This document shows positions 1 through 64,000 of a DNA stretch of 64,000 nucleotides, piece after piece. The notes under the pieces were generated by a model. It had not been told where the DNA came from, did not search any database, and worked only from the letters and a program-made list of their open reading frames with translations. The position numbers and the translations under genes are program-made. Source of the stretch: Rosistilla carotiformis (GTDB lineage Bacteria; Planctomycetota; Planctomycetia; Pirellulales; Pirellulaceae); the NCBI RefSeq assembly GCF_007753095.1, contig NZ_CP036348.1, positions 5,495,411-5,559,410 on the forward strand, read 5' to 3'. Within the stretch, counting starts at the first letter, position 1. Every line of letters begins with the position of its first letter.

Positions 1-222
1 GTTCCTGGACAGGTGCTGTTCGACGCGATCCCACGGATCGATGCCGGGCAAGAAGTGACGTTGAGCGTTCGTGCGAAAGCAATGAACGCAGCTCACCACC
101 GCTTCCGTGCCGAAGTGACCGCAGGAGAAACGATCCTGGTCGCCGAAGAAGCGACGCGATACATGGAAGTCTCCACCGATCGGATCAGCCGCCAAAGCAG
201 CAGCTCCGCTAGCCAACGTTAA
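1..222 (+). CDS. C-terminal end of a DUF11-type repeat protein (partial)
   Basis: The reading frame is open from base 1 and stops at 220-222, so only the last 73 codons are present and the start lies outside the window. The residues end in a pattern (TLSVRAKAM, HRFRAEVTAG, VAEEATRYME) that I recall from the final repeat of planctomycete cell-surface proteins with DUF11/conserved-repeat domains, where a beta-sandwich repeat closes with a similar phrase. A Ser-rich tail follows. Nothing in the visible part is catalytic; a structural cell-envelope role is inferred. A strong hairpin lies 42 bp downstream. Confidence 0.6.
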   Translation, partial: VPGQVLFDAIPRIDAGQEVTLSVRAKAMNAAHHRFRAEVTAGETILVAEEATRYMEVSTDRISRQSSSSASQR

Positions 223-264
223 GCGGAGGCCTGCGGGCAGGACTTGTCCTATGGATCGAAAAGC

Positions 265-296
265 CCAAGGTCGGGCCCTGAAAAGCCTGACCTTGG
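265..296 (+). terminator. Hairpin downstream of the DUF11-type gene
   Basis: CCAAGGTC (265-272) pairs with GACCTTGG (289-296). The stem extends inward through a G-T pair and three further pairs to about 12 bp with an eight-base loop. There is no long T run after it, so it is a terminator-like structure and not a textbook intrinsic terminator. Confidence 0.4.
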
Positions 297-464
297 AATA
301 CCTTTCGAGGTTCCAACACGAGTCGATCCCGACGTCGGTTGGCCCCGACAACGCGGCCCCAATGGCCAAGAAAAACAGGTTCGAAACGGTCCTTACCAAA
401 ACTGCCGGGCTTTGGTAAACTTGCGACCGCCGCTGTGGTAACACAGCCGATTTGCCTATCACCT

Positions 465-547
465 GGGGGTGTGGCGGAACTGGCAGACGCGCTGGATTTA
501 GGATCCAGTGCCTTTATGGCGTGCAGGTTCGATTCCTGTCACCCCCA
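465..547 (+). tRNA. tRNA-Leu (anticodon UAG)
   Basis: The acceptor stem GGGGGTG (465-471) pairs with CACCCCC (540-546), and A547 is the discriminator base. The anticodon arm CTGGA-TTTAGGA-TCCAG gives anticodon UAG, which reads CUN leucine codons. A long class II variable arm (GCC-TTTAT-GGC) fits leucine. The T arm carries TTCGATT. CCA is not encoded. Open frames running through this gene are artefacts. The UAG anticodon belongs to the group whose wobble U is modified by CmoA/CmoB, both encoded 7 kb downstream. Confidence 0.95.
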
Positions 548-944
548 TCGTTTTCTAGAATTGGCAGCAGTGCTTGCGACGCAACCGTTCTTGGATCGAG
601 AGACGCCACCAAGTGGGTCTCCGCTGTCGACGCAAATTCTTTCCCGCCGGCTCCAGCGTCCAGGATCCCCATCGCCCAACCGCAGTTGGGGCGCGGTGAA
701 TCAATCGCCGAGAGCCGACTGTAGGATTCCCTGTCGTCGAACCAGACGCGCGCCCATCGTCGTTGCTATCGATGGTCGCCGGACGCGCGCTCGCCCATGG
801 CCGTTGATGCCATTCAGAGGAATGGCGAAGCTGATCGTCCAGCGTTTAGAAACGCCGCGACGTTTCGCACGGCCTGCTTTTTAGAAAGGTCACGTCACCG
901 ATTGTGCGTGACCAGGAAGGATTCGGCTTTGACGCGCTAGCGAG
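548..944. other. Gene-free interval
   Basis: About 400 bp between tRNA-Leu and the end of the desaturase gene. The open frames here have no recognisable protein character. One short inverted repeat (GAAACG/CGTTTC near 848-866) is visible. I see no promoter or RNA motif I can defend. Confidence 0.4.
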
Positions 945-2084
945 TTAGACCCGTGTCTTGCCATTGAATTTCCAACCCACATCGGCTTTGGAAACCACGT
1001 TGCAATGCGTTGCCACTTTCCAAAGCGCCTTGTGAATCGGCGTCGGATCGTACAGGTACAAATCGGGAAACGTAGACTTCAATGCTTCGGTCGCACGAAC
1101 GGCGTTGTAATGCGGGATTCGGGCGTCGATGTGATGGGCGACGTGGGTGCTGCCGATTCGATGATGCAGGAAATCAAAGACCGGACCGTAAGGACGATCG
1201 ATCGTCATGAAAGCCCCTTTGACCCACGTCCATTCGTCTTCTTCGAAGTGGGGGACGTCGACATCGGTGTGCTGAAGCCAGGTGTAAAGGACCAACCAAG
1301 CGTTCGTAAACAGATAGGGGCCTACAAAAACCGCCAACACGGGCAGGAAGGATCCTTCGGCGTAGGCCCACCAGCCCAAGAGGCCCAGCGTAGCGAGCAC
1401 GCCCAGGTCCGAAAGCCACACCTTGGCTCGCCACTTGCCCGGGAACATCGCTGCCGAAAACGGCTTCGCAGGCCAAAAGTGATTCGTCATCCCCCGCGCC
1501 GGTCCGCCGCTGGCACCCGTCAAAAGATAGGCGGGCCAGCCGACCAACAGCCTCGCGACCATGATCACGACAGCAAACGCTTCATCGCCCATTGTCTCTT
1601 GCCAACGGATCCAAGCCTTCCCCGCAGCGGTGGTGTCACGCGTCGGTACAAACGTCTCCCCCAGATCCATGTGATTGGTGCGAGCGTGGTGGAGGGCATG
1701 GCTGCGTTGCCACGAAAAGTAGGGCACCAACAGGGCCGAATGAAGCGTGAAACCGACCAGGTCTTGATACCAGTTGTGTTTGCTGAACGCGCGGTGGCCG
1801 CATTCATGGGCGACCACCCAACATCCGGTGGCAATCGTTCCGGTCACAGCCGCATACGCGATCCACGCCGGTAACCAAGCCCAAGTCATTGGCATAAACA
1901 AGTACGCCAACACGCCGCAACCCACCGTCATCACGATCGAAGCGACCATATACAGCGATGATTTCAACGTGCTGCGATCGAAACAGTCTTCGGGGATCGC
2001 GGCCAAAACCTGCTTGCGGGTGGGGAGCGTCTGCGAATCGTCGCTCGCACGTTGCAGCCCGGAGGATGCGTCTTGGGGTTCCAT
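945..2084 (-). CDS. Fatty acid desaturase (FAD2/delta-12-like)
   Basis: 379 residues from the chosen start. This is a membrane di-iron desaturase that would insert a double bond into lipid acyl chains. Three histidine boxes are visible: HECGH at 93-97, HALHH at 129-133 and HVAHH at 314-318, with hydrophobic pairs at about 44-92 and 225-270. The spacing and the phrases HSALLVPYFSW and TWLQHTD fit the plant/cyanobacterial delta-12 type. The frame stays open upstream to 2252, but the extra 56 residues look non-homologous, so I place the start at ATG 2082-2084; no clear Shine-Dalgarno supports either start. It is transcribed divergently from the ClC gene. The substrate (acyl-lipid or acyl-ACP) cannot be told from the sequence. 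Confidence 0.9.
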   Translation of the reverse strand: MEPQDASSGLQRASDDSQTLPTRKQVLAAIPEDCFDRSTLKSSLYMVASIVMTVGCGVLAYLFMPMTWAWLPAWIAYAAVTGTIATGCWVVAHECGHRAFSKHNWYQDLVGFTLHSALLVPYFSWQRSHALHHARTNHMDLGETFVPTRDTTAAGKAWIRWQETMGDEAFAVVIMVARLLVGWPAYLLTGASGGPARGMTNHFWPAKPFSAAMFPGKWRAKVWLSDLGVLATLGLLGWWAYAEGSFLPVLAVFVGPYLFTNAWLVLYTWLQHTDVDVPHFEEDEWTWVKGAFMTIDRPYGPVFDFLHHRIGSTHVAHHIDARIPHYNAVRATEALKSTFPDLYLYDPTPIHKALWKVATHCNVVSKADVGWKFNGKTRV

Positions 2085-2487
2085 CACAATCGACACGGGG
2101 CAGTTTCCTGTTGTGGGAGTGATACGGTTTTCAGCCGCCGGAACAAATAGAATTGCAGAAAGGGTGCCGATGCGGGGGTCCAATGAACCCAGGGGTTCGG
2201 AAACCCACCTCACGCGGACCGGGCTAACGGTAGCAGAATCGAAATAGGGCAAAAAGTGGTTCGCCGCGGATCGTTCAAACGTTTACTTTTCCGTTACACT
2301 TCCGATACCTAAGCCGGTCTCTGGAGGACGATCCAACGCCCCAACCGTTAAAAACTCCGGCTGCACGCCTGTGCGATCCACGCCGGCAACGCCCCGCCCT
2401 CGGTGCGACACTTCACCATCCTGGGTCGACCCTTTAGACTGCGGTCTGTTCCTGACGATCGCCACCGCATCTGCGTCCCAGTCCTCA
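2085..2487. promoter_or_regulatory. Divergent intergenic region
   Basis: About 400 bp between the desaturase and the ClC gene, transcribed away from each other, so both promoters should lie here. Open frames extend into it from both genes but lack family-like residues. I see no confident -35/-10 pair or operator. Confidence 0.35.
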
Positions 2488-4347
2488 ATGCCCGCTCCGC
2501 CGCACCTGACTCAATCGCTCCGCAACCGCACGAAACACTTTCGTTCGTCCAGCCGATCGCTGCTATTGGCGATTCTGGTTGGTATCACTGTCGGATTTGG
2601 GGCGATCATCTTTCAGTTTCTCGGGCATCTCGTAATCCGATTTTCCTTGGTCCAATACGCTGGATACGCTCCCCCCGAAGCAACCGGCGAAGGGTCTCCG
2701 TTCTCCCATCCGGAACTGACGTTGCACCCGTGGATGATCGTTGTGGTCATGGTCTGCGGCGCGCTGGTCGCGGGCTGGATGGTCTATCAATTCGCTCCCG
2801 AAGCAGCCGGGCCAGGGACCGATGCGGCGATCGATAGCTTTCATAACCAGCACGGCAAGATTGCCGCTCGCGTCCCATTCGTGAAAACCATCGCGTCGGC
2901 GATCGCACTAGGAACGGGAACCAGCGGAGGGCGGGAAGGCCCGATCTGTCAAATCGGGGCGGGAATCGGATCGCTTGTCGCCCAGCGGTTGCATCTTTCG
3001 CCCCGCGATCGCCGAATCCTCTTGGCCGCTGGGATGGGAGCGGGCGTGGGCGCGATCTTTCGAGCGCCGTTGGCGGGTGCGGTGTTCGCCGCCGAAATCC
3101 TCTACAGCGACGCTGAATTGGAAGCCGACGTGATCGTTCCGGCCGCCACGTCATCGATCGTCGCCTACAGCATCTACACGCAGTCGCTCCCCGCCGACAT
3201 TCGCTTTCAACCGCTGTTGGGGATCAAGGTGGAACATGGCATCAGCAGCCCCCTGGAATTGATCCCGTACCTGCTGCTGGCCTGCGCCGTGATCCCATTG
3301 GGAATCGCATTTGTGCGAATGTTTTACGGATCCAGGTGGGCGTTCGAAAAATTGCCAGTCCGGCCGCACTTCCGTCCCGCCATCGGGGCGTTCTTGGCTG
3401 GCTTGGTCGGTGTCGGCTTCTATTATTTGGCCGGCCAGCAGATCAGCGCCTTGGCGGTATTGGGTAGCGGTTCGGGTACGCTGCAAGAAGCGGTCCACCA
3501 CTCGATGCGGCTGGGCCCGTCGCTGCTGATTGCAATTGCCCTCGTCAAAGTCGTAACCACTTCGCTCTCGATCGGCAGCGGCAGCCCTGGAGGCGTGTTC
3601 GGTCCGTCGACCGTCATCGGGGGGTGCTTCAGCGCAGGTGTGGGGCTGTACCTGCACGATTGGATGCCGACGTTGGCGCCGCATCCGGAAGCCTTCGCGA
3701 TCGTCGGAATGGCCGGCTTTTTCGCCGGTGTCTCCAACGCTCCCATCTCCACAATCATCATGGTCCGGGCACTGACCGGAGACTTTGGATTGTTGCTTCC
3801 GACGATGCTGGTGACCACGATCACCTTCGGATTCGGCCGCCGATCGCGACTGTATCGCAAACAGGTCCCGACGCGGATGGACTCTCCCGCGCACCGGGGC
3901 GATTTCATTGTCGATGTCCTGGACGGCGTGCAGGTCCGCGAAACCTACCGCCCCATCGCCAGCTACTCCCTGATCCACGAATCGATGTCGTTGGACGAGA
4001 TCGTCCATCGCCTGGCCGACAACGATCAACATTATTTTCCCGTCGTCGACGACAACCAAACTATGGTTGGAATCTTCACCGACGACGATGTCCGGTCGTA
4101 TCTGTTCCACGACGCGATTTGGAAATTGGCCAATGCCAGCGATGTGATGACCAGCAACGTCGTCTCGATCACTCCGGAGGACGATTTGAACGTCGCCCTT
4201 GGACATTTCACCGCGCTCAATTTGGAAGAACTGCCCGTCGTCAAAGACCACCAATCGCGTCAACTGTTGGGAATGCTGCGCCGCCGCGAGACGATCGACA
4301 CCTACAATCGTCGCGTTCGCGAGCACAAAGAGGCCACTCGCGAATGA
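2488..4347 (+). CDS. ClC family chloride channel/transporter with two CBS domains
   Basis: 619 residues. ClC proteins move chloride, often in exchange for protons, across the inner membrane. The pore motifs are visible: GTGTSGGREGP at about 142-152, with the gating glutamate in GREGP, then FRAPLAGAVFAAE and GSGSPGGVFGP. The first selectivity motif, normally GSGIP, reads GPGTD at about 109-113. Many hydrophobic helices span about 25-450. A cytosolic pair of CBS domains occupies about 487-605 (PVVDDNQTMVGIFTDDD; ELPVVKD), suggesting nucleotide-dependent control. The start is set at ATG 2488 because the helical core begins soon after and the upstream extension is Pro/Arg-rich and unlike the family. 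It overlaps the next gene by ATGA, so coupled translation with cdsA is likely. Confidence 0.93.
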   Translation: MPAPPHLTQSLRNRTKHFRSSSRSLLLAILVGITVGFGAIIFQFLGHLVIRFSLVQYAGYAPPEATGEGSPFSHPELTLHPWMIVVVMVCGALVAGWMVYQFAPEAAGPGTDAAIDSFHNQHGKIAARVPFVKTIASAIALGTGTSGGREGPICQIGAGIGSLVAQRLHLSPRDRRILLAAGMGAGVGAIFRAPLAGAVFAAEILYSDAELEADVIVPAATSSIVAYSIYTQSLPADIRFQPLLGIKVEHGISSPLELIPYLLLACAVIPLGIAFVRMFYGSRWAFEKLPVRPHFRPAIGAFLAGLVGVGFYYLAGQQISALAVLGSGSGTLQEAVHHSMRLGPSLLIAIALVKVVTTSLSIGSGSPGGVFGPSTVIGGCFSAGVGLYLHDWMPTLAPHPEAFAIVGMAGFFAGVSNAPISTIIMVRALTGDFGLLLPTMLVTTITFGFGRRSRLYRKQVPTRMDSPAHRGDFIVDVLDGVQVRETYRPIASYSLIHESMSLDEIVHRLADNDQHYFPVVDDNQTMVGIFTDDDVRSYLFHDAIWKLANASDVMTSNVVSITPEDDLNVALGHFTALNLEELPVVKDHQSRQLLGMLRRRETIDTYNRRVREHKEATRE

Positions 4348-5345
4348 CCGCCGTCGCGTCTATCGTATCGATCCCAAGATCGACTCCCATTGAACCACTC
4401 CCACCGTCCGCCGGATCGCCGCCGAGAATCCTTATGCTTTATCAACGCCTTGCCACGTCGGCAGTCTTGATCTCCGTTGTCCTCGCCTTAATTTATTTTG
4501 ACCACCGCCTTCCGCTAGGCGGACTGTGTCTCATTCCGTTGTTGTTATTCTTTTCCGTGGGAACGGCGATCGACGTCACACGACTGTGGAAAAGCGCCCA
4601 CTACCCGGTCCGTCCCTATCCGACACAAATCGGCGTGGCGATCGTTGTCTTGATCGCGTGCATTCCGCTGCTATGGCCCCTTTCGGGTGAAGCCTACCCG
4701 GCCGATTGCCCCGTCGGACGGCTCGGCTGGATCTCCGTCGGAGCGATTGTTGCGTTGGGGCTCGCGATCGGGAACGAGATGTTCCGCTATCGGCCGGGAG
4801 AAAAGGGAGCCGCCGGGTGTGTGATGACCGCTTCGTTCACGATCCTCTATATCGGAGTGCCGATGGCATTTCTGGTAGCGATTCGCGGATTGGGGTCGCC
4901 CCACTGGGGACTGGCCGCGTTGATCAGTTTGGTCGCTGCGACGAAATCGGCCGATGCAGGCGCCTATTTCACGGGCCGCGCGATTGGACGGCATAAGCTG
5001 ATCCCGCGACTGAGTCCGGGCAAGACGATCGAAGGGGCGATCGGCGGCATCGCCGCGTCGATCGGCGTCAGCTTTGCGATGTTCCACTGGCTGATCCCCG
5101 CCATGACGGGGGCTCCGATCGATTATCCGATCTGGGGTCCGATCGCCTTTGGGCTCGTCTGCAGCACCTGCGGGATGTTTGGCGATCTCGCCGAATCGTT
5201 GATGAAACGCGATTCGGGAGCCAAAGACAGCGGCAATCTGCTGCCCGGACTCGGCGGCGTCTGGGACGTCACCGATTCGTTGATCGCCACCGCCCTGCCC
5301 GGATTCCTCTGCTTCGCGATCGGAGTCGCCGGCGCCCCGGTCTAA
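4344..5345 (+). CDS. cdsA: Phosphatidate cytidylyltransferase
   Basis: 333 residues from the ATG that overlaps the preceding stop. It makes CDP-diacylglycerol from phosphatidate and CTP at the inner membrane, the entry to phospholipid synthesis. The family signature is clear near the C terminus: LMKRDSGAKDSGNLLPG, then GGVWDVTDS. About eight hydrophobic segments precede it. A second candidate start at 4434 (MLYQRLATS) matches the usual N terminus better; the first 30 residues from 4344 are Ser/Pro-rich and may be untranslated. The ATGA junction favours coupling with the ClC gene, an uncommon partner for cdsA. Confidence 0.92.
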   Translation: MTAVASIVSIPRSTPIEPLPPSAGSPPRILMLYQRLATSAVLISVVLALIYFDHRLPLGGLCLIPLLLFFSVGTAIDVTRLWKSAHYPVRPYPTQIGVAIVVLIACIPLLWPLSGEAYPADCPVGRLGWISVGAIVALGLAIGNEMFRYRPGEKGAAGCVMTASFTILYIGVPMAFLVAIRGLGSPHWGLAALISLVAATKSADAGAYFTGRAIGRHKLIPRLSPGKTIEGAIGGIAASIGVSFAMFHWLIPAMTGAPIDYPIWGPIAFGLVCSTCGMFGDLAESLMKRDSGAKDSGNLLPGLGGVWDVTDSLIATALPGFLCFAIGVAGAPV

Positions 5346-5395
5346 CGACGCGACACCTCAGCTTGCGCAACCGCAATACCGCTCACCGAAGCGTA

Positions 5396-5462
5396 GTGGA
5401 CGAGGCTACGAGTCCTTTTGCACGCATCAGACCCGATCGCTGAGACTCGTAACCTCGTCCAC
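5396..5462. repeat. Long inverted repeat (19-bp arms)
   Basis: The left arm 5396-5414 (GTGGACGAGGCTACGAGTC) and right arm 5444-5462 are reverse complements except for one G-T position, with a 29-base spacer. It lies between two convergent genes, cdsA and the deoxyhypusine-synthase-like gene, so it may act as a bidirectional terminator. It may also be a copy of a dispersed intergenic element; planctomycete genomes often carry such sequences (recalled, not checked). Confidence 0.7.
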
Positions 5463-5585
5463 GACATCACGCCGCTAATTCTTGCGACGGTCCGAGGCTC
5501 GTTCGTTGAACGGTAGTGCGCTTGATCGCGCGAGCATCGCCCGCGCGTTCACTACGGTATTAAAACGATGCCATCGCCTGATCGG

Positions 5586-6554
5586 CTACCAGCCCAAGAT
5601 GTAGGCGAACATTAGCGGAGCGACGATCGATGCGTCGCTCTGGATCATGAACTTCGGCGCGTCGCCGGACAGCTTGCACCAGGTGATCTTTTCGTTAGGG
5701 ACGGCACCGCTGTAGCCGCCGTAGCTGGTCACGGCGTCGCTGATCTGGCAGAAGTAGCTCCACAGTGGAATGTCCAGCTTCAGATCTTGGATCATCGTCG
5801 GCACGACGCAGATCGCAAAATCGCCAGCGATCCCGCCGCCGACTTGGAAGAATCCGATCTCCGCACCGCTGTTGGTCTGTTCCTGGTACCAACCGATCAG
5901 TTTCGACATCTGTTCGGTTCCGCTGCGCATCGCGCGGTGCGAACTAACGACCCCCTGCGTCACGCGCGCGGCGAAGATGTTTCCGAGAGTCGAATCTTCG
6001 ATCCCGGGGACAAAGACGGGCAGCCCCTTCTCTTTGGCGGCCAGCATCCAACTGTTCTCTTTCGGAATCTGGAACAACGGTTCCAGCGTCGGATCGTCCA
6101 GCAGTTCGTACATGAATTCGTACGGGTAGCGCGGCCGATCGTTGTCGGCGGCGTCTTTCCACAGCGTCAGCAGGCGGCCTTCGATGTTCCGCATCACGGT
6201 TTCGGGGATGCAGGTGTCGGTGACGCGATTAAACCCCTGGTTGAGCAATTCGACTTCGTCTTCGGTCGACAAGGCACGCCAGTTGGGGACGATCTTGTAT
6301 TCGTCGTGAGCCATCAGGTTGAAGATGTCTTCTTCCAGATTGGCCGCGGTGCAGCTGATCGCGTGGACCTTGTCTTGGCGAATCATTTCCGCTAGCGAAC
6401 GACCGATCTCACCGGTGCTCATCGCTCCGGCCAGCGAAACCATCATCTTGTTGCCCGACGCCAGCTGATCTTTATAAGCCTGCGCCGCCGCGACGGTCTC
6501 GCGCGCGTTGAAGTGGCGAAAATGGTCGTCCATGAATTTGGAAATGTTTGACAT
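5586..6554 (-). CDS. Deoxyhypusine synthase-like protein
   Basis: 322 residues. Deoxyhypusine synthase moves the aminobutyl group of spermidine to a lysine of eIF5A; bacterial relatives are thought to act on small polyamines instead (for example homospermidine formation). Family features: VSLAGAMSTGEIG near the N terminus (NAD-binding), CTAANLEEDIF, VPGIEDSTLG, GGGIAGDF, and ITWCKLS near the C terminus, whose lysine (about K294) sits where the catalytic lysine of the human enzyme lies in WGK. Start ATG 6552-6554 is chosen because the upstream extension is Arg-rich and unlike the family. It is convergent with cdsA. The substrate is inferred only; bacteria have no eIF5A. Confidence 0.88.
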   Translation of the reverse strand: MSNISKFMDDHFRHFNARETVAAAQAYKDQLASGNKMMVSLAGAMSTGEIGRSLAEMIRQDKVHAISCTAANLEEDIFNLMAHDEYKIVPNWRALSTEDEVELLNQGFNRVTDTCIPETVMRNIEGRLLTLWKDAADNDRPRYPYEFMYELLDDPTLEPLFQIPKENSWMLAAKEKGLPVFVPGIEDSTLGNIFAARVTQGVVSSHRAMRSGTEQMSKLIGWYQEQTNSGAEIGFFQVGGGIAGDFAICVVPTMIQDLKLDIPLWSYFCQISDAVTSYGGYSGAVPNEKITWCKLSGDAPKFMIQSDASIVAPLMFAYILGW

Positions 6555-6735
6555 TGCAGAACTCCGCCAAGGGTTGAATCGTGTAAATCGCTTGCCACAC
6601 TGGCCAGAACGGCCCGGTCTACAGAAAGATGCTTGGCGCTCGAATGCCAACAGCTATTTAGCCAACAATTAAACGGCTTTGCAGCGCTCCGCTCAAGGGG
6701 ACGCCCAGGGCTGTTTAGTGTTTGAGCTTAGGCAA

Positions 6736-6923
6736 ATCAGCCGCCACGCGTTAGCGTCCGGTTCCTCATGCGCAGCCGGACGCTAACGGCTTGTCGGTTT
6801 AGTCACAACGAGCTTCCTTGGATTAGCCGTTTGGGCGTTAGCCCCGGTTTAGTGGCAGCGGAACCGGGGCTAACGCCCAATCGGCTGATTAAACCGACAA
6901 ACTGCTAACGCGTGGCGGCTGAT
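6736..6923. repeat. Nested palindromic intergenic element
   Basis: Four inverted repeats are nested. Outer arms: 6736-6755 and 6904-6923, a perfect 20 bp. Inside: 6749-6761 with 6776-6788 (13 bp, overlapping the outer left arm), 6791-6801 with 6890-6900 (11 bp), and 6831-6849 with 6862-6880 (19 bp, core GCGTTAGCCCCGG). The RNA could fold as a long stem with branch hairpins, or switch between overlapping pairings. There is no transposase, and no target-site duplication that I can see. Confidence 0.8.
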
Positions 6924-7093
6924 ACGTACGATTGAAACGGTGATTTGCCCTGAGGCGAGGCCGGACTCCATCTCGTACCAGCGGCAAAAGCTTGTAAACT
7001 GTGAGCATGTCCACCGCAGCGGCGATCGCGCGGCGGATACCCGCTGGAATCGAACGTTTCCCCACCCAACGATCAGAATTCAAGAGAAGTCTC

Positions 7094-7402
7094 ATGTCAC
7101 GTGCCCTCAGCCTCACGCTCAGCTTTGTGTTTGTCGCGATCTCCATCGGTTGTGGCGGCGGAGACCAACCGGCCCCCACCGAACCTGCGGCAACCGATTC
7201 GCAACCCGCGGCCGCACCGGCCCCTGCGACGACCGACGCACCCGCCGCGGCTCCTGCGGCCGCCGCGACCAGCAGCGTGGAAGGCCCCGGTAGCGGATCG
7301 GAGTTCAACGTGCCGCCGAATCTCGGTACCGAACCTGTCGAAAACACGACTCCCGAAAACGTGGAGCCCGAATTCAAACTGCCTCCGGCCAGCGACAACT
7401 AA
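7094..7402 (+). CDS. Small Ala/Pro-rich lipoprotein
   Basis: 102 residues. A signal sequence (MSRALSLTLSFVFVAISIGC) ends in a lipobox-like ISIGC, so the mature protein would be anchored by the cysteine at residue 20. The rest is low-complexity Ala/Pro/Thr followed by an acidic tail (TPENVEPEFKLPP), with no recognised domain. The start at 7094 is chosen because the signal peptide begins there; the frame is open further upstream. It lies 21 bp before cmoA and may be cotranscribed with it, though no functional link is evident. Confidence 0.7.
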   Translation: MSRALSLTLSFVFVAISIGCGGGDQPAPTEPAATDSQPAAAPAPATTDAPAAAPAAAATSSVEGPGSGSEFNVPPNLGTEPVENTTPENVEPEFKLPPASDN

Positions 7403-7423
7403 ACGGCGGCTTCTCTGCAATCG

Positions 7424-8161
7424 ATGAAGCGAACCGTGTCCCAAGACGATATCTACGCGCTCCCCCTCGAAAACGTTGGCGACTTTCAGTTCGACCGACG
7501 CGTTGTCGATGTCTTCCCCGACATGATCTCGCGGAGCGTTCCCGGGTACGGTTCGATTCTTTCGATGATCGGCGAACTGGCCCAGCAGTACGCTGTTGCC
7601 GACACGAACATCTACGATCTGGGATGTTCGCTTGGGGCGGCGACGCGGATCATCAGCCGACGCGTCCCCAGCAGTTGCACGATCCAGGCGGTCGACTCTT
7701 CGCCAGCGATGATCGCTCGGTTGCGAGAGCTGTTGGCCGCCGAAGCGATCCAGGGATGTGAGGTCGCGTTGCACGAAGCCGATCTGGCCGCGGTGCCGAT
7801 CGATCGAGCCAGCTTTGTCGTGCTCAACTTCACTTTGCAATTTGTCCCCGCGGCGGAGCGGCGATCGGTCCTGCAAACGATCTTCGATGGGATGCTGCCC
7901 GGCGGGGCGTTGGTCCTATCGGAGAAGATCAGCTTCGACGATCCGCAGGAACAATTGCGGCTGACCCAACTGCATCACGCCTTCAAACGAGCCAACGGCT
8001 ACAGCGAACTCGAAATCGCTCAAAAACGAACGGCGCTCGAAAAGATGATGGTTCCCGAGACGCTTGCGACGCATCGCACCCGGCTTGCCGACGTCGGTTT
8101 CGCCACCGTCGTTCCTTGGTTTCAATGCTTCAATTTCACGTCGATCTTGGCAGTCAAATGA
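7424..8161 (+). CDS. cmoA: Carboxy-S-adenosyl-L-methionine synthase
   Basis: 245 residues, the usual family length. CmoA converts SAM and prephenate to carboxy-SAM, the donor for the oxyacetyl modification of wobble uridine in tRNA. The N-terminal region FDRRVVDVFPDMISRSVPGY is characteristic of CmoA, followed by the SAM-binding loop DLGCSLGAAT (about 65-74), then VLNFTLQFV, LVLSEKI and the C-terminal VPWFQCFNF. cmoB follows after 67 bp, giving the canonical pair. The sequence shows no sign of degeneration. Confidence 0.95.
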   Translation: MKRTVSQDDIYALPLENVGDFQFDRRVVDVFPDMISRSVPGYGSILSMIGELAQQYAVADTNIYDLGCSLGAATRIISRRVPSSCTIQAVDSSPAMIARLRELLAAEAIQGCEVALHEADLAAVPIDRASFVVLNFTLQFVPAAERRSVLQTIFDGMLPGGALVLSEKISFDDPQEQLRLTQLHHAFKRANGYSELEIAQKRTALEKMMVPETLATHRTRLADVGFATVVPWFQCFNFTSILAVK

Positions 8162-8228
8162 TGATCGCCTTGAAGAGCAGCTGCGGCACCGTCGTGTTCC
8201 TACTTGTTTGCGGTTTCGGCAATAAAAA

Positions 8229-9194
8229 ATGACGATCGGTATCGAAGGACTGTTGGCCGAATTGGAATCCGAGGGGCACGCGGGCTGGGCCGAAACGCTG
8301 CGGCAACGGGCTCGCGAATTTGAGCACGATGCGGCGCATGGGCTGTGGTCGCAGTGGACTCAGGCGACCTGTGATCTTCCCGCGGTCGAAGCGGTGACCG
8401 CCGACTTCTCGCTGCCGGCGGTAACGCTTTCCGGCGAGATCAGCAACGAAGACCAGCAGCGATTGCGGGAACAACTGCGACTGTTTCATCCCTGGCGAAA
8501 GGGGCCGTTCGATCTGTTTGGAATCGCCATCGATACCGAATGGCGCAGCGATTGGAAGTGGTCTCGCGTCGCGCCGCATCTCGATCTGCGGGATGCCAGC
8601 GTCTTGGATGTCGGTTGTGGCAACGGGTATTACGGTTGGCGAATGCTCGCCGCCGGGGCGCGTCGCGTGATCGGATTGGATCCCTTTCCGCTCTACATCG
8701 CCCAAAATCGTGTCGTCGAACATTACGTCGGCGGTTCGGCGGCGCACGTTCTGCCCGGCACCGACGCCGATCTTCCGAAGCGGTTGGAGGCGTTTGACGT
8801 CGCCTTTTCGATGGGCGTTTTGTATCACCGCACCAGCCCGATCGATCACCTGAAATCGATGCTCCAGTCGCTGCGACCGGGAGGCAAATTGGTGCTGGAA
8901 ACGTTGATCATCGACCATCCCGATTCGCAGGTTTTGATCCCCGAGGGTCGTTACGCCAAGATGCGGAACGTCTGGTTTATTCCTTCGCTGACGATGCTCG
9001 AGCGGTTTCTTTCCCGCTGTGGATTCCGCGAGATCGAAGTCGTCGACGTCTGCGTCACGACGACCGAAGAACAGCGGCGGACCGAGTGGATGGAGTTCGA
9101 ATCGTTAGCCGATTTCCTCTCTCCCGATCAAACGACCACGATCGAAGGGCACCCGCTGCCAACCCGCGCAACCCTCATCGCCTCCCGCGGTTAA
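8229..9194 (+). CDS. cmoB: tRNA U34 carboxymethyltransferase
   Basis: 321 residues. CmoB transfers the carboxymethyl group from carboxy-SAM to 5-hydroxyuridine 34 of tRNA, giving cmo5U. Visible features: LFHPWRKGPFDLFG (about 85-98), whose Lys/Trp contact the donor, IDTEWRSDWKWSR, the Rossmann loop DVGCGNGYYG (127-136), and MGVLYHRTSP. Together with cmoA it forms a complete donor-synthesis and transfer unit. The hydroxylation step that precedes it needs other genes, not seen here. The window's own tRNA-Leu(UAG) is a plausible substrate. Confidence 0.95.
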   Translation: MTIGIEGLLAELESEGHAGWAETLRQRAREFEHDAAHGLWSQWTQATCDLPAVEAVTADFSLPAVTLSGEISNEDQQRLREQLRLFHPWRKGPFDLFGIAIDTEWRSDWKWSRVAPHLDLRDASVLDVGCGNGYYGWRMLAAGARRVIGLDPFPLYIAQNRVVEHYVGGSAAHVLPGTDADLPKRLEAFDVAFSMGVLYHRTSPIDHLKSMLQSLRPGGKLVLETLIIDHPDSQVLIPEGRYAKMRNVWFIPSLTMLERFLSRCGFREIEVVDVCVTTTEEQRRTEWMEFESLADFLSPDQTTTIEGHPLPTRATLIASRG

Positions 9195-9634
9195 AGCGAA
9201 CAAACGACGTGGCTGCGTCTCGCCTCGAAGCCTCTTAACGGTGTCGCGCATTCTTCATGTTAAAGGGCATGTCATCTGCCAGAACAACTGGCGATTCGAA
9301 CCGTCCTCTTCGGTGTGAATCCACCCTCGCGATCCCCAGACCCGATGGTTGGGTGGACGAAGCGAAGACAAAAAGCTTGAAAGTGATTTCAGAAACGCTA
9401 CGCTGTCCTTCACCCATCGCGAGATCGATGTCTGCCCAAAGGAGTGCTTGGGCGACGCGTTCTGCGCAACGATGCACGCGATGGGATCCTGCCTTCCCGC
9501 GATTCGGAAGGAGCGTTTGGGAGTGCGTGGGAATCGTCGTCGCTAGCGCCACGGGGCATCCGACGCTCGATTCATGCACTGTCGAATGCCTCTTTGCCGC
9601 AATCGTTCAACTCACCCTGAATGAGGAATCGGTT
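9195..9634. promoter_or_regulatory. Gene-free region upstream of the Tm-1-like gene
   Basis: About 440 bp. The frame of the next gene stays open upstream to 9257, but residues before 9635 are not family-like. A weak, imperfect -24/-12-like match (GGCAT-N5-CTGC, 9266-9279) is present 356 bp before the start codon; it is too degenerate to call as a promoter. AGGA at 9624-9627 is a fair ribosome binding site for ATG 9635. Confidence 0.4.
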
Positions 9635-10858
9635 ATGGCTTCTGCTGTCTATGCTGTTGGTACAATGGACACCAAGGGGGAGGAGTTGGCGTATGTCAAA
9701 GAGTGTTTACGATCGGCAGGGATCCGCGTCAAGATGGTCGACGTGGGGACTCAATTGCCGCCAACGGTGACTCCCGATGTGACTCGGGCTCAGGTTGCTG
9801 AGAACTCTGACTTGGGGACAGCTCACGGCGATCGGGGGCGAGCGGTGGCGGCGATGGGACGGGCGTTGGAGGTCTTTTTGACGGCGGAATTTGTTGCCGG
9901 TCGCGTCAGTGGCGTGATCGGTATCGGCGGCAGCGGTGGGACGTCGCTGATAACCGCCGCAATGCGTGCTCTGCCGATCGGATTGCCCAAGGTGATGGTC
10001 TCTACGGTTGCCAGCGGGAACACCGCTCCCTACGTCGATTGCAGCGATATCACGATGATGTATTCCGTCGTCGATGTGGCGGGACTCAACGTGGTCTCGC
10101 GGCGTATCCTCGCCAACGCGGCCCATGCGATCGCGGGGATGGTGCACTATCCAGCTCCCACATCGGATCAACGGCCAACGGTTGGGATGACGATGTTCGG
10201 CGTGACAACTCCCTGCGTGACCGATGTGCGGCAACGGATGGAGCAGCGTGGGTTTGATTGTCACGTCTTTCATGCGACCGGGACCGGCGGCCGCGCGATG
10301 GAGCGATTGGTCGACAACGGAATGATTCGCGGCGTCTTGGACGTGACGACAACCGAAGTTGCCGACGAAGTGGTCGGTGGCGTCTTTGCCGCCGGACCGA
10401 AGCGGTTCGATACGCTGATCGCCAAGGGGATTCCGTATGTTGTCAGTCTAGGAGCTGTCGACATGGTGAACTTTGGTGCCATGGAAACGGTGCCGGCGGA
10501 ATTTCGAGACCGGCGATTACACGTTCACAACGAACAGGTGACGCTAATGCGGACGACGCCCGAAGAGAATCGCGAGATCGCGCGATGGATGGGGGCAAAG
10601 TTTCGCCGCGCCACGGCGCCGCTGGTCCTGGTGATTCCCGAAGGCGGTCTGTCGATGTTGGATGCTCCGGGGATGCCGTTTTACGATCCAGAAGCCAACG
10701 GGGCGCTGTTCGATGAGCTGCAGAAGCAATTGCAAGGCTATGAAAACTGTCGCATCGTCCGCCTGCCGCATCACATCAACGACCTCGATTTCAGCGCGAA
10801 ACTAGTCGAGCACTACGACTGTCTCGACGCGATGCCGAAATGCCACGCCGCGGGATGA
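9635..10858 (+). CDS. Tm-1-like ATP-binding domain protein (UPF0261)
   Basis: 407 residues. It is related to the N-terminal domain of the tomato Tm-1 virus-resistance protein; the bacterial role is unknown. Visible: AVGTMDTKGEELAYV at the N terminus, the glycine-rich GIGGSGGTS (about 97-105), VASGNTAPYVDCSDITMMYSVVD, and MFGVTTPCV opening the second lobe. In plants this domain is fused to a TIM barrel; here the TIM-barrel partner is a separate gene at 13002. It is convergent with the regulator gene, with only 4 bp between the two stops. The start is chosen from the family N terminus and the AGGA site. Confidence 0.9.
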   Translation: MASAVYAVGTMDTKGEELAYVKECLRSAGIRVKMVDVGTQLPPTVTPDVTRAQVAENSDLGTAHGDRGRAVAAMGRALEVFLTAEFVAGRVSGVIGIGGSGGTSLITAAMRALPIGLPKVMVSTVASGNTAPYVDCSDITMMYSVVDVAGLNVVSRRILANAAHAIAGMVHYPAPTSDQRPTVGMTMFGVTTPCVTDVRQRMEQRGFDCHVFHATGTGGRAMERLVDNGMIRGVLDVTTTEVADEVVGGVFAAGPKRFDTLIAKGIPYVVSLGAVDMVNFGAMETVPAEFRDRRLHVHNEQVTLMRTTPEENREIARWMGAKFRRATAPLVLVIPEGGLSMLDAPGMPFYDPEANGALFDELQKQLQGYENCRIVRLPHHINDLDFSAKLVEHYDCLDAMPKCHAAG

Positions 10859-10862
10859 GTGG

Positions 10863-12626
10863 CTACGACGTGGAAGGGCGCTCCGCCTTGCCGCGATCCA
10901 ACCAGCGGTAAAACGTTTTTCGCGTCACGTTCAGCGCCGCGGCGGCTCGCGTGACGTTGCCCCCCGCCTCTTGCAGAGCCCGTTCGGCCTGTTCCTGTTT
11001 TGATGGCAGCGGTCGATCGGATTCGTCCGCCGACGAACGCAGATAGGGCTGCGGTTCGAACGACCAACCCTCCAAATGCGTTCCGTCTTCGAGAATCGCA
11101 CAGCGGTTCAGCACATGTTCCAGTTCGCGAACGTTTCCCGGCCAGGCGTGCGCACGCAACTTCTTTTCAAACCGCGACGAGATGCCGGCGATCGGCCGAT
11201 TCAGCTGGGTGCGCAGACTGGCCAGAAACGCCTCGACCAACAGCGGGATGTCTTCCAATCGCTCTCGCAGCGACGGCAACCGGATCGTGATCGTACTCAA
11301 CCGGTAGTACAGGTCGGCGCGAAAATCTCCCGCGTCGACCATCGCCGACAGCGGGCGGTTCGACGCGGTGACGATCCGCACGTCGACCGGAATCGTCGTG
11401 TCGCCGCCAACGCGGACAACTTCGTTCTGTTGCAGAACACGCAGCAGTGCGACCTGTCCGTGCGGGCTGAGGTCGGCAATTTCGTCGAGGAACAAGACGC
11501 CACCGTGAGCCAGTTCGAACTTTCCCGGACGCTGCCGCTCCGCTCCGGTAAACGCTCCGCGTTCGTGACCGAACAGTTCGCTTTCCAACAGCGACGACGG
11601 GATCGCTCCGCAGTTGAGCGTGACCAGCGGATGGTTCGCTCGCGAACTCAAACGATGCAACATCCCAGCGACCAGTTCCTTGCCGGTTCCCGTTTCCCCT
11701 TCGACGCAGACGGTCACGTCTTGATGCCCAACGCGATTGATGACGTCGAAGACCTGTCGCATCGCCGGGCTGTGCCCAACCATGCCACCAAACGTTTTGA
11801 CGCCTCCGGCGCGGGCACTCGACGCGACTCCTTTGAACCGCCGAAGCGTCGTGTTGACGATGTCTTGAACCGGCAGGCGTTCGAAGACCGATCCACCAGC
11901 GAAGCCATGGATCGAACTGTGGCGAAAGACCTCGCTCAATTCCGTGGGGGCGGTGATCGGCCCGCCGAAAGCGACCCGCACGCATTCCGGACGCGAGTCG
12001 GCGGCGGCCGAGAGTTTGTTCAGCTGAGAGATGGCGCGGTGGACGTCGTCCCGCTTGGCTCGAAAATCGTCGCTCGATCGCGTCAGCCCGACGTCCAGGA
12101 TCAAGCCGTCGACGCCCGTCGCGACGAAGCGTTCGACCTCCTGGACCGACAGCGAAAATCCAAACGTGACAAAGCCCAACTCGCGGGCGACGGCAAGCAT
12201 CTCCGCCTCGGCCTCGGTCCCCAGGCCTTCCTTTTCCAGATGCTTGCGAAACTTGCCATCGACAAAACCGATCGCCGGCCAATTGACGACACCGATCACA
12301 CCGAGATCCTGCAGTTCGCGCAAGCGGTCGCGAATCGGACGCGTCGGATCGACACCGAAGACGCCTGCGATGATCGGCAGATCGCCGGACCGCGGCAGCA
12401 TCTGCTCCTTCAACAACTCCAGCGTTTGATCGTTGGCATTGCCATAGGGCATGAAGGCGGCGAGCGTCCCCGATCCCATCGACCGGTAGATGCCCGCGTT
12501 GAGAACCATCAACGCATCGGCTTCCGATTCGACGGCGCACTTTGCGATCAGCCCCGATCCAGGGACCACCATCAACAGCGGCGTCCCGGTTCGCGATTCT
12601 TCGAGTCGGTTGCGAAAATCGATCAT
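10863..12626 (-). CDS. Sigma-54 activator with a TIM-barrel (PEP-hydrolase-like) sensor domain
   Basis: 587 residues. Residues 1-265 form a TIM barrel of the PEP-hydrolase-like family (PF09370 type), matching the enzyme at 13002 in order: YGNAND, GVFGVDP, NWPAIGFVDGKFR, FGGPITAP, GGSVFERLP. An AAA+ domain follows (about 280-515): Walker A GETGTGKE (310-317), the GAFTGA loop (357-362) that contacts sigma-54, Walker B VLFLDEI, and WPGNVRELEH. A Fis-type helix-turn-helix ends it (about 550-580, GGNVTRAAAALNVTRKTFYRWL). Start ATG 12624-12626 follows a GGAGGT site (complement of 12631-12636). It probably senses a metabolite in the barrel and activates the divergent gene. The barrel replaces the usual receiver, PAS or GAF input. 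Confidence 0.93.
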   Translation of the reverse strand: MIDFRNRLEESRTGTPLLMVVPGSGLIAKCAVESEADALMVLNAGIYRSMGSGTLAAFMPYGNANDQTLELLKEQMLPRSGDLPIIAGVFGVDPTRPIRDRLRELQDLGVIGVVNWPAIGFVDGKFRKHLEKEGLGTEAEAEMLAVARELGFVTFGFSLSVQEVERFVATGVDGLILDVGLTRSSDDFRAKRDDVHRAISQLNKLSAAADSRPECVRVAFGGPITAPTELSEVFRHSSIHGFAGGSVFERLPVQDIVNTTLRRFKGVASSARAGGVKTFGGMVGHSPAMRQVFDVINRVGHQDVTVCVEGETGTGKELVAGMLHRLSSRANHPLVTLNCGAIPSSLLESELFGHERGAFTGAERQRPGKFELAHGGVLFLDEIADLSPHGQVALLRVLQQNEVVRVGGDTTIPVDVRIVTASNRPLSAMVDAGDFRADLYYRLSTITIRLPSLRERLEDIPLLVEAFLASLRTQLNRPIAGISSRFEKKLRAHAWPGNVRELEHVLNRCAILEDGTHLEGWSFEPQPYLRSSADESDRPLPSKQEQAERALQEAGGNVTRAAAALNVTRKTFYRWLDRGKAERPSTS

Positions 12627-12642
12627 CGAAACCTCCACTTTC

Positions 12643-12654
12643 TGGTTAAAACCA
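12643..12654. promoter_or_regulatory. Palindromic operator-like site, copy 1
   Basis: TGGTTAAAACCA, a perfect palindrome (extended to CTGG..CCAG), 17 bp before the regulator start codon. It is identical to the copy at 12751-12762. Likely a binding site for the Fis-type domain of the adjacent activator, possibly for autoregulation; this is inference. Confidence 0.65.
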
Positions 12655-12684
12655 GCTTCGGCGAGCCCCCGGATTGTGTACTTC

Positions 12685-12715
12685 TGTGGATACACTACAC
12701 ACCCGGGTATCCACA
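12685..12715. repeat. Inverted repeat between the two operator copies
   Basis: TGTGGATAC (12685-12693) and GTATCCACA (12707-12715), a perfect 9-bp inverted repeat with a 13-base spacer containing ACCCGGGT. It may be a second regulator site or the base of a DNA bend between the two palindromes. Confidence 0.5.
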
Positions 12716-12750
12716 CGACAGCCTATCGAAGAGGGAATTGACGCTGATTT

Positions 12751-12762
12751 TGGTTAAAACCA
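12751..12762. promoter_or_regulatory. Palindromic operator-like site, copy 2 (putative upstream activator site)
   Basis: TGGTTAAAACCA again, 108 bp from copy 1 and about 46 bp upstream of the -24 element at 12809. Spaced repeats upstream of a -24/-12 promoter are typical of enhancer-binding-protein sites. Confidence 0.65.
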
Positions 12763-12808
12763 TCCCTTTTGTTGGCGTTTCGGCAACCTTGCGACTTCGA
12801 ATCGCAAA

Positions 12809-12824
12809 TGGCACAGCTGTTGCA
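12809..12824 (+). promoter_or_regulatory. Sigma-54 (-24/-12) promoter for the TIM-barrel gene
   Basis: TGGCAC (12809-12814), five bases, then TTGCA (12820-12824): an exact match to the consensus TGGCAC-N5-TTGCW with correct GG-to-GC spacing. Transcription would begin near 12835, leaving a leader of roughly 165 nt before ATG 13002. It faces away from the sigma-54 activator gene. Confidence 0.85.
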
Positions 12825-13001
12825 TTCCCCCCAATGGACCGCGATTTCAAAAATCGCTGTTTACCAACATCACGGATGTCCGCGGCGAGGCAACGTCGCA
12901 GATCCCTTTGTCGAGGATCGCTCCGACCGGCGTGCGGGCGGATCACCTAACTCATTCCACTTACTTTTACTCCACTCGCTCCTCTAGGAATTCCAAACAC
13001 G

Positions 13002-13910
13002 ATGTTGAAACACAATCGAACGAGCGTCTTGACGCGGTTGAAGAACAAAATTGCCGCCGGCAAGGCGATCATTGGCAGCGGTGCTGGCACCGGCATCTCG
13101 GCCAAGTGTGCCGAAGCCGGTGGCGCCGACCTGATCGTGATCTACAACTCCGGACGATTCCGGATGGCCGGCCGCGGTTCGCTGGCCGGCCTGCTTCCCT
13201 TTGGCAACGCCAACCAGATCGTTAAAGAGATGGCGTGCGAGGTCTTAACGATCGTCGAACGGACACCTGTCTTGGCCGGTGTCTGCGGAACCGATCCCTT
13301 TCTGTTGCGGGATCCGTTTCTGAGAGAGCTTCGCGAAATGGGCTTCGCGGGGATTCAGAACTTTCCCACCGTCGGCCTGATCGACGGTGTCTTCCGCGAG
13401 AACCTGGAAGAGACGGGGATGAGTTTCAACCTGGAGGTCGACCTGGTCGCCGCAGCGAACGACCAGGACATGCTGACGACTCCCTACGCGTTTGATCCCG
13501 ACCAAGGGCGGAAGTTGACCGTTGCGGGAGCCGACGTGGTGGTGGCCCACATGGGACTGACAACCAATGGAACCATCGGTGCCAAGACGGCAAAGACGCT
13601 CGATTCGTGTGTTCCCCTGGTCCGCGAAATCGCAGATGCGTGCCGTTCGGTCCGCGACGACGTCATCGTGTTGTGTCACGGTGGCCCGATCGCAACTCCC
13701 GACGATGCGCAATACATGCTCGACCGAATCCCGGAGATCCACGGATTCTATGGTGCCAGTTCGATGGAACGGCTCCCTTCGGAAATTGCGATCACTCAAA
13801 TGATCGAGCAATTTGCAAAACTGAACCTGAACCAAACAGGAGATGCAATCACGGATCGACAACCCCACCGCAGCGCTGCCAATGGCAAGCATGCTGCAAA
13901 ATTGAGCTGA
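13002..13910 (+). CDS. TIM-barrel protein of the PEP-hydrolase-like family (Tm-1 C-domain type)
   Basis: 302 residues. It belongs to the TIM-barrel family annotated as phosphoenolpyruvate hydrolase-like or TIM-barrel signal transduction protein (PF09370 type). Motifs: [69 protein letters not shown] and [11 protein letters not shown]. Length and motifs fit the C-terminal half of plant Tm-1, so it probably works with the UPF0261 protein at 9635. The chemical reaction is unknown. It is driven by the sigma-54 promoter at 12809. The last 25 residues are polar and unlike the family core. Confidence 0.9.
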
Positions 13911-13999
13911 CCGGCTCGCCACTCCCGACGTCAATCTGCGGTCGCCGCTCGTACGATCGCTCGCTTTTTCAATTGGACTTTTTAAGTTGAGGGACTTCA

Positions 14000-15004
14000 A
14001 TGATGAGTCGTTTATTACGCCCGAAGCGAAGTGCGTTCACTCTTGTCGAACTGTTGGTGGTGATCGCCGTGATCGGCATCCTCGTGGGGCTGTTGCTACC
14101 CGCCGTACAAGCGGCGCGCGAAGCCGCACGGCGAATGCAGTGCTCGAACAATATGAAGCAGCTTGGATTGGCGATGCATAACTACGAGAACACCCACCGG
14201 GTCTTTCCCATGGGCTGGGCTCACCACATCGAAAACCGGCTGACCGGCACCGGTCGGGGAAACTGTTTCACCACCAATCATGGCGCAGGGGACCGGATTG
14301 GCCGCAGCCCATGGACCGCGATGATCCTGCCCTTCATCGAACAAAACGCCATCTACGAACAGTTCGATTCCAACTATGCGATCAACTGGGCTTTGCACTC
14401 CAGTTGGGCGGGAGGTCGCGAAAACGAATCGGTCTGGTTGATGTCGATCGAAGCTTTCAAATGCCCCAGCGACCCACGGAACTCGGGCCAAGACAACCTG
14501 CTGAATTATCTGGGCGTCTCCGGCGGCGTCGAATACACCTGTTGGAACCTGGGCGATCTGGACGATGTTGGCGTCCGCGGTTTGGATAACGACGGGATGT
14601 TGTACCTAGGATCGAAAACCAAATTTGCCCACGTGCTCGATGGCACATCGAATACGTTCTTGCTGGGAGAAACCAAATACCCACGTGCTCGAGGCGACGA
14701 TCCAACGCAAGACAATTACCTGGCCTGGGGCTCGGCTGGGATGGCTTGGAACTCCGTTCCACAGACCGCGATCTGTGCCACCGCTCGCGACCAGATCAAC
14801 ACTTTCTACCCTTCGATGGCTCCCGGTCAAACCCCATCGCACGCCCACATGCAGCGAGTCTTCGGCAGTTACCATCCCGGCGGATGTATGTTCACCATGG
14901 TCGACGGATCGGTCAGCTTCCGATCGGAAAACATCGACATCAATCTGTACCAAACGATGGGGACCCGAGCTGACGGTCTGCCTATTGGAGGAGCGCCTCA
15001 ATGA
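14000..15004 (+). CDS. DUF1559 pseudopilin-like protein
   Basis: 334 residues. It has a type IV pilin/type II secretion-like N terminus ([20 protein letters not shown]) with a prepilin-peptidase type site, then [31 protein letters not shown], and near the C terminus HPGGCMFTMVDGSVSF, the H-X9-DG motif. This expanded family is a planctomycete hallmark; its exact role is unknown, probably in a cell-envelope or secretion assembly. The stop overlaps the start of the lipoprotein gene by ATGA. One of five copies in the window. Confidence 0.93.
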   Translation: MMSRLLRPKRSAFTLVELLVVIAVIGILVGLLLPAVQAAREAARRMQCSNNMKQLGLAMHNYENTHRVFPMGWAHHIENRLTGTGRGNCFTTNHGAGDRIGRSPWTAMILPFIEQNAIYEQFDSNYAINWALHSSWAGGRENESVWLMSIEAFKCPSDPRNSGQDNLLNYLGVSGGVEYTCWNLGDLDDVGVRGLDNDGMLYLGSKTKFAHVLDGTSNTFLLGETKYPRARGDDPTQDNYLAWGSAGMAWNSVPQTAICATARDQINTFYPSMAPGQTPSHAHMQRVFGSYHPGGCMFTMVDGSVSFRSENIDINLYQTMGTRADGLPIGGAPQ

Positions 15005-15408
15005 GATTCTCTGTCGCTAAATTTTCGGTTCTCACAGTTGTGGTCGCCCTGTTGGGATCGACGGTTGGATGTGGAGGAACCGACGGTCCACCCCGGGCCG
15101 AAGTTTCGGGATATGTCACCTTCCAAGGGCAGCCCGTTCCCGTCGGCACGATCGAATACCGCCCCAACGCCGAAAAGGGAACCAGCGGACCTCAAGTGAT
15201 CCTTGTGATCCAAGACGGTTATTATGACTCCGACGGAAAAGGCCCCGTCTTTGGTCATCATACTGTCAAAGTTTCGGGATACACGGGAGTCGAAATTCCA
15301 TTTGTTCCCGAAGGAGAGCGTTTGTTTCCGGTGCATAAGGATGATGTGGAGATCGTCGAGGATAGCTATACGATCAACTACGATTTCCCTCTTCCCAACA
15401 ATGGGTAG
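15001..15408 (+). CDS. Small lipoprotein partner of DUF1559
   Basis: 135 residues. The signal sequence ends in STVGC, so Cys24 is the probable lipidated residue. The mature part reads AEVSGYVTFQGQPVPVGTIEYRPN, the opening of a carboxypeptidase-regulatory-like (transthyretin-type) beta domain seen in planctomycete lipoproteins. Translation is coupled to the DUF1559 gene by a 4-base overlap. It should act at a membrane surface; no enzyme residues are evident. A hairpin lies 24 bp downstream. Confidence 0.8.
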   Translation: MRFSVAKFSVLTVVVALLGSTVGCGGTDGPPRAEVSGYVTFQGQPVPVGTIEYRPNAEKGTSGPQVILVIQDGYYDSDGKGPVFGHHTVKVSGYTGVEIPFVPEGERLFPVHKDDVEIVEDSYTINYDFPLPNNG

Positions 15409-15432
15409 ATGCGAAGCGATGTTGCGATGATC

Positions 15433-15465
15433 GATCAGTGCAGACCTTGCCTCGCTGCACTGATC
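15433..15465 (+). terminator. Hairpin after the DUF1559-lipoprotein unit
   Basis: GATCAGTGCAG (15433-15443) and CTGCACTGATC (15455-15465) form a perfect 11-bp stem with an 11-base loop. There is no T run, so termination strength is uncertain. Confidence 0.5.
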
Positions 15466-15581
15466 ATCCCCGCGACATTCAAGATTCGATGAACCCCATC
15501 TGCCCCGATCGATGTAGCCCGCCAATCGATTTGTTTTCGCTTTCACTGCACGAACGATCAACTCAACTCTCACGGTGTGAA

Positions 15582-18500
15582 ATGTTTTTATCTCTTCTCG
15601 ATCGCTTTCGGCGAACCCTTCCCGTCGGAATCGTTGCGGTGTGTGTCGCGTCTGTGGCGGAACCGACCGACGCAAACGAATTCTTCCCACGTTTTTCGGT
15701 CGAAAATCTCGTCCAACGCGACAGTCACAGTACGGTGACGATCGGCCCCGATGGCCATCTCTACACCACGACAACCAATTCGGGCGGACGCGATTTGCGG
15801 GACAATGGCGAAGGGAAAATGGTCAAGGAGCACCTGGGCGAGGTCTGGCGTTACCAGCTGGATCCGGCAACGGGGCGCGTTGTCGGTGAAGAACGTCTGT
15901 TGATGCTCCCCGGCCCGGTCAACGGCTTCGTCTTTGATCCCTCGGCGACAGCGGAGAACCTCGTCTTCTACATCACCGTCCTCAACGACCGCGGGCACAT
16001 GAATCGCATTCGCGTCAAGCCGGTCGGAGCTGCCGACCCGGTAATCGAGAACACGATCGTGTTGGACTTCTTAGGTCGTGGTGGCAATCATGGGATGAAC
16101 AATCTCGTCTTCACCCCGTCGGGAAAAATGTACGCCAACCAAGGCGGACGGACTTTCTGGGGAACGACCGAAGACAATCAGAGCGCAGCCGTTCTGGAGA
16201 TCGATTTCCAACATCCCGACTTTGCCAAGGGAGCGGTCTCGCCGCGCGACTACACGCTGGAACAAATGCAGGGAGGCGACGCGCCGATTCAATTGGTCGC
16301 CACCGGACTTCGCAACCCGCACGGGATCGTCCAACATTCCAACGGGGAATATTATGTCACCATCCACGATCCACCTCGAGGGCCGTTGCTGGTCGGTGGT
16401 CCGATCAAAGAAGAGGTTGTCTCCGATGGGCCGCCTGATTTGGTTGCTCGTCTAAAACGAGGAGCCTATTACGGCCATGCGAATCCGCTTCGCAAGGAAT
16501 GGGTTTCTTACGGCGGCAACCCGACGGCGGAGGTCGATCCATTCGAGATCCCCGAATATCCGGTCGGCACGATGCCGCTGCCGAACTTCGATCTCAGCCT
16601 GATGATCGGAACGCGGCGGAATCATTGCATCAGCGGAATCGATGAATACCTCAACGGCGATCTGGTCGCCGGATACCTGTACGCCCAGGGCGCCGAAGGA
16701 GTCAACCTGGCGGGGATCGAGCGTTTTGTGTTGGATGAGAATGGAAACTTCACCGGGTTCCACGAGTTTCTTAAAGGCGAAGACAACCAGCCGATCGTCT
16801 TCCAAGGGGTGATGGATCTGTTTGTCACCGAACAGGGCTGGATCTACGTCGCCAATTTTGGCCGTCGCCGCGGTGATGGAGGAATCAAGGGAGGCATCGA
16901 GTTGCTCAAGCCGATCGGTGGTAACATTCCTCCTTCGGTTGTGATCAAGACGCCTGAAAATCGGTCGGTCTATGGCGCCGACGCAACGGTCGACTTCCAC
17001 ATTGAAGCCCATGATTACGACGGGCAGGTTTCGGAAGTGGTTCTCTTGGTCAATGGAAAGTCACAAAAATGTGTCCACTCTAAAACGGATGATTCCCTGT
17101 GGGGCGTCCGCTGGAAACAGCCACCACGCGGCCGATACGAGGTACAAGCGCGTGTCACCGACAACGACGGCAAATCGGTAACGACGCAGCCGCTGTTTCT
17201 GCAGGTCGACGCAGACGCGCATCCTCCGGTGATCACCGAGATGCCGACGACCGTTGCCTTTGTTGGGGCCGACTATCGATCGACAGTCCGGGCGGATAGC
17301 CAGGCGGATGTTCGCTACGCCTTGCGGGACGCTCCCGAGGGAATGAAGATCGATCGCAAGTCGGGAGAGGTCTGGTGGCGTCCCAACCGTCCCGGTACCT
17401 ACACCGCCCGCGTGATCGTCGATAATGGCACTCATCCGGCGGCCGAACGCAAGCTGCAGATCGACGCGCTCGCCGCGCGGCCTGCCGATTATCCACCCGG
17501 TGCGACCAAGGGTTTGGTAACCGGCATCGAATACGCGACCGCATCGGAAGATCGTTCGGTGCAATCGGGGACTGTGTCGAGTTTCGAATTGGTTCCGCCA
17601 TCCAACGCGGGGATGGTCTTCACCGGCTTCCTGGAGGTCGACGAGCCAGGTGTTTATGAATTCGCAACAACCCAGCCGGGCTCAACGACATTCACGATCG
17701 GAACGTCGCAGGTGTTCAGCGGTCCGAGTTCGCCAGCTGGTTTGATTCCGCTGGAACCGGGAAAACATGCGTTTACGCTGCGGATCGATCGCGGTGCCGG
17801 ATCGGTCCCATGCGCGCTGGAGATGCGCAGTCCGCATGCCGCGTCCCGTTCACCGCTGCCGACGTCGGCGCTGTTTCGTCATGCGAAGGCATACGGAATC
17901 GATCGCTATCACGGATCGGAACCCTACCTGCAGATGCCGCGCAGCGAACGCGATTTCCTTCCGCAGAAGCTCTCCGAAACGGGAGCCTTTGCCGACGTCC
18001 GCTCGATGACGTTGGCCGACGGAGCGATTCCGTACGACGTGAATTCGCCGTTGTGGTCCGACGGAGCGTTTAAGCAACGCTGGGTCTTTGTTCCCGCGGG
18101 GATGACGATCGATTTCGATCCCAGCGAACCATGGACCTTCCCGGCCGGAACGGTCTTTGTAAAGCACTTTGCCCTGGGCGACGAACGCAAACGGATCGAG
18201 ACGCGGCTGACGGTCGTCAAAGAAGATCAAACGATCTACGGTGCGACCTACCGTTGGAACGATTCGAACGACGATGCCGACCTGGTAACGACCGGTGTTG
18301 AGGAGGAGGTGCGGTTAGCCGATGGCAGCCGACAGCCTTGGTTCTATCCCGGCCCCGAGGATTGCATGACGTGTCATACGCATGCGTCGGGGTATGTGCT
18401 TGGACCTAACACGCGACAGCTCAACCGCGATTTCCTTTACGCCACGACGGGTAAATCGGATAACCAGTTGCGTTCGCTAGCCCACGTCGGCTTGTTCACC

Positions 18501-18899
18501 GCGCCGCCAAAGGAGGATGCGATCGACGAACTCGATCGACTGTACCCGTTGGATGATGAAACGGTCCCGTTGGACCGGCGGGTTCGTTCTTATCTGGCCA
18601 GCAATTGCAGCCAGTGCCACACGACCGGCGGCGTTAATGCAAACTGGTTCGCCGACTACGCTGCCGAACTCTCCGATCTGGGCGTGTTGGATGCCAAGCC
18701 GCTCAATCACATGGGACTCTCCAACGTGAAACTGATCGCCCCGGGGAAACCGGACCGATCGGTGATGCTGTTGCGAGTGACGTCGGACAAACGCGGATAT
18801 CGTATGCCGCCGGTGGGACGTTTGAAAACCGATGAGAAAGCGGTCGAAGCGCTCACGCAGTGGATCGCCCAACTGCACGCCAAGGAAGAGGAGAAGTGA
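15582..18899 (+). CDS. Secreted beta-propeller/PA14-like/cytochrome c domain protein
   Basis: 1105 residues. A signal peptide (RRTLPVGIVAVCVASVA) fixes the start at 15582; the frame is open further upstream. Residues about 40-440 resemble a sorbosone-dehydrogenase-type propeller (VTIGPDGHLYTT, ATGLRNPHGIV, GDLVAGYLYAQG). Ig/cadherin-like stretches follow (about 445-630), then a PA14-like segment (about 650-740, FTGFLEVDEPGVYEFATT). The C-terminal third carries two haem-binding motifs, CMTCH (about 927) and CSQCH (about 1008). Oxidation of a sugar or polyol with electron transfer through the haems is inferred. It begins a run of exported catabolic genes. Confidence 0.82.
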   Translation: MFLSLLDRFRRTLPVGIVAVCVASVAEPTDANEFFPRFSVENLVQRDSHSTVTIGPDGHLYTTTTNSGGRDLRDNGEGKMVKEHLGEVWRYQLDPATGRVVGEERLLMLPGPVNGFVFDPSATAENLVFYITVLNDRGHMNRIRVKPVGAADPVIENTIVLDFLGRGGNHGMNNLVFTPSGKMYANQGGRTFWGTTEDNQSAAVLEIDFQHPDFAKGAVSPRDYTLEQMQGGDAPIQLVATGLRNPHGIVQHSNGEYYVTIHDPPRGPLLVGGPIKEEVVSDGPPDLVARLKRGAYYGHANPLRKEWVSYGGNPTAEVDPFEIPEYPVGTMPLPNFDLSLMIGTRRNHCISGIDEYLNGDLVAGYLYAQGAEGVNLAGIERFVLDENGNFTGFHEFLKGEDNQPIVFQGVMDLFVTEQGWIYVANFGRRRGDGGIKGGIELLKPIGGNIPPSVVIKTPENRSVYGADATVDFHIEAHDYDGQVSEVVLLVNGKSQKCVHSKTDDSLWGVRWKQPPRGRYEVQARVTDNDGKSVTTQPLFLQVDADAHPPVITEMPTTVAFVGADYRSTVRADSQADVRYALRDAPEGMKIDRKSGEVWWRPNRPGTYTARVIVDNGTHPAAERKLQIDALAARPADYPPGATKGLVTGIEYATASEDRSVQSGTVSSFELVPPSNAGMVFTGFLEVDEPGVYEFATTQPGSTTFTIGTSQVFSGPSSPAGLIPLEPGKHAFTLRIDRGAGSVPCALEMRSPHAASRSPLPTSALFRHAKAYGIDRYHGSEPYLQMPRSERDFLPQKLSETGAFADVRSMTLADGAIPYDVNSPLWSDGAFKQRWVFVPAGMTIDFDPSEPWTFPAGTVFVKHFALGDERKRIETRLTVVKEDQTIYGATYRWNDSNDDADLVTTGVEEEVRLADGSRQPWFYPGPEDCMTCHTHASGYVLGPNTRQLNRDFLYATTGKSDNQLRSLAHVGLFTAPPKEDAIDELDRLYPLDDETVPLDRRVRSYLASNCSQCHTTGGVNANWFADYAAELSDLGVLDAKPLNHMGLSNVKLIAPGKPDRSVMLLRVTSDKRGYRMPPVGRLKTDEKAVEALTQWIAQLHAKEEEK

Positions 18900-18988
18900 C
18901 GGGGAGGAATCCCCAAAACCTTTCCGATACGATGAGATCGAATAGCCAGACCACCCTTTGACTCCCCCCTGCCCAGGACGCAACAACG

Positions 18989-19924
18989 ATGATCGCCCCC
19001 GCTCGGTTCGCGGCAACGCTGACCCTTTGTCTGTTATCTCTTCCCGCAACCGCGTGGGCTCAGCCTCATGCCACGGCATCCGGCGACGCGGTCGCATTGT
19101 ATGGCCCGGATAATTTGACAGCTTGGCTGGTCATGTTCACCGATTCGGTCAAACGGACGCCGGCCGAACGGGCTGAGATGGTGGCGAACTTCGGATTCAA
19201 AAAGGTGGGCTTTGAAGCGTTCAAGAAATACCTTCCGATCTTGGAAGAGCAGATGGAGGAATATGCCAAACGCGATATCGAGGTGACGTCGGTTTATCTT
19301 GTTGTCGAAACCGACAAGCCGTCCGAAGAGGAGCAGGTGAAGCAGATCCTCGACGTTTTGAAACGGCGAGGCGAGACGCCGCAGATCTGGGCGATGTTCT
19401 CTCGCAACTCGTTCAAAGAGGTCTCGGGGGAAGAGCGGAACCAGCGTTTGATCGCTGCCTTTTCCGACCTCGCCCAATGCGTCGACCAATCGGGCTGCCA
19501 ATTGGCCCTCTACAACTACGGCTCGTGGTTCGGAAAGCTCGACGTCCAACTGGCGATCATCGATGGCGTGCGAGACCAGACGGGGATCAAGATCGGAACC
19601 GTCTTCAACTTCCATCGCGGCCATCAGCACATGCGCGACTTTCCGCAAGCGCTGCAGCGGATGATGCCTCATCTGTTTGCGGTCAATCTAAACGGCATGA
19701 ACTGGAAGGATGCCGACTACGACGGCGGCGGTGCCCGAATCATGCCGCTGGGCAGTGGCGACCACGAACTGACAATGATGCGTCAGCTTGCCGATTCGGG
19801 CTATCGTGGCCCCATCGGAATCATCGATCATCGCAGCGGTGTCGATGCCGAGGTCGCCCTTCAGGAAAACCTCACCGGCCTTGAAAAACTGCGCGAAGAA
19901 CTGAAGTCTCCTGCTGCGGAATAG
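18989..19924 (+). CDS. Exported sugar phosphate isomerase/epimerase-like TIM-barrel protein
   Basis: 311 residues with a cleavable signal peptide ending ATAWA-QP. The body resembles the xylose-isomerase-like TIM-barrel family: LALYNYGSWFG, GTVFNFHRGH, FAVNLNGMNWKDAD, GYRGPIGIIDHRSG. Candidate metal ligands (Glu, His, Asp) fall in these stretches, but I cannot assign them with certainty. Exported members are common in planctomycetes and their substrates are mostly unknown. It follows the propeller-cytochrome gene by 89 bp, probably in the same unit. Confidence 0.8.
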   Translation: MIAPARFAATLTLCLLSLPATAWAQPHATASGDAVALYGPDNLTAWLVMFTDSVKRTPAERAEMVANFGFKKVGFEAFKKYLPILEEQMEEYAKRDIEVTSVYLVVETDKPSEEEQVKQILDVLKRRGETPQIWAMFSRNSFKEVSGEERNQRLIAAFSDLAQCVDQSGCQLALYNYGSWFGKLDVQLAIIDGVRDQTGIKIGTVFNFHRGHQHMRDFPQALQRMMPHLFAVNLNGMNWKDADYDGGGARIMPLGSGDHELTMMRQLADSGYRGPIGIIDHRSGVDAEVALQENLTGLEKLREELKSPAAE

Positions 19925-20054
19925 ATCGTTCTTCGTCCGTTGCCGCACCTGCGATTCGAGCTCTTTAAAAGTCGATGCCGCTGTCGGTTTGGGTTACCAT
20001 GTTGGCTAACCTTCCCTCCCGCGATACTCTCCCTACCCTCCTCTGGAGACCTGC

Positions 20055-22142
20055 ATGTCCTCCCCGAATCCACGTCGTCATTTTTTACAATCATCGGCTG
20101 CCGGAGCGCTGGGAGCGTTGATCGCCCAACAGTGGTGGGCCAGCGGAGCCATGGGGCAATCCGAACCGGCGGCGATGACGCCGCTGAATCGTTTCCCGCG
20201 GATGATGCAGGAATATTACGTCGACCGGATGCGGGAATTTCATGACAAGCGAGTTGCCCGGCTCGATGCCATCGAAACACAAGCCGATGCTCAGGCGTAT
20301 GTGAAGTCGTGCCAAACGCGGGTGCGAGAATGCTTCGGACCGCGGCCCGAGAAGACGCCGCTGAATCCACAAATCACAGGCGTCGTTCAACGCGATGGTT
20401 ATCGGATCGAGAATCTGATCTTCGAGAGTCGCCCCGGTTTTTTGGTGACTGCCAATCTCTATATCCCAACGAATGTCGAAGGTCCACGCCCGGCGGTCGT
20501 CGGCACCTGCGGTCACTCTCACAACGGCAAAGCCGAAGAAGCGTATCAGTCGTTCTCGCAGGGACTCGCTAAAAAAGGTTATGTCTGCCTGATCTACGAT
20601 CCGATCGGTCAAGGCGAACGTTTGCAGTATGTCGATGAACACCTGAAGTCGCACGTCGGCGTCGGCGTTCGCGAGCATCTGTTGGCTGGGAATCAGCAGT
20701 TCCTAACGGGCGAGTCGTTCAGTATGTGGAGAGCCTGGGATGGCATCCGAGCCTTCGATTATCTACTCACCCGCCCCGAGGTCGATCCTGCACAGATCGG
20801 CGTGACAGGCAATTCGGGCGGCGGAACGATGACCACGCTGTTGGCCGGAGTCGACCAGCGGTGGGCGATGGCCGCTCCCTCCTGTTACGTGACGTCGTTC
20901 GTTCGGAACCTGGAGAACGAGTTGCCGACGGACACCGAACAATGTCCTCCCAATGCACTCGCTCTGGGCCTGGATCACGAAGACTTTTTGGCCGCACTGG
21001 CGCCTAAACCGGTCATCATCCTGGCCAAGGAGCAGGACTTCTTCGATGTCCGCGGTGCCGAACAAGCTTACGAGCGACTCAAACGACTCTACAGCAAGCT
21101 TGGGAAAGAGGAGAACATCGGTCTGTTCGTGGGGCCGACGCGTCACGGTTTCACTCTAGAGAATCGCGAGGCGATGTACGGTTGGTTCAATCGCGCCACC
21201 GGCAGCGATGGCGATCCGGCAGAGCCCGAGATGACGATCGAAGACGATAAAACCTTGTGGTGCACTCCCGACGGCCAGGTCAGCGAGTTGGGTTCGAAGA
21301 CGGTCCAACAGTTCACGCGCGAAGCGGCTGCTAAACTGGCGGAGAGTCGAGGTGAGATCGGCGCAAAGCCGCTGAAGAAGATGGTCCACGATTGGTTGGG
21401 GGATCGGAAACCGCTGGACGCTCCGCACTATCGGGTCTTGCGAAATCGCCGCGACCGCAAATATCCTCGCAAGTACGTTGCCGCGTATGTGATCGAGACC
21501 GAACCACGCGTGCAAGCGTTGGTCTATCGAATCGACAACGACTGGCACTTCTCGCGACCGCCCAAGGATAAGCGTCAGGCGATCCTGTATGTGTCGCATC
21601 ACTCGTCCGATGCGGAGCTACGCGAAAACGAACTGCTTGGTAAAGCGATCGCCGAAAATCCCGACACGCCCGTCTTCACGGTCGACCTGCGCGGCATGGG
21701 GGAATCGCAACCCGATACCGCCGACGTCAATTCCTATCTGTCCGCGTACGGTTCCGATTACATGTATGCGATTCACGGAGTGATGTTCCGCGACGAATAC
21801 CCGCGGCAACGGACGTTCGATCTTCTGACGGTCCTCAACTGGCTGCAGTCGTTCGGTCACGACGGAGTCCATTTGATCGGGAATGGTTGGGGAGCGATCC
21901 CGGCGACGTTTGCGGCGGTGTTGTCGCCGGTTGTGAAACAGGTCACGCTACAGCACTCCCTCAAGTCGTATACCGACCTTGCATCGGCGGAGACTTACAA
22001 GTGGCCGCTCTCGTCGATGGTCCCCGGGATCTTGCAGCGGTTCGACCTGCCCGACTGCTACCGCTTCCTGGAATCGAAACAGCTGAAGCAGATCGATCCC
22101 TGGGGCCCCAATTTCAACGAACCGCACGAAGAACCAAGCTGA
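20055..22142 (+). CDS. Tat-exported acetyl-xylan-esterase-like alpha/beta hydrolase
   Basis: 695 residues. The N terminus has RRHFLQ before a hydrophobic stretch, a twin-arginine-type signal. The first domain (about 100-380) is an alpha/beta hydrolase with nucleophile Ser254 in GNSGGG, candidate acid Asp328 in KEQDFFD and His364 in TRHGF, as in the AXE1/dienelactone-type esterases. The second half (about 480-690) looks like another alpha/beta fold (AILYVSHHSSD, VFTVDLRGMGES, VHLIGNGWGA), with GNGWG where a nucleophile would be expected, so it may be inactive. Likely role: deacylation of a polysaccharide or breakdown product outside the cytoplasm. Confidence 0.85.
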   Translation: MSSPNPRRHFLQSSAAGALGALIAQQWWASGAMGQSEPAAMTPLNRFPRMMQEYYVDRMREFHDKRVARLDAIETQADAQAYVKSCQTRVRECFGPRPEKTPLNPQITGVVQRDGYRIENLIFESRPGFLVTANLYIPTNVEGPRPAVVGTCGHSHNGKAEEAYQSFSQGLAKKGYVCLIYDPIGQGERLQYVDEHLKSHVGVGVREHLLAGNQQFLTGESFSMWRAWDGIRAFDYLLTRPEVDPAQIGVTGNSGGGTMTTLLAGVDQRWAMAAPSCYVTSFVRNLENELPTDTEQCPPNALALGLDHEDFLAALAPKPVIILAKEQDFFDVRGAEQAYERLKRLYSKLGKEENIGLFVGPTRHGFTLENREAMYGWFNRATGSDGDPAEPEMTIEDDKTLWCTPDGQVSELGSKTVQQFTREAAAKLAESRGEIGAKPLKKMVHDWLGDRKPLDAPHYRVLRNRRDRKYPRKYVAAYVIETEPRVQALVYRIDNDWHFSRPPKDKRQAILYVSHHSSDAELRENELLGKAIAENPDTPVFTVDLRGMGESQPDTADVNSYLSAYGSDYMYAIHGVMFRDEYPRQRTFDLLTVLNWLQSFGHDGVHLIGNGWGAIPATFAAVLSPVVKQVTLQHSLKSYTDLASAETYKWPLSSMVPGILQRFDLPDCYRFLESKQLKQIDPWGPNFNEPHEEPS

Positions 22143-22149
22143 TCCGCTG

Positions 22150-22182
22150 GTGAAGATCCTCCGGCAGGGAAAAGATCTTCAC
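22150..22182. terminator. Hairpin between convergent genes
   Basis: GTGAAGATC (22150-22158) and GATCTTCAC (22174-22182), a perfect 9-bp stem with a 15-base loop, lies in the 60-bp gap between the hydrolase and the HAD gene. Probably a bidirectional terminator. Confidence 0.55.
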
Positions 22183-22202
22183 ACGCCTCATTTTGCTTGC
22201 GG

Positions 22203-23579
22203 TTAATCTTCGATTTTTGAAAACCGCACGATCTCATTTCCCTCGGCGTCGATCAGGTACAACAGCCCGTCGTCGCCGATTCGGTAGCGGGTCACTTTGG
22301 CCAATGCCGCCATGAACCGCGTCTCTTGATCCATCAGCGATTGCGGACCGGCGCGGCGTGTCATGACCAACCGCCCCAGTTCGATCTTATCTCCGCTGAT
22401 CTTCGCTTTGCCCGAGTAGCGGTTGACCGAGGTGTTGCCCGATGCGGTACCGTCGTCGGCGATTTCCAGCGTCGTATGCGCCCGGTCGACGACCCCTCGG
22501 TTCTCGATATCCTCGGCCAACCAGTTGCCGACCAACAAATCCGAAACCTTATTTGCCGCTTCCATCGTGTCGGTTCCCCAAATCTGTTTCCAATCGGTCT
22601 TCATATCAACCACGTTCCAACCGTTGGCCGGTGCCGCTGCGAGCGCGGTAACCAGCGTGCCGCTGGCGGGCGGATGCGCGTCGTAAGCGTACTCGCGTTC
22701 GGCATCGGTGTGATGAACCAGCATCCCGAAACTTGGCAACGGGTTGCCGATCGTCGTGTATTCGAGCATCGCTTGATCGCCATCGCTGTTGCCAAAACAG
22801 GCGATCGGCCGCCGACCGATGAACTGATGAATCCCGACCGGTTTGCCATCCTTGTCGTCGACAAACGCCTGGTCCATCGTCTTGATTAAGACAGGTTTGC
22901 CGTCGCGAAATTCGAACTTCGTTAACGCTGTCGATCCGACGACATTCTGCGGCGGAATCCCGTAGACAGCTTCGGACCAGACCCGCATGAAATCGGCTCC
23001 ACCGCCGGAGACGATGAACGTCTCGAAACCATTGTCGCGGAGATACTTCAGCAGCTCCTGCATTGGTTGATAGGTGAGATCGGTGTACGCTTTTTGGAAG
23101 CGTGGATGTCGTGTCGTTTCCCGCCAGGTTTCGACGCGCGCATTAAACTCGTCGGTCGTGATGCCGGTGTGAGTCAGCGCCAGGATTCGCATCAAGCCAT
23201 CGTAGTGCTTGCCCGCCAGCAGCTTCTTCACATCGCCCGCCAACGCGGCTTGCACCATCGGATCCGCTGCCAATTTGGGTTCTTGCGGCGCACGGCGTTT
23301 GAGTTCTTCGAACACAAATTCAACTTGAAAGGGAAGCGGCGCTTCGGGCCACAGCGTGCCATCGTTATCGAAGACAGCGATCCGCTGAGCCGGCGGGACA
23401 TAGTCGTCGCCATCGCGATCGGTCACGCGGTTTACAAAATCGATCACCGCTTGTTTTCGAGCGGTTTCATTCCACGAAGGCAATGGATCGACGTGAGGAC
23501 TGGATCCCGGTTGTGCTTTTGCTGTCGCGGCTGACAACGACGCAAGCAGCGCGACGACGACGAGTGATGAGACTCTCAT
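22203..23579 (-). CDS. Exported HAD-family phosphatase with C-terminal META-like domain
   Basis: 458 residues. A signal peptide (MRVSSLVVVALLASLSAATAKA) supports the start at 23579; an in-frame ATG 12 bp upstream is possible. HAD motif I is FDNDGTLWPE (about 70), motif II FIVSGGGADF, and motif IV CFGNSDGDQAM. The phosphatase part ends near 340. The last 110 residues (LVGNWLAEDIENRG, ATGNTSVNRYSGK-like pattern, LVMTRRAGP) resemble a META/HslJ domain, an unusual fusion. It lies downstream of the kinase in the same direction, separated by 51 bp. Substrate unknown. Confidence 0.82.
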   Translation of the reverse strand: MRVSSLVVVALLASLSAATAKAQPGSSPHVDPLPSWNETARKQAVIDFVNRVTDRDGDDYVPPAQRIAVFDNDGTLWPEAPLPFQVEFVFEELKRRAPQEPKLAADPMVQAALAGDVKKLLAGKHYDGLMRILALTHTGITTDEFNARVETWRETTRHPRFQKAYTDLTYQPMQELLKYLRDNGFETFIVSGGGADFMRVWSEAVYGIPPQNVVGSTALTKFEFRDGKPVLIKTMDQAFVDDKDGKPVGIHQFIGRRPIACFGNSDGDQAMLEYTTIGNPLPSFGMLVHHTDAEREYAYDAHPPASGTLVTALAAAPANGWNVVDMKTDWKQIWGTDTMEAANKVSDLLVGNWLAEDIENRGVVDRAHTTLEIADDGTASGNTSVNRYSGKAKISGDKIELGRLVMTRRAGPQSLMDQETRFMAALAKVTRYRIGDDGLLYLIDAEGNEIVRFSKIED

Positions 23580-23630
23580 AACGTATTCCATGAGGTGATG
23601 AGTTGAGTACTGATTCTAATAGGCTGCGGA

Positions 23631-25454
23631 TCAGTCGGTCTGCGCGATCCACCATGCCGATGCATCTTCTTCGCTCCAGCGGCCCGCCGATTCGCACGCT
23701 CGAAGTTCGTTTAGCAGTTCTGCGGCGCTCCCCGGACGACCACCGGGATTGGTGGACAGGCAGCGCATCAGAATCGCTTCGAGGTCGGCGGGAACATCGG
23801 CTGCGTGAGTCGAAGGAGGTTCCGGCGTTTGCGTCAACTTGGCGCGCATCACTTCTTGCAACGAACCGCCGGTCAACGGAGGCCGTCCGGTCAGCAGGTA
23901 ATATCCGACAGCGCCAATACTGTACAGATCGCTGGGCGGGCCGACGAGGCTGGGAGTCGCTACCTGTTCAGGCGACATGTAATCGGGCGTTCCGGTGATC
24001 CGCTGCGCCTCGACCGCCGCGGTGTGGGGATCGAGATCGAGCGTCGCGTCGCGGACGACGCCAAAGTCCAAAAGTTTGGTGTAGTCCTCGATTCCGCCGC
24101 GCTGCGACGCGAAGACGTTCGCCGGCTTGATGTCCCGGTGGATCAGGCTGGCCTTGTGCGCTTCCTGCAACGCTTCGCAAATTTCGATCAAGAAATGGAT
24201 CGCCCGGGGCGCCGGCATCGCTCCGGTCCGCTTGACGATTTCGCGCAAGTTCATCCCCGGCAGCAACTCCATCGCAAAAAAGAAGACGCCTTCGTTTGTC
24301 TGGCCGTAGTCATAGACTTCGATCGTGTGCGGATGCGTCAACTTCGCCGTCGCCCGCACCTCGCGTTCGAACCGCTGCAATGCCTCCCCCTCGCCGCTGC
24401 GTTCGGGCTGGATCAACTTGATCGCGCAGGAGCGTTTTAGCAGCAGATGTTCCGCTTCGTAGACTCGCCCCATTCCGCCTTCGCCGATCAAACGCTTGAT
24501 CTTATATTGAGCCAATCGCCGGGCCTGGAACGCCGACAACCGAGCCCCATGGATCAGATGCGCCGTGTAAGTCGCGATGCATGCGGCGACAAAGACCTCC
24601 GGAATCGGTTTGCCAAACGTATCTTGAGCCAACAGCCACGGAATCTGTGGATCGATCCAAGCGGCCAGCCAGATGGTCAAATTCGGAATCAGGACCATCG
24701 GGAAGACGACCGCGGCGGCGCGCTGCCAGTTGTTGGGCATGAAGATCCCGTAGATCAAGATCAGCAACGCCCAAGCGAAGAAGTGCCAGTTGTTGATGCT
24801 GACAAACATGACGACGTCTTGGCGAATCGCGGCGTCCAACAGCATCCTTAAATAGATCACCGACGCCAGCACCCCGACATTTGCCATCACGATCAATTCG
24901 ATGATCCGCAGCCGCCGCAGACTCAGCTTGTGATCGCGATGCAACACCCAGGCGGCCCCCAGGCTGACAAGCAGCGCGACGCCCCGAGCTCCGTAGCCAA
25001 CCGCGGCGTAGTGATAGGTCATCAACCGGATCATCGAAACCGCGATGAACAACGACATCACGATGGCGATCACGATCAACCGCCGCCGCAAGATCTGACG
25101 GTTCTCTTCCCAGATCTCGCGTTGCACCAGAAACGTATCGACTGGAACCTCGGGATCGACGAAATCGATCGCTCGCCGGACCGCGTCACCAGGCATGATC
25201 GCGGTCGGCGGCGTGGGATGGGTCGATTCTTGAGGTTGCGAATCGAGGACCGTCACGTCGCGATGATGCCGCAACAGCGACCGGACCTCTTCGGCGACGA
25301 TCGGATCCTCTGCTGCCAGCGCAGCGACGATTCCCGACCACTGCGACTCGGGAGTAGCAATCGCTTGAGAAAAAACATCCTTGACCTTTGCGTATTGCTG
25401 TTCGTTCAACGCTATCTCGCTGCTCAAGTTCCATGGACTTCCGGTGCCGTGCAA
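23631..25454 (-). CDS. Membrane Ser/Thr protein kinase (Hanks type)
   Basis: 607 residues. The N terminus (QYAKVKDVFSQAI ... AEEVRSLLRHH) is the short helical module that often opens planctomycete and acidobacterial kinases. About six hydrophobic segments span 125-305. The kinase domain is C-terminal (about 317-590): loop GEGGMGRVYEA (324-334), Lys346 in CAIKLI, HRDIKPANV, DFG, and GTPDYMSPEQ. So the domain order is membrane part first, kinase last. It lies 54 bp downstream of an ECF sigma gene, forming a sigma-kinase pair. The signal is unknown. Confidence 0.92.
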   Translation of the reverse strand: MHGTGSPWNLSSEIALNEQQYAKVKDVFSQAIATPESQWSGIVAALAAEDPIVAEEVRSLLRHHRDVTVLDSQPQESTHPTPPTAIMPGDAVRRAIDFVDPEVPVDTFLVQREIWEENRQILRRRLIVIAIVMSLFIAVSMIRLMTYHYAAVGYGARGVALLVSLGAAWVLHRDHKLSLRRLRIIELIVMANVGVLASVIYLRMLLDAAIRQDVVMFVSINNWHFFAWALLILIYGIFMPNNWQRAAAVVFPMVLIPNLTIWLAAWIDPQIPWLLAQDTFGKPIPEVFVAACIATYTAHLIHGARLSAFQARRLAQYKIKRLIGEGGMGRVYEAEHLLLKRSCAIKLIQPERSGEGEALQRFEREVRATAKLTHPHTIEVYDYGQTNEGVFFFAMELLPGMNLREIVKRTGAMPAPRAIHFLIEICEALQEAHKASLIHRDIKPANVFASQRGGIEDYTKLLDFGVVRDATLDLDPHTAAVEAQRITGTPDYMSPEQVATPSLVGPPSDLYSIGAVGYYLLTGRPPLTGGSLQEVMRAKLTQTPEPPSTHAADVPADLEAILMRCLSTNPGGRPGSAAELLNELRACESAGRWSEEDASAWWIAQTD

Positions 25455-25508
25455 GTCCTTATTGAAAAGTGTACGTCTTGCCAGTTTCGACGTGTGACGC
25501 CGCGGCGG

Positions 25509-26126
25509 CTAATTAATCGATTGCTCATAGGCGGAAAGTTCTCGCCGCAGCTGTGACCGGGCGCGCGACAACCGGCTGCGAACCGTACCGATGCGGATCT
25601 CCAGGATCTCCGCGATCTTTTGGTAGTCGTAGCCTTCGAACTCACGCAACACCAGCACCTCGCGAAAACTTTCGTCCAGCCGTTTCATCGCCTGCCGCAC
25701 CTGTTCGCAACTTTCGCTGCGTTCGATCTCTGCCGATGGCGATTCCTCGACTTGCCGGCCGTGCCGTCGATCGCTTTCGGTCGCCGATTCGATCGGTACC
25801 CAACGCCGCTGCTTTTCGGAATAGGATCGCCGGGCGTTCAACGCGATGCGGTACAACCACGTGTAGAATTCGCTCTCCTGGCGAAACGATCCCAAATGGA
25901 TGTAGGCCCGCACAAACGCATCTTGCACGATATCTTCGGCAAGGATCGGACAACCGACATAATGCCGCATCACGCCATATAAACGATCTTGGTACCGCAT
26001 CACAACTTCCGCGTAGGCATCGGTATCGCCCAGCTTTGCCGCGGTGATCAATTCAGGGACAGACATCGATTGGATTTCAAGGATTGTCGAACTCATGGTG
26101 GACTGCATCGATGGACTTTCGTACAT
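25509..26126 (-). CDS. ECF RNA polymerase sigma factor (RpoE-like)
   Basis: 205 residues from ATG 26124-26126; in-frame ATGs at 26108 and 26096 are alternatives and none has a clear ribosome binding site. Region 2: YQDRLYGVMRHYVGCPILAEDIVQDAFVRAYIHLGSF, with EFYTWLYRIALNARRSY. Region 4: LDESFREVLVLREFEGYDYQKIAEILEIRIGTVRSRLSRARSQLRRE. It pairs with the kinase gene 54 bp downstream and is divergent from a second sigma gene at 26236. No zinc anti-sigma gene lies next to it, so the kinase may control it. Confidence 0.92.
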   Translation of the reverse strand: MYESPSMQSTMSSTILEIQSMSVPELITAAKLGDTDAYAEVVMRYQDRLYGVMRHYVGCPILAEDIVQDAFVRAYIHLGSFRQESEFYTWLYRIALNARRSYSEKQRRWVPIESATESDRRHGRQVEESPSAEIERSESCEQVRQAMKRLDESFREVLVLREFEGYDYQKIAEILEIRIGTVRSRLSRARSQLRRELSAYEQSIN

Positions 26127-26235
26127 TGTTTTTTGCCGTAGCAACCGCTCTCGCACCGGTACGCGACGGTTAGGCAAGAGCCCCGCAGTTCCATTTGTGA
26201 ATTGCCCTCCAATTCTTCAACCAACGTTTCCCGCC

Positions 26236-26811
26236 ATGAACGACGATTCCATCGATGTCGCCCGCTCGTTGCAACAGATCGTCGACGGGGATCCGACGGC
26301 GGCGGACCGTTTGATGCCGGAGGTCTACGACCAATTGCGGCGTCTGGCCCAATCGATGCTCAATCAGGAATCCCCCTCCCATACGCTGCAACCGACGGCG
26401 CTAGTGAACGAGACCTATTTGCGGATGGCCGATCAGACGAGGGTCGATTGGCAGGGGAAGACTCATTTTTTTGCGATCGGGGCCAAGATGATGCGACGGA
26501 TTTTGGTCGATCATGCCCGTGGCAAAAATCGCCACAAACGAGGCGGCCAAAGTCAACGCATCCCGCTTTCGGATGACATGCGTGTCACCAACCAAAAGGA
26601 CGAAGATGTGTTGGCCATCGAAGACGCCTTGGCCAAACTGGCGACGCTCGATCCCCGGCAGGCTCAAATTGTCGAGCTGAGGTTTTACGGTGGCCTGACG
26701 GTCGAAGAGGTTGCCAACGTGCTGGGCGTTTCCAAACGGACCGTCGAAGCCGAATGGACGATGTTGCGAGCCTGGCTGCGTCGCGAACTCGGCGGCGAAT
26801 TGGCCGATTAG
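26236..26811 (+). CDS. ECF RNA polymerase sigma factor (planctomycete ECF/TIGR02999-like)
   Basis: 191 residues. The pattern [62 protein letters not shown] and [26 protein letters not shown] is that of the sigma group abundant in planctomycetes and acidobacteria. It differs from the divergent RpoE-like factor. The start at 26236 (MNDDS) follows from family length; the frame is open upstream. The downstream 550 bp no longer hold an intact gene, so its usual effector partner may be lost. Confidence 0.93.
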
Positions 26812-27365
26812 TCCGTCGGAAACCGCGTCTCTGCAATGTGCTTCGGATTGCGCAATCTGCCAACCACGCAGGCATTTTTTCTTCGAAGGGCGGTCACCGG
26901 CGCACAATCGTCAATACGTGGATCGATCTGTTAGTCTTCTCGATCCCGATGCCAAGATCCTGTTCAACAGTGCGGTCGACGAGGCGATCGATCGGTTGGG
27001 CAGCGGGGATGCCGAGGCGCTCAAAAATATCGAGGGACAATTCGCTCGAGGCCATCGCAACGGCCACATCGAGCGGATGGCAGGATCAACGCCGTGCGCA
27101 GGGCGGAAACCTGCGAGCGATTCGATACCTGGCTGGTGGAAGCAAGCGCCCTTCGGAATCGGGTCAAATTGTTAGAGAGCGGATGCGACGGGATGGAATG
27201 CCCAATCGGCCAAGCCGGTTTAAGCTCAATTGCGTGAGGAATTCTCCGACGCCCACTTCCCGCCCGAGCGGTTGGCACGCGAGAATACAGGGGCTCGTCT
27301 GCCGAGATCGCAGTCCGCGAAACAGCAGCGGAAAACGCCAACAATGGATAATAGGGTACTGTCTG
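26812..27365. other. Gap with gene remnant between sigma factor and GNAT-nitrilase gene
   Basis: About 550 bp. All three forward frames have short protein-like stretches but none is intact; the part from 26918 looks most like a decayed coding sequence (separate entry). No promoter is identified. Confidence 0.4.
26918..27175 (+). pseudogene. Possible remnant of a gene start (asparagine-synthase-like N terminus?)
   Basis: A GTG-initiated frame of 85 codons begins [20 protein letters not shown] and continues with [21 protein letters not shown], which has the feel of a real protein N terminus. After about residue 44 the character changes to low-quality Arg/Gly/Pro sequence, as after a frameshift. 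Another forward frame further on reads [20 protein letters not shown], possibly the displaced continuation. From memory the opening resembles planctomycete asparagine-synthase-type proteins; I am not sure. It could also be a short orphan gene. Confidence 0.3.
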
Positions 27366-28925
27366 ATGGATCCACTCGATCTCAAAGAATTTGAATGGAA
27401 AGTCAAAGTTCGTCAGCTGTCGATCGACGACTACGATGCGCTCGTAAAAATGCAACAACGCTGTTTTCCGGGCATGTCGCCGTGGACCCGCGACCAGATT
27501 GAAAGCCAAATCAAGGTCTTTCCCGAAGGGCAGTTGGTGGTCGAGATCGATGGCGAGGTTGCGGCGTCGTCGTCCAGTTTGATTTTGCGTTACGACCGCA
27601 CGACCGCTTGGCACGATTGGACCCAGGTTGCCGACAACGGTTTCATTCGCAATCACTCTCCCGAAGGGGATACGCTTTACGGCATCGAGATCATGGTCGA
27701 TCCGGAGTATCGCGGGATGAAGTTGTCGCGGCGATTGTACGACGCGCGGAAAAAACTGTGCCGGGAACGCAACATCGAACGGATCATCATCGGCGGACGG
27801 ATTCCAGGCTACGGTGATCGAGCGGATGAGATGTCGGCTAGCGAATATGTCGAGCGAGTGGTTGCCAAAGCGATCCACGATCCCGTGTTGACGGCTCAAA
27901 TTGCCAATGGCTTCGCTTTGCAAGGTTTGATCCCCAATTACTTCCCCAGCGATCAAGCGTCGCGCGGCTACGCGACCTTTCTGGAATGGAGGAACTTGGA
28001 ATATCAAGCCTCTCGGACACGGCGGTATCACGCCGCTTTCGAACCGGTTCGCCTGGCGGTCGTGCAATATGAACTGCGACGGATTAACAACTTCGGTGAG
28101 TTCACGCAACAGAGTGAGTTCTTCGTCGACGTCGCTGCCGATTATAAGTGCGACTTCATCATGTTTCCCGAACTGTTTACGACGCAGTTGTTGTCGTGCG
28201 TCGAATCGGCTCGTCCCGGACTCGCCGCACGCCGACTGGCCGAGTTCACGCCGCAGTACCTCGAGTTTTTTACCGAGTGCGCCGTCAAATACAATGTGAA
28301 CGTGATCGGTGGATCGCAGTTTGTCGTCGAAAACGAAAAGCTCTACAACGTCGCCTACTGCTTTGGTCGCGATGGTACGATCCACAAGCAATATAAGATT
28401 CACATCACTCCCAGCGAACGGAAATGGTGGGGCGTCAGTCCTGGAGATTTTGTCAACGTCTTCGATACCGATTCAGGTCGCGTCGCGATGTTGATCTGTT
28501 ATGACATCGAATTCCCCGAATTGGTCCGGATCGCTGCGGCGAAAGGTGCGCAGATCATCTTCGTGCCGTTTAACACCGACACCGTCGAAGGGTATCTGCG
28601 GATCCGACACTGCGCTCAAGCAAGGTGTGTGGAGAACCACGTCTACGTCGCGATCGCGGGATGTACCGGCAACCTGCCGTTTGTCGAAAACGCCGACATT
28701 CACTATGCCCAATCGGCGATTCTGACCCCCGCCGACGTCGGCTTCTCTCGCGACTCGGTGGGTGCGGAATGCAATCCGAACATCGAAACCGTTGTCATGG
28801 ATGATGTCGATCTGGAAATTCTGCGGAAGCATCGCGAATCGGGGAGCGTGCAGAACTGGAACGACCGCCGCAAGGATCTCTACCGAGTGACCTACGAAGA
28901 GGACGGCAAGACATTCGAGGTCTGA
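27366..28925 (+). CDS. GNAT acetyltransferase-nitrilase fusion protein
   Basis: 519 residues. Residues 1-215 are a GNAT domain ([48 protein letters not shown], the acetyl-CoA loop). Residues about 225-505 are a carbon-nitrogen hydrolase of the nitrilase superfamily with the triad Glu in [10 protein letters not shown], Lys in [12 protein letters not shown] and Cys in [11 protein letters not shown]. The same two-domain order is known in other bacteria, where it is annotated as a bifunctional GNAT/carbon-nitrogen hydrolase; the substrate is not established. The start at 27366 (MDPLDLKEF) is taken from the family; the frame is open far upstream. Confidence 0.92.
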
Positions 28926-29850
28926 TAGATTGTAGAAGCGGTGAAGTCGCGAAACGCAGCAGCGTCGCTGGGGGGCGTTTCCGGAAGCGAGACCACGAGT
29001 TGTTTCGACGTGGCACAAACCGCTTTCCGTTTCAGCGTCGTCGTTAACTCGGCCGGTTAGATTAAGTGGCGGGAAGGCTTCCGGGGATAAACGTAATGGG
29101 GAAGAATCAATTACCCATGGAATGATCGTATCGAACCAGGAACCCAAAATGTGTTCCTGGTTCGAGTCTACAAAAAGCAGAAAAATCGATCCGTTTCGTG
29201 GCAAGCGTTCTTAGGGTGGTTGCGATTGAATTGTGACCTGCGGCGCGAAACAGAGTAATTCCAGCGTTTCGCATCGTGGCTCGATTCAGCAGCCCCTCAT
29301 CGGTTTTCATCCGGTAGGTGTCTTCGCCAAACGTCACGGACGTAATGCAACTTGTTCTGGATGGCGCAGTATCCCCGACTTGCTCGCAACAAGTTATCGG
29401 CCGCAGCTGGATTTCGACCAACGCTGGTCATTGCATAAGACACTTCGGTCGTTGAGGTGTTGCCAATTTTGCGAGTCTGCTCCATGCGAACAGCTTGTAA
29501 AGACGGGAGTGGTTGGGGCCTGCCTGCCCGCAAATTGTGCCTGTCCTCCATCGCCGCCGCTGGTCGTGGCACTCCGATAGTGGCGATCACGACCAGTCGC
29601 TTAGTGTGCCCCCACGCCAATGCTCTTAGGAAGATGCAGTTAAATCGAGGGGAATCCTTCTCAGTACTTCGCAAGGGAAAGGGCTCGAAGTTGGTTGCGA
29701 AAATGCTCCAGCACCGGGGAGATTAAAACGCCCCGGTCTAGCCACAGATCACGTGATGTTGCAACGCAATTCGAAGGTCTCCATACGCTATCGAGTCACC
29801 GGACTTTCTCGTCCTACGTCGCCAGCTCAGAACCAAGTTCTTCCTCGATA
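28926..29850. other. Long gene-free interval
   Basis: About 925 bp. Open frames on both strands (for example 29233-29580 forward and 29297-29674 reverse) lack signal peptides, motifs or family-like residues. The only clear structure is the hairpin at 29132-29164. It could hold an unrecognised RNA or a decayed gene. Confidence 0.4.
29132..29164. terminator. Perfect 12-bp hairpin
   Basis: CGAACCAGGAAC (29132-29143) and GTTCCTGGTTCG (29153-29164) with a nine-base loop CCAAAATGT. It lies about 200 bp past the GNAT-nitrilase stop. The arms resemble those of the hairpin at 30353-30388 (shared GAACCAG). Confidence 0.5.
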
Positions 29851-30306
29851 TCAGTCGATCAAGTCGAACGTGAAGTCGTTTTCTTCTCCCTCGCCGACCT
29901 CAGCCATCAAGTCCGATGAGCTTCTCCGTTTGTATTTGATCGGCAACAAATCCTTGACAGTGATCGTAGGTTCCTTGCCATGTTTTTTCATGTACTCCAA
30001 CGCTTCGTCTTCGGACAGAGCGCCCTCGACTTCGGACTTGGCGACCAGGACGTTGTATCTGCCTGGTATTGCTCCATCACCTGGTTGCAGTGTTGTCACT
30101 TCAAAGTGTCCGTTCTCGTCGGTTGCCCCGCTGCAAGCACGTCCTTCCAGGTTGGGTACAAAAGTGACCGTCGCTCCCGCGACAGGCTGTCCTTTGTGGA
30201 GTATTGTGCCGGTGACCGGAACGACTCCATTGACAGACGCTGGCTGGCTGCAGCCAGTCAGAAATCCGGCAGGGACAAGTACCAGTAAACAAACGAATTG
30301 TTTCAT
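29851..30306 (-). CDS. Lipoprotein with carboxypeptidase-regulatory-like domain
   Basis: 151 residues. The lipobox LTGC puts the lipidated cysteine at residue 19. The mature part reads VNGVVPVTGTILHKGQPVAGATVTFVPN, then GATDENGHFEVTTLQPGDGAIPGRYNVLVAK: a transthyretin-like beta sandwich typical of lipoproteins paired with DUF1559. It lies downstream of the DUF1559 gene at 30453 on the same strand, with a hairpin between. No catalytic residues are visible. The C terminus is acidic. Confidence 0.85.
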   Translation of the reverse strand: MKQFVCLLVLVPAGFLTGCSQPASVNGVVPVTGTILHKGQPVAGATVTFVPNLEGRACSGATDENGHFEVTTLQPGDGAIPGRYNVLVAKSEVEGALSEDEALEYMKKHGKEPTITVKDLLPIKYKRRSSSDLMAEVGEGEENDFTFDLID

Positions 30307-30352
30307 CTCAAATCGATCCTTACATCACATTTTAACAGTTGTCGGGAAAATA

Positions 30353-30388
30353 GAACCAGAAGCGAAGTCCCCACCTCGCTTCTGGTTC
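30353..30388 (-). terminator. Intercistronic hairpin between DUF1559 gene and lipoprotein gene
   Basis: GAACCAGAAGCGA (30353-30365) and TCGCTTCTGGTTC (30376-30388), a perfect 13-bp stem with a ten-base loop. On the minus strand it is followed by TATTTTCCC, a weak T-rich tail, so it may attenuate transcription into the lipoprotein gene. Confidence 0.6.
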
Positions 30389-30452
30389 CATGAAACTAGT
30401 GGTCGCGCAAAACTTGCGCACCATCTCAAGTCCAAAATCGCATCCGACGTTT

Positions 30453-31511
<1,059 letters not shown>

Positions 31512-31974
31512 TTTGATAATTCCTTTGTAAATTGGACGGGGCGTTGCAGATCAATATTGGCGAACGCTCAAAGTCGATAGCCGTTCGAACAAACATTGCA
31601 ACCGATATGCCAAATCCCCACTTGATGAGTGGAGTAAGAAACCGCGGGTAGTGGTGGTGCCGAAAGGAGCTAGCGATGGGTTTGCGGTTGAGGTGCGGAA
31701 CCGGTCCTTAGCGAAAGCTGCCGAGAATTCACCTGCCGTAAACCAAACGATGGCAAAGGCACTCTAAACGAGGTTGTTTAATTCTCACTGGAGGGATTTT
31801 GCGAAAAGATCCTCCCACCCCAAGGCGGCGTTGCACTGAAGACTGGCACATCGAGCAAACAAATGAGGCGAGACGTTAAAACGAAAAGAGCCGGGCGGAA
31901 AGGCCCGGCTCGGAACGTTTACCGATCCGCGATGAAACCGCGAGAGGGTGTGGCGACGCTGACTGTCAGGTCGA
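31512..31974. other. Intergenic region with terminator
   Basis: About 460 bp between two DUF1559 genes on the minus strand. It holds the terminator at 31888-31911 of the upstream gene and should hold the promoter of the gene ending at 30453. No open frame looks real. Confidence 0.4.
31888..31911 (-). terminator. Intrinsic terminator of a DUF1559 gene
   Basis: GAGCCGGG (31888-31895) and CCCGGCTC (31904-31911), GC-rich 8-bp stem with an eight-base loop. On the minus strand it is followed by TTTTCGTTTT. It lies 64 bp past the stop of the gene at 31975. Confidence 0.8.
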
Positions 31975-32988
31975 TTAGAACTCGCCGACCGGTTGGCCAT
32001 CGGAGATGAACGAGAGCCGTTGCAGTATGACGAGGTCGGTGGTATCGCTGAGGAAATGGACCGATCCATCGGCAAACGTGATTTGCGCTCCGCCGGGATG
32101 GGTGCTGCCGACGGTCGACCAATTGCCTAACTGGCTCGAGCGCGCCGCGCGTGCATAGGGGGGTGAATCCCAGCTACAGCACACGGTGTCGTTGATGCCG
32201 CGGCTGTAATCGAGCCCCACGCCATGGCCGACCCACTTTGTAAATCCCCAGGCCTGGGACTCGCCATCGATCGTGGCACGCAGGGTCTCGCAGACTGCGG
32301 CGGAGTTGCTGGTCCCATCGGTCAGGTCACGCATCTTGGACGATTCGTCGTGCCCAAACATCCGGCGGGATTCAAAGGTGGTACGGCTCCACTTCTCGGC
32401 AGAAGAGTAGGTCCGCGCGCAATTGAAATCGTAATTGGTAAGGGCTCCCAACAGCGACGTCGTGCCAGCCGAAATCGAATAATGGCTGCTGCCGGCGGTT
32501 GAGTAGTGGGTGGGATTGGGATCCGAAGGGCACATGAAGGCCTCGACGACCGTGCTGACGGCTACATCGTTGGCATTGCCCGCAGCTCCGGGAGCTGGTC
32601 CGGCAAGTCCCTTGCCGTTACTGTTGTGCCCACCGGTCGGCAGGTTCATATCGATTTGATCCTGCAAGTTTTGCAGTTCGATGAACGGAAGCAACAACAT
32701 CCACCCGCGATGATTCAACACCCCGCCGGTAGCTGGCGTCGCGGAACCGGTTGCGATCGCACCACTAGCCGAAACCGAATAAGGGAAGACGCGATGCGTG
32801 TCGTGATAATTGTGCAGCGCCAACCCGATCTGTTTCATATTGTTGGAACAAGACATCCGCCGGGCGGCTTCGCGAGCAGCCTGGACGGCAGGCAGTAGCA
32901 GCCCGACAAGAATACCAATGATGGCGATTACCACTAATAATTCAACCAACGTAAAACCCTGTGGCTTCGTGTTCTTCTTCTGACGCAT
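31975..32988 (-). CDS. DUF1559 pseudopilin-like protein (tandem copy 1)
   Basis: 337 residues. Start ATG 32986-32988 (MRQKKNTKPQGFTLVEL) follows an AGGAG ribosome binding site; the 36 residues upstream in frame are not part of the family. N-terminal pilin-like helix, then [31 protein letters not shown]. The C terminus has HPGGAQITFADG (H-X9-DG). It closely matches the neighbour at 33442 over its full length, in phrases such as [20 protein letters not shown], so the two arose by recent tandem duplication. A strong terminator follows. Confidence 0.93.
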   Translation of the reverse strand: MRQKKNTKPQGFTLVELLVVIAIIGILVGLLLPAVQAAREAARRMSCSNNMKQIGLALHNYHDTHRVFPYSVSASGAIATGSATPATGGVLNHRGWMLLLPFIELQNLQDQIDMNLPTGGHNSNGKGLAGPAPGAAGNANDVAVSTVVEAFMCPSDPNPTHYSTAGSSHYSISAGTTSLLGALTNYDFNCARTYSSAEKWSRTTFESRRMFGHDESSKMRDLTDGTSNSAAVCETLRATIDGESQAWGFTKWVGHGVGLDYSRGINDTVCCSWDSPPYARAARSSQLGNWSTVGSTHPGGAQITFADGSVHFLSDTTDLVILQRLSFISDGQPVGEF

Positions 32989-33441
32989 CGATGACTCCTG
33001 TGCAGGACGGAGGGGACGCTGCTGTGCGACGACGGCAACGTTTGAATTCGGTAAGCGTTCGAAAGAAATAGCAACCAATGTGCCATTGCGCTTCACCGGC
33101 GTGGGGAAGAGAGTGTTGAAATCGATGGCCGTCGAACTGAAACCAGATCTTGCAAGCTGCTTATGGGGACAGACAATACGCTAGGCGTGAACGCTGCCGG
33201 ATAAGGTTGCACTAACAAGCGGGCGCGTTGGTTTAGCCAGAAGCGGCTGCGGCACAATAGATCTTGGAAGGTGTCAAGTTTTTTTGCCCCACGGTTTGGG
33301 GTGCCCCCACGTTGAGCATCGCATGCAAAAAAAAGGGGCGATATAACTAGCAAAAAAGCCGGGCACAAAGACCCGGCTTCTCGTTTTGTTGTTACCAGAA
33401 CACAACGGACATGTTCATGGAACGCAACTTTGTTCGCGGTA
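32989..33441. other. Intergenic region between tandem DUF1559 genes
   Basis: About 450 bp. It contains the terminator at 33356-33379 and must hold the promoter of the downstream copy. No gene is seen. Confidence 0.4.
33356..33379 (-). terminator. Intrinsic terminator of a DUF1559 gene
   Basis: AAGCCGGG (33356-33363) and CCCGGCTT (33372-33379), eight-base loop, followed on the minus strand by a T run. The core stem (GCCGGG/CCCGGC) is the same as at 31888, consistent with duplication of gene plus terminator. Confidence 0.8.
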
Positions 33442-34461
33442 CTAGAACTCACTCAGTGGATTGCCATCGGAAACGTAAGCGATGTTGTTCAAGACGATTT
33501 GGTCGGTCGTTTCGCTTAGGAAATGAACCGATCCATCGCCGAAGGTGACTTGAGCTCCACCGGGATGCGTGCTGCCCACGGTCGACCATTCGCCCAGTTG
33601 GCTTGGACGCGAAGCGCGTGCGTAGGGAGTTGAGTCCCAGCCACAGCATTCGTTGTCGTTGATGCCGCGGGAGTAGGCGAGGTCGACGCCGTGACCGACC
33701 CATTTGACGTAACCCCAAGTTTGCGAGACGCCATCGATGGTGGCTCGCAAGGTCTCGCAGACGGCGGCGGTATTGCTGGTTCCATCGGTCAGGTCGCGCA
33801 TCCGCGACGATTCATCGTTACCAAACATCCGCTTGGTCGCAAACGTATCGCGGCTCCATTTTTCTACAGTCGACGAGGTGCGGCGAACGCTGAAGTCGTA
33901 GTTCGTGTATGCTCCCATCAAACTTGTGGTGCTGGGAGAGATCGAATAGGAACTGCTGGATGTCGTCGTGTAGTGCGTGGGATTTGGATCCGATGGGCAC
34001 ATGAAGGCGTCGACGACCGTACTAACGACCACGTCGTTGGCATTGCCTGACGCCCCCGGTGCAGGCCCCGCCAGACCGACGCTGTTGCGGTCATATGAAC
34101 CGGTTGGCAAATTCATATCGATCTGGTCTTGCAAGTTCTGCAATTCGATAAATGGCAGCAACAACATCCAACCACGATGGTTCAACACGCCGTTTGCGGC
34201 TGGGATTGCGGAACCGGATGTGACCGCCCCGCTGGCCGACACCGAATATGGAAAGACGCGGTGCGTGTCGTGGTAATTGTGCAGTGCCAAACCGATCTGT
34301 TTCATGTTGTTCGAACACGACATTCGGCGAGCCGCTTCGCGTGCCGCTTGCACCGCGGGCAGCAGCAGACCAACCAAGATCCCGATGATCGCAATCACAA
34401 CTAACAATTCCACGAGTGTGAACCCTGAACGATCTGGATTCTTTTGACTGATGAACTTCAT
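33442..34461 (-). CDS. DUF1559 pseudopilin-like protein (tandem copy 2)
   Basis: 339 residues. Start ATG 34459-34461 ([19 protein letters not shown]) has AGGA eight bases upstream; the longer open frame adds only Ser/Arg-rich sequence. It has the same pilin-like N terminus, the phrase [20 protein letters not shown], and [12 protein letters not shown] (H-X9-DG) near the end, and is nearly colinear with the copy at 31975. Differences cluster in the middle (for example [20 protein letters not shown] against SYSISAGTTSLLGALTNYDF). Probably exported and assembled like a pseudopilin; function unknown. Confidence 0.93.
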
Positions 34462-34946
34462 TCGACGATTCCTGTGAAAAGAGGTTAACAAACCTGGGAA
34501 CGATCGCCCGCCCCCAGAATAGTGGGACGTGCTCGATGAAAAGGACTTGTCGCAATGCATGTCGCAAGTCGAGTGCCAATCCTGGCGGCCCCCAACTCAA
34601 TCTTCCCGTTCCAACAGCGGATCAATGCCACAACTACAATAGGGGCATCGCAAAATGTCGAACGATACTCCACCTCAATCGCAACCTACGGCGCAACGCC
34701 CGGCCCTTACGGTTGCGCGGTGCCAGCGATGCCATGGGCAAACATTTGGAAAAAGCTGTGAATGGAGGCCCGTGAGCACCGGTCGGATGGATGTGTGCTC
34801 GAACGCTATGCACAGGATGCAAAAAAACGTGGCGACCCACCGTCCTCATGCACCCAACCTCAGGTCAAACGTGGCCAACCACTCGAAGGGCCCCTGAGCG
34901 GGCAGCACGGCGCAGGGTAGACCGAAGTTTCACTGCGAGCTCGATT
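34462..34946. other. Gene-free interval upstream of tandem DUF1559 copy 2
   Basis: About 485 bp. An 80-codon forward frame at 34655-34897 has a CQRCHGQ motif but no other support. The region should carry the promoter for the DUF1559 gene and the end of the kinase transcript. I see no clear terminator. Confidence 0.35.
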
Positions 34947-37250
34947 TCATGGGGAGGATTTTGGAGCGTAGGCCGACTGCCACCACGCTTCGGCCATCGC
35001 GGTCGTCCATTGCACAGGGAGCGCTTGAAGTCGGTTAAGAATCGCAACCACACTCTCGGGTCGCTTGCCGACCTCTTTCTCGAGACACTCTGCGATCAAC
35101 TGATCGAGCTCCGGAGGTATGTTCGGAGCCAAATCGCGAACCCGCGGTGGCACCGTATTGATAATGTGAAAGTAGACATCGAAATCGCTGACGTCGTTGA
35201 AGATGTCGTGACCGGTCAACAGATTAAAACCGACAGCCCCCAACGAATAGATGTCCGATCGCGGATCGTTCGAACTGGGCTCGCGGATTCGTTCGGGTGC
35301 CATGTACAGCGGCGTCCCGATGACTCCCATCGTTCGCGTGATCTTGGCATGGTCGTTCGACTGCATCGGTTTGACCAAACCAAAATCGAGGACCTTGACC
35401 ACATCCGATTCTCCTCCTCGCTGGCACACCATGATATTTTGGGGCTTGATATCGCGGTGAACGATTCCCAATCCGTGCGCTTCGCGAAGCGACTTGCAGA
35501 TCGATTCCAAAAAATAAATCACCCGCGCGACAGGAAGCTCCCCCTCATCGCGAATCAGAGTTGAAAGCGTGATCCCCTGCAGATATTCCATCGCGTAATA
35601 AAAGATCCCTTCGGCGGTCTGGCCGTAATCGTAAACTTCGATCGTGTTGGGATGCGATAGTTTGCTGCTCAATTGAACTTCACGTTCAAACCGCGCGATC
35701 GATTCAACATTCAAATTCTCAGGGTGCAACAATTTGACGGCAGTCGGTCGTTTCAACAGCGCATGTTGCGCGAGATAGACCTGCCCCATTCCCCCTTCGC
35801 CCAACAGTCTTCCCAATGCATAGGGCCCTACATTTTGAACGTTGCTTGCCTGTCTTCTCATCCGAGCCATATATCGAGCCGAATAGATGATGAATCCGAT
35901 CGATCCCAATATCAGTACACCGATCGCGGCAAAAGCGAGGTTCAGGTTTTTCATTGGCCCATAGGTTTCCGCATAATCGACTTCGGTCGCGATGCCGAAT
36001 CCGTATTGCGGCAACCATTGCCATGCCCCCACCACGGTCACGCCACGGTAGTCGCGATAGCCGTCGAGATCCAAATCGTTCTCGCCAGCCGTCGCAAAGG
36101 CTGCCATCTTGGTCAACGGTTGCGCTGCCACGGGCGTGTTCAAGCGATAGCCCCTGGTTAGATCCCCACCGGGGTCGCGAATTTGAACGCTCAAACACGA
36201 ATACGAATCGTCGCGATCGTCGATCAGCCCGATCGATCTCAACGTGTCGTTGAACCGGCTCTCCGAAATCATGATGGCTTTTTGATCAAACGCATACGTC
36301 TCGCCCGACAGCCCGACCCGAACACTTTGCAACAGTTCAAAGAACCGATCTTCCATGCCGATCCCTCGCAGATACATCGCAGCGATGATCTCCTGAGAAT
36401 CGTGGGGAGCAAAGATCGGCAGCATCATCGGCATTTCGGGACGCATTAAATCGACGGCATGTCCCTCCACCATGTTTTCATGCAAAATCGGTGTCAGGAT
36501 CAACGTTTTTCCGCTGAGCGTCTCGGTGATCAAGGCGGAACCGTCCGCTGCCGAACGTCGTCCCAACGCGTTTTCGTATTGCGATGATGCCGCAAGCACG
36601 CGGTTGGTTTCTCCAAAAATCAAGTACTGCGGCTGGTGCCCCATGATACCGGCCAACACCTCATCGATCGTGGCCCGCGCCGCCTGAGCGTCTCCGTTGG
36701 AATCGGTGGTCAATTGATAGACGGCTTCGCGCAGGCGTTCTTTTTCCGACCACGCGTGGACGTTCGCCTTTTCCAATTCGATGTAGCTTTCGACCGCCGC
36801 GACGCTGGTCGCCACCAGCAGCCTCAGTTCATCCGCCCGGATCGAACGCAGCGAAGCGCGAACATTGATGTACGCCCATCCGATGAAAGCGCTAAGAATC
36901 AACATCGCCAGCACGATCGCCAGTGCCGACTGTCCTTGATTGCCGATCGTCCGCGTAACGGCCGTCAACATCTGCGAACGCGTTCGGGAACGCGACGCTG
37001 TCGGCGAAACGATCGACAGGCGGCTTCGCATCGAACCAGCGATCCGAGGCACCGGCCCCGTACCGCTGTCGGCTTGCAGGCCGTTTCCCTCAGTCCGCAA
37101 CAACGCCCCGACTTCATCATGCAAGGACTTGTCGCCGGAACATTCCCGTTCGATCATCACAACGCGTGCCGAAGGTTCGAGCCCACGGGACCTGCGAAGT
37201 ATGTCACGAGCGCGGGCAACGAGGGCTGGATCACGATCGGTCATCGCCAC
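34947..37250 (-). CDS. Sensor Ser/Thr protein kinase with CACHE-like extracytoplasmic domain
   Basis: 767 residues. N-terminal helical module (ALVARARDILRRSRG ... LHDEVGALLRTEG), transmembrane helix at about 108-128, an extracytoplasmic region of about 300 residues, a second helix near 436-456, then a kinase domain (about 475-745) with GEGGMGQVYLAQ, TAVKLL, HRDIKPQNI, DFG and GTPLYMAPE. The extracytoplasmic part (GLSGETYAFDQKAIMISESRF, WLPQYGFGIATEVDYAETY) looks like a double-CACHE ligand-binding domain, as in chemoreceptors. So a small molecule outside the membrane may control the kinase. The start could also be the ATG six bases downstream. Confidence 0.92.
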   Translation of the reverse strand: MAMTDRDPALVARARDILRRSRGLEPSARVVMIERECSGDKSLHDEVGALLRTEGNGLQADSGTGPVPRIAGSMRSRLSIVSPTASRSRTRSQMLTAVTRTIGNQGQSALAIVLAMLILSAFIGWAYINVRASLRSIRADELRLLVATSVAAVESYIELEKANVHAWSEKERLREAVYQLTTDSNGDAQAARATIDEVLAGIMGHQPQYLIFGETNRVLAASSQYENALGRRSAADGSALITETLSGKTLILTPILHENMVEGHAVDLMRPEMPMMLPIFAPHDSQEIIAAMYLRGIGMEDRFFELLQSVRVGLSGETYAFDQKAIMISESRFNDTLRSIGLIDDRDDSYSCLSVQIRDPGGDLTRGYRLNTPVAAQPLTKMAAFATAGENDLDLDGYRDYRGVTVVGAWQWLPQYGFGIATEVDYAETYGPMKNLNLAFAAIGVLILGSIGFIIYSARYMARMRRQASNVQNVGPYALGRLLGEGGMGQVYLAQHALLKRPTAVKLLHPENLNVESIARFEREVQLSSKLSHPNTIEVYDYGQTAEGIFYYAMEYLQGITLSTLIRDEGELPVARVIYFLESICKSLREAHGLGIVHRDIKPQNIMVCQRGGESDVVKVLDFGLVKPMQSNDHAKITRTMGVIGTPLYMAPERIREPSSNDPRSDIYSLGAVGFNLLTGHDIFNDVSDFDVYFHIINTVPPRVRDLAPNIPPELDQLIAECLEKEVGKRPESVVAILNRLQALPVQWTTAMAEAWWQSAYAPKSSP

Positions 37251-37599
37251 AAATCAAAAGAGGGAATGGAACTCCGCCACAATCAATGCAGCCGCTGTTC
37301 AGCCGGAGCCGTCCCAACCGATGTTCATTCGCCGTACAATCCGTGATCCAGGCACGTTCGCACCCAAACGGCCGACGCCTAGCAAAACCATGTTCGAACA
37401 AAAAGGGAAGCGGCAAAGGCACGTAGCATCAATTTTCTATACGTGAAACATTGTCACCATTAAAAACTAGGCTCTCTCATAGAGCAACCCTAATCGGCGC
37501 GCTCCTCTCGACGCGGTTGCAAAAGAATCCTCGGCCGATTCGGATCGACAGGTCGCCACGTTTGTATCGACGGTGGCAACTGCCTGGCGAACGGAGGGA
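37251..37599. other. Gene-free interval
   Basis: About 350 bp between the SdrD-type repeat gene and the sensor kinase gene, both on the minus strand. It should contain the kinase promoter. I see no RNA or repeat. Confidence 0.35.
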
Positions 37600-40206
37600 T
37601 CAGCGGTTCCAATCGCCGACCAACTGCAGCACATAGTCGGTCGCCACCGTTGTCGCTTGATTCGTCGACGAACCTGTCGCGTTGACGGCGCGAACACGAT
37701 CGAAGCTCAGACCACGCACGGTGGATGATCCGTTGCTATAGGCGAGCGTCGCCAGGTCGCCACTGCCGGAGAATTGATCCACACCAGTCGATCCTTCCAG
37801 GACCAGCAAGTCGTCCCCCAGACGTCCGTCGGCGGTGATCCGTTCGACCCCCACGACCAACAATCCATTTCCGCTGTCCGGATCGGTAACCATCGCCAAT
37901 TGATTCAGCCCAACGTGGAACTCTTCCGCATTGCTGGTGCCCACCACCTCCACGGAATCATCCCCCGCTAATCCATCGAAGATCAACATCTCCGAAAGTG
38001 GCACCAGCGTCACTTCTCCATTGACGGTGACCCGCCAGTGGGTGTTCGTCTGTTCGATCCGCACGACATCTTCCCCAACGGTTCCCGAAACCGTTGTCGT
38101 GTCGATCCCCGTATTGTTGTAGATCTCTTGCTGGACGTTGGTACGGGCCAACAGCATTCGCTTGGTAATGATCTGAAGCGTTTCGCCAAAGTTGTAATTG
38201 ACAGCGTTTTGGCCGGCGGCGATGGTCACGCCATCGAACCGGTTCATTCCCGTTGTGGTTCCGACCGTGGCGGTCCCCGGCAAAACCTGCCCCAGTGAAA
38301 TCGAAGCATCTCCAAATCGAGACGGTTGGATTTCTTCGATGCTATACGTTCCCGGCGTCACATTCTCAAAGTTGTACCATCCGTCGGGACCGGTCAAGGT
38401 CGTCTGCGTCGCCACGCCAGGCGTGTTGCTGATCAAACGAATCATAACGCCCGGCAGACCGATCTCATCGGCATCGACCAGCCCATCGCGGTCGTTATCG
38501 GTGTAGACGTATCCAGCGACGCTGGAGAGTCCTTCGATTTCAGCGTTCAAAAAATCAAAGCCTGTTGGTGACGTAACGCTGCCGTCCGGATGGACCGTCA
38601 CCAAGTGCGACGTGGCAGGGAACACCTGTTCGAACCCGTCAGGCACACTCTCGAAAATCCTGTGGGTTCCGACCGGCACATCCAGGAACAGATATTGCCC
38701 CGTCGCACGGGTGCTGTCTACCTCGTCGACCGATCCGTCGTTGTGAAGGTCCAAGAAAATTCCCACTTCCGATTGCGGTGTGTCGACACCGGGATCGATC
38801 GCGCCGTTCCGGTTGGTGTCGATACGCTTGATGCCTGTGATCTGCACACCCTCCCGATTGCCGAAATCAAGCTCATCCAGGAGCACGTTCGGATCGACGA
38901 CAACACTTGTCTCACCGATGGTGACCAGATAGCTGCGAGCGGCGGGAAAGGTTAGGTCGTTGTCGTTCGGTTCGTAAACGCGGTGCGTTCCGGCGGGAAC
39001 CTCGACAAATTGGTAACTGCCGTCGGCAGCGGTGACGACCGATTGGTCGGGCGTCGTGGGACCGTCGTTGTTGATGTCCAGCGTGATCGTCACGCCAGCC
39101 ATCGGCGGATCGGTGTCATCGCGGACGCCAATCGTTCCGATGTCGTTGAGGTCTTGGAACTTGGTGCCGCCGATCACGACCACTTGGTTCACAAAGTCGA
39201 GTGGTGGCAAGGGAGGATCATCCGGATCGGTGGGCGTGATCACTCCATCGGCATCGACGGAAAAGTTAAACGCACCACTGGCGGGTGCCAGCCGAATCCG
39301 ACCATTGGGCAAGATCTCTTGGATCGAATACGTACTGCCGGCCGGAGCGGGATTGAGCACAAACTGGTAACTGCCGTCGGCGGCGGTCGTGACAGTTTGG
39401 TCGTTAGGTCCGTCGAAGACGCCGTCGTTGCCAAAGTCCAGTATCATCGTGACCGGCGTCGCGGGAGGACCGCTGGCGTTGTTTGCATCGATCTCCTGCT
39501 TAATGCCACCGATCGCAATTGGAATCGTCGTTTGGACGATTTGATTTTGGGAGGCGGAAGGAAGATCGAGACCGACAGCCCCCGAGATGCCTGTCACCGC
39601 ATCCAACGGCTCCCCATTCTCAAACGCCATCGATCCATCCAGCGCGATCGTGAAGGTTGTCGAAGCGAAGGCGTTCAGATCCGAATTGACGCGAAACATC
39701 AACATGCTCGAAAAGGACTCGATACTATCCCCCGATGACAATGCGGCCCCTTGCCCTGCATTGGGCAAAGCGCCACCGCGAACACCGCTCAGGTTGTAGA
39801 ACGAATCGAAGTTTGCCGGATCGCTGTTAGCATCGAATTTGAATGCCTCGTCGTTGTAACTGAGCATCGCGCGTTGCAGCGTGAAGCGTTCTGCAACCAA
39901 ACTATTGGGAACATCATTGTTGAACAATGGCCCGGCAGGAAGCGTGGGCGATTCGAGCGTCAAGACCTTGGGATCCCATGAATAGTTGAGTGGCAATGAG
40001 ATCACGCCGGAGGCCGAATCGGGAACATCCACCTTCACCCGCGCTTCGTAGACTTCGCCAGCCTTTAACGAACTAACCGGCGTAAGGTTGCCCGGTTCAT
40101 AGAATTCCACCCCCAACCCCAAGGTTGCCAAAAGTGCGCGCGATTCGAGCGATTCGCCCGACAGCAGACGGCGACGACGGGAACGATGCTTCTTCAGTGG
40201 TTTCAT
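37600..40206 (-). CDS. Large surface protein with SdrD-B-like repeats and LEPR-XLL-type N terminus
   Basis: 868 residues. The N terminus RRRRLLSGESLESRALLA is a variant of the LEPR-XLL signal seen on large planctomycete surface proteins. An early beta domain (about 30-230, EARVKVDVPDSASGVISLPLNYSWDPK) resembles a cohesin-like fold. Four or five SdrD-B-type repeats follow (about 235-650), each with DGSYQFVEVPAGTHRV-like phrases and Ca-binding-like loops (DTNRNGAIDPG, DNDRDGLVDADE). The end has aspartate-rich beta repeats (DGLAGDDSVEVVG). No enzyme or dockerin is seen. Likely an extracellular adhesin or matrix protein. Confidence 0.85.
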   Translation of the reverse strand: MKPLKKHRSRRRRLLSGESLESRALLATLGLGVEFYEPGNLTPVSSLKAGEVYEARVKVDVPDSASGVISLPLNYSWDPKVLTLESPTLPAGPLFNNDVPNSLVAERFTLQRAMLSYNDEAFKFDANSDPANFDSFYNLSGVRGGALPNAGQGAALSSGDSIESFSSMLMFRVNSDLNAFASTTFTIALDGSMAFENGEPLDAVTGISGAVGLDLPSASQNQIVQTTIPIAIGGIKQEIDANNASGPPATPVTMILDFGNDGVFDGPNDQTVTTAADGSYQFVLNPAPAGSTYSIQEILPNGRIRLAPASGAFNFSVDADGVITPTDPDDPPLPPLDFVNQVVVIGGTKFQDLNDIGTIGVRDDTDPPMAGVTITLDINNDGPTTPDQSVVTAADGSYQFVEVPAGTHRVYEPNDNDLTFPAARSYLVTIGETSVVVDPNVLLDELDFGNREGVQITGIKRIDTNRNGAIDPGVDTPQSEVGIFLDLHNDGSVDEVDSTRATGQYLFLDVPVGTHRIFESVPDGFEQVFPATSHLVTVHPDGSVTSPTGFDFLNAEIEGLSSVAGYVYTDNDRDGLVDADEIGLPGVMIRLISNTPGVATQTTLTGPDGWYNFENVTPGTYSIEEIQPSRFGDASISLGQVLPGTATVGTTTGMNRFDGVTIAAGQNAVNYNFGETLQIITKRMLLARTNVQQEIYNNTGIDTTTVSGTVGEDVVRIEQTNTHWRVTVNGEVTLVPLSEMLIFDGLAGDDSVEVVGTSNAEEFHVGLNQLAMVTDPDSGNGLLVVGVERITADGRLGDDLLVLEGSTGVDQFSGSGDLATLAYSNGSSTVRGLSFDRVRAVNATGSSTNQATTVATDYVLQLVGDWNR

Positions 40207-40321
40207 AGCGATGCCTGGCAGAACGGATGGATTCGATTCATGCTAGACACGAAGATTGAACGAACCAAGCAAAAAGTCGCCAATTACCCCCTGAGTGGCA
40301 TCGCAGGATGGGATATTCGTC

Positions 40322-42643
40322 TTATTTCGACGCGTAGAAGCGATTCGACAGGATCTGCTCCAAAACAAACACCCCGCAGACCAACAGCATCATCTGGGCG
40401 TAAAAGGGTTGGGTGTTGGAGCCGGTTGTCGCCGACCAATCGATCTGGCCACGGTCGGTCACCAATTGGTAGCGGTCGGCTCCCAAGATCGCCGTCAATT
40501 GATCGACGTCGATCCGCTTCAGATCGGTCTCCGCAGCAGGCAGGTTGACGCTGTAGCCCAGCGTCGCTCCCCCGCTTCGCAACCAGTAGTTTCCCGCCAC
40601 GGCAGCCGGTCCGGGGGCAACTTGGTTTCCGCTCGATTCCACCACCACCGGAGGTGCGTCCGCGGCGAACAACTGATAACGCTGCGGCGCGCCGTCGACC
40701 GTCTTCAAACCGACGGGTTGGCCAACACGAACGTTGAGTGTTCCCGGATCGCGATCGGCCAAATAATCAAACGCACCGCGGACCAACAAAAACGCCGGCC
40801 AATACTCTTCGCTGGTGCTGAACAATTCGTTCCATCGTCGCCCCGCCCCGTCGATGCCCGGTAGCGGCGTGGTGAACAATAACAGACGTCCCGCCCCCAC
40901 GGCGCGGTCGATTAACGCCGGATGCCCCGAATCGGTGAATCGCGCGATCACGACATCGGCCTGCTGGCGATCGATCTGCCAGTAGCGATGGATGGGATAC
41001 AGTTGCCAAGGGACATTTCCCGCAGCGGTCGCAAACGGTCGAAGCGCCGGATGACCACTTCCCTGCGTATCGATCCAGTGCCCCGGATCGGGAACGCGCC
41101 ATTGCCGCACGACACGTCCAATCAATCGATCGCCGTCCGCCGATGGAGCTTCCTGCGATTCCCAAGCGGGCCCTAAACTGACGAACAGCTTTCCCCCTTG
41201 CTGAACCCACGAGCCCAAAAGATCCTGTTGCGCAGTCGACAGCGGTGGCGGATCGAGCAGACCGATGACGCGGTAATCGGTCAGCTTGGCTTGCAGCAAA
41301 TCCGCCATTGCGATCCCGTCGACCTTGTAATCGACGCTGCCGCTGCCGCTGACACCCGGCAGCGCCAACGCTTGTTCAATCACGCGTCGCTCATTCGCAT
41401 TGTTACCAACCAACAACACTTGGGGTGGTTGATTCACGACGATCGTCAAATACCGGATGTTGTCGATCGGCAGGGCATCGGCCGTGCCCAACGCGATCTC
41501 GGCATGATGCACTCCCGGTTCCAACGGCGGCAATGCCAACGCGACATCGCTGCGAGACGGATCGGAGACCGTCGTCCGTTGGCGATCGATCACCTGGGCT
41601 GCGGGGAAAATGGTTTTGCCATCTCGGATCACGGGCAACGTCGGATCGCGATCGAACAACCGCAATTCCACCGTCACTTCCGAAGCAGGAAAGTCCCCGA
41701 GACTCGCAACTTGGGTTTGCACCGGCACCGGGATCCCGCGAGCGATCGATTCCGAAGCGATCCGCACCTCCCCCAGCATTCGGTTCTGAACGTCGTCGGC
41801 CCCCACGTCGATCACATGTAGGTCGATGCCATCGGGCAACGCAAGCGTTGCGGCGGGATTCCAACTGGCGGCCGTGCGATCGGTGATCACATAGACAGCC
41901 CGTTGCTCGAAGGGGCTGCTGGCGACCAGTGCCGCAGCCGCTTCGATCTGCTGTTCCAAAGGCTGCGGGACTTGCAACGGTTCCAGCCGCCGGATCGCCC
42001 GCCGCGCCGCCGCAAGATCGATGGCAGCGATCGTTGGTTTGACGCTGCGGTCGAGAATTGCCAGCGTGCTGGTTTCGGTATAGTGATCGACGATCCAGTT
42101 CGCCCACTGTCGAGCGGTCTCCAATCGCGTCACGCCATCGGTCTGATAGGTCATACGCACGGAGTTGTCGACGACGATCGCAATGGCCGACGGACGCTGC
42201 GTGTCGACGACCGGTCCCTTCTCGGTCGCCGCGACCACGGTGCCCCAGACGGTCGCCCCGAGCAGCAGCAGGAGCGCAGCGATGGCCAACGGTAAAACGA
42301 AACGCAGCGATTTCTGTTGTGAAAATGCCCAAGCCGCCATTGCGGCGGTGACCATTCCCAGAACGGCGATCATGCCGACCGAAAGCCATGTTCCGCCGCG
42401 AGCACTCGGAACGTGCGGTTGGGCCAGTGCCAAGGCGAGCCCGGCCAGCGCCAGTACGCGCAACAGCAACAGCGACCAGTGCCGCACGCGCATCCGACGG
42501 CGATTGGTTTCAATCCGTTGGGTGAGAAAGCGGAGGGCGGGAAATTCAAGCCGCTGAGGTTCGCGTCGGCCCAACAGATGCAGGGCGACCGGAATCGCTG
42601 CCGCAAGCAATCCGAATAACAGCGTGGCGTTGAGGAATCCCAT
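40322..42643 (-). CDS. BatA-type membrane protein with vWA-like domain
   Basis: 773 residues. The N terminus (MGFLNATLLFGLLAAAIPVALHLL ... LEFPALRFL) is the BatA/aerotolerance module (PF07584 type), with transmembrane helices at about 8-27, 60-80 and 87-140. A vWA-like domain follows (about 150-270) in which the metal site reads DNSVRM instead of DxSxS, so it may not bind metal. The middle and C-terminal parts are beta-rich, with ALPPLEPGVHHAEIAL and a glutamine-amidotransferase-like flap (LGSWVQQGGKLFVSLGPAW). A last helix ends the protein. It lies downstream of smc on the same strand. Confidence 0.85.
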   Translation of the reverse strand: MGFLNATLLFGLLAAAIPVALHLLGRREPQRLEFPALRFLTQRIETNRRRMRVRHWSLLLLRVLALAGLALALAQPHVPSARGGTWLSVGMIAVLGMVTAAMAAWAFSQQKSLRFVLPLAIAALLLLLGATVWGTVVAATEKGPVVDTQRPSAIAIVVDNSVRMTYQTDGVTRLETARQWANWIVDHYTETSTLAILDRSVKPTIAAIDLAAARRAIRRLEPLQVPQPLEQQIEAAAALVASSPFEQRAVYVITDRTAASWNPAATLALPDGIDLHVIDVGADDVQNRMLGEVRIASESIARGIPVPVQTQVASLGDFPASEVTVELRLFDRDPTLPVIRDGKTIFPAAQVIDRQRTTVSDPSRSDVALALPPLEPGVHHAEIALGTADALPIDNIRYLTIVVNQPPQVLLVGNNANERRVIEQALALPGVSGSGSVDYKVDGIAMADLLQAKLTDYRVIGLLDPPPLSTAQQDLLGSWVQQGGKLFVSLGPAWESQEAPSADGDRLIGRVVRQWRVPDPGHWIDTQGSGHPALRPFATAAGNVPWQLYPIHRYWQIDRQQADVVIARFTDSGHPALIDRAVGAGRLLLFTTPLPGIDGAGRRWNELFSTSEEYWPAFLLVRGAFDYLADRDPGTLNVRVGQPVGLKTVDGAPQRYQLFAADAPPVVVESSGNQVAPGPAAVAGNYWLRSGGATLGYSVNLPAAETDLKRIDVDQLTAILGADRYQLVTDRGQIDWSATTGSNTQPFYAQMMLLVCGVFVLEQILSNRFYASK

Positions 42644-42697
42644 AAAGGTGATGCGGGGTCGAACGAGTGAAACGTAAATTGGTAGAACGGAGCTGGC

Positions 42698-42723
42698 GGG
42701 CGATCCAGCTTAGCGGATCGCCC
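42698..42723 (-). terminator. Hairpin between smc and the BatA-type gene
   Basis: GGGCGATCC (42698-42706) and GGATCGCCC (42715-42723), a 9-bp stem with an eight-base loop. On the minus strand it follows the smc stop by 29 bp. There is no T run; it may be partial. Confidence 0.5.
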
Positions 42724-42752
42724 CAGTCCGTTGGAACTTCAGTGCGGCCGCG

Positions 42753-45700
42753 CTACGCCGCTTCATCGTTCTTGGATCGCTTGACCGCATCCTCGCTGAT
42801 GTGCCCATCCTCGCTGACGTCCTCAAATCGCACCGAGACGCGCGTCGAGACGCCCGATTCCTGCATCGTGACACCGTACAAGGTATGCGCGGCGGTCATC
42901 GTCTTTTTGGAGTGGGTGACGACGACAAACTTGCTGTGCTCGAGAAACTCTTGCAACACGCTGACAAAACGGCCGATGTTCGCTTCGTCAAACGGCGCGT
43001 CGACCTCGTCCAACACGCAGAACGGGCTGGGACGATATTTGAAGATCGACATCAACAGCGCAACGGCCGTGAGCGCTTTTTCACCACCGGAGAGGAGCGT
43101 GTTGCTGAACGTCGGCTTGCCGGGGGGCGTGGCGATGATCTCGACGCCGGCTTCCAACGGATCGGCCCCTTCCTCGAGGATCAGGTCGGCGCTACCGCCA
43201 CCAAACGAGCGACGATAGAGCGTTTGAAAGTTCGTGCGGATCGCTTCCAACGTGTCCAAGAACAAACGACGGGAATCGGCGTTGATCTTGTTCACGATCC
43301 GTTCCAGCGACGCCTTGGCGGCGGTTAGGTCTTGGTATTGACCGTGCAGCATATCGTAGCGTTCTTGCAGCTCTTCGAGCTCTTCAAGCGCTTCCATGTT
43401 GACCGATCCCGACTTCTGCACCTGCTGCCTCAAATCCGCGATCTCTTTTTCCACCGCTTGGCGATCTTCTGGCGGTTCGAAGTCGTCGGGAATCGATTCC
43501 TCCGCAAGATTGACCTCGTAGTCGTCGATCAATCGCTGCGCCAAATTGGCCCGCTGAACATCGGCCGTATCGCGACGGCGTTGGATCGCGTGGACATGTT
43601 CGGCCGCCTTCTGGGCACGTTTTTGAACCGAGTCGATCTCTTTTTGCTTGGCCGCCATGCTGCTCCGCACCGCGCTGACCTCCGCCGCCAACGCCTTCAG
43701 CGCCACGCCGTCGGCTTCTTCGGACAGATACAGTTCGTTCAATTCCGAGGACGCATCGAGCATCCGGCGATCGAGATCGATCAAACGTTGCAATTCGGTA
43801 TTCAGTCGATGACGGACTTCATCGACCGCTTCGCGGCGTTCCCCTTGATCGCGACGGACCTGTTCGATCGCGGTTTCCAAGGCTTCGCTACGTTGTTCGC
43901 TGCGAGCCAATTCGACATTCGCTTTCATCAACGCGTCGGAGGCCTGACGTTCTTCGTCCTGAGCCAACTGCAGCGTCTGCTTGTATTCTTCTTGCTGGCT
44001 TTCGTAACGTTCGGCACGCTGACGACATCCGGCCAATGCCTGCCGCACTTCCACCAATTCGACCTGGCTTTGATTGTGCGTGCGATGGATCGATTCGGCT
44101 TCCTCGGTCAACGACCGCAGCGCATGGACCTGAGCGTCCAACGCGTCGGTCGCTGCGGCCAATGTCGCTCCCGAGGCGGCGCGCTGCGTCACCGCTTCGC
44201 GATGCCGCGTGATGATCTGATGCAGTTCAGCGTCGCGTTGTTCGACATTGGCGGCCAAACGCGAAGCCTCCTTGTCCGATTCTTCCAATTGGTAGCGGTA
44301 GGTCTGTTGTTCTTTGCGGGCCGAGGCGAGTTCGCTGCGCCGGCTGACCAAACCAGCGGCCGCTCGTGCCGGTCCGATCACGACGCTGCCGTCGCGTTCC
44401 AACAGTTCACAATTGCGAGTGACAAACCGCAAGCCCGCTCCGCTCAGCCGGCTCAGACCCAAGGCAACCTCCAACGATTCGACCAACCACGTCGTACACA
44501 ACAGATGCCGGACCAACGGTTCGATCGCTTCGCTCGCCTTGACCATCCGATCGGCGCGGCCGATGATCCCGCTGAGTCCATCCAGACGGATCCGTTCGCC
44601 GGGCCGAACGCTCGGCAATTCGTCCATCCGAATCAGCCCCACCCGTCCGCTGAGTTTGACGGATCCCGAAGCAACGGCCCGCTGAATCTCGTCGCCACTG
44701 ACGACCAAAAACTGCGACTTGCCTCCCAACGCGACATCGATCAGGGGGGCGACATGCACGTCAGCTTCGAACAGATCGGCGACGATCCCGCGACAGCTGG
44801 CTAGCGGTCCCGAGTCGTCGCGGGCGGCGGCTTCCAAGACATCGCGGACGCCATTCTCGACCCCTTCGTGTCGTTGCTGCAAATCTTCCAGCACGTTCAA
44901 CCGCTCGCTGACCCCGTGCAATCGGCTCTGCAGCGCCGCGATCTCTTCGCGTCGGCGATTGAGCACGCGGCGGCGGTCGGCCAATTCGTTTTCCATCGTG
45001 TCGATCTGAACCGCAAACGCATCGATTTGCGTATCGAGATCGGCGACCACTTTTTGGCACCGCTGGGCATCATCGGTCAACCGATTCACCACCGCTTGCT
45101 GCGCGGCGATGCGTTGTTCGAGCACCTTCTCGCTGCGTTGGGCTTCGGAGATCTGTTGGTTCAGCCGCTGCATCTGGCCATCGAATTCGCTCGCCTGGCG
45201 TAACGCTGCCAGATGCTGTTGTTCCGCTTCCAAGCTGCTGCGGCGAACCGCGTCGACATGCTTGCCGACCCGTGTGTTCTCCGCTTCGGCAGCGTCGGCG
45301 ATGGCCTTGGCTTGGGCACCCATTTCAATCGCATCGGCGAGCCGCGTCTCTAAACGCCGCAATTCGGCCGTCGCCGTTCCCGCTTGCGCTTGCAATACTT
45401 GCAATCGCCGTCGCTGGGATGCCGAGGACTGTTCGATGTCTTCCCGCGCGGTGGTGTCGGCATCGCGACGACCGACCAAAGACGCGATCCGCCGCGACGC
45501 GTCGGTGCGACTGGCCTCGACCGCTTGCGCCTTGATCGCCACCGACTGGACACTCATCTCCAATTCTTGACGCGACTCGGTCACCTGAGCCAATTCCGCC
45601 TGCACCGCTTCGCGAGCCGCTTCGGCTTCGGCCAATTCCGAATCGGTCTGTTCCAAGCACTGCGAAAATTCTTGCCAATCGGTCCACGCGACCTGCATCC

Positions 45701-46373
45701 GCAGCTCTTTTAACCGCGTGCTTTGGATCCGGTACCGTTCGGCTTTGGTCGCCTGACTCTTGATGTTCTTAAGTCGCGCGGCAACTTCGTCGACGATGTC
45801 GCCCAAGCGGACCAGGTTTTGATCCACTCGCGCCAACCGTCGCGCGGCTTCCACTTTCTTGGCTTTAAAGCGGCTGATGCCGGCGGCTTCTTCAAAGATC
45901 GCGCGACGATCCTTGGCGCTGGCGTTGAGCATCCGATCGACTTTGCCCTGTTCGATCAAGCTATAGGCATCGATACCGATCCCGGTACCACGAACCAAGT
46001 TCTTCACATCCTTCAATCGGCACGGTTCGCCATTGATCAGATACTCCCCTTCGCCGCTGCGGAAGACGCGGCGGGTGACGTGTACTTCGGGAGCGTCGAC
46101 GGGCAGCGTTCCCGCCGAGTTGTCGAACACGATCGTCGCTTCGGCCGAAGCGGCCGCCTTGCGACTTTGCGATCCTTTAAAGATCACATCGGACATGTCC
46201 TTGCCGCGGAGGCTCTTGGCCGACTGCGAACCGAGCACCCATTTGATGCCGTCGACGATGTTCGACTTGCCAGAACCGTTCGGACCCACGACGACAGTAA
46301 TGCCGTCGGGGAAATCGAATCGAGTTCGGTCGGCAAAGCTTTTGAAGCCTGCCAGTTCAAGGGCTTTGAGCAT
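42753..46373 (-). CDS. smc: Chromosome segregation ATPase SMC
   Basis: 1206 residues, full length. SMC forms a dimeric ring that compacts and segregates the chromosome. Walker A GPNGSGKS lies at 30-37, followed by FKSFADRT-type and SLRGKDMSDVIFKGS features. Two long coiled coils (about 165-500 and 665-1030) flank a hinge (about 515-650, LADLFE-like stretch, VRPGERIRLDGLSG). The ABC signature LLSGGEKALTAVALLMSIF and Walker B CVLDEVDAPFDEANI are near the C terminus. No scpA or scpB is adjacent. The start ATG gives the standard MLKALELAGFKSFAD opening. Confidence 0.97.
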   Translation of the reverse strand: MLKALELAGFKSFADRTRFDFPDGITVVVGPNGSGKSNIVDGIKWVLGSQSAKSLRGKDMSDVIFKGSQSRKAAASAEATIVFDNSAGTLPVDAPEVHVTRRVFRSGEGEYLINGEPCRLKDVKNLVRGTGIGIDAYSLIEQGKVDRMLNASAKDRRAIFEEAAGISRFKAKKVEAARRLARVDQNLVRLGDIVDEVAARLKNIKSQATKAERYRIQSTRLKELRMQVAWTDWQEFSQCLEQTDSELAEAEAAREAVQAELAQVTESRQELEMSVQSVAIKAQAVEASRTDASRRIASLVGRRDADTTAREDIEQSSASQRRRLQVLQAQAGTATAELRRLETRLADAIEMGAQAKAIADAAEAENTRVGKHVDAVRRSSLEAEQQHLAALRQASEFDGQMQRLNQQISEAQRSEKVLEQRIAAQQAVVNRLTDDAQRCQKVVADLDTQIDAFAVQIDTMENELADRRRVLNRRREEIAALQSRLHGVSERLNVLEDLQQRHEGVENGVRDVLEAAARDDSGPLASCRGIVADLFEADVHVAPLIDVALGGKSQFLVVSGDEIQRAVASGSVKLSGRVGLIRMDELPSVRPGERIRLDGLSGIIGRADRMVKASEAIEPLVRHLLCTTWLVESLEVALGLSRLSGAGLRFVTRNCELLERDGSVVIGPARAAAGLVSRRSELASARKEQQTYRYQLEESDKEASRLAANVEQRDAELHQIITRHREAVTQRAASGATLAAATDALDAQVHALRSLTEEAESIHRTHNQSQVELVEVRQALAGCRQRAERYESQQEEYKQTLQLAQDEERQASDALMKANVELARSEQRSEALETAIEQVRRDQGERREAVDEVRHRLNTELQRLIDLDRRMLDASSELNELYLSEEADGVALKALAAEVSAVRSSMAAKQKEIDSVQKRAQKAAEHVHAIQRRRDTADVQRANLAQRLIDDYEVNLAEESIPDDFEPPEDRQAVEKEIADLRQQVQKSGSVNMEALEELEELQERYDMLHGQYQDLTAAKASLERIVNKINADSRRLFLDTLEAIRTNFQTLYRRSFGGGSADLILEEGADPLEAGVEIIATPPGKPTFSNTLLSGGEKALTAVALLMSIFKYRPSPFCVLDEVDAPFDEANIGRFVSVLQEFLEHSKFVVVTHSKKTMTAAHTLYGVTMQESGVSTRVSVRFEDVSEDGHISEDAVKRSKNDEAA

Positions 46374-46514
46374 GCGAAGGGTATCGTTGACACGTTAGGC
46401 GGAAAGGGGGAAGGCACCTCTCAGTTCATTATTATGTTAGCGCGGGGTGGTTTCTGTCGGCCTCAAATAGCGATTTCTCACCCGATTTCTCACGTTTTCC
46501 GGCTCCCGCCCGAA

Positions 46515-48272
46515 TTAAAACTTCCACCAAGAATCCTTTTTACCACTGCCAACGGGAGGATCGATGTTGCTTGGCCCGAGCTCTTCGTAGCTCGCTTCCT
46601 CGTCCTCGGATTCCGATTCGCGATGGTAGGTGCGAACGGTCTTGGGCAGCGGATCGATGGCAAACCGAGCCTCTAAATCTCCCTGTTGTTTGGCCAACCG
46701 TAGCACTTCGACCACGTCGCTGTAGTTGCCTCCAACGTCGGAGATTCCCTTGATTAGCCCTGCCACGGTAGGCTGGGCGATACTTCGCGTGTCCGGTTTG
46801 CCCGGCTGAAATCGACTGATCCGCAGCTTGCCCGCGTCGTCCCCGCGGACCATGATTCCCGAACCGGCCATCAGGTATTTTGGCGGGCGGATCGGAACCG
46901 GTCCTCCAAAGACCACCACTTCGGCAAAGCGTAGCGTGCTGACGACGACCAACGGATCCGCTTTGGAAGCGACGTGAAAGAACGAATATCCCTCGGGCAT
47001 TTGGGTTCCCGGAACCAACAGTTCGCGATCGGGTCGTTCCCGCAGATTGCGAAACGCACCATATCGCGTCTCCACGCTGCTCTCGTCCATCAATTCACGC
47101 AGCCCTTCGGCGGCCAAGCGATGTTCCAAGATACTCAACGCCAACAGCGCGCGATGCCGGAACGCCGGCTCCGATCGAACCAGCTCCACCAACGGATCGA
47201 TCGCCTCGACCTCATCCATGTAAGCGAGCGATTCGGCCGCGTAGAACCGGATCTCTGGATTCGCGACCGTAGCGGCAACCTTCAACGGCACCGCCCCTTC
47301 ATCGCCGATCGCCTCTAATTGCAACGCCGCGGCGGCGGCCGTCGAAGGTTCGGTCAAGCGGGCGGCAAGTTCCTTGATACGCACATGACGTTCATCGATC
47401 GAATCTTTGATCGCTACCGATTGAACGACCGACATCAACCGTGGGATGTTGCGGTGGTACGTCGGATGAATCGACAGTTCGATAAAGTCGTCTTCTTTGG
47501 CGTTGGCGATCCCACGTCGGCTGGTCCCATCAAAGAAGAAGAACCGGCGGTTGATATCGTTTGCGATTTGAGCAGAGATGAACGCGTGTTGATACGCCGG
47601 ACGAATGATCAGACCGATGCTGCGGGCCTTGGCACTGCGGCCTCCCGAAGGGATCACCCCTTCGCGGATCAAGGCCTTTTCGTCACCCGCTTCATACGCA
47701 CTGCGGATCAAGATGGGTCCCGTTCCCAGGGCCAACATGTCGCTGGTTCGCAATTGATTGTTCAGCAACCGAACCTCTTGCAATCGGGCCGGCATCAACC
47801 AACCACCGCGCAGACTTGTGGCGTTCGAACGCGTGCTGATCCGGACATAAAGATCGATCGGGTCGTCTTTCTGGACCCCGGCAGGCAAAAAGGCTTCGAC
47901 CGAAACCATCGCCGATTGATTCGAATCCAAAAACTGATTGGGATCGTTGACATTGCGGGTCTTCAATTCGGCCAGCAACGAGTCCCGCTGTGGCGAGGGC
48001 TCGGGGATTCCGCCGGTTCCCGCCAATCCATTGACGATTCCGATCGCTTCCAATTTGACAGGGTTCATGCCCATCGAAACGGTGGCGTCGCGAACCAGTT
48101 TGGGGCGGTTTTCGCTTTGAAAAAGTTCTTCGACCGCAGCAACTTCGTTTTCGTTTTTTTCGTCCTTGCTCCCCATCCACGGGCTCAGACAGCCGCTACT
48201 AGCGACGATCAGCAATCCCGCTAGCGCGGGTTGCCCCAGTCGAGTGAAACGGGCGATGCAGGTATTTATCAT
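46515..48272 (-). CDS. FlgI-like (flagellar P-ring-like) lipoprotein
   Basis: 585 residues. Signal peptide LAGLLIVASSGC gives a lipobox, unlike classical periplasmic FlgI. The following region matches FlgI-type order: LVRDATVSMGMNPVKLEAIGIVNGLAGTGG, SAMVSVEAFLPAGVQKDDPIDLYVRISTRSNATSLRGGWLMPARL, AYQHAFISAQIANDINRRF. A helical HEAT-like stretch follows (about 310-420, AALQLEAIGDEGAVPLKVAATVANPEIRFYAAESLAYM). The start is ATG 48272, eight bases after AAGGA. No other flagellar genes are near, so a ring- or channel-forming envelope role different from the flagellum is possible. Confidence 0.8.
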   Translation of the reverse strand: MINTCIARFTRLGQPALAGLLIVASSGCLSPWMGSKDEKNENEVAAVEELFQSENRPKLVRDATVSMGMNPVKLEAIGIVNGLAGTGGIPEPSPQRDSLLAELKTRNVNDPNQFLDSNQSAMVSVEAFLPAGVQKDDPIDLYVRISTRSNATSLRGGWLMPARLQEVRLLNNQLRTSDMLALGTGPILIRSAYEAGDEKALIREGVIPSGGRSAKARSIGLIIRPAYQHAFISAQIANDINRRFFFFDGTSRRGIANAKEDDFIELSIHPTYHRNIPRLMSVVQSVAIKDSIDERHVRIKELAARLTEPSTAAAAALQLEAIGDEGAVPLKVAATVANPEIRFYAAESLAYMDEVEAIDPLVELVRSEPAFRHRALLALSILEHRLAAEGLRELMDESSVETRYGAFRNLRERPDRELLVPGTQMPEGYSFFHVASKADPLVVVSTLRFAEVVVFGGPVPIRPPKYLMAGSGIMVRGDDAGKLRISRFQPGKPDTRSIAQPTVAGLIKGISDVGGNYSDVVEVLRLAKQQGDLEARFAIDPLPKTVRTYHRESESEDEEASYEELGPSNIDPPVGSGKKDSWWKF

Positions 48273-48543
48273 TGCGGGCATCCTTACCCTGGAGATCAAA
48301 ACGCAGCCGAGATAGCAAGACAAAATGCTAGTTTCCAGCGGCACATTACCCCCGCTGCGTCGACAAGGTCAAGCCAGATTGATTCTTGCACCGTCCGATG
48401 CCTGTTTTTCCCAGGTCGGATCCGCGCTCCCTCCTACGCCGATCAGGGCACGTTGACCATCGCCAACGGCTGATCGATGATGGAGCAGCCCCGACGGGTC
48501 GGCGGACGGTTCCGTCGTAGGGTGGGGCGCGTCTGCAAAAACC

Positions 48544-49086
48544 GTGGAGTCTTCCTTGTCGCGTTGGATGTATTTGATGATCGTGTGTACGGCGTTGATC
48601 GGCGGCGCGGGGCTGGCAGCCCAGCCGGGCGTCAATTCGACCTTGTCGCGGAAGATGGCGCATCCGCTGCACGCGGCGATCGTCTCCTTTGGATCGGGAC
48701 TGCTGGTGCTGGTGGCGATTGCGATTTGCAGCGGCCGCTTCCCGCCACGGTTCACCGAATCGGTCGCTTCGATCCCTTGGTGGGCTTGGTTTGGCGGATC
48801 GATCGGTGCGTTCCTGGTCACGGTGTCGATGATCTTCGCGCCCCGGATCGGTGCTTTACAATGGATTGCGTTGATCGTAACCGGTCAAGCGATGGCTTCG
48901 CTGGCGTTGGACCATTTTGGATTGGCGGGCTTCACCCAACGTTCTGCCAGTGGCGTGCGAGTGCTTGGCGCCGTCTTATTAGTCGCTGGATTGATTCTGT
49001 CGAGCCTTGAGCGCGGGCCGCGGCCGGTGCCAAGCACCGAAGACACCGCCGATGTGAACGACGTTCAGCCGACGGCCGATCGCTGA
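48544..49086 (+). CDS. Short DMT-family transporter (YdcZ/DUF606-like)
   Basis: 180 residues with five hydrophobic segments (about 9-30, 44-63, 77-99, 104-125, 131-152). It matches the short single-unit DUF606 transporters, with GGAGLAAQPGVNSTLSRK at the start and FGGSIGAFLVTVSMIFAPRIGA in the middle. Substrate unknown. The C-terminal tail is polar. An internal start at 48568 is also possible. No neighbour suggests a role. Confidence 0.8.
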   Translation: MESSLSRWMYLMIVCTALIGGAGLAAQPGVNSTLSRKMAHPLHAAIVSFGSGLLVLVAIAICSGRFPPRFTESVASIPWWAWFGGSIGAFLVTVSMIFAPRIGALQWIALIVTGQAMASLALDHFGLAGFTQRSASGVRVLGAVLLVAGLILSSLERGPRPVPSTEDTADVNDVQPTADR

Positions 49087-49368
49087 GAGCGTGGGGCCGG
49101 CGGAGGGAAGCGACGGAGCAATTGCCAGCGTGTGTGGACGCCGAAAGCGGCTTTCAACGCAACATCAATTTCGTTGATTTCACAAGTAAAAATGAACAAT
49201 TTGCGTGGAAATCTCGACGTAAAATCTGGTCCGATTTCTCTTGGCGTTCTCGCGGCCTTCTGATAACCTCCCCCGGTCAACGGATGGGACTTGAGACGTC
49301 GAACGATTCGCGTCTTACGTTGATTTATACTAAGGCGTCATAGCCTCCGCCCGAGGAAGGAGTCGGTA

Positions 49369-49893
49369 ATGGAACACTCACAGAGTTCAGCCACAACGGT
49401 ACATATTCGTTGGATGATTCGTCGCGATATGCCGTCGGTGCTCGACATCGAAGCGGCGAGCTTCGAGTTCCCATGGTCGGAAGATGAGTTTATCCGCTGC
49501 CTGCGTCAGCGCAATTGCATCGGCATGGTGGCCGAAGAAGAAGACCGCGTGGTCGGCTTCATGATTTATGAACTGCATAAGAACCGTTTGCACATCCTCA
49601 ATTTTGCCGTCAATCCCGACATCCGCCATCGTGGCGTCGGTCAAGCGATGATCAGCAAATTGGTTGGCAAACTTTCGCACGATCGCCGCAACCGAATCAT
49701 GCTGGAAGTTCGTGAAACGAACCTCGACGCCCAACTGTTCTTCCGTAACAGCGGCTTCAAGGCGGTTTCGGTGCTTCGCGATTTCTACGACGACACAAGC
49801 GAAGATGCTTACGTGATGCAGTACCGGTACCAACCAAGCCAACAAGAGATGTCGGTTCCCAAGGGAAATCGCATCGGCCGCATGGCAGGTTAA
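49369..49893 (+). CDS. rimI: Ribosomal-protein-alanine N-acetyltransferase (RimI-like)
   Basis: 174 residues. A GNAT protein resembling RimI, which acetylates the N terminus of ribosomal protein S18. Motifs: MPSVLDIEAASFEFPWSEDEF at the N terminus, NFAVNPDIRHRGVGQAMI with the acetyl-CoA loop (RHRGVGQA), and LEVRETNLDAQLFFRNSGF, typical of RimI. A GGAAGGAG ribosome binding site lies upstream of ATG 49369. The C-terminal extension past YRYQP is not conserved. tsaB, often near rimI, is not in this window. Confidence 0.88.
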   Translation: MEHSQSSATTVHIRWMIRRDMPSVLDIEAASFEFPWSEDEFIRCLRQRNCIGMVAEEEDRVVGFMIYELHKNRLHILNFAVNPDIRHRGVGQAMISKLVGKLSHDRRNRIMLEVRETNLDAQLFFRNSGFKAVSVLRDFYDDTSEDAYVMQYRYQPSQQEMSVPKGNRIGRMAG

Positions 49894-50143
49894 TCCCACG
49901 GGCATGTGGTGGAACACCAATGGGCAAATAGGCGGCTGATATCTCAGCGCCTTCGGGGCCGACCTCATTCCACAGCCAGCAGACCCAAGCGTTATTGGGC
50001 GGTTGGCGGAAGCTTGAAGAATGGCTTGCGCAAACCTTGAGACTCCCGATGCCTAGTTCGCTGCTCGCGACTGGCTGCACGCTCGACAAGCGTTTTCATT
50101 GTGGTCTTTTGCCGGCACTCTCTACTTGCCGGCTGCCAGCGGT

Positions 50144-51136
50144 TCACGCAGGCAGTAGTTCGACGTCCATAAAAGCTCCACTCGCATTGTCATCGGTGAC
50201 AAATTGCGGGATGCCGTTGATGACATCCACCGAACTGCGATGGGTGTGACCCGCGAAGATCCCAAGTAGATTGGGTGTCGCGAAGACGTCTCGGTGGAAA
50301 TCGAGTGTCGCTTGGGTGTGGCCCGTCGTTGGCCACGGAGGCCGCCGTTCGATTTTGTGATTTCGATCCGTTTGGGCTCCCCATTCCGGATGTCCACAGC
50401 CAAATCCGACCGGGCGACCGGGGGCAAACATCGGAATGTGAACCGTTAGAACCAATGGTTTGCCGGTTTCGGCCTGCGCGCGGAAGAAATCCAACTGCTC
50501 CGGAAGAATCTCGTAAGTCGAATTGTCGATCGCCAAAAAACGGACGTCGCCGATATCGTAAGCCGACATCAACGGATTGTTTCCTTGGTAGAGCGGTTTC
50601 AATCGCTTCTCAATCCATGTCGCACGCAGTTCATCGATTGATCCCGGCATGCCTTCGTAGTGCCAGTCGTGATTCCCGGCGACGTAATAATAGCGGAGCT
50701 TTGACGCGGCGAGTTGATCTGCAACCCATTCGATGGCTGCTTCGGATGGGAAGCTGAAGATGTCGCCTACCAATGCCAGTAGGTCGACGTTCCGCTCCTG
50801 TGCGCGTTCGATAATCTGAGTGAAGCTGTTTTGTGGGTTGGTTGCTTCACCGGTTTTGAAATGCCGCGTTCTGTTGTAAGCCCCAGCCATCCGGCCGCTG
50901 AATTCGTGGAACGGTTTCCCTCGCTCGTCGTCCAAAAACAGATGCGTGTCGGCAGCGACAAGGACGCGAAGCGGCTTGCGGATGTCGGCTGAGTAGAAGC
51001 GAACCAAGTTGCCGTCGACCGAGAACGAGCCTCGAGTGCTTTTGCCCTCGGGCTGTGCAGCGCGCGTTTCGCTTGCGTTGATTAGCGGTAGACCCGCTGC
51101 CGCAGTACCGAGTCCAACGAAGGTGCGACGCTTCAT
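50144..51136 (-). CDS. Tat-exported metallophosphoesterase
   Basis: 330 residues. The N terminus MKRRTFVGLGTAAAGLPL is a twin-arginine signal. The calcineurin-like phosphoesterase motifs are in order: VAADTHLF, LVGDIFSF, GNHDWHY, VLTVHIPMF and FAGHTHRS. Two metal ions would be bound by these Asp, His and Asn residues. The substrate is unknown; such exported enzymes often hydrolyse nucleotides or phospho-sugars. It is isolated, with a 500-bp gap before the divergent ECF operon. Confidence 0.9.
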   Translation of the reverse strand: MKRRTFVGLGTAAAGLPLINASETRAAQPEGKSTRGSFSVDGNLVRFYSADIRKPLRVLVAADTHLFLDDERGKPFHEFSGRMAGAYNRTRHFKTGEATNPQNSFTQIIERAQERNVDLLALVGDIFSFPSEAAIEWVADQLAASKLRYYYVAGNHDWHYEGMPGSIDELRATWIEKRLKPLYQGNNPLMSAYDIGDVRFLAIDNSTYEILPEQLDFFRAQAETGKPLVLTVHIPMFAPGRPVGFGCGHPEWGAQTDRNHKIERRPPWPTTGHTQATLDFHRDVFATPNLLGIFAGHTHRSSVDVINGIPQFVTDDNASGAFMDVELLPA

Positions 51137-51641
51137 GATTTGATGTCCTCTTTAAAGATGCTCTACCAAACACCGAAGGCGACGCAAACAAAAGTGGCAG
51201 CCACACGCAGACGTTGCTGGCAACAGCCCACCAAGCAACTCACCATGTTCGCGTCGTTCCACGATTGCGCAACACAGAAATTGTGACTCCGCCGTACACG
51301 CTTCCGCCTCTCTCGGTTGGCAAGCAGTTTACTCAAAAACGTCGATGCCCGCCAAACGAAGTCGATGTGAGATCGAAGCGGGACGCGATTTCAGACTTCG
51401 TTGTGGTTAACGCGGCGTTTCCGCGAGAGGCGGGCAGCGTGAATCCCATCTGCATGCGATGTGTTACGATTTCCTGTGACAGGCCCGTTTGAGACAGAGA
51501 CTCGCCGCGTCGCAACACCGCGTGTTGCGATAATTTGCGCCGAACGTGCAAGATTCTTCGATCGGCAGTGTCTACCTGTTGAGAGGTCCACAACAGCTTT
51601 AAATGGTTGGCACAAAGTCCAAAGTTCGCGAGTCACTTTGC
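51137..51641. promoter_or_regulatory. Divergent intergenic region
   Basis: About 500 bp between the phosphoesterase and the ECF sigma-kinase operon. It should hold promoters in both directions. Overlapping open frames here are not protein-like. No operator is recognised. Confidence 0.35.
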
Positions 51642-52250
51642 ATGCATTCGAGTCCACCCGAAACGCGCGCAAGCTTGATCCTGCGTCTGCCCGATGCGGC
51701 GGACGTGGCGGCTTGGGATGAAGTGGTTGCAATCTACACTCCGCTGATCCGGCGATTAGCCTTCGCCCAAGGAATGCAACCGGCCGACGCGGATGACTTG
51801 GTGCAGGAGGTCTTCTCTGCGATCGCGCGGTCGGTCTCCCAGTGGCTCGATCGAACCGATCGCGGCGGGTTTCGAGCCTGGCTGCTGACGATCGCTCGCA
51901 ATGCAGCCGTAAATTATTTAACGCGTCGGGGTACGCGGACATTGGCGACAGGTGACGAAGACGCAGCAGCGATGTTGGCCGAGGTTCCGGCACCGACATC
52001 GGAAGTCTCAAGCCAGTTTGATCAAGAGTATCGCCGAGAGGTCTTTCGTTGGGCCGCGGCACAAGTCAAGTGTCAGGTGGCGGAAACGACGTGGGCAGCG
52101 TTTTGGATGACTCAGGTTGAAGGCATCTCGGTCGCAGAGACGGCGCGGCGACTGGAAGTCAGCGTTGGCACCATCTATGTCGGCCGATCGCGGGTCATGA
52201 GTCGACTGAAAGAAGTCGTTAAACAACACGAGGTGACGCAATGGTGCTGA
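51642..52250 (+). CDS. ECF RNA polymerase sigma factor (kinase-linked)
   Basis: 202 residues from ATG 51642; an upstream in-frame ATG at 51603 is possible. Region 2: YTPLIRRLAFAQGMQPADADDLVQEVFSAIARSVSQW, FRAWLLTIARNAAVNYLTRR. Region 4: WAAFWMTQVEGISVAETARRLEVSVGTIYVGRSRVMSRLKE. This is the sigma group typically encoded next to a Ser/Thr kinase in planctomycetes. Its stop overlaps the kinase start by 10 bp, so translation is coupled. The kinase probably acts as its regulator. Confidence 0.93.
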   Translation: MHSSPPETRASLILRLPDAADVAAWDEVVAIYTPLIRRLAFAQGMQPADADDLVQEVFSAIARSVSQWLDRTDRGGFRAWLLTIARNAAVNYLTRRGTRTLATGDEDAAAMLAEVPAPTSEVSSQFDQEYRREVFRWAAAQVKCQVAETTWAAFWMTQVEGISVAETARRLEVSVGTIYVGRSRVMSRLKEVVKQHEVTQWC

Positions 52251-54751
52251 GTGAAAACCAGTGCAGCGATGCTGGATTGGAGTGCCTTATTAAAGGTCAT
52301 GAATCCAGTCGAGAATACCTGGCGGCGCTACAGCACGTCGAAACCTGTCCGGCCTGTCAGGTGCGTCTGGAACAGACAGCAGCCGGAGCGGGATTGTGGC
52401 AGGAGGCTCGCGAGGTTCTCGCGGACAGCGATGATTGCGCCGACATGGTCCAAGTTGGAATGCCTTGGGATCGCAGCCCGATCGCCTGGAACGAATCGAT
52501 GCTCAAGACGCTCCTTTCGCCTCCATCGCATCCCGAAATGCTGGGTCGTATTGGCCGCTACGACGTGGAACGCTTGATTGGCAGCGGCGGGATGGGCGTT
52601 GTCTTCAAAGCTTACGATACCGAATTGAATCGCCCGGTGGCGGTCAAGTTACTGGCTCCTTATCTGGCGGAAAATGGATCGGCGAGGAAACGCTTCGCTC
52701 GCGAATCGCGTGCGGCGGCAGCGGTCGTGGATGAGCATGTCGTTGCGATTCATAATGTTGAATCGGGTGATACTCCCCAACAGCCGCCATTTCTCGTGAT
52801 GAAGTACATCGCGGGCGGTTCACTGCAACAACGACTCGATCGCGACGGCCCGCTGGACGTTTGCGAAGTTCTCCGCATCGGTATGCAGACCGCCAAGGGG
52901 CTCGCCGCCGCGCATGCTCAAGGTTTGATTCATCGCGATGTAAAACCATCCAACATCCTGCTCGACGAAGGAGTTGATCGAGCGCTGTTGACCGATTTTG
53001 GTTTGGCCCGCGCCGAGGACGATGCCTGTTTGACACGCAGCGGTTTTCATCCTGGCACGCCGCACTATATGTCTCCCGAACAAGTGCGAGGCGAAGCGAT
53101 CGATGGTCGCAGCGACTTGTTCAGTCTCGGTTGTGTGCTCTACGCACTCTGCACCGGGCATCCGCCGTTTCGCGCAGAAACCAGCTACGCGGTCCTCCGC
53201 CGGATTACCGACGATACCGCGCGCCCCATTCGTGAACTCAATTTCAACATTCCCGAGTGGTTGGATCAGTTTGTGTTGAAGCTGCTTTCGAAGTCGCGCG
53301 AAGATCGATTCGATTCCGCCGCTGAAGTTGCAGGGTTGCTCGAAGACTGTCTTGCCCATGTTCAGCATCCTACGACAACACCGCTTCCGAAAACTGTAGC
53401 GCAGTTTTCACGACGGCGCCCGTCAACGCATAACTGCGGCAAGGGCAGAATTCCGCCGAGCAAACTGGCCTTCATCGGATTCGCCGCATTTTCGTTGGTC
53501 ATTGCCGGCGTGCTCATCGTACTGGAAATGAACAAGGGGACGCTGACGATCGAATCGAATGCGGACGACGTGCCGATTCAGGTCATGCGGGGCGACAAGA
53601 TCGTCGAATCGTTGACGGTTTCCCGGTCGGGTACTTCGACTCGCATCGCGGCGGGCGAGTACGTGATTCAGCTGGATGGCGACTTCCCGATGATTCAGAT
53701 TGACAGGGAGACGGTGTCTCTGAAACGTGGCGTTCAGGAAATTGTCAAGATCCACCGAACCGAGACATCCGATAACCTACGTGGGGTCATTTTTGATGAC
53801 TACGATTCGATAAGCAGTGCTTCAGCCCAATGGGATCGCGCGACGGACGGTGTACCACCGAAGAGCTTCCCGTCTCCGGCAAACGACATGTCTCGAGCTG
53901 ACGAAACAAAAGAGGGTGAAGCCGAGCCCGACGGTTCAATCGCGATGGAACGTCCAAAGTTTGCTACGCCTGAAGTTCTGATGCAACGCTTTGCGGACTG
54001 TCAGTTGCACGGCGATTCGGTGGGCTGCATCGACTGCTATTCCGACGAAGTGATCAATGGATTAGCCGCCTCCTATCTGATGACAGCGATGATGTTGCGA
54101 GGTGATATTTTTCCGGGCGAACCGGAGGGAAAGCTTCTCAATCGCGACCCGAAGCAGCAACAATTGATGGACGAATTGCAGGCGATGTTGCAGGCAGCAA
54201 CGATTGATAATCCGCCTGCGATCGCATCGGCAGCGTTGTCACAAGCTGCTGCGTCATACTACAGCGACGATGATCCCGTGAAGCGTGATGCGTTAACCAA
54301 CGACCAGGTGACGCTGATCGCAACATCACCCACGATGTTAAGGAACCCGCGCCAATTTGTGAAAGACTTTGCACTGTGGTCCCAGGCAAAAGAAGACGAG
54401 CAAAGCAAGACTCCGCCGAAAAAGCGACGGTATCGCATCGAATACGAAGGCGATTCCGTCTGGTCGGTGAACATCGAAGACAATACCCGCATGGGACTCA
54501 AGCGATTCGGCGATACATGGTTGCTGCACGAACCATGGGGCAACGCCGCACAAGCTGGCGAGTCGCCGGATGAATCTGGAAATGTCGCTGGCGATGACTC
54601 TTCGATTCAGCCTTCGCCGATCATCGATACCAAAGTCGACTGGGAACTTCCAATTGATCTTGCGCCCAGTGCGATTCTCATGCAAGTGAACGATCTCTCC
54701 GATCGCATCGAGTCGATGGAACCGACCTTCAGCCATCAAACGGACGAGTAG
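52241..54751 (+). CDS. Zinc-motif/Ser-Thr kinase fusion with C-terminal ectodomain
   Basis: 836 residues. Residues 32-39 read HVETCPAC, the H-x3-C-x2-C motif of zinc anti-sigma domains. A kinase domain follows (about 107-360): GSGGMGVVFKAYD, Lys136 in VAVKLL, HRDVKPSNI, DFGLA, GTPHYMSPEQ. One transmembrane helix lies at about 408-428. The ectodomain has a PEGA-like segment (about 435-510, KGTLTIESNADDVPIQV) and an unknown helical region (about 570-760) that resembles part of the next gene's product. It overlaps the sigma gene by 10 bp. A membrane receptor controlling the sigma factor is the likely role. Confidence 0.92.
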   Translation: MVLSENQCSDAGLECLIKGHESSREYLAALQHVETCPACQVRLEQTAAGAGLWQEAREVLADSDDCADMVQVGMPWDRSPIAWNESMLKTLLSPPSHPEMLGRIGRYDVERLIGSGGMGVVFKAYDTELNRPVAVKLLAPYLAENGSARKRFARESRAAAAVVDEHVVAIHNVESGDTPQQPPFLVMKYIAGGSLQQRLDRDGPLDVCEVLRIGMQTAKGLAAAHAQGLIHRDVKPSNILLDEGVDRALLTDFGLARAEDDACLTRSGFHPGTPHYMSPEQVRGEAIDGRSDLFSLGCVLYALCTGHPPFRAETSYAVLRRITDDTARPIRELNFNIPEWLDQFVLKLLSKSREDRFDSAAEVAGLLEDCLAHVQHPTTTPLPKTVAQFSRRRPSTHNCGKGRIPPSKLAFIGFAAFSLVIAGVLIVLEMNKGTLTIESNADDVPIQVMRGDKIVESLTVSRSGTSTRIAAGEYVIQLDGDFPMIQIDRETVSLKRGVQEIVKIHRTETSDNLRGVIFDDYDSISSASAQWDRATDGVPPKSFPSPANDMSRADETKEGEAEPDGSIAMERPKFATPEVLMQRFADCQLHGDSVGCIDCYSDEVINGLAASYLMTAMMLRGDIFPGEPEGKLLNRDPKQQQLMDELQAMLQAATIDNPPAIASAALSQAAASYYSDDDPVKRDALTNDQVTLIATSPTMLRNPRQFVKDFALWSQAKEDEQSKTPPKKRRYRIEYEGDSVWSVNIEDNTRMGLKRFGDTWLLHEPWGNAAQAGESPDESGNVAGDDSSIQPSPIIDTKVDWELPIDLAPSAILMQVNDLSDRIESMEPTFSHQTDE

Positions 54752-54754
54752 AAC

Positions 54755-57592
54755 ATGCGAAACATCACATTAACCTCTCTGCTGATATGGATCGGTGCAA
54801 CAGTTTGTTTTGCCCAATCGGATTCGCCTCAGGACTCGAAGCAGCCTGGATCCATAGGTGCTTTGCAAACGCAAGTTGCTGCCTCCAACGCGCTGGCAAA
54901 TCAAATTGCCGGACAGTTGGTGGTGGCACGACAGGCCGATGATACACAGCTTGCGGAATACGAAGCACTCACGCAGCAATTGATCGACGCGGTTCAGGAA
55001 TCGTTTGATCTGCAACAGAAACTGCACAAAGCGCAACTGGCCGAAGCTGAGGCGAAGATTGCTGCAAGCCGCGTCCAGATCAAAATGCGGCAATCGAATT
55101 CAGAAGGTATCGTCGCACAACGCGTCAAAATGTTCCTGGACGTTCCCGAGCAATTCAGGACTCCCCAGGCTGTGCTTGAATCCATGGAGCGTTTTTCAAA
55201 GGAGAAGAATTACGAAGCCTACGTCAGCCTGTTGTCGGATGAGGGAGCGGAATTGCTGGCAGGAATGCTGCTGCAATCGATGACAATGATGGGCAACATG
55301 CTGGGCTTGATGGAAGCCACGGGCCAGTCGCCCGAGGAGACGCTGCAGATCAAATCGATCGTCGAAAATTGCAACCGCTTCATGCGTTCCAACCCAACAT
55401 CCGAATCGGTTGCCGCAATGGGAAAGTTAGCCAGTATGCTGCCTCCGGTCTTTTTTCAATTGGGGGCGACTGGGCCGGATGGAACCCCCGTAAAGCCACC
55501 TCAATTCGCACCCGGTGAGTATGCTCAGGTGCTGCGTCAGTCCAGTGGAATGCTGACCGATCCGCGATCGTTCTGTGCAACGATGCTCGACGCCGCAAGT
55601 GCGATGGTCGATGTAGCGGGTGCAATGGAGGTCAAGGGAGATGATACCCAGCAATCGGTTGCCTCCGATTGGAAGATTGTGATCGACGGAATTCGTGCGA
55701 CAGCAACTCAGCAAGCCTTGCCCATCGATCAAACGGTTTGCAAAACGAAATCGGTTGAACTGCACGTAGAGAATGGGCGTTGGAAGATTTCGCAACGTGG
55801 ATCCGACGATGAGCTGATGGAGTTCGCGGGCGCAACAACGCTCCAACCTTCGGAATCAGCCGCGATCGCACCCAGCAACAGTCCAAGTGTCCTGCCATCG
55901 AGGCCCCAGGCAAACGGCAACGGATTACCATCGATGCCGTATGCTTCGGCCCCGCCTGCGGAAAGCAATCAGCAGTCGCTACAGATGCTTCAAGGACGGT
56001 GGCAGGTCGATGTTCATAACATTGCCGGTGAAGACCAGGCGGATACCGAACCTCAACTTGAGCTGGTGATCGATGGACAAATATTGCGTTGCGTCTCGAG
56101 ATCGGAGGAGGTAGGCAGTCCGATTCAAATTCGCATAAAGAACGATGCAAGTCCCGTTTGGCAGGTGGAACTTGTTGTTGATCCCAACGGGGATGCAGAG
56201 ACGCAACACGGTCTCCTACAGGTCGACGAATCCAGCCTGAGAATCTGCATGGCGAACTCCGGCTCTGCCATCGCCGACAAAGACTTTCGGCCTCAAACAT
56301 TTGTCCCCGGCAAACGTGTCACGCTGTTGGAATGCAGTCGCGTGCAGCCCGACAAAACTTCGACGCTGTCGGACAAATGGGAAACGAAACGGCATCTGGC
56401 TGAAGAGAAAACGCAGATTGTTGCCGAGGAGAAACTCCCAGACTGGAACGACTTCCTGGAATTGCTGCCCGAGGTCGGCACGGCGCTGGTGATGTTCAGC
56501 AACGATTCCGACATCAGCGCTCAAATGTTGCCCGTCGCGAAATCGGTGACCAAAGCCGCATCGGTGGTGTTTGTCGAACTCCCGCAGCGGAAGTGGCGGA
56601 AGGTTACTGCGCCACCAGCGACACATTTTGTATTGATGAAGGATCGCCAGTTGATTGGTGCGCGAACGGGTTTGCTCACACAGAAGCGGCTTGCGGACTT
56701 CGTCGGGCTAGCGAAAACTTGGCTCACGCCGCACAGTACAGGAGTTGATCCGGCGTCGTTGGTGCGGATCGACTGCTATATCAATCCAGGAAAAGACAAC
56801 ATCGGCAGCCAACAGGGTGGAATCTATTCACTGACGACTGCCGTTGTTGCTGTCCACCAAGATCAGGCGTTGCTGCTTGGACCGGACAGTATCGCAGGGT
56901 ACATCGAAAAGGGATATGCATGTGTGGCAAGGGTGCGAGATGCATCGGGGAAGCCGAAGCAGTTGCCGCTGGATGTCATGCAGATCGGTCCTGTGAAATT
57001 GATCGGGCATGCGGACAACAAGGCGAAGCCGGCGGTCAGCGCGACGCTCACATTGGGTGACGGTCAAACGCGAGAGATCACGTTGGAATCGACGGATTAC
57101 CCGAAGTCGGTGACCGAGCCGTTGGACGCCTATGACACCGGCTCTGCGATCTATCACATTCGCGGTGCTCGCGGCTTGGTCGCTGTTCAATTGGCTCCCG
57201 TCGACTATCGGCCACAGCTCTTCCAGCCAGTCTTGTCGGGCTGTTTCACGGTCGATCGCTCGCGCCATCCGATCGCGAACTTTGCGTCGCCGATCGATTG
57301 GCAATCGCAAACGGTACGGAGTGTTGGAAGCGCAATCTATGGCAGCAACAGGAACGGACCGGAGTTGTTCGATGTCCTCTGCCCGACGCGTCCTGCACCC
57401 TGTGGTTTCACCTTTAGTGAGAATGGACGGCTCATCGGTCGTTACGCCTTGGGCGCTCCCACTGACAAAGATATGACCCACTCCGTATTTCAGCCTTCCA
57501 CCACGCACAGCGTTCTGCAAGCAGCCCTAACGAAGCTCGACGATCCCGCGCTGAAGTCGGCGTTGCAGCGGACCCTCGATCGGTCGCCGTGA
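54755..57592 (+). CDS. Exported multidomain protein of the sigma-kinase operon
   Basis: 945 residues. A signal peptide (LLIWIGATVCFA) is followed by a helical coiled-coil-like part (about 40-115) and a region (about 130-360) similar in layout to the kinase ectodomain (FRTPQAVLESMERFSKEKNY, MLTDPRSFCATMLDA). At about 411-530 lies a TIGR03067-like domain (LQGRWQVDVHNIAGE), at about 560-655 a thioredoxin-fold-like segment without CxxC (DWNDFLELLPEVGTALVMFS), and then a beta-rich C-terminal region of unknown type. It starts 3 bp after the kinase stop. It is probably the extracytoplasmic partner of the kinase; no enzyme function is evident. Confidence 0.75.
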   Translation: MRNITLTSLLIWIGATVCFAQSDSPQDSKQPGSIGALQTQVAASNALANQIAGQLVVARQADDTQLAEYEALTQQLIDAVQESFDLQQKLHKAQLAEAEAKIAASRVQIKMRQSNSEGIVAQRVKMFLDVPEQFRTPQAVLESMERFSKEKNYEAYVSLLSDEGAELLAGMLLQSMTMMGNMLGLMEATGQSPEETLQIKSIVENCNRFMRSNPTSESVAAMGKLASMLPPVFFQLGATGPDGTPVKPPQFAPGEYAQVLRQSSGMLTDPRSFCATMLDAASAMVDVAGAMEVKGDDTQQSVASDWKIVIDGIRATATQQALPIDQTVCKTKSVELHVENGRWKISQRGSDDELMEFAGATTLQPSESAAIAPSNSPSVLPSRPQANGNGLPSMPYASAPPAESNQQSLQMLQGRWQVDVHNIAGEDQADTEPQLELVIDGQILRCVSRSEEVGSPIQIRIKNDASPVWQVELVVDPNGDAETQHGLLQVDESSLRICMANSGSAIADKDFRPQTFVPGKRVTLLECSRVQPDKTSTLSDKWETKRHLAEEKTQIVAEEKLPDWNDFLELLPEVGTALVMFSNDSDISAQMLPVAKSVTKAASVVFVELPQRKWRKVTAPPATHFVLMKDRQLIGARTGLLTQKRLADFVGLAKTWLTPHSTGVDPASLVRIDCYINPGKDNIGSQQGGIYSLTTAVVAVHQDQALLLGPDSIAGYIEKGYACVARVRDASGKPKQLPLDVMQIGPVKLIGHADNKAKPAVSATLTLGDGQTREITLESTDYPKSVTEPLDAYDTGSAIYHIRGARGLVAVQLAPVDYRPQLFQPVLSGCFTVDRSRHPIANFASPIDWQSQTVRSVGSAIYGSNRNGPELFDVLCPTRPAPCGFTFSENGRLIGRYALGAPTDKDMTHSVFQPSTTHSVLQAALTKLDDPALKSALQRTLDRSP

Positions 57593-57722
57593 GACGCGGA
57601 GGGATTATGATACCGTTGTCGATCGATAAAAGTGGGCCCGGGCCTTGTGGCTATGCTTCGACGGACCGGGCGCTCGTCTGAGGCAAACTCCGGAAGTTTG
57701 GCGTTCAGAACGCCATCGCGTT

Positions 57723-59093
57723 TCAAGCAAACAGATCGTGGATGACTTGGCCACCTTCGGGGCCGGTCAGTCGGTGGGCGCGGCCGGCGTGTTGATAGGT
57801 CATGTTGTTGGCATCGAGCCCCAACGCGTGCAGGATCGTTGCGTGTAGGTCGCGGAAGTGAACCTTCCCTTCCACAGCTCGGGAACCGGTGTCGTCGGTT
57901 CGGCCGTGGACATAACCAGCCTTGACGCCACCGCCGGCCAACCAAAATGTGAACCCACGATGATTGTGACCGGTTTCGTCTTTGCCGTTTTCGGGCACCA
58001 GTCCGGGCCGGCCAAATTCACCTCCCCAAACCAACAGCGTGTCTTCCAGCAGGCCCCGGGCGGCGAGATCTTCCAACAACGCGGCGATCGGCGCGTCGAT
58101 AGTTTCACAATTGGCTTTCAGGTCGCGTCGATGATTCTTATGTTGATCCCAGCCGCCGTGATTGACCTCGATGAATCGCACTCCCGCTTCGGCAAAGCGG
58201 CGGGCCAACAGGCACTGCCGCCCGAAGTCGGTGGGACGACAGGTGCCGACCGACAACTTTTTGCCAACGCGGTAACGCTGTAGCGTCGCTTCGGTTTCGT
58301 TGGACAGGTCCAACAGATCGGGAGCGCTACTTTGCATACGGAACGCGAGTTCCATCGATTCGATCACGCCGTTCAGATTGGACTGATCGACGCGCCCGGT
58401 GGCATGCTGACCGTTCATCGCTTGGACAAAATCGATCTGTTGACGCCGGGCCGAGTGGGGCAGGTGCTGGCTGGCGATATCGCGGATCGTCGCTTGGGAC
58501 ATGTCCTCGCCATTGGTGCCGATCGGCGTCCCTTCGAACTCGGTCGGCAGGAAGCTGCTGGAATAGACCGAGGGCTTCGATGCGTTGAGGCTGATGAAGC
58601 CTGGCAGATTTTCGTTTTCGGTTCCCAAACCGTAAGAGATCCAAGATCCCATGCTGGGACGTTTGCGGAGCCGTTCGCCGGTGTGCAGTTGCAGAAACGA
58701 TTGGGCATGGTTTCCCGTATCGGCATGCATCCCGTTGATGATACACATCCGGTCGATATGCCGGGCCGTTTCTGGCAACAGCTCCGAGACCCAGATTCCA
58801 TTTTCGCCATGCTGGCTGAAATCGAAGACCGACCCGGCGTGTTTCTTCTTCCCGGTTTGCGGTTTGTAGTCGAATGTATCCATCTGCGCCGGTCCGCCGC
58901 TCATGCACAAAAAGATCACGCGACGAGCCCGAGGGACGTTGGGGGTGATGCCAGCTGTGGCGGATGCTGGCGGAGCTGCAGCGACGGCTTGCTGGCACAG
59001 CGATTGCAACGCCAGATACCCAAAGCCGAAGGATGTGGTTTGCAGCATCTGCCGCCGCGTAGCGATGGCAACGGAGTTGTTGTTAGTCGACAT
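57723..59093 (-). CDS. DUF1501 protein
   Basis: 456 residues. A Tat-like signal ([19 protein letters not shown]) is followed by the DUF1501 body: [87 protein letters not shown]. The fold is related to sulfatase/alkaline-phosphatase-like enzymes, but the reaction is unknown. Its start overlaps the end of the DUF1553 gene by 11 bp, the standard arrangement of this pair in planctomycetes, which suggests coupled translation and a shared task. Confidence 0.93.
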
Positions 59094-62082
59094 AGCGAAA
59101 CTCGTTGGAGGTAAACAAGGCTTGGCAGAGACTGGCCCATGCCTTCTGCTGTCGCTGCGGCAAATCGATTTCCGATGGGAACGAGGTCTCGGTTTGCAGC
59201 ACCAACGCCACCGCTTGTTTCAATTCAAGCGGGGAAGGTGGGCGTTGGAGGGTGGTCTGGAATAGCAGCCGGATTTTGGAATCGTCGTCTCCGCCACTGG
59301 CCATCAATCGTTCGGCAAGTCGTTCGGACTGAGCCACGACAAACGGGCTGTTCATGAAGAACAACGACTGTGTCGGTAACGTCGTCACGTTCCGCTGGCC
59401 CATCACGCCAATCCCGTCGGGCAGATCGAAGGCGGACAGTTCTGCGGGGGGCGCGTGTCGCAACATGCACAGATAGACGCTGCGATGATTGCTGGGGCGA
59501 TGGAGGTTCGATGATGCGCCCAGCGGCCAATTGATCAACGCAACCGTCTCCTCGATCGCGGAACCTTGCCCTGGTGCAAAATCGAGTTCTCCGTTGGCTA
59601 GAAGCAAACTGTCTCGGATCGATTCGGCATCGAGTCGCCGCGACAGGTGTCGCCCGTACAGAAGGTTCTCGGGATCCGCGGTGGCCAGCGATGGTTCGCA
59701 GTCACTGTCCAATTGGTAGGTCCGGCTGAGGACGATTGATCGGATCAGTTGCTTGATCGACCAACCGGAATCGACGAATCGATTCGCCAGGTGATCGAGT
59801 AATTCGGGGTGCGAGGGTCGGCCGCCATAAACACCAAAATCGTCGGGCGTCGACACAATCCCACGCCCCATCAAATGCAGCCAGATCCGATTCACCATCA
59901 CGCGAGCGGTTTGGGGATGGGAGGGATCGGTCAGCCATCGCGCCAGCTCCAGTCGTCCGCTGCGCTCCGGAGCGATCTGCAATTCCTCTGCGATGTTGGC
60001 ACTGAGTCCAACGGTCGTTTCATCCGCGTCGACAAATTGGCGATAAGCGGTCAGAGTGCCTCGAGGGACCTGTGGACCGTATTTGCCCGTCTGCCCATCG
60101 ATATGGACTTTGCTGTCGACGATTTTTTCCGGTTTGCGTTCGCGCACGCCCATCGCCCAACCTAAGGTTCGTGGCGGTTCGGGTTGGTCCGCTGTGCGGT
60201 ACAAATCCTTCGCTTCTTTGGTTGAGAGAGCTCGTTGAAACAGTGCCACATGCGCCAGGTTACCGTACAGCGGAAATGCTTTTTCGCTGCGAGCTCCGAA
60301 GCAGAAATCAAGCGAATCGCCAAACGTTGCCGGCATCGTTGTCTCGATTTCCAATCCTCCATTGAGGAAGACTTGGACCTTCTTGTCTTGGCGGACCATC
60401 GCAATATGGTTCCATGTTTGCGGCTGAATCACCGTCGATCCGGCAACACTTTTCTTCCCGGCGTTCCCATTGAAAACGAACAACTTGCCCGTTCGCGACT
60501 TATTGTGGGTGCCGCCAATTCCCAGATGATCGCCAGGGACGTTTTTGTCGGTCAGCGTGCCACGGGAAAACAGATACGCCGTGATCGGATGACTGCCGTT
60601 TGGGGACTCGTTTTTGAACCAAAACGCGATGCTGTAGGAGACGTCTGGGGCAGGCAGTTTCCCAACCAAACGACTCCCATTGAGCGTGGCAAAGTTCTTC
60701 GCTGAGAAGCCTTTAACATCTTCGGGTTTCAATTCCTCCGGAACCGATTCCAAAGAGCTGTAGAGCAACGGATCGAGGCTCTCGATCGCTTGAGGATAGC
60801 TGCCGGGGAAAATTGGCGATTGGCTGCGGGCGTCCCGATCTTCGCTCTCCGGCACCCATTGGTCACGAAGCGGATGGAGTGGAGTTGGCGGAGCGGTCAG
60901 CGATTCCTTCCCCGCCAAGCCATAGAGTGTTTCGGTGCTGGAGAAGATTCCCGCCAAGGCATAGTAATCGCGGGTGGGGATCGGATCGTGTTTGTGATCG
61001 TGGCAACGCGCACATGCGACACTCAATCCAATCGCCGCCGTGCAGACCGCGTTGATCTGATCGTCGACGATATCCATCGCAAAATTCTTATTCATCGCGA
61101 CGGCTGGTTTCGAACCGATGGCGAGGAAGCCGGTCGCGATGAGATTCCGATTTCGTTGGTCGGCTGTCTCTGCGGGCAATAGATCCCCGGCGATCTGTTC
61201 GGTCAAGAAGCGGTCGTAGGGCGTATCGCGGTTCATTGCGTCGATGACATAGTCGCGGTAACGCCACGCATTGGGCATGCTCGCGTTGCGTCCCAGTCCA
61301 TCGTTGCCGTTGGATTCTCCATAACGCGCGACGTCCAACCAATGGCGTCCCCAACGAATCCCGAACTGTGGCGAGGAGAGCAATTGATCGACCAGACGAC
61401 GAATCGCACCGCTGCGATCGTGCTCGCAATCGGCGATAAAGGCAGCGGTCTGATCGTTGGTTGGTGGCAATCCAATCAAGTCGACATACAGACGCCGAAC
61501 GAGAGTTTCGGGTGGAGCATCTGTCGTCGGTTGCAGCCCTTCGGATTCCAGCCGCGCACCGACAAAATGGTCCAATGGATCGAGAGCCAACGAGGCGTCG
61601 GCAATCTGCGGCGGTGAGGGCGAGCGGCGTGGTTGAAAAGACCACAGCGATTCGCGATCCAAATCGTCATCGGCGGGATGTGTCGTCGTTTCGGTCCGCG
61701 GATCGGCTGCGCCACGGGAAACCCAACGAACGAAATCACCGACGACCGTCTCGGGCAGCGGCTCATCGGGAGGCATCGCCGATGCGCCCTCGTCGTATCG
61801 CAATGCTTGAATGATCAGGCTGTTATCGGGATCGCTGGCAACCAGGGCTGGTCCCGATTCTCCTCCTTTCATCATCGCCGCCTGACTATCGAGCAACAGC
61901 TTGCCGCCAATTTCGTCGGCGTCGGCGCTGTGGCAACCGTAACAATGCTCGACCAAAACAGGCCGGATCTTGTTCTCGAAAAACCTTCGTTCCTGCGCCG
62001 AGATCTCTGGCTGGGCAACCGCGACCTGCAGATCGATGACAGCGGATAGGCTGAAGCAGAGCAAAGGAAGGATTCGAAACAA
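59083..62082 (-). CDS. DUF1549/DUF1553 protein with cytochrome-like and LamG-like domains
   Basis: 999 residues from a TTG start at 62080-62082. A GAGG site lies eight bases upstream and a signal peptide ([22 protein letters not shown]) follows. ATG 62166 is an alternative that adds 28 residues of poor character. The haem motif CYGCH (about 47) is in a planctomycete cytochrome (PSCyt1) domain. DUF1549 follows (about 165-370, [36 protein letters not shown]), then a LamG-like insert (about 500-650), then DUF1553 (about 720-995). Suggested role: redox-linked polysaccharide breakdown, by analogy only. Confidence 0.9.
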
Positions 62083-62520
62083 TTTGACAGCCTCGATCGG
62101 TGCGGTGGGGGGGCGTCGAGTGGGTGGGGCTGCGATTATCACAGAACGCCGGACGCATATCAACATTTTTTCTTTCGGGGGCACATGCCAGCTGCCGCGT
62201 GTAATGACGCTATCGACCGACGGTTCATGCAAAGGTGGGAGAGGCCGTGACACAGCTTTCGACAAAATTGAGGGGAGCTTGCCGGTTGCGAGCTTCAACC
62301 TAGCCACCCCCCCAAGAAGACAGGGGTGCTGCGCCGATTGTGCGGCAGGTCACGGGTCGCCTTTTTCCATGAATAACACTTAAAGTTCGAGGATGACGTT
62401 GAATTGTGCCACGATGGAGCTCTACAATTGGGGCACCAATGCGGCGCAATTCCGCGTTGTCATATAATTACGTGCGAATACGTTCCATTCGCTCACCGTT
62501 CATCCAATCGGAGAAGTTAG
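62083..62520. promoter_or_regulatory. Divergent intergenic region
   Basis: About 440 bp between the DUF1553 gene and the last DUF1559 gene. It should hold both promoters; the segment near 62370-62500 is AT-richer than its surroundings. No operator is recognised. Confidence 0.35.
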
Positions 62521-63573
62521 ATGCAATCAGTGTTTTTTCGGAAGAATAAGATGCGTGCCAAACCGGGATTCACGCTAGTTGAACTACTGGTCGTCATCGC
62601 AATTATCGGGATTCTGGTGGGACTACTACTGCCCGCTGTTCAAGCTGCCCGCGAGGCGGCACGCCGCATGAGCTGTTCAAATAATTTGAAGAACATTGGC
62701 TTGGCGATGCATAATTACCACGACACGTTTCAAGGTTTGCCACCTGGTTACATCAACAACAAAGCCACAACGAATGGCCCCGTTTCAGGGGAGTATTCAC
62801 AATGGGCTTGGGGGGCATTTATCCTTCCCTTCATCGAGCAAGCTCCAATGCACGACCAATTGCAGGTTGGCACAATCAGCCTTTCCGCTGCGTTAACTCC
62901 CGGAGGTCCATCCGACCGAACCGCATTGCTTGCCACGCCAATCGATACTTTCATCTGCCCTTCGGATTCTGGCCCCGAGGTTCACAAGACCGATGATCAA
63001 CTTCGTGACTCGGCCGATGCTTGGCAAGATGTTGCCAAATCTAACTACATTGCTTTGAACACGACTCAGCGATGGCACTCTGGAGGGCGGTTGACTGGTC
63101 CGGATACCGGCGTGACCAATCAGTGGGGCGCTGGACCGGGTAACGGTGACAAGCCAAATGGCTGTTTCATGAGGGACCGTTCGATAAGATTTCGCGACAT
63201 TCTGGACGGTACAAGCAATACCCTGTTGGTAGGTGAAAGGGTTTACCAGTACACCAATCCATCGGGAACCCCAACCATCTGTAGAGCGGGTGTTGCGATC
63301 GGAAACGAAATTTCGAACGAACAGCTGTCGATTCGAAGGTCTTTGGGAACGTTAACAAGCGCTATTAACTCCACTGATGCGAATACCTGCATCCATGGAT
63401 TCGCAGGTCCTCACCCCGGCGGGATTATGTTTGTGCTTGGGGATGCAAGTGTGCGTTTTATCTCGGAGACCATCGATCACAGCCCTGTTCACAATGGTGG
63501 CACCGATGCGGTTGACAGTACGATGGAACGCCTGGGCTCGCGCGAAGATGGCCAGTCGGTCGGTTCCTTCTAG
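62521..63573 (+). CDS. DUF1559 pseudopilin-like protein
   Basis: 350 residues. N terminus: [23 protein letters not shown] with the pilin-like helix, then [32 protein letters not shown]. Middle: WGAFILPFIEQAPMHDQL and ICPSDSGPE. C terminus: HPGGIMFVLGDASVRF, an H-X9-D variant with Ala in place of Gly after the Asp. It belongs to the same family as the copies at 14000, 30453, 31975 and 33442 but is distinct from them. A terminator-like hairpin and a lipoprotein gene follow. Confidence 0.93.
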   Translation: MQSVFFRKNKMRAKPGFTLVELLVVIAIIGILVGLLLPAVQAAREAARRMSCSNNLKNIGLAMHNYHDTFQGLPPGYINNKATTNGPVSGEYSQWAWGAFILPFIEQAPMHDQLQVGTISLSAALTPGGPSDRTALLATPIDTFICPSDSGPEVHKTDDQLRDSADAWQDVAKSNYIALNTTQRWHSGGRLTGPDTGVTNQWGAGPGNGDKPNGCFMRDRSIRFRDILDGTSNTLLVGERVYQYTNPSGTPTICRAGVAIGNEISNEQLSIRRSLGTLTSAINSTDANTCIHGFAGPHPGGIMFVLGDASVRFISETIDHSPVHNGGTDAVDSTMERLGSREDGQSVGSF

Positions 63574-63612
63574 GCTCGGAGGGTCCCCCCCCGGAAGCTT
63601 TAAACACAGAAA

Positions 63613-63640
63613 GAGCGACATCCAAGTCAGGGTGTCGCTC
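63613..63640 (+). terminator. Terminator-like hairpin between DUF1559 gene and lipoprotein gene
   Basis: GAGCGACA (63613-63620) and TGTCGCTC (63633-63640) with a 12-base loop, followed by GCTTTCTTTT. It is a good intrinsic terminator candidate, yet the lipoprotein gene begins 48 bp later on the same strand. Confidence 0.75.
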
Positions 63641-63688
63641 GCTTTCTTTTCCAAAACTCGTTTCCAAGAACACGCAGTAAAACCGAAT

Positions 63689-64000
63689 ATGTATCGATCC
63701 CTATTAGCACTTGTCCCATGTAGCTTCCTTTTTCTCGTCGTCGGCTGCGGTCCGAGCGGTCCACCAGTAGGAGAGGTTACTGGAACCGTTACGATCGACG
63801 GAAAACCAGCAGAAGGCGTCGTGGTTAGCTTTCTGCCTGCAGACGGTGGCCGCGGATCTAGCGGAACAACGGATGCATCAGGAAATTATGAACTCATGTT
63901 TAGCCCTTCCAGCATGGGGGCGTTGATCGGATCTCACAATGCTTCAATCAGCGGAGGGGGCGGAGTGGTTGAGGAGACCGAAAGTGCGACAACCGCGGTG
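63689..64000 (+). CDS. Lipoprotein with carboxypeptidase-regulatory-like domain (partial)
   Basis: 104 codons from ATG 63689; the gene runs off the window. The signal sequence ends LFLVVGC, so Cys19 should be lipidated. The mature part (VGEVTGTVTIDGKPAEGVVV, then GSSGTTDASGNYELMF) is the same beta-sandwich module as in the lipoproteins at 15001 and 29851. It is the third DUF1559-lipoprotein pair in the window. The C terminus is not visible. Confidence 0.85.
   Translation, partial: MYRSLLALVPCSFLFLVVGCGPSGPPVGEVTGTVTIDGKPAEGVVVSFLPADGGRGSSGTTDASGNYELMFSPSSMGALIGSHNASISGGGGVVEETESATTAV

Follow-up and report, generated by a model that had tools for sequence, protein, structure and literature searches.

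The window, the whole 64 kb stretch of DNA analysed, encodes a sigma-54 activator whose N-terminal sensor is, by its profile matches, a paralogue of the TIM barrel encoded by the divergent gene. The activator is read here, with a probability of about 0.6, as a one-component sigma-54 switch devoted to a catabolic operon, in which a degenerate barrel would read the ligand of the stand-alone barrel. This reading draws on the domains, the promoter, operator-like repeats, conservation across genomes and residue loss, all of which are observed in the sequence. The activator gene is flanked by separate UPF0261 and TIM-barrel genes, the former convergent with it at a distance of 4 bp and the latter divergent from it (Table 1); profile matches and open reading frame positions bear out exactly the three genes and the outer coordinates given in the sequence-only reading. 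A Tm-1-like protein carries UPF0261 and TIM domains in one chain, and here these are separate genes. The UPF0261 protein of the window is homologous to the inhibitor domain of Tm-1 (E 9e-113 to 3wry), and the Tm-1 structures 3wrv-3wry and the structure 9mpy are its relatives.

Table 1. Genes, domains and candidate regulatory sites, in window positions.
Feature	Position	Strand	Basis or remark
UPF0261 gene (Tm-1 N-terminal half), 407 aa	9635-10858	+	PF06792 E 2e-64; PF23189 E 4e-93
Sigma-54 activator with PF09370 sensor, 587 aa	10863-12626	-	Sigma54_activat PF00158 E 3e-67; HTH_8 E 1e-6
HTH_8 DNA-binding domain, Fis-type, residues 548-576	10899-10985	-	28.8 bits, cut-off 22
AAA+ sigma-54 interaction domain, residues 282-448	11283-11783	-	profile match, alignment
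Sensor, PEP_hydrolase/TIM barrel PF09370, residues 10-266	11829-12599	-	E 1e-72; without Y48/H183/H226
GGTTAAAACC repeat, copy 1	12640-12654	.	
Inverted repeat TGTGGATAC-N13-GTATCCACA, candidate operator (upstream activating sequence)	12685-12715	.	sequence only
GGTTAAAACC repeat, copy 2	12748-12762	.	not retained in congener G310
-24/-12 sigma-54 promoter TGGCACAGCTGTTGCA facing TIM gene	12809-12824	+	consensus match
Stand-alone TIM-barrel gene, 302 aa	13002-13910	+	PF09370 E 1e-126; first gene after sigma-54 promoter
DUF1559 pilin-like gene	14000-15004	+	same transcript as TIM gene possible
135-aa protein gene	15001-15408	+	no Pfam family; 4-bp overlap with preceding DUF1559 gene
1153-aa protein	15438-18899	+	weak cytochrome-c-type matches (Cytochrome_CBB3, PSCyt1); same transcript possible
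AP_endonuc_2 (xylose isomerase-like TIM barrel) gene	18989-19924	+	same transcript possible
Acetyl-xylan-esterase-like alpha/beta hydrolase gene	20055-22142	+	same transcript possible

Several features that define an enhancer-binding protein are found at this locus and in its genome: an AAA+ domain with a GAFTGA loop and Walker motifs, a C-terminal helix-turn-helix (HTH), a -24/-12 promoter and rpoN, which is present in a single copy (PF04552 E 5e-62). All eight aligned proteins, the window's activator and seven relatives, share the same GAFTGA loop and agree in the invariant parts of Walker A and B. The ATG start at 12626 agrees with the lengths of these seven relatives, whose own starts are the picks of the open reading frame script. 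A GTG at 12716, upstream of the candidate operator, is a possible alternative start. A structure model of the whole activator was set aside (mean pLDDT 60.7, with most of the AAA part below 50).

Both barrels match PF09370 far above its cut-off of 33.8 bits, the stand-alone barrel with 422 bits and the activator's sensor with 245 bits. Comparison of 29 sensor domains with 53 stand-alone barrels shows that none of the sensors has the stand-alone form's Y48, H183 or H226 and that 72 of the 108 positions conserved among stand-alone barrels are not retained in at least 80% of the sensors; the sensor is therefore a relative of the domain and probably a degenerate rather than an active member of the family. 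Judged from conservation alone, these three lost residues look like catalytic ones. R54, N71, E145, G227, G228, S253 and R257, in turn, are retained in all 29 sensors, which thus preserve some of the conserved framework. The solved TIM barrel 2p10 (Mll9387) is related to both the stand-alone barrel (E 3e-111) and the sensor (E 1e-41). The predicted structure of the TIM-gene product is of fair quality (pLDDT 75.6), and a fold search with this model returned 2p10 at the top, followed by general TIM-barrel enzymes, Pdx1 and methylisocitrate lyase being among the 50 matches listed.

Activators of the same build are found in Planctomycetota, Bacteroidota and Desulfobacterota. The activator is divergent from a gene run containing the TIM gene in 26 of 35 activator loci, and activator, TIM and UPF0261 genes lie together within the stretch examined in 24 of the 35. 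The neighbourhood is therefore conserved, and the lack of conservation that the sequence-only reading had named as refuting does not apply. UPF0261 is nearer than TIM to the shared intergenic region in 14 loci other than that of the window. No UPF0261/TIM operon was found beside the activator in 9 of the 35. In four of the loci lacking it (L120, L122-L124), the divergent neighbour is instead a conserved gene of 980-1037 aa, which is joined by a gene of cluster C14 in L122-L124; L122, the one scanned, contains PSCyt1/PSCyt2/PSD1 and DUF1501 matches. The sensor is thus not tied to one target. Conversely, three of six plasmid records carry a UPF0261-TIM pair beside a TetR (L143, L145) or GntR (L144) regulator, without such an activator; UPF0261 is labelled there as a Tm-1-like ATP-binding domain protein.

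Distances among the sensors are correlated with those among their cognate barrels (r 0.62 over 23 loci, uncorrected for species relatedness). This correlation, the placement of the paralogues in divergent genes at those 26 loci and the loss of the putative catalytic residues from the sensor would also fit a stand-alone barrel that is a partner of the sensor and not only an enzyme, forming mixed oligomers that inhibit or help the activator and so feed back on its own operon. Such a role is considered unlikely: the UPF0261-TIM pairs that exist without the activator imply that the stand-alone barrel has work of its own, and N49, S50 and H183 are retained in 53 of 53 stand-alone barrels, as an enzyme would show.

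The preferred reading, a switch dedicated to the facing operon, further draws on the promoter. When the intergenic region was shuffled 200 times, no shuffle reached the score of the TGGCACAGCTGTTGCA site, and the strict -24/-12 pattern has four matches in 64 kb, as compared with 0.20 expected. A sigma-54 score of at least 20 within 300 bp is seen in 18 of 22 regions adjoining UPF0261 or TIM at activator loci, as opposed to 2 of 48 control regions before UPF0261/TIM genes at loci chosen for the stand-alone barrel. The three further strict matches in the window, where by score four sites besides this one reach at least 22, three of these four before DUF1559 genes, could suggest that the genes are chance neighbours, with the activator serving other promoters and the site before the TIM gene being incidental. 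The difference from the control regions and the recurrence, in three phyla, of this divergent arrangement together with its sigma-54 sites and half-sites make this very improbable.

The earlier description of a split system under sigma-54 control holds visibly for only one half, the TIM gene, in this genome. UPF0261 is convergent with the activator, and the region upstream of it (9195-9634) contains neither an operator half-site nor a sigma-54-like site scoring over 19.7 on the scale used; visible sigma-54 control is thus limited to the TIM gene and perhaps those following it. In L103, L104 and L116, too, TIM is followed by a member of the cluster to which the window's DUF1559 gene belongs. 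Family scans place genes of sugar type in the neighbourhood (ThuA, AP_endonuc_2, GFO_IDH_MocA and PQQ dehydrogenase), in keeping with a catabolic operon. Sigma-70 promoters and terminators were no more frequent in 9000-22400 than in shuffles, and no RNA element matched Rfam at the gathering score in 9000-15500.

The inverted repeat between the activator and the promoter is a likely candidate for the operator of the activator. In 64 kb, on either strand, GTGGATAC is confined to this repeat, and related half-sites recur among activator loci. With a half-site pattern that was picked after the sequences had been inspected, 2.84 operator half-sites per 300 bp are counted at activator loci versus 0.5 in control regions, and inverted half-site pairs occur in 16 of 32 regions (1.0 expected). 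The 6-mers GTATAC and GGTAAC are found in 12 of 32 (1.3 expected) and 15 of 32 regions (3.6 expected), respectively. Genome searches for additional activator loci found activators in 1/250, 3/23, 3/9, 6/170 and 6/45 genomes, all of them already in the set in use, and cross-validation was therefore chosen; the cross-validated 6-mers scored above all 200 shuffles in six of eight held-out halves and not in the other two. The GGTTAAAACC repeat, with two of its four genomic copies in the activator/TIM intergenic region, was rejected as the operator: its second copy is missing in the congener G310, whose sensor is 98% identical, and it was not noticed in the intergenic regions of other loci, whereas GGWWAC-type sites recur.

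The sensor might instead respond to a general metabolite of PEP or 2-oxoacid type and so report the state of energy or carbon supply, not a compound specific to the pathway. This could be suggested by 2p10, the sole solved relative found, which is titled putative phosphonopyruvate hydrolase, by the Pdx1 and methylisocitrate lyase matches that follow it and by the nine loci with an activator and no UPF0261/TIM operon. This is given little weight, as the exact half-site is confined to one inverted repeat in 64 kb and the patchy distribution of the activator (6/170 and 6/45 genomes of two families) favours a pathway-specific switch.

In the proposed pathway-specific mechanism, a sugar-derived or carboxylic compound would first be activated by UPF0261 and then cleaved by the TIM barrel. 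The sensor, having lost the putative catalytic residues and retained others that are possibly ligand-binding, would most likely bind what the stand-alone barrel takes up or releases, its substrate or product, or else a closely related compound. Ligand binding would relieve or trigger the AAA+ ring, which the Fis-type HTH may hold at the GTGGATAC inverted repeat, and the ring would remodel sigma-54 RNA polymerase at the -24/-12 promoter, presumably switching on the TIM gene and perhaps those downstream as well. As to origin, it is tentatively suggested, at a little under even odds, that a copy of the pathway's TIM barrel was fused to an AAA-HTH module, lost catalysis and came to sense the enzyme's ligand, and that regulator, operator code and UPF0261-TIM operon spread together through at least three phyla.

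The similarity of UPF0261 to tomato Tm-1 (381 bits by phmmer) might by analogy suggest an antiviral system. This is strongly disfavoured; PADLOC returned nothing for UPF0261, TIM and the four downstream genes scanned, matched the activator in its AAA-HTH part only, and the neighbouring genes look metabolic. The arrangement of switch and facing operon, which recurs in distant relatives among the bacteria, could help to find what the bacterial relatives of this plant virus-resistance protein act on. Since the sensor is paralogous to the barrel, compounds that activate the promoter in a reporter assay would be candidates for the barrel's ligand; if the proposal is true, the activator's inducer would reveal the substrate of the Tm-1-type TIM barrel, plants and fungi included, and the locus would clearly exemplify how a seemingly dead copy of an enzyme can serve as the transcriptional sensor of the operon that encodes this enzyme.

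The sequence-only reading knew of no described case with its own enhancer-binding protein, but the presence of the barrel in sigma-54 activators is already in print: a passage of a 2016 wheat paper (PMC5167734), citing Bush and Dixon 2012, states that the TIM domain occurs as the N-terminal domain of sigma-54 activators. These PF09370 (PEP_hydrolase, alias TIM-br_sig_trns) activators have the same build as that of the window. Nothing is said in that passage about a cognate operon, its promoter or operator, or how the residues compare; the sensor/barrel paralogy, the residue loss, the promoter, the candidate operator and the cognate operon are added here. According to PMC5028733, the UPF0261-TIM pair occurs in bacteria and archaea as well as in fungi and plants, the UPF0261 and TBST/TIM families co-evolving and being fused as Tm-1-like in streptophytes, and a UPF0261 gene is mentioned in part of a Brucella paper (PMC2364660). 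A full-text search of open-licence papers found no proven substrate for the pair.

Similar to bacterial UPF0261 + TBST/TIM pairs, the window has both genes near each other. Unlike in those pairs, its UPF0261 stands apart from the TIM gene, and the regulator is a dedicated sigma-54 activator rather than the TetR or GntR protein of the plasmid loci that have a regulator. Mll9387 (2p10) belongs to the same TIM-barrel family, its function being only putative. PrpR, DhaR, NorR and the phenol regulators have an N-terminal effector sensor. They share with the window's activator the AAA+/GAFTGA domain and C-terminal HTH, and their models matched it below cut-offs. A divergent -24/-12 promoter is likewise common to the window and the effector-sensing one-component sigma-54 activators. 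The sensors of the latter are of PrpR_N, GAF or V4R type, whereas the sensor of the window's activator is a TIM barrel related to the product of the facing gene.

As the sequence-only reading had proposed, a UPF0261 gene and a TIM-barrel gene flank a sigma-54 activator gene, and all three assignments are confirmed by Pfam with very low E-values. The activator gene is convergent with the UPF0261 gene (4 bp between them) and divergent from the TIM gene (375 bp between them). The source genome, a single contig of 7.44 Mb, contains one rpoN copy and two PF09370 matches, both at this locus. The activator is composed of a PF09370 domain (residues 10-266), a Sigma54_activat domain (residues 282-448), and an HTH_8 domain (residues 548-576). 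With PF09370 at its N terminus, its sensor is therefore, judging from domain composition, a paralogue of the barrel encoded by the facing gene (31% identity), and this relationship is the main addition of the present analysis.

Features of the locus and other sigma-54-like sites in the window
Feature	Position	Strand	Basis
Region upstream of UPF0261	9195-9634		
UPF0261 gene	9635-10858	+	Pfam
Sigma-54 activator gene	10863-12626	-	Pfam
GGTTAAAACC repeat	12640-12654, 12748-12762		
TGTGGATAC-N13-GTATCCACA	12685-12715		
TGGCACAGCTGTTGCA, sigma-54 promoter match	12809-12824		
PF09370 TIM-barrel gene	13002-13910	+	Pfam
DUF1559/N_methyl pilin-like genes	30453-31511, 31975-33096, 33442-34560	-	
-24/-12 sigma-54-like sites upstream of likely ATGs of these genes	31612, 33085, 34578	-	
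Ser/Thr kinase gene	34947-37250	-	
DUF1501 gene	57723-59093		
Consensus sigma-54 site	58993-59008	+	

Sigma-54 activators with this barrel as their N-terminal domain are already in print (PMC5167734). PMC5028733 divides TBST proteins into four groups by domain structure, co-evolving with UPF0261, and the word "sigma" is absent from its main text. PMC12316311, in its accessible part, holds no match for UPF0261, TIM-barrel, or PEP hydrolase, and no published cognate operon or operator was found in a literature search of a mainly open-licence library.

Sensors were aligned with stand-alone barrels (29 of 33 sensor domains, 53 barrels), and the outlying sensors of loci L125, L126, L127, and L129 were excluded from the residue count. 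Among the 108 positions conserved in ≥92% of the stand-alone barrels, 36 are kept by ≥80% of sensors and the other 72 are not. Residues including Y48, H183, and H226 are absent from all 29 sensors, and residues including R54, N71, E145, G185, G227, G228, S253, and R257 are present in all 29; the conservation suggests that the lost and kept residues are catalytic and binding residues. In a quick tree of 75 domains, the sensor/stand-alone split needs one change, with modest branch support (75), and three outlying sensors sit beside the branch between the two. The barrel-activator fusion may have a single origin.

The sigma-54 promoter match TGGCACAGCTGTTGCA faces the TIM gene, and 200 shuffled versions of the intergenic sequence never reach its score; the strict -24/-12 pattern has four matches in 64 kb versus 0.20 expected. 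Upstream of this promoter lies TGTGGATAC-N13-GTATCCACA, and GTGGATAC and its complement are found nowhere else in the 64 kb. The GGTTAAAACC repeat is present twice between the two genes, at a spacing of 108 bp, which accounts for two of its four copies in the genome (7.4 Mb); in congener G310, one of the two intergenic copies is missing. Elsewhere in the window, each of three tandem pilin-like genes adjoining a Ser/Thr kinase gene has a sigma-54-like site upstream, and no activator is found among their scanned neighbors. The consensus site antisense within the DUF1501 gene is probably a chance occurrence.

Activator loci were collected by a genome search with the sensor alone and from 24 genomes comprising G310, congener G242, and genomes with ≥2 PF09370 matches, a sampling biased toward genomes holding both genes. 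After L069 was merged with L108 and L071 with L111, 35 distinct loci are available: the window, 27 further loci, and seven from named records (Arenibacter, Mucilaginibacter, an Anseongella MAG, Pleomorphovibrio, a Cyclobacteriaceae MAG, and two Desulfobacterota MAGs). They include close kin (window/L102, L117/L118, and L066/L068), and the contig of L067 stops short of the AAA domain. The nearest divergent UPF0261 or TIM gene lies within 1.2 kb in 24 of the 35 (UPF0261 in 14, TIM in 10). The TIM gene falls within the divergent gene run in 26 of 35, a count that takes in L066 and L114 despite a different gene at the head of the run, and UPF0261 is also present in the stretch in 24 of 35 (absent from L117 and L118). 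The order is TIM then UPF0261 in the four Bacteroidota loci with the operon, and UPF0261 then TIM in the two Desulfobacterota loci. The window, L102, and L103 have UPF0261 on the other side of the activator, in convergent orientation, and L104 and L116 have it farther away. Both genes are missing beside the activator in nine loci: L068 (a 3.4-kb contig), L120, L122-L127, and L129.

A second target type for the same kind of activator is observed in L120 and L122-L124, which have no UPF0261/TIM match in the stretch: the activator is divergent from a conserved gene of neighbor cluster C13 (980-1037 aa; PSCyt1/PSCyt2/PSD1 in L122), followed in L122-L124 by a gene of cluster C14 (DUF1501 in L122). 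In L111 (8768-9241) and L113 (3336-3821), a cupin-cluster gene (Pfam assignment from the L111 copy) separates the activator from UPF0261 and so falls within the stretch counted as intergenic; gaps of similar length occur in L106 and L112. The activator of L121 (10035-11890), from a draft genome, is in two overlapping frames, an assembly error or a broken gene.

For promoter statistics, removal of copies and near-copies (L068, L069, L071, L102, and L118) reduces 37 regions to 32. Within 300 bp of the activator, 21 of these 32 regions reach a best sigma-54 score of ≥20, as do 18 of the 22 with UPF0261 or TIM adjacent. Such scores occur in 2 of 48 control regions (2 of 19 in a smaller first control), which derive from 69 loci retrieved for stand-alone barrels after removal of 29 strand-regions at locus edges and include a few loci that are second copies of one place or come from activator-bearing genomes. 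Candidate operator half-sites, G[GT]WWAC, number 2.84 per 300 bp at activator loci versus 0.5 in the control, and inverted pairs are present in 16 of 32 regions versus 1.0 expected, for a pattern chosen post hoc, after inspection of the sequences and of 6-mer enrichment. In split-half tests by group, six of eight exceed all 200 shuffles and the remaining two exceed the mean only.

The region upstream of the window UPF0261 gene lacks half-sites, and none of its sigma-54-like sites scores above 19.7. The corresponding regions of L102, L103, L104, and L116 contain no such site above 18.5, and those of L103, L104, and L116 have one half-site each. From these regions, UPF0261 of the window lineage seems now to lie outside the controlled operon or to be under other control.

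PF09370 itself is widespread, with matches in 281 of the 397 genomes of the class. The fusion is patchy: among the long frames retrieved, its AAA domain verifies it in at least 15 of the 392 genomes sampled from the phylum, and it is found at the cut-offs applied in 6 of 170 genomes of one family and 6 of 45 of another, and in 1 of 250 genomes of the order that includes Mucilaginibacter. No PF09370 match occurs in congener G242. Uncorrected for species relatedness, distances correlate between sensor and cognate barrel (r 0.62, 23 loci), sensor and UPF0261 (0.53, 22 loci), and TIM and UPF0261 (0.50, 22 loci), which we read as a module that would have been inherited and moved as a unit.

The genes that follow TIM in the window encode a DUF1559 protein, a small protein, a cytochrome-type protein of 1153 aa, an AP_endonuc_2 protein, and an esterase, an order partially repeated in L103, L104, and L116. 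Scanned neighbors elsewhere include ThuA, DUF7133, PQQ dehydrogenase with cytochrome c, GFO_IDH_MocA, 2-hydroxyacid dehydrogenase, and cupin, and a branched-chain-type ABC transporter in L070. In two rhizobial records (L143 and L144), plasmid-borne UPF0261-TIM pairs adjoin sugar ABC transporter genes together with a TetR or GntR gene, and in Serratia (L145) the plasmid-borne pair has a TetR gene beside it. The neighbors of the pair therefore point to a sugar-derived or carboxylic substrate. In a fold search with the predicted TIM structure, the closest of the 50 matches listed is 2p10, followed by Pdx1 and methylisocitrate lyase, enzymes of carbon-skeleton chemistry.
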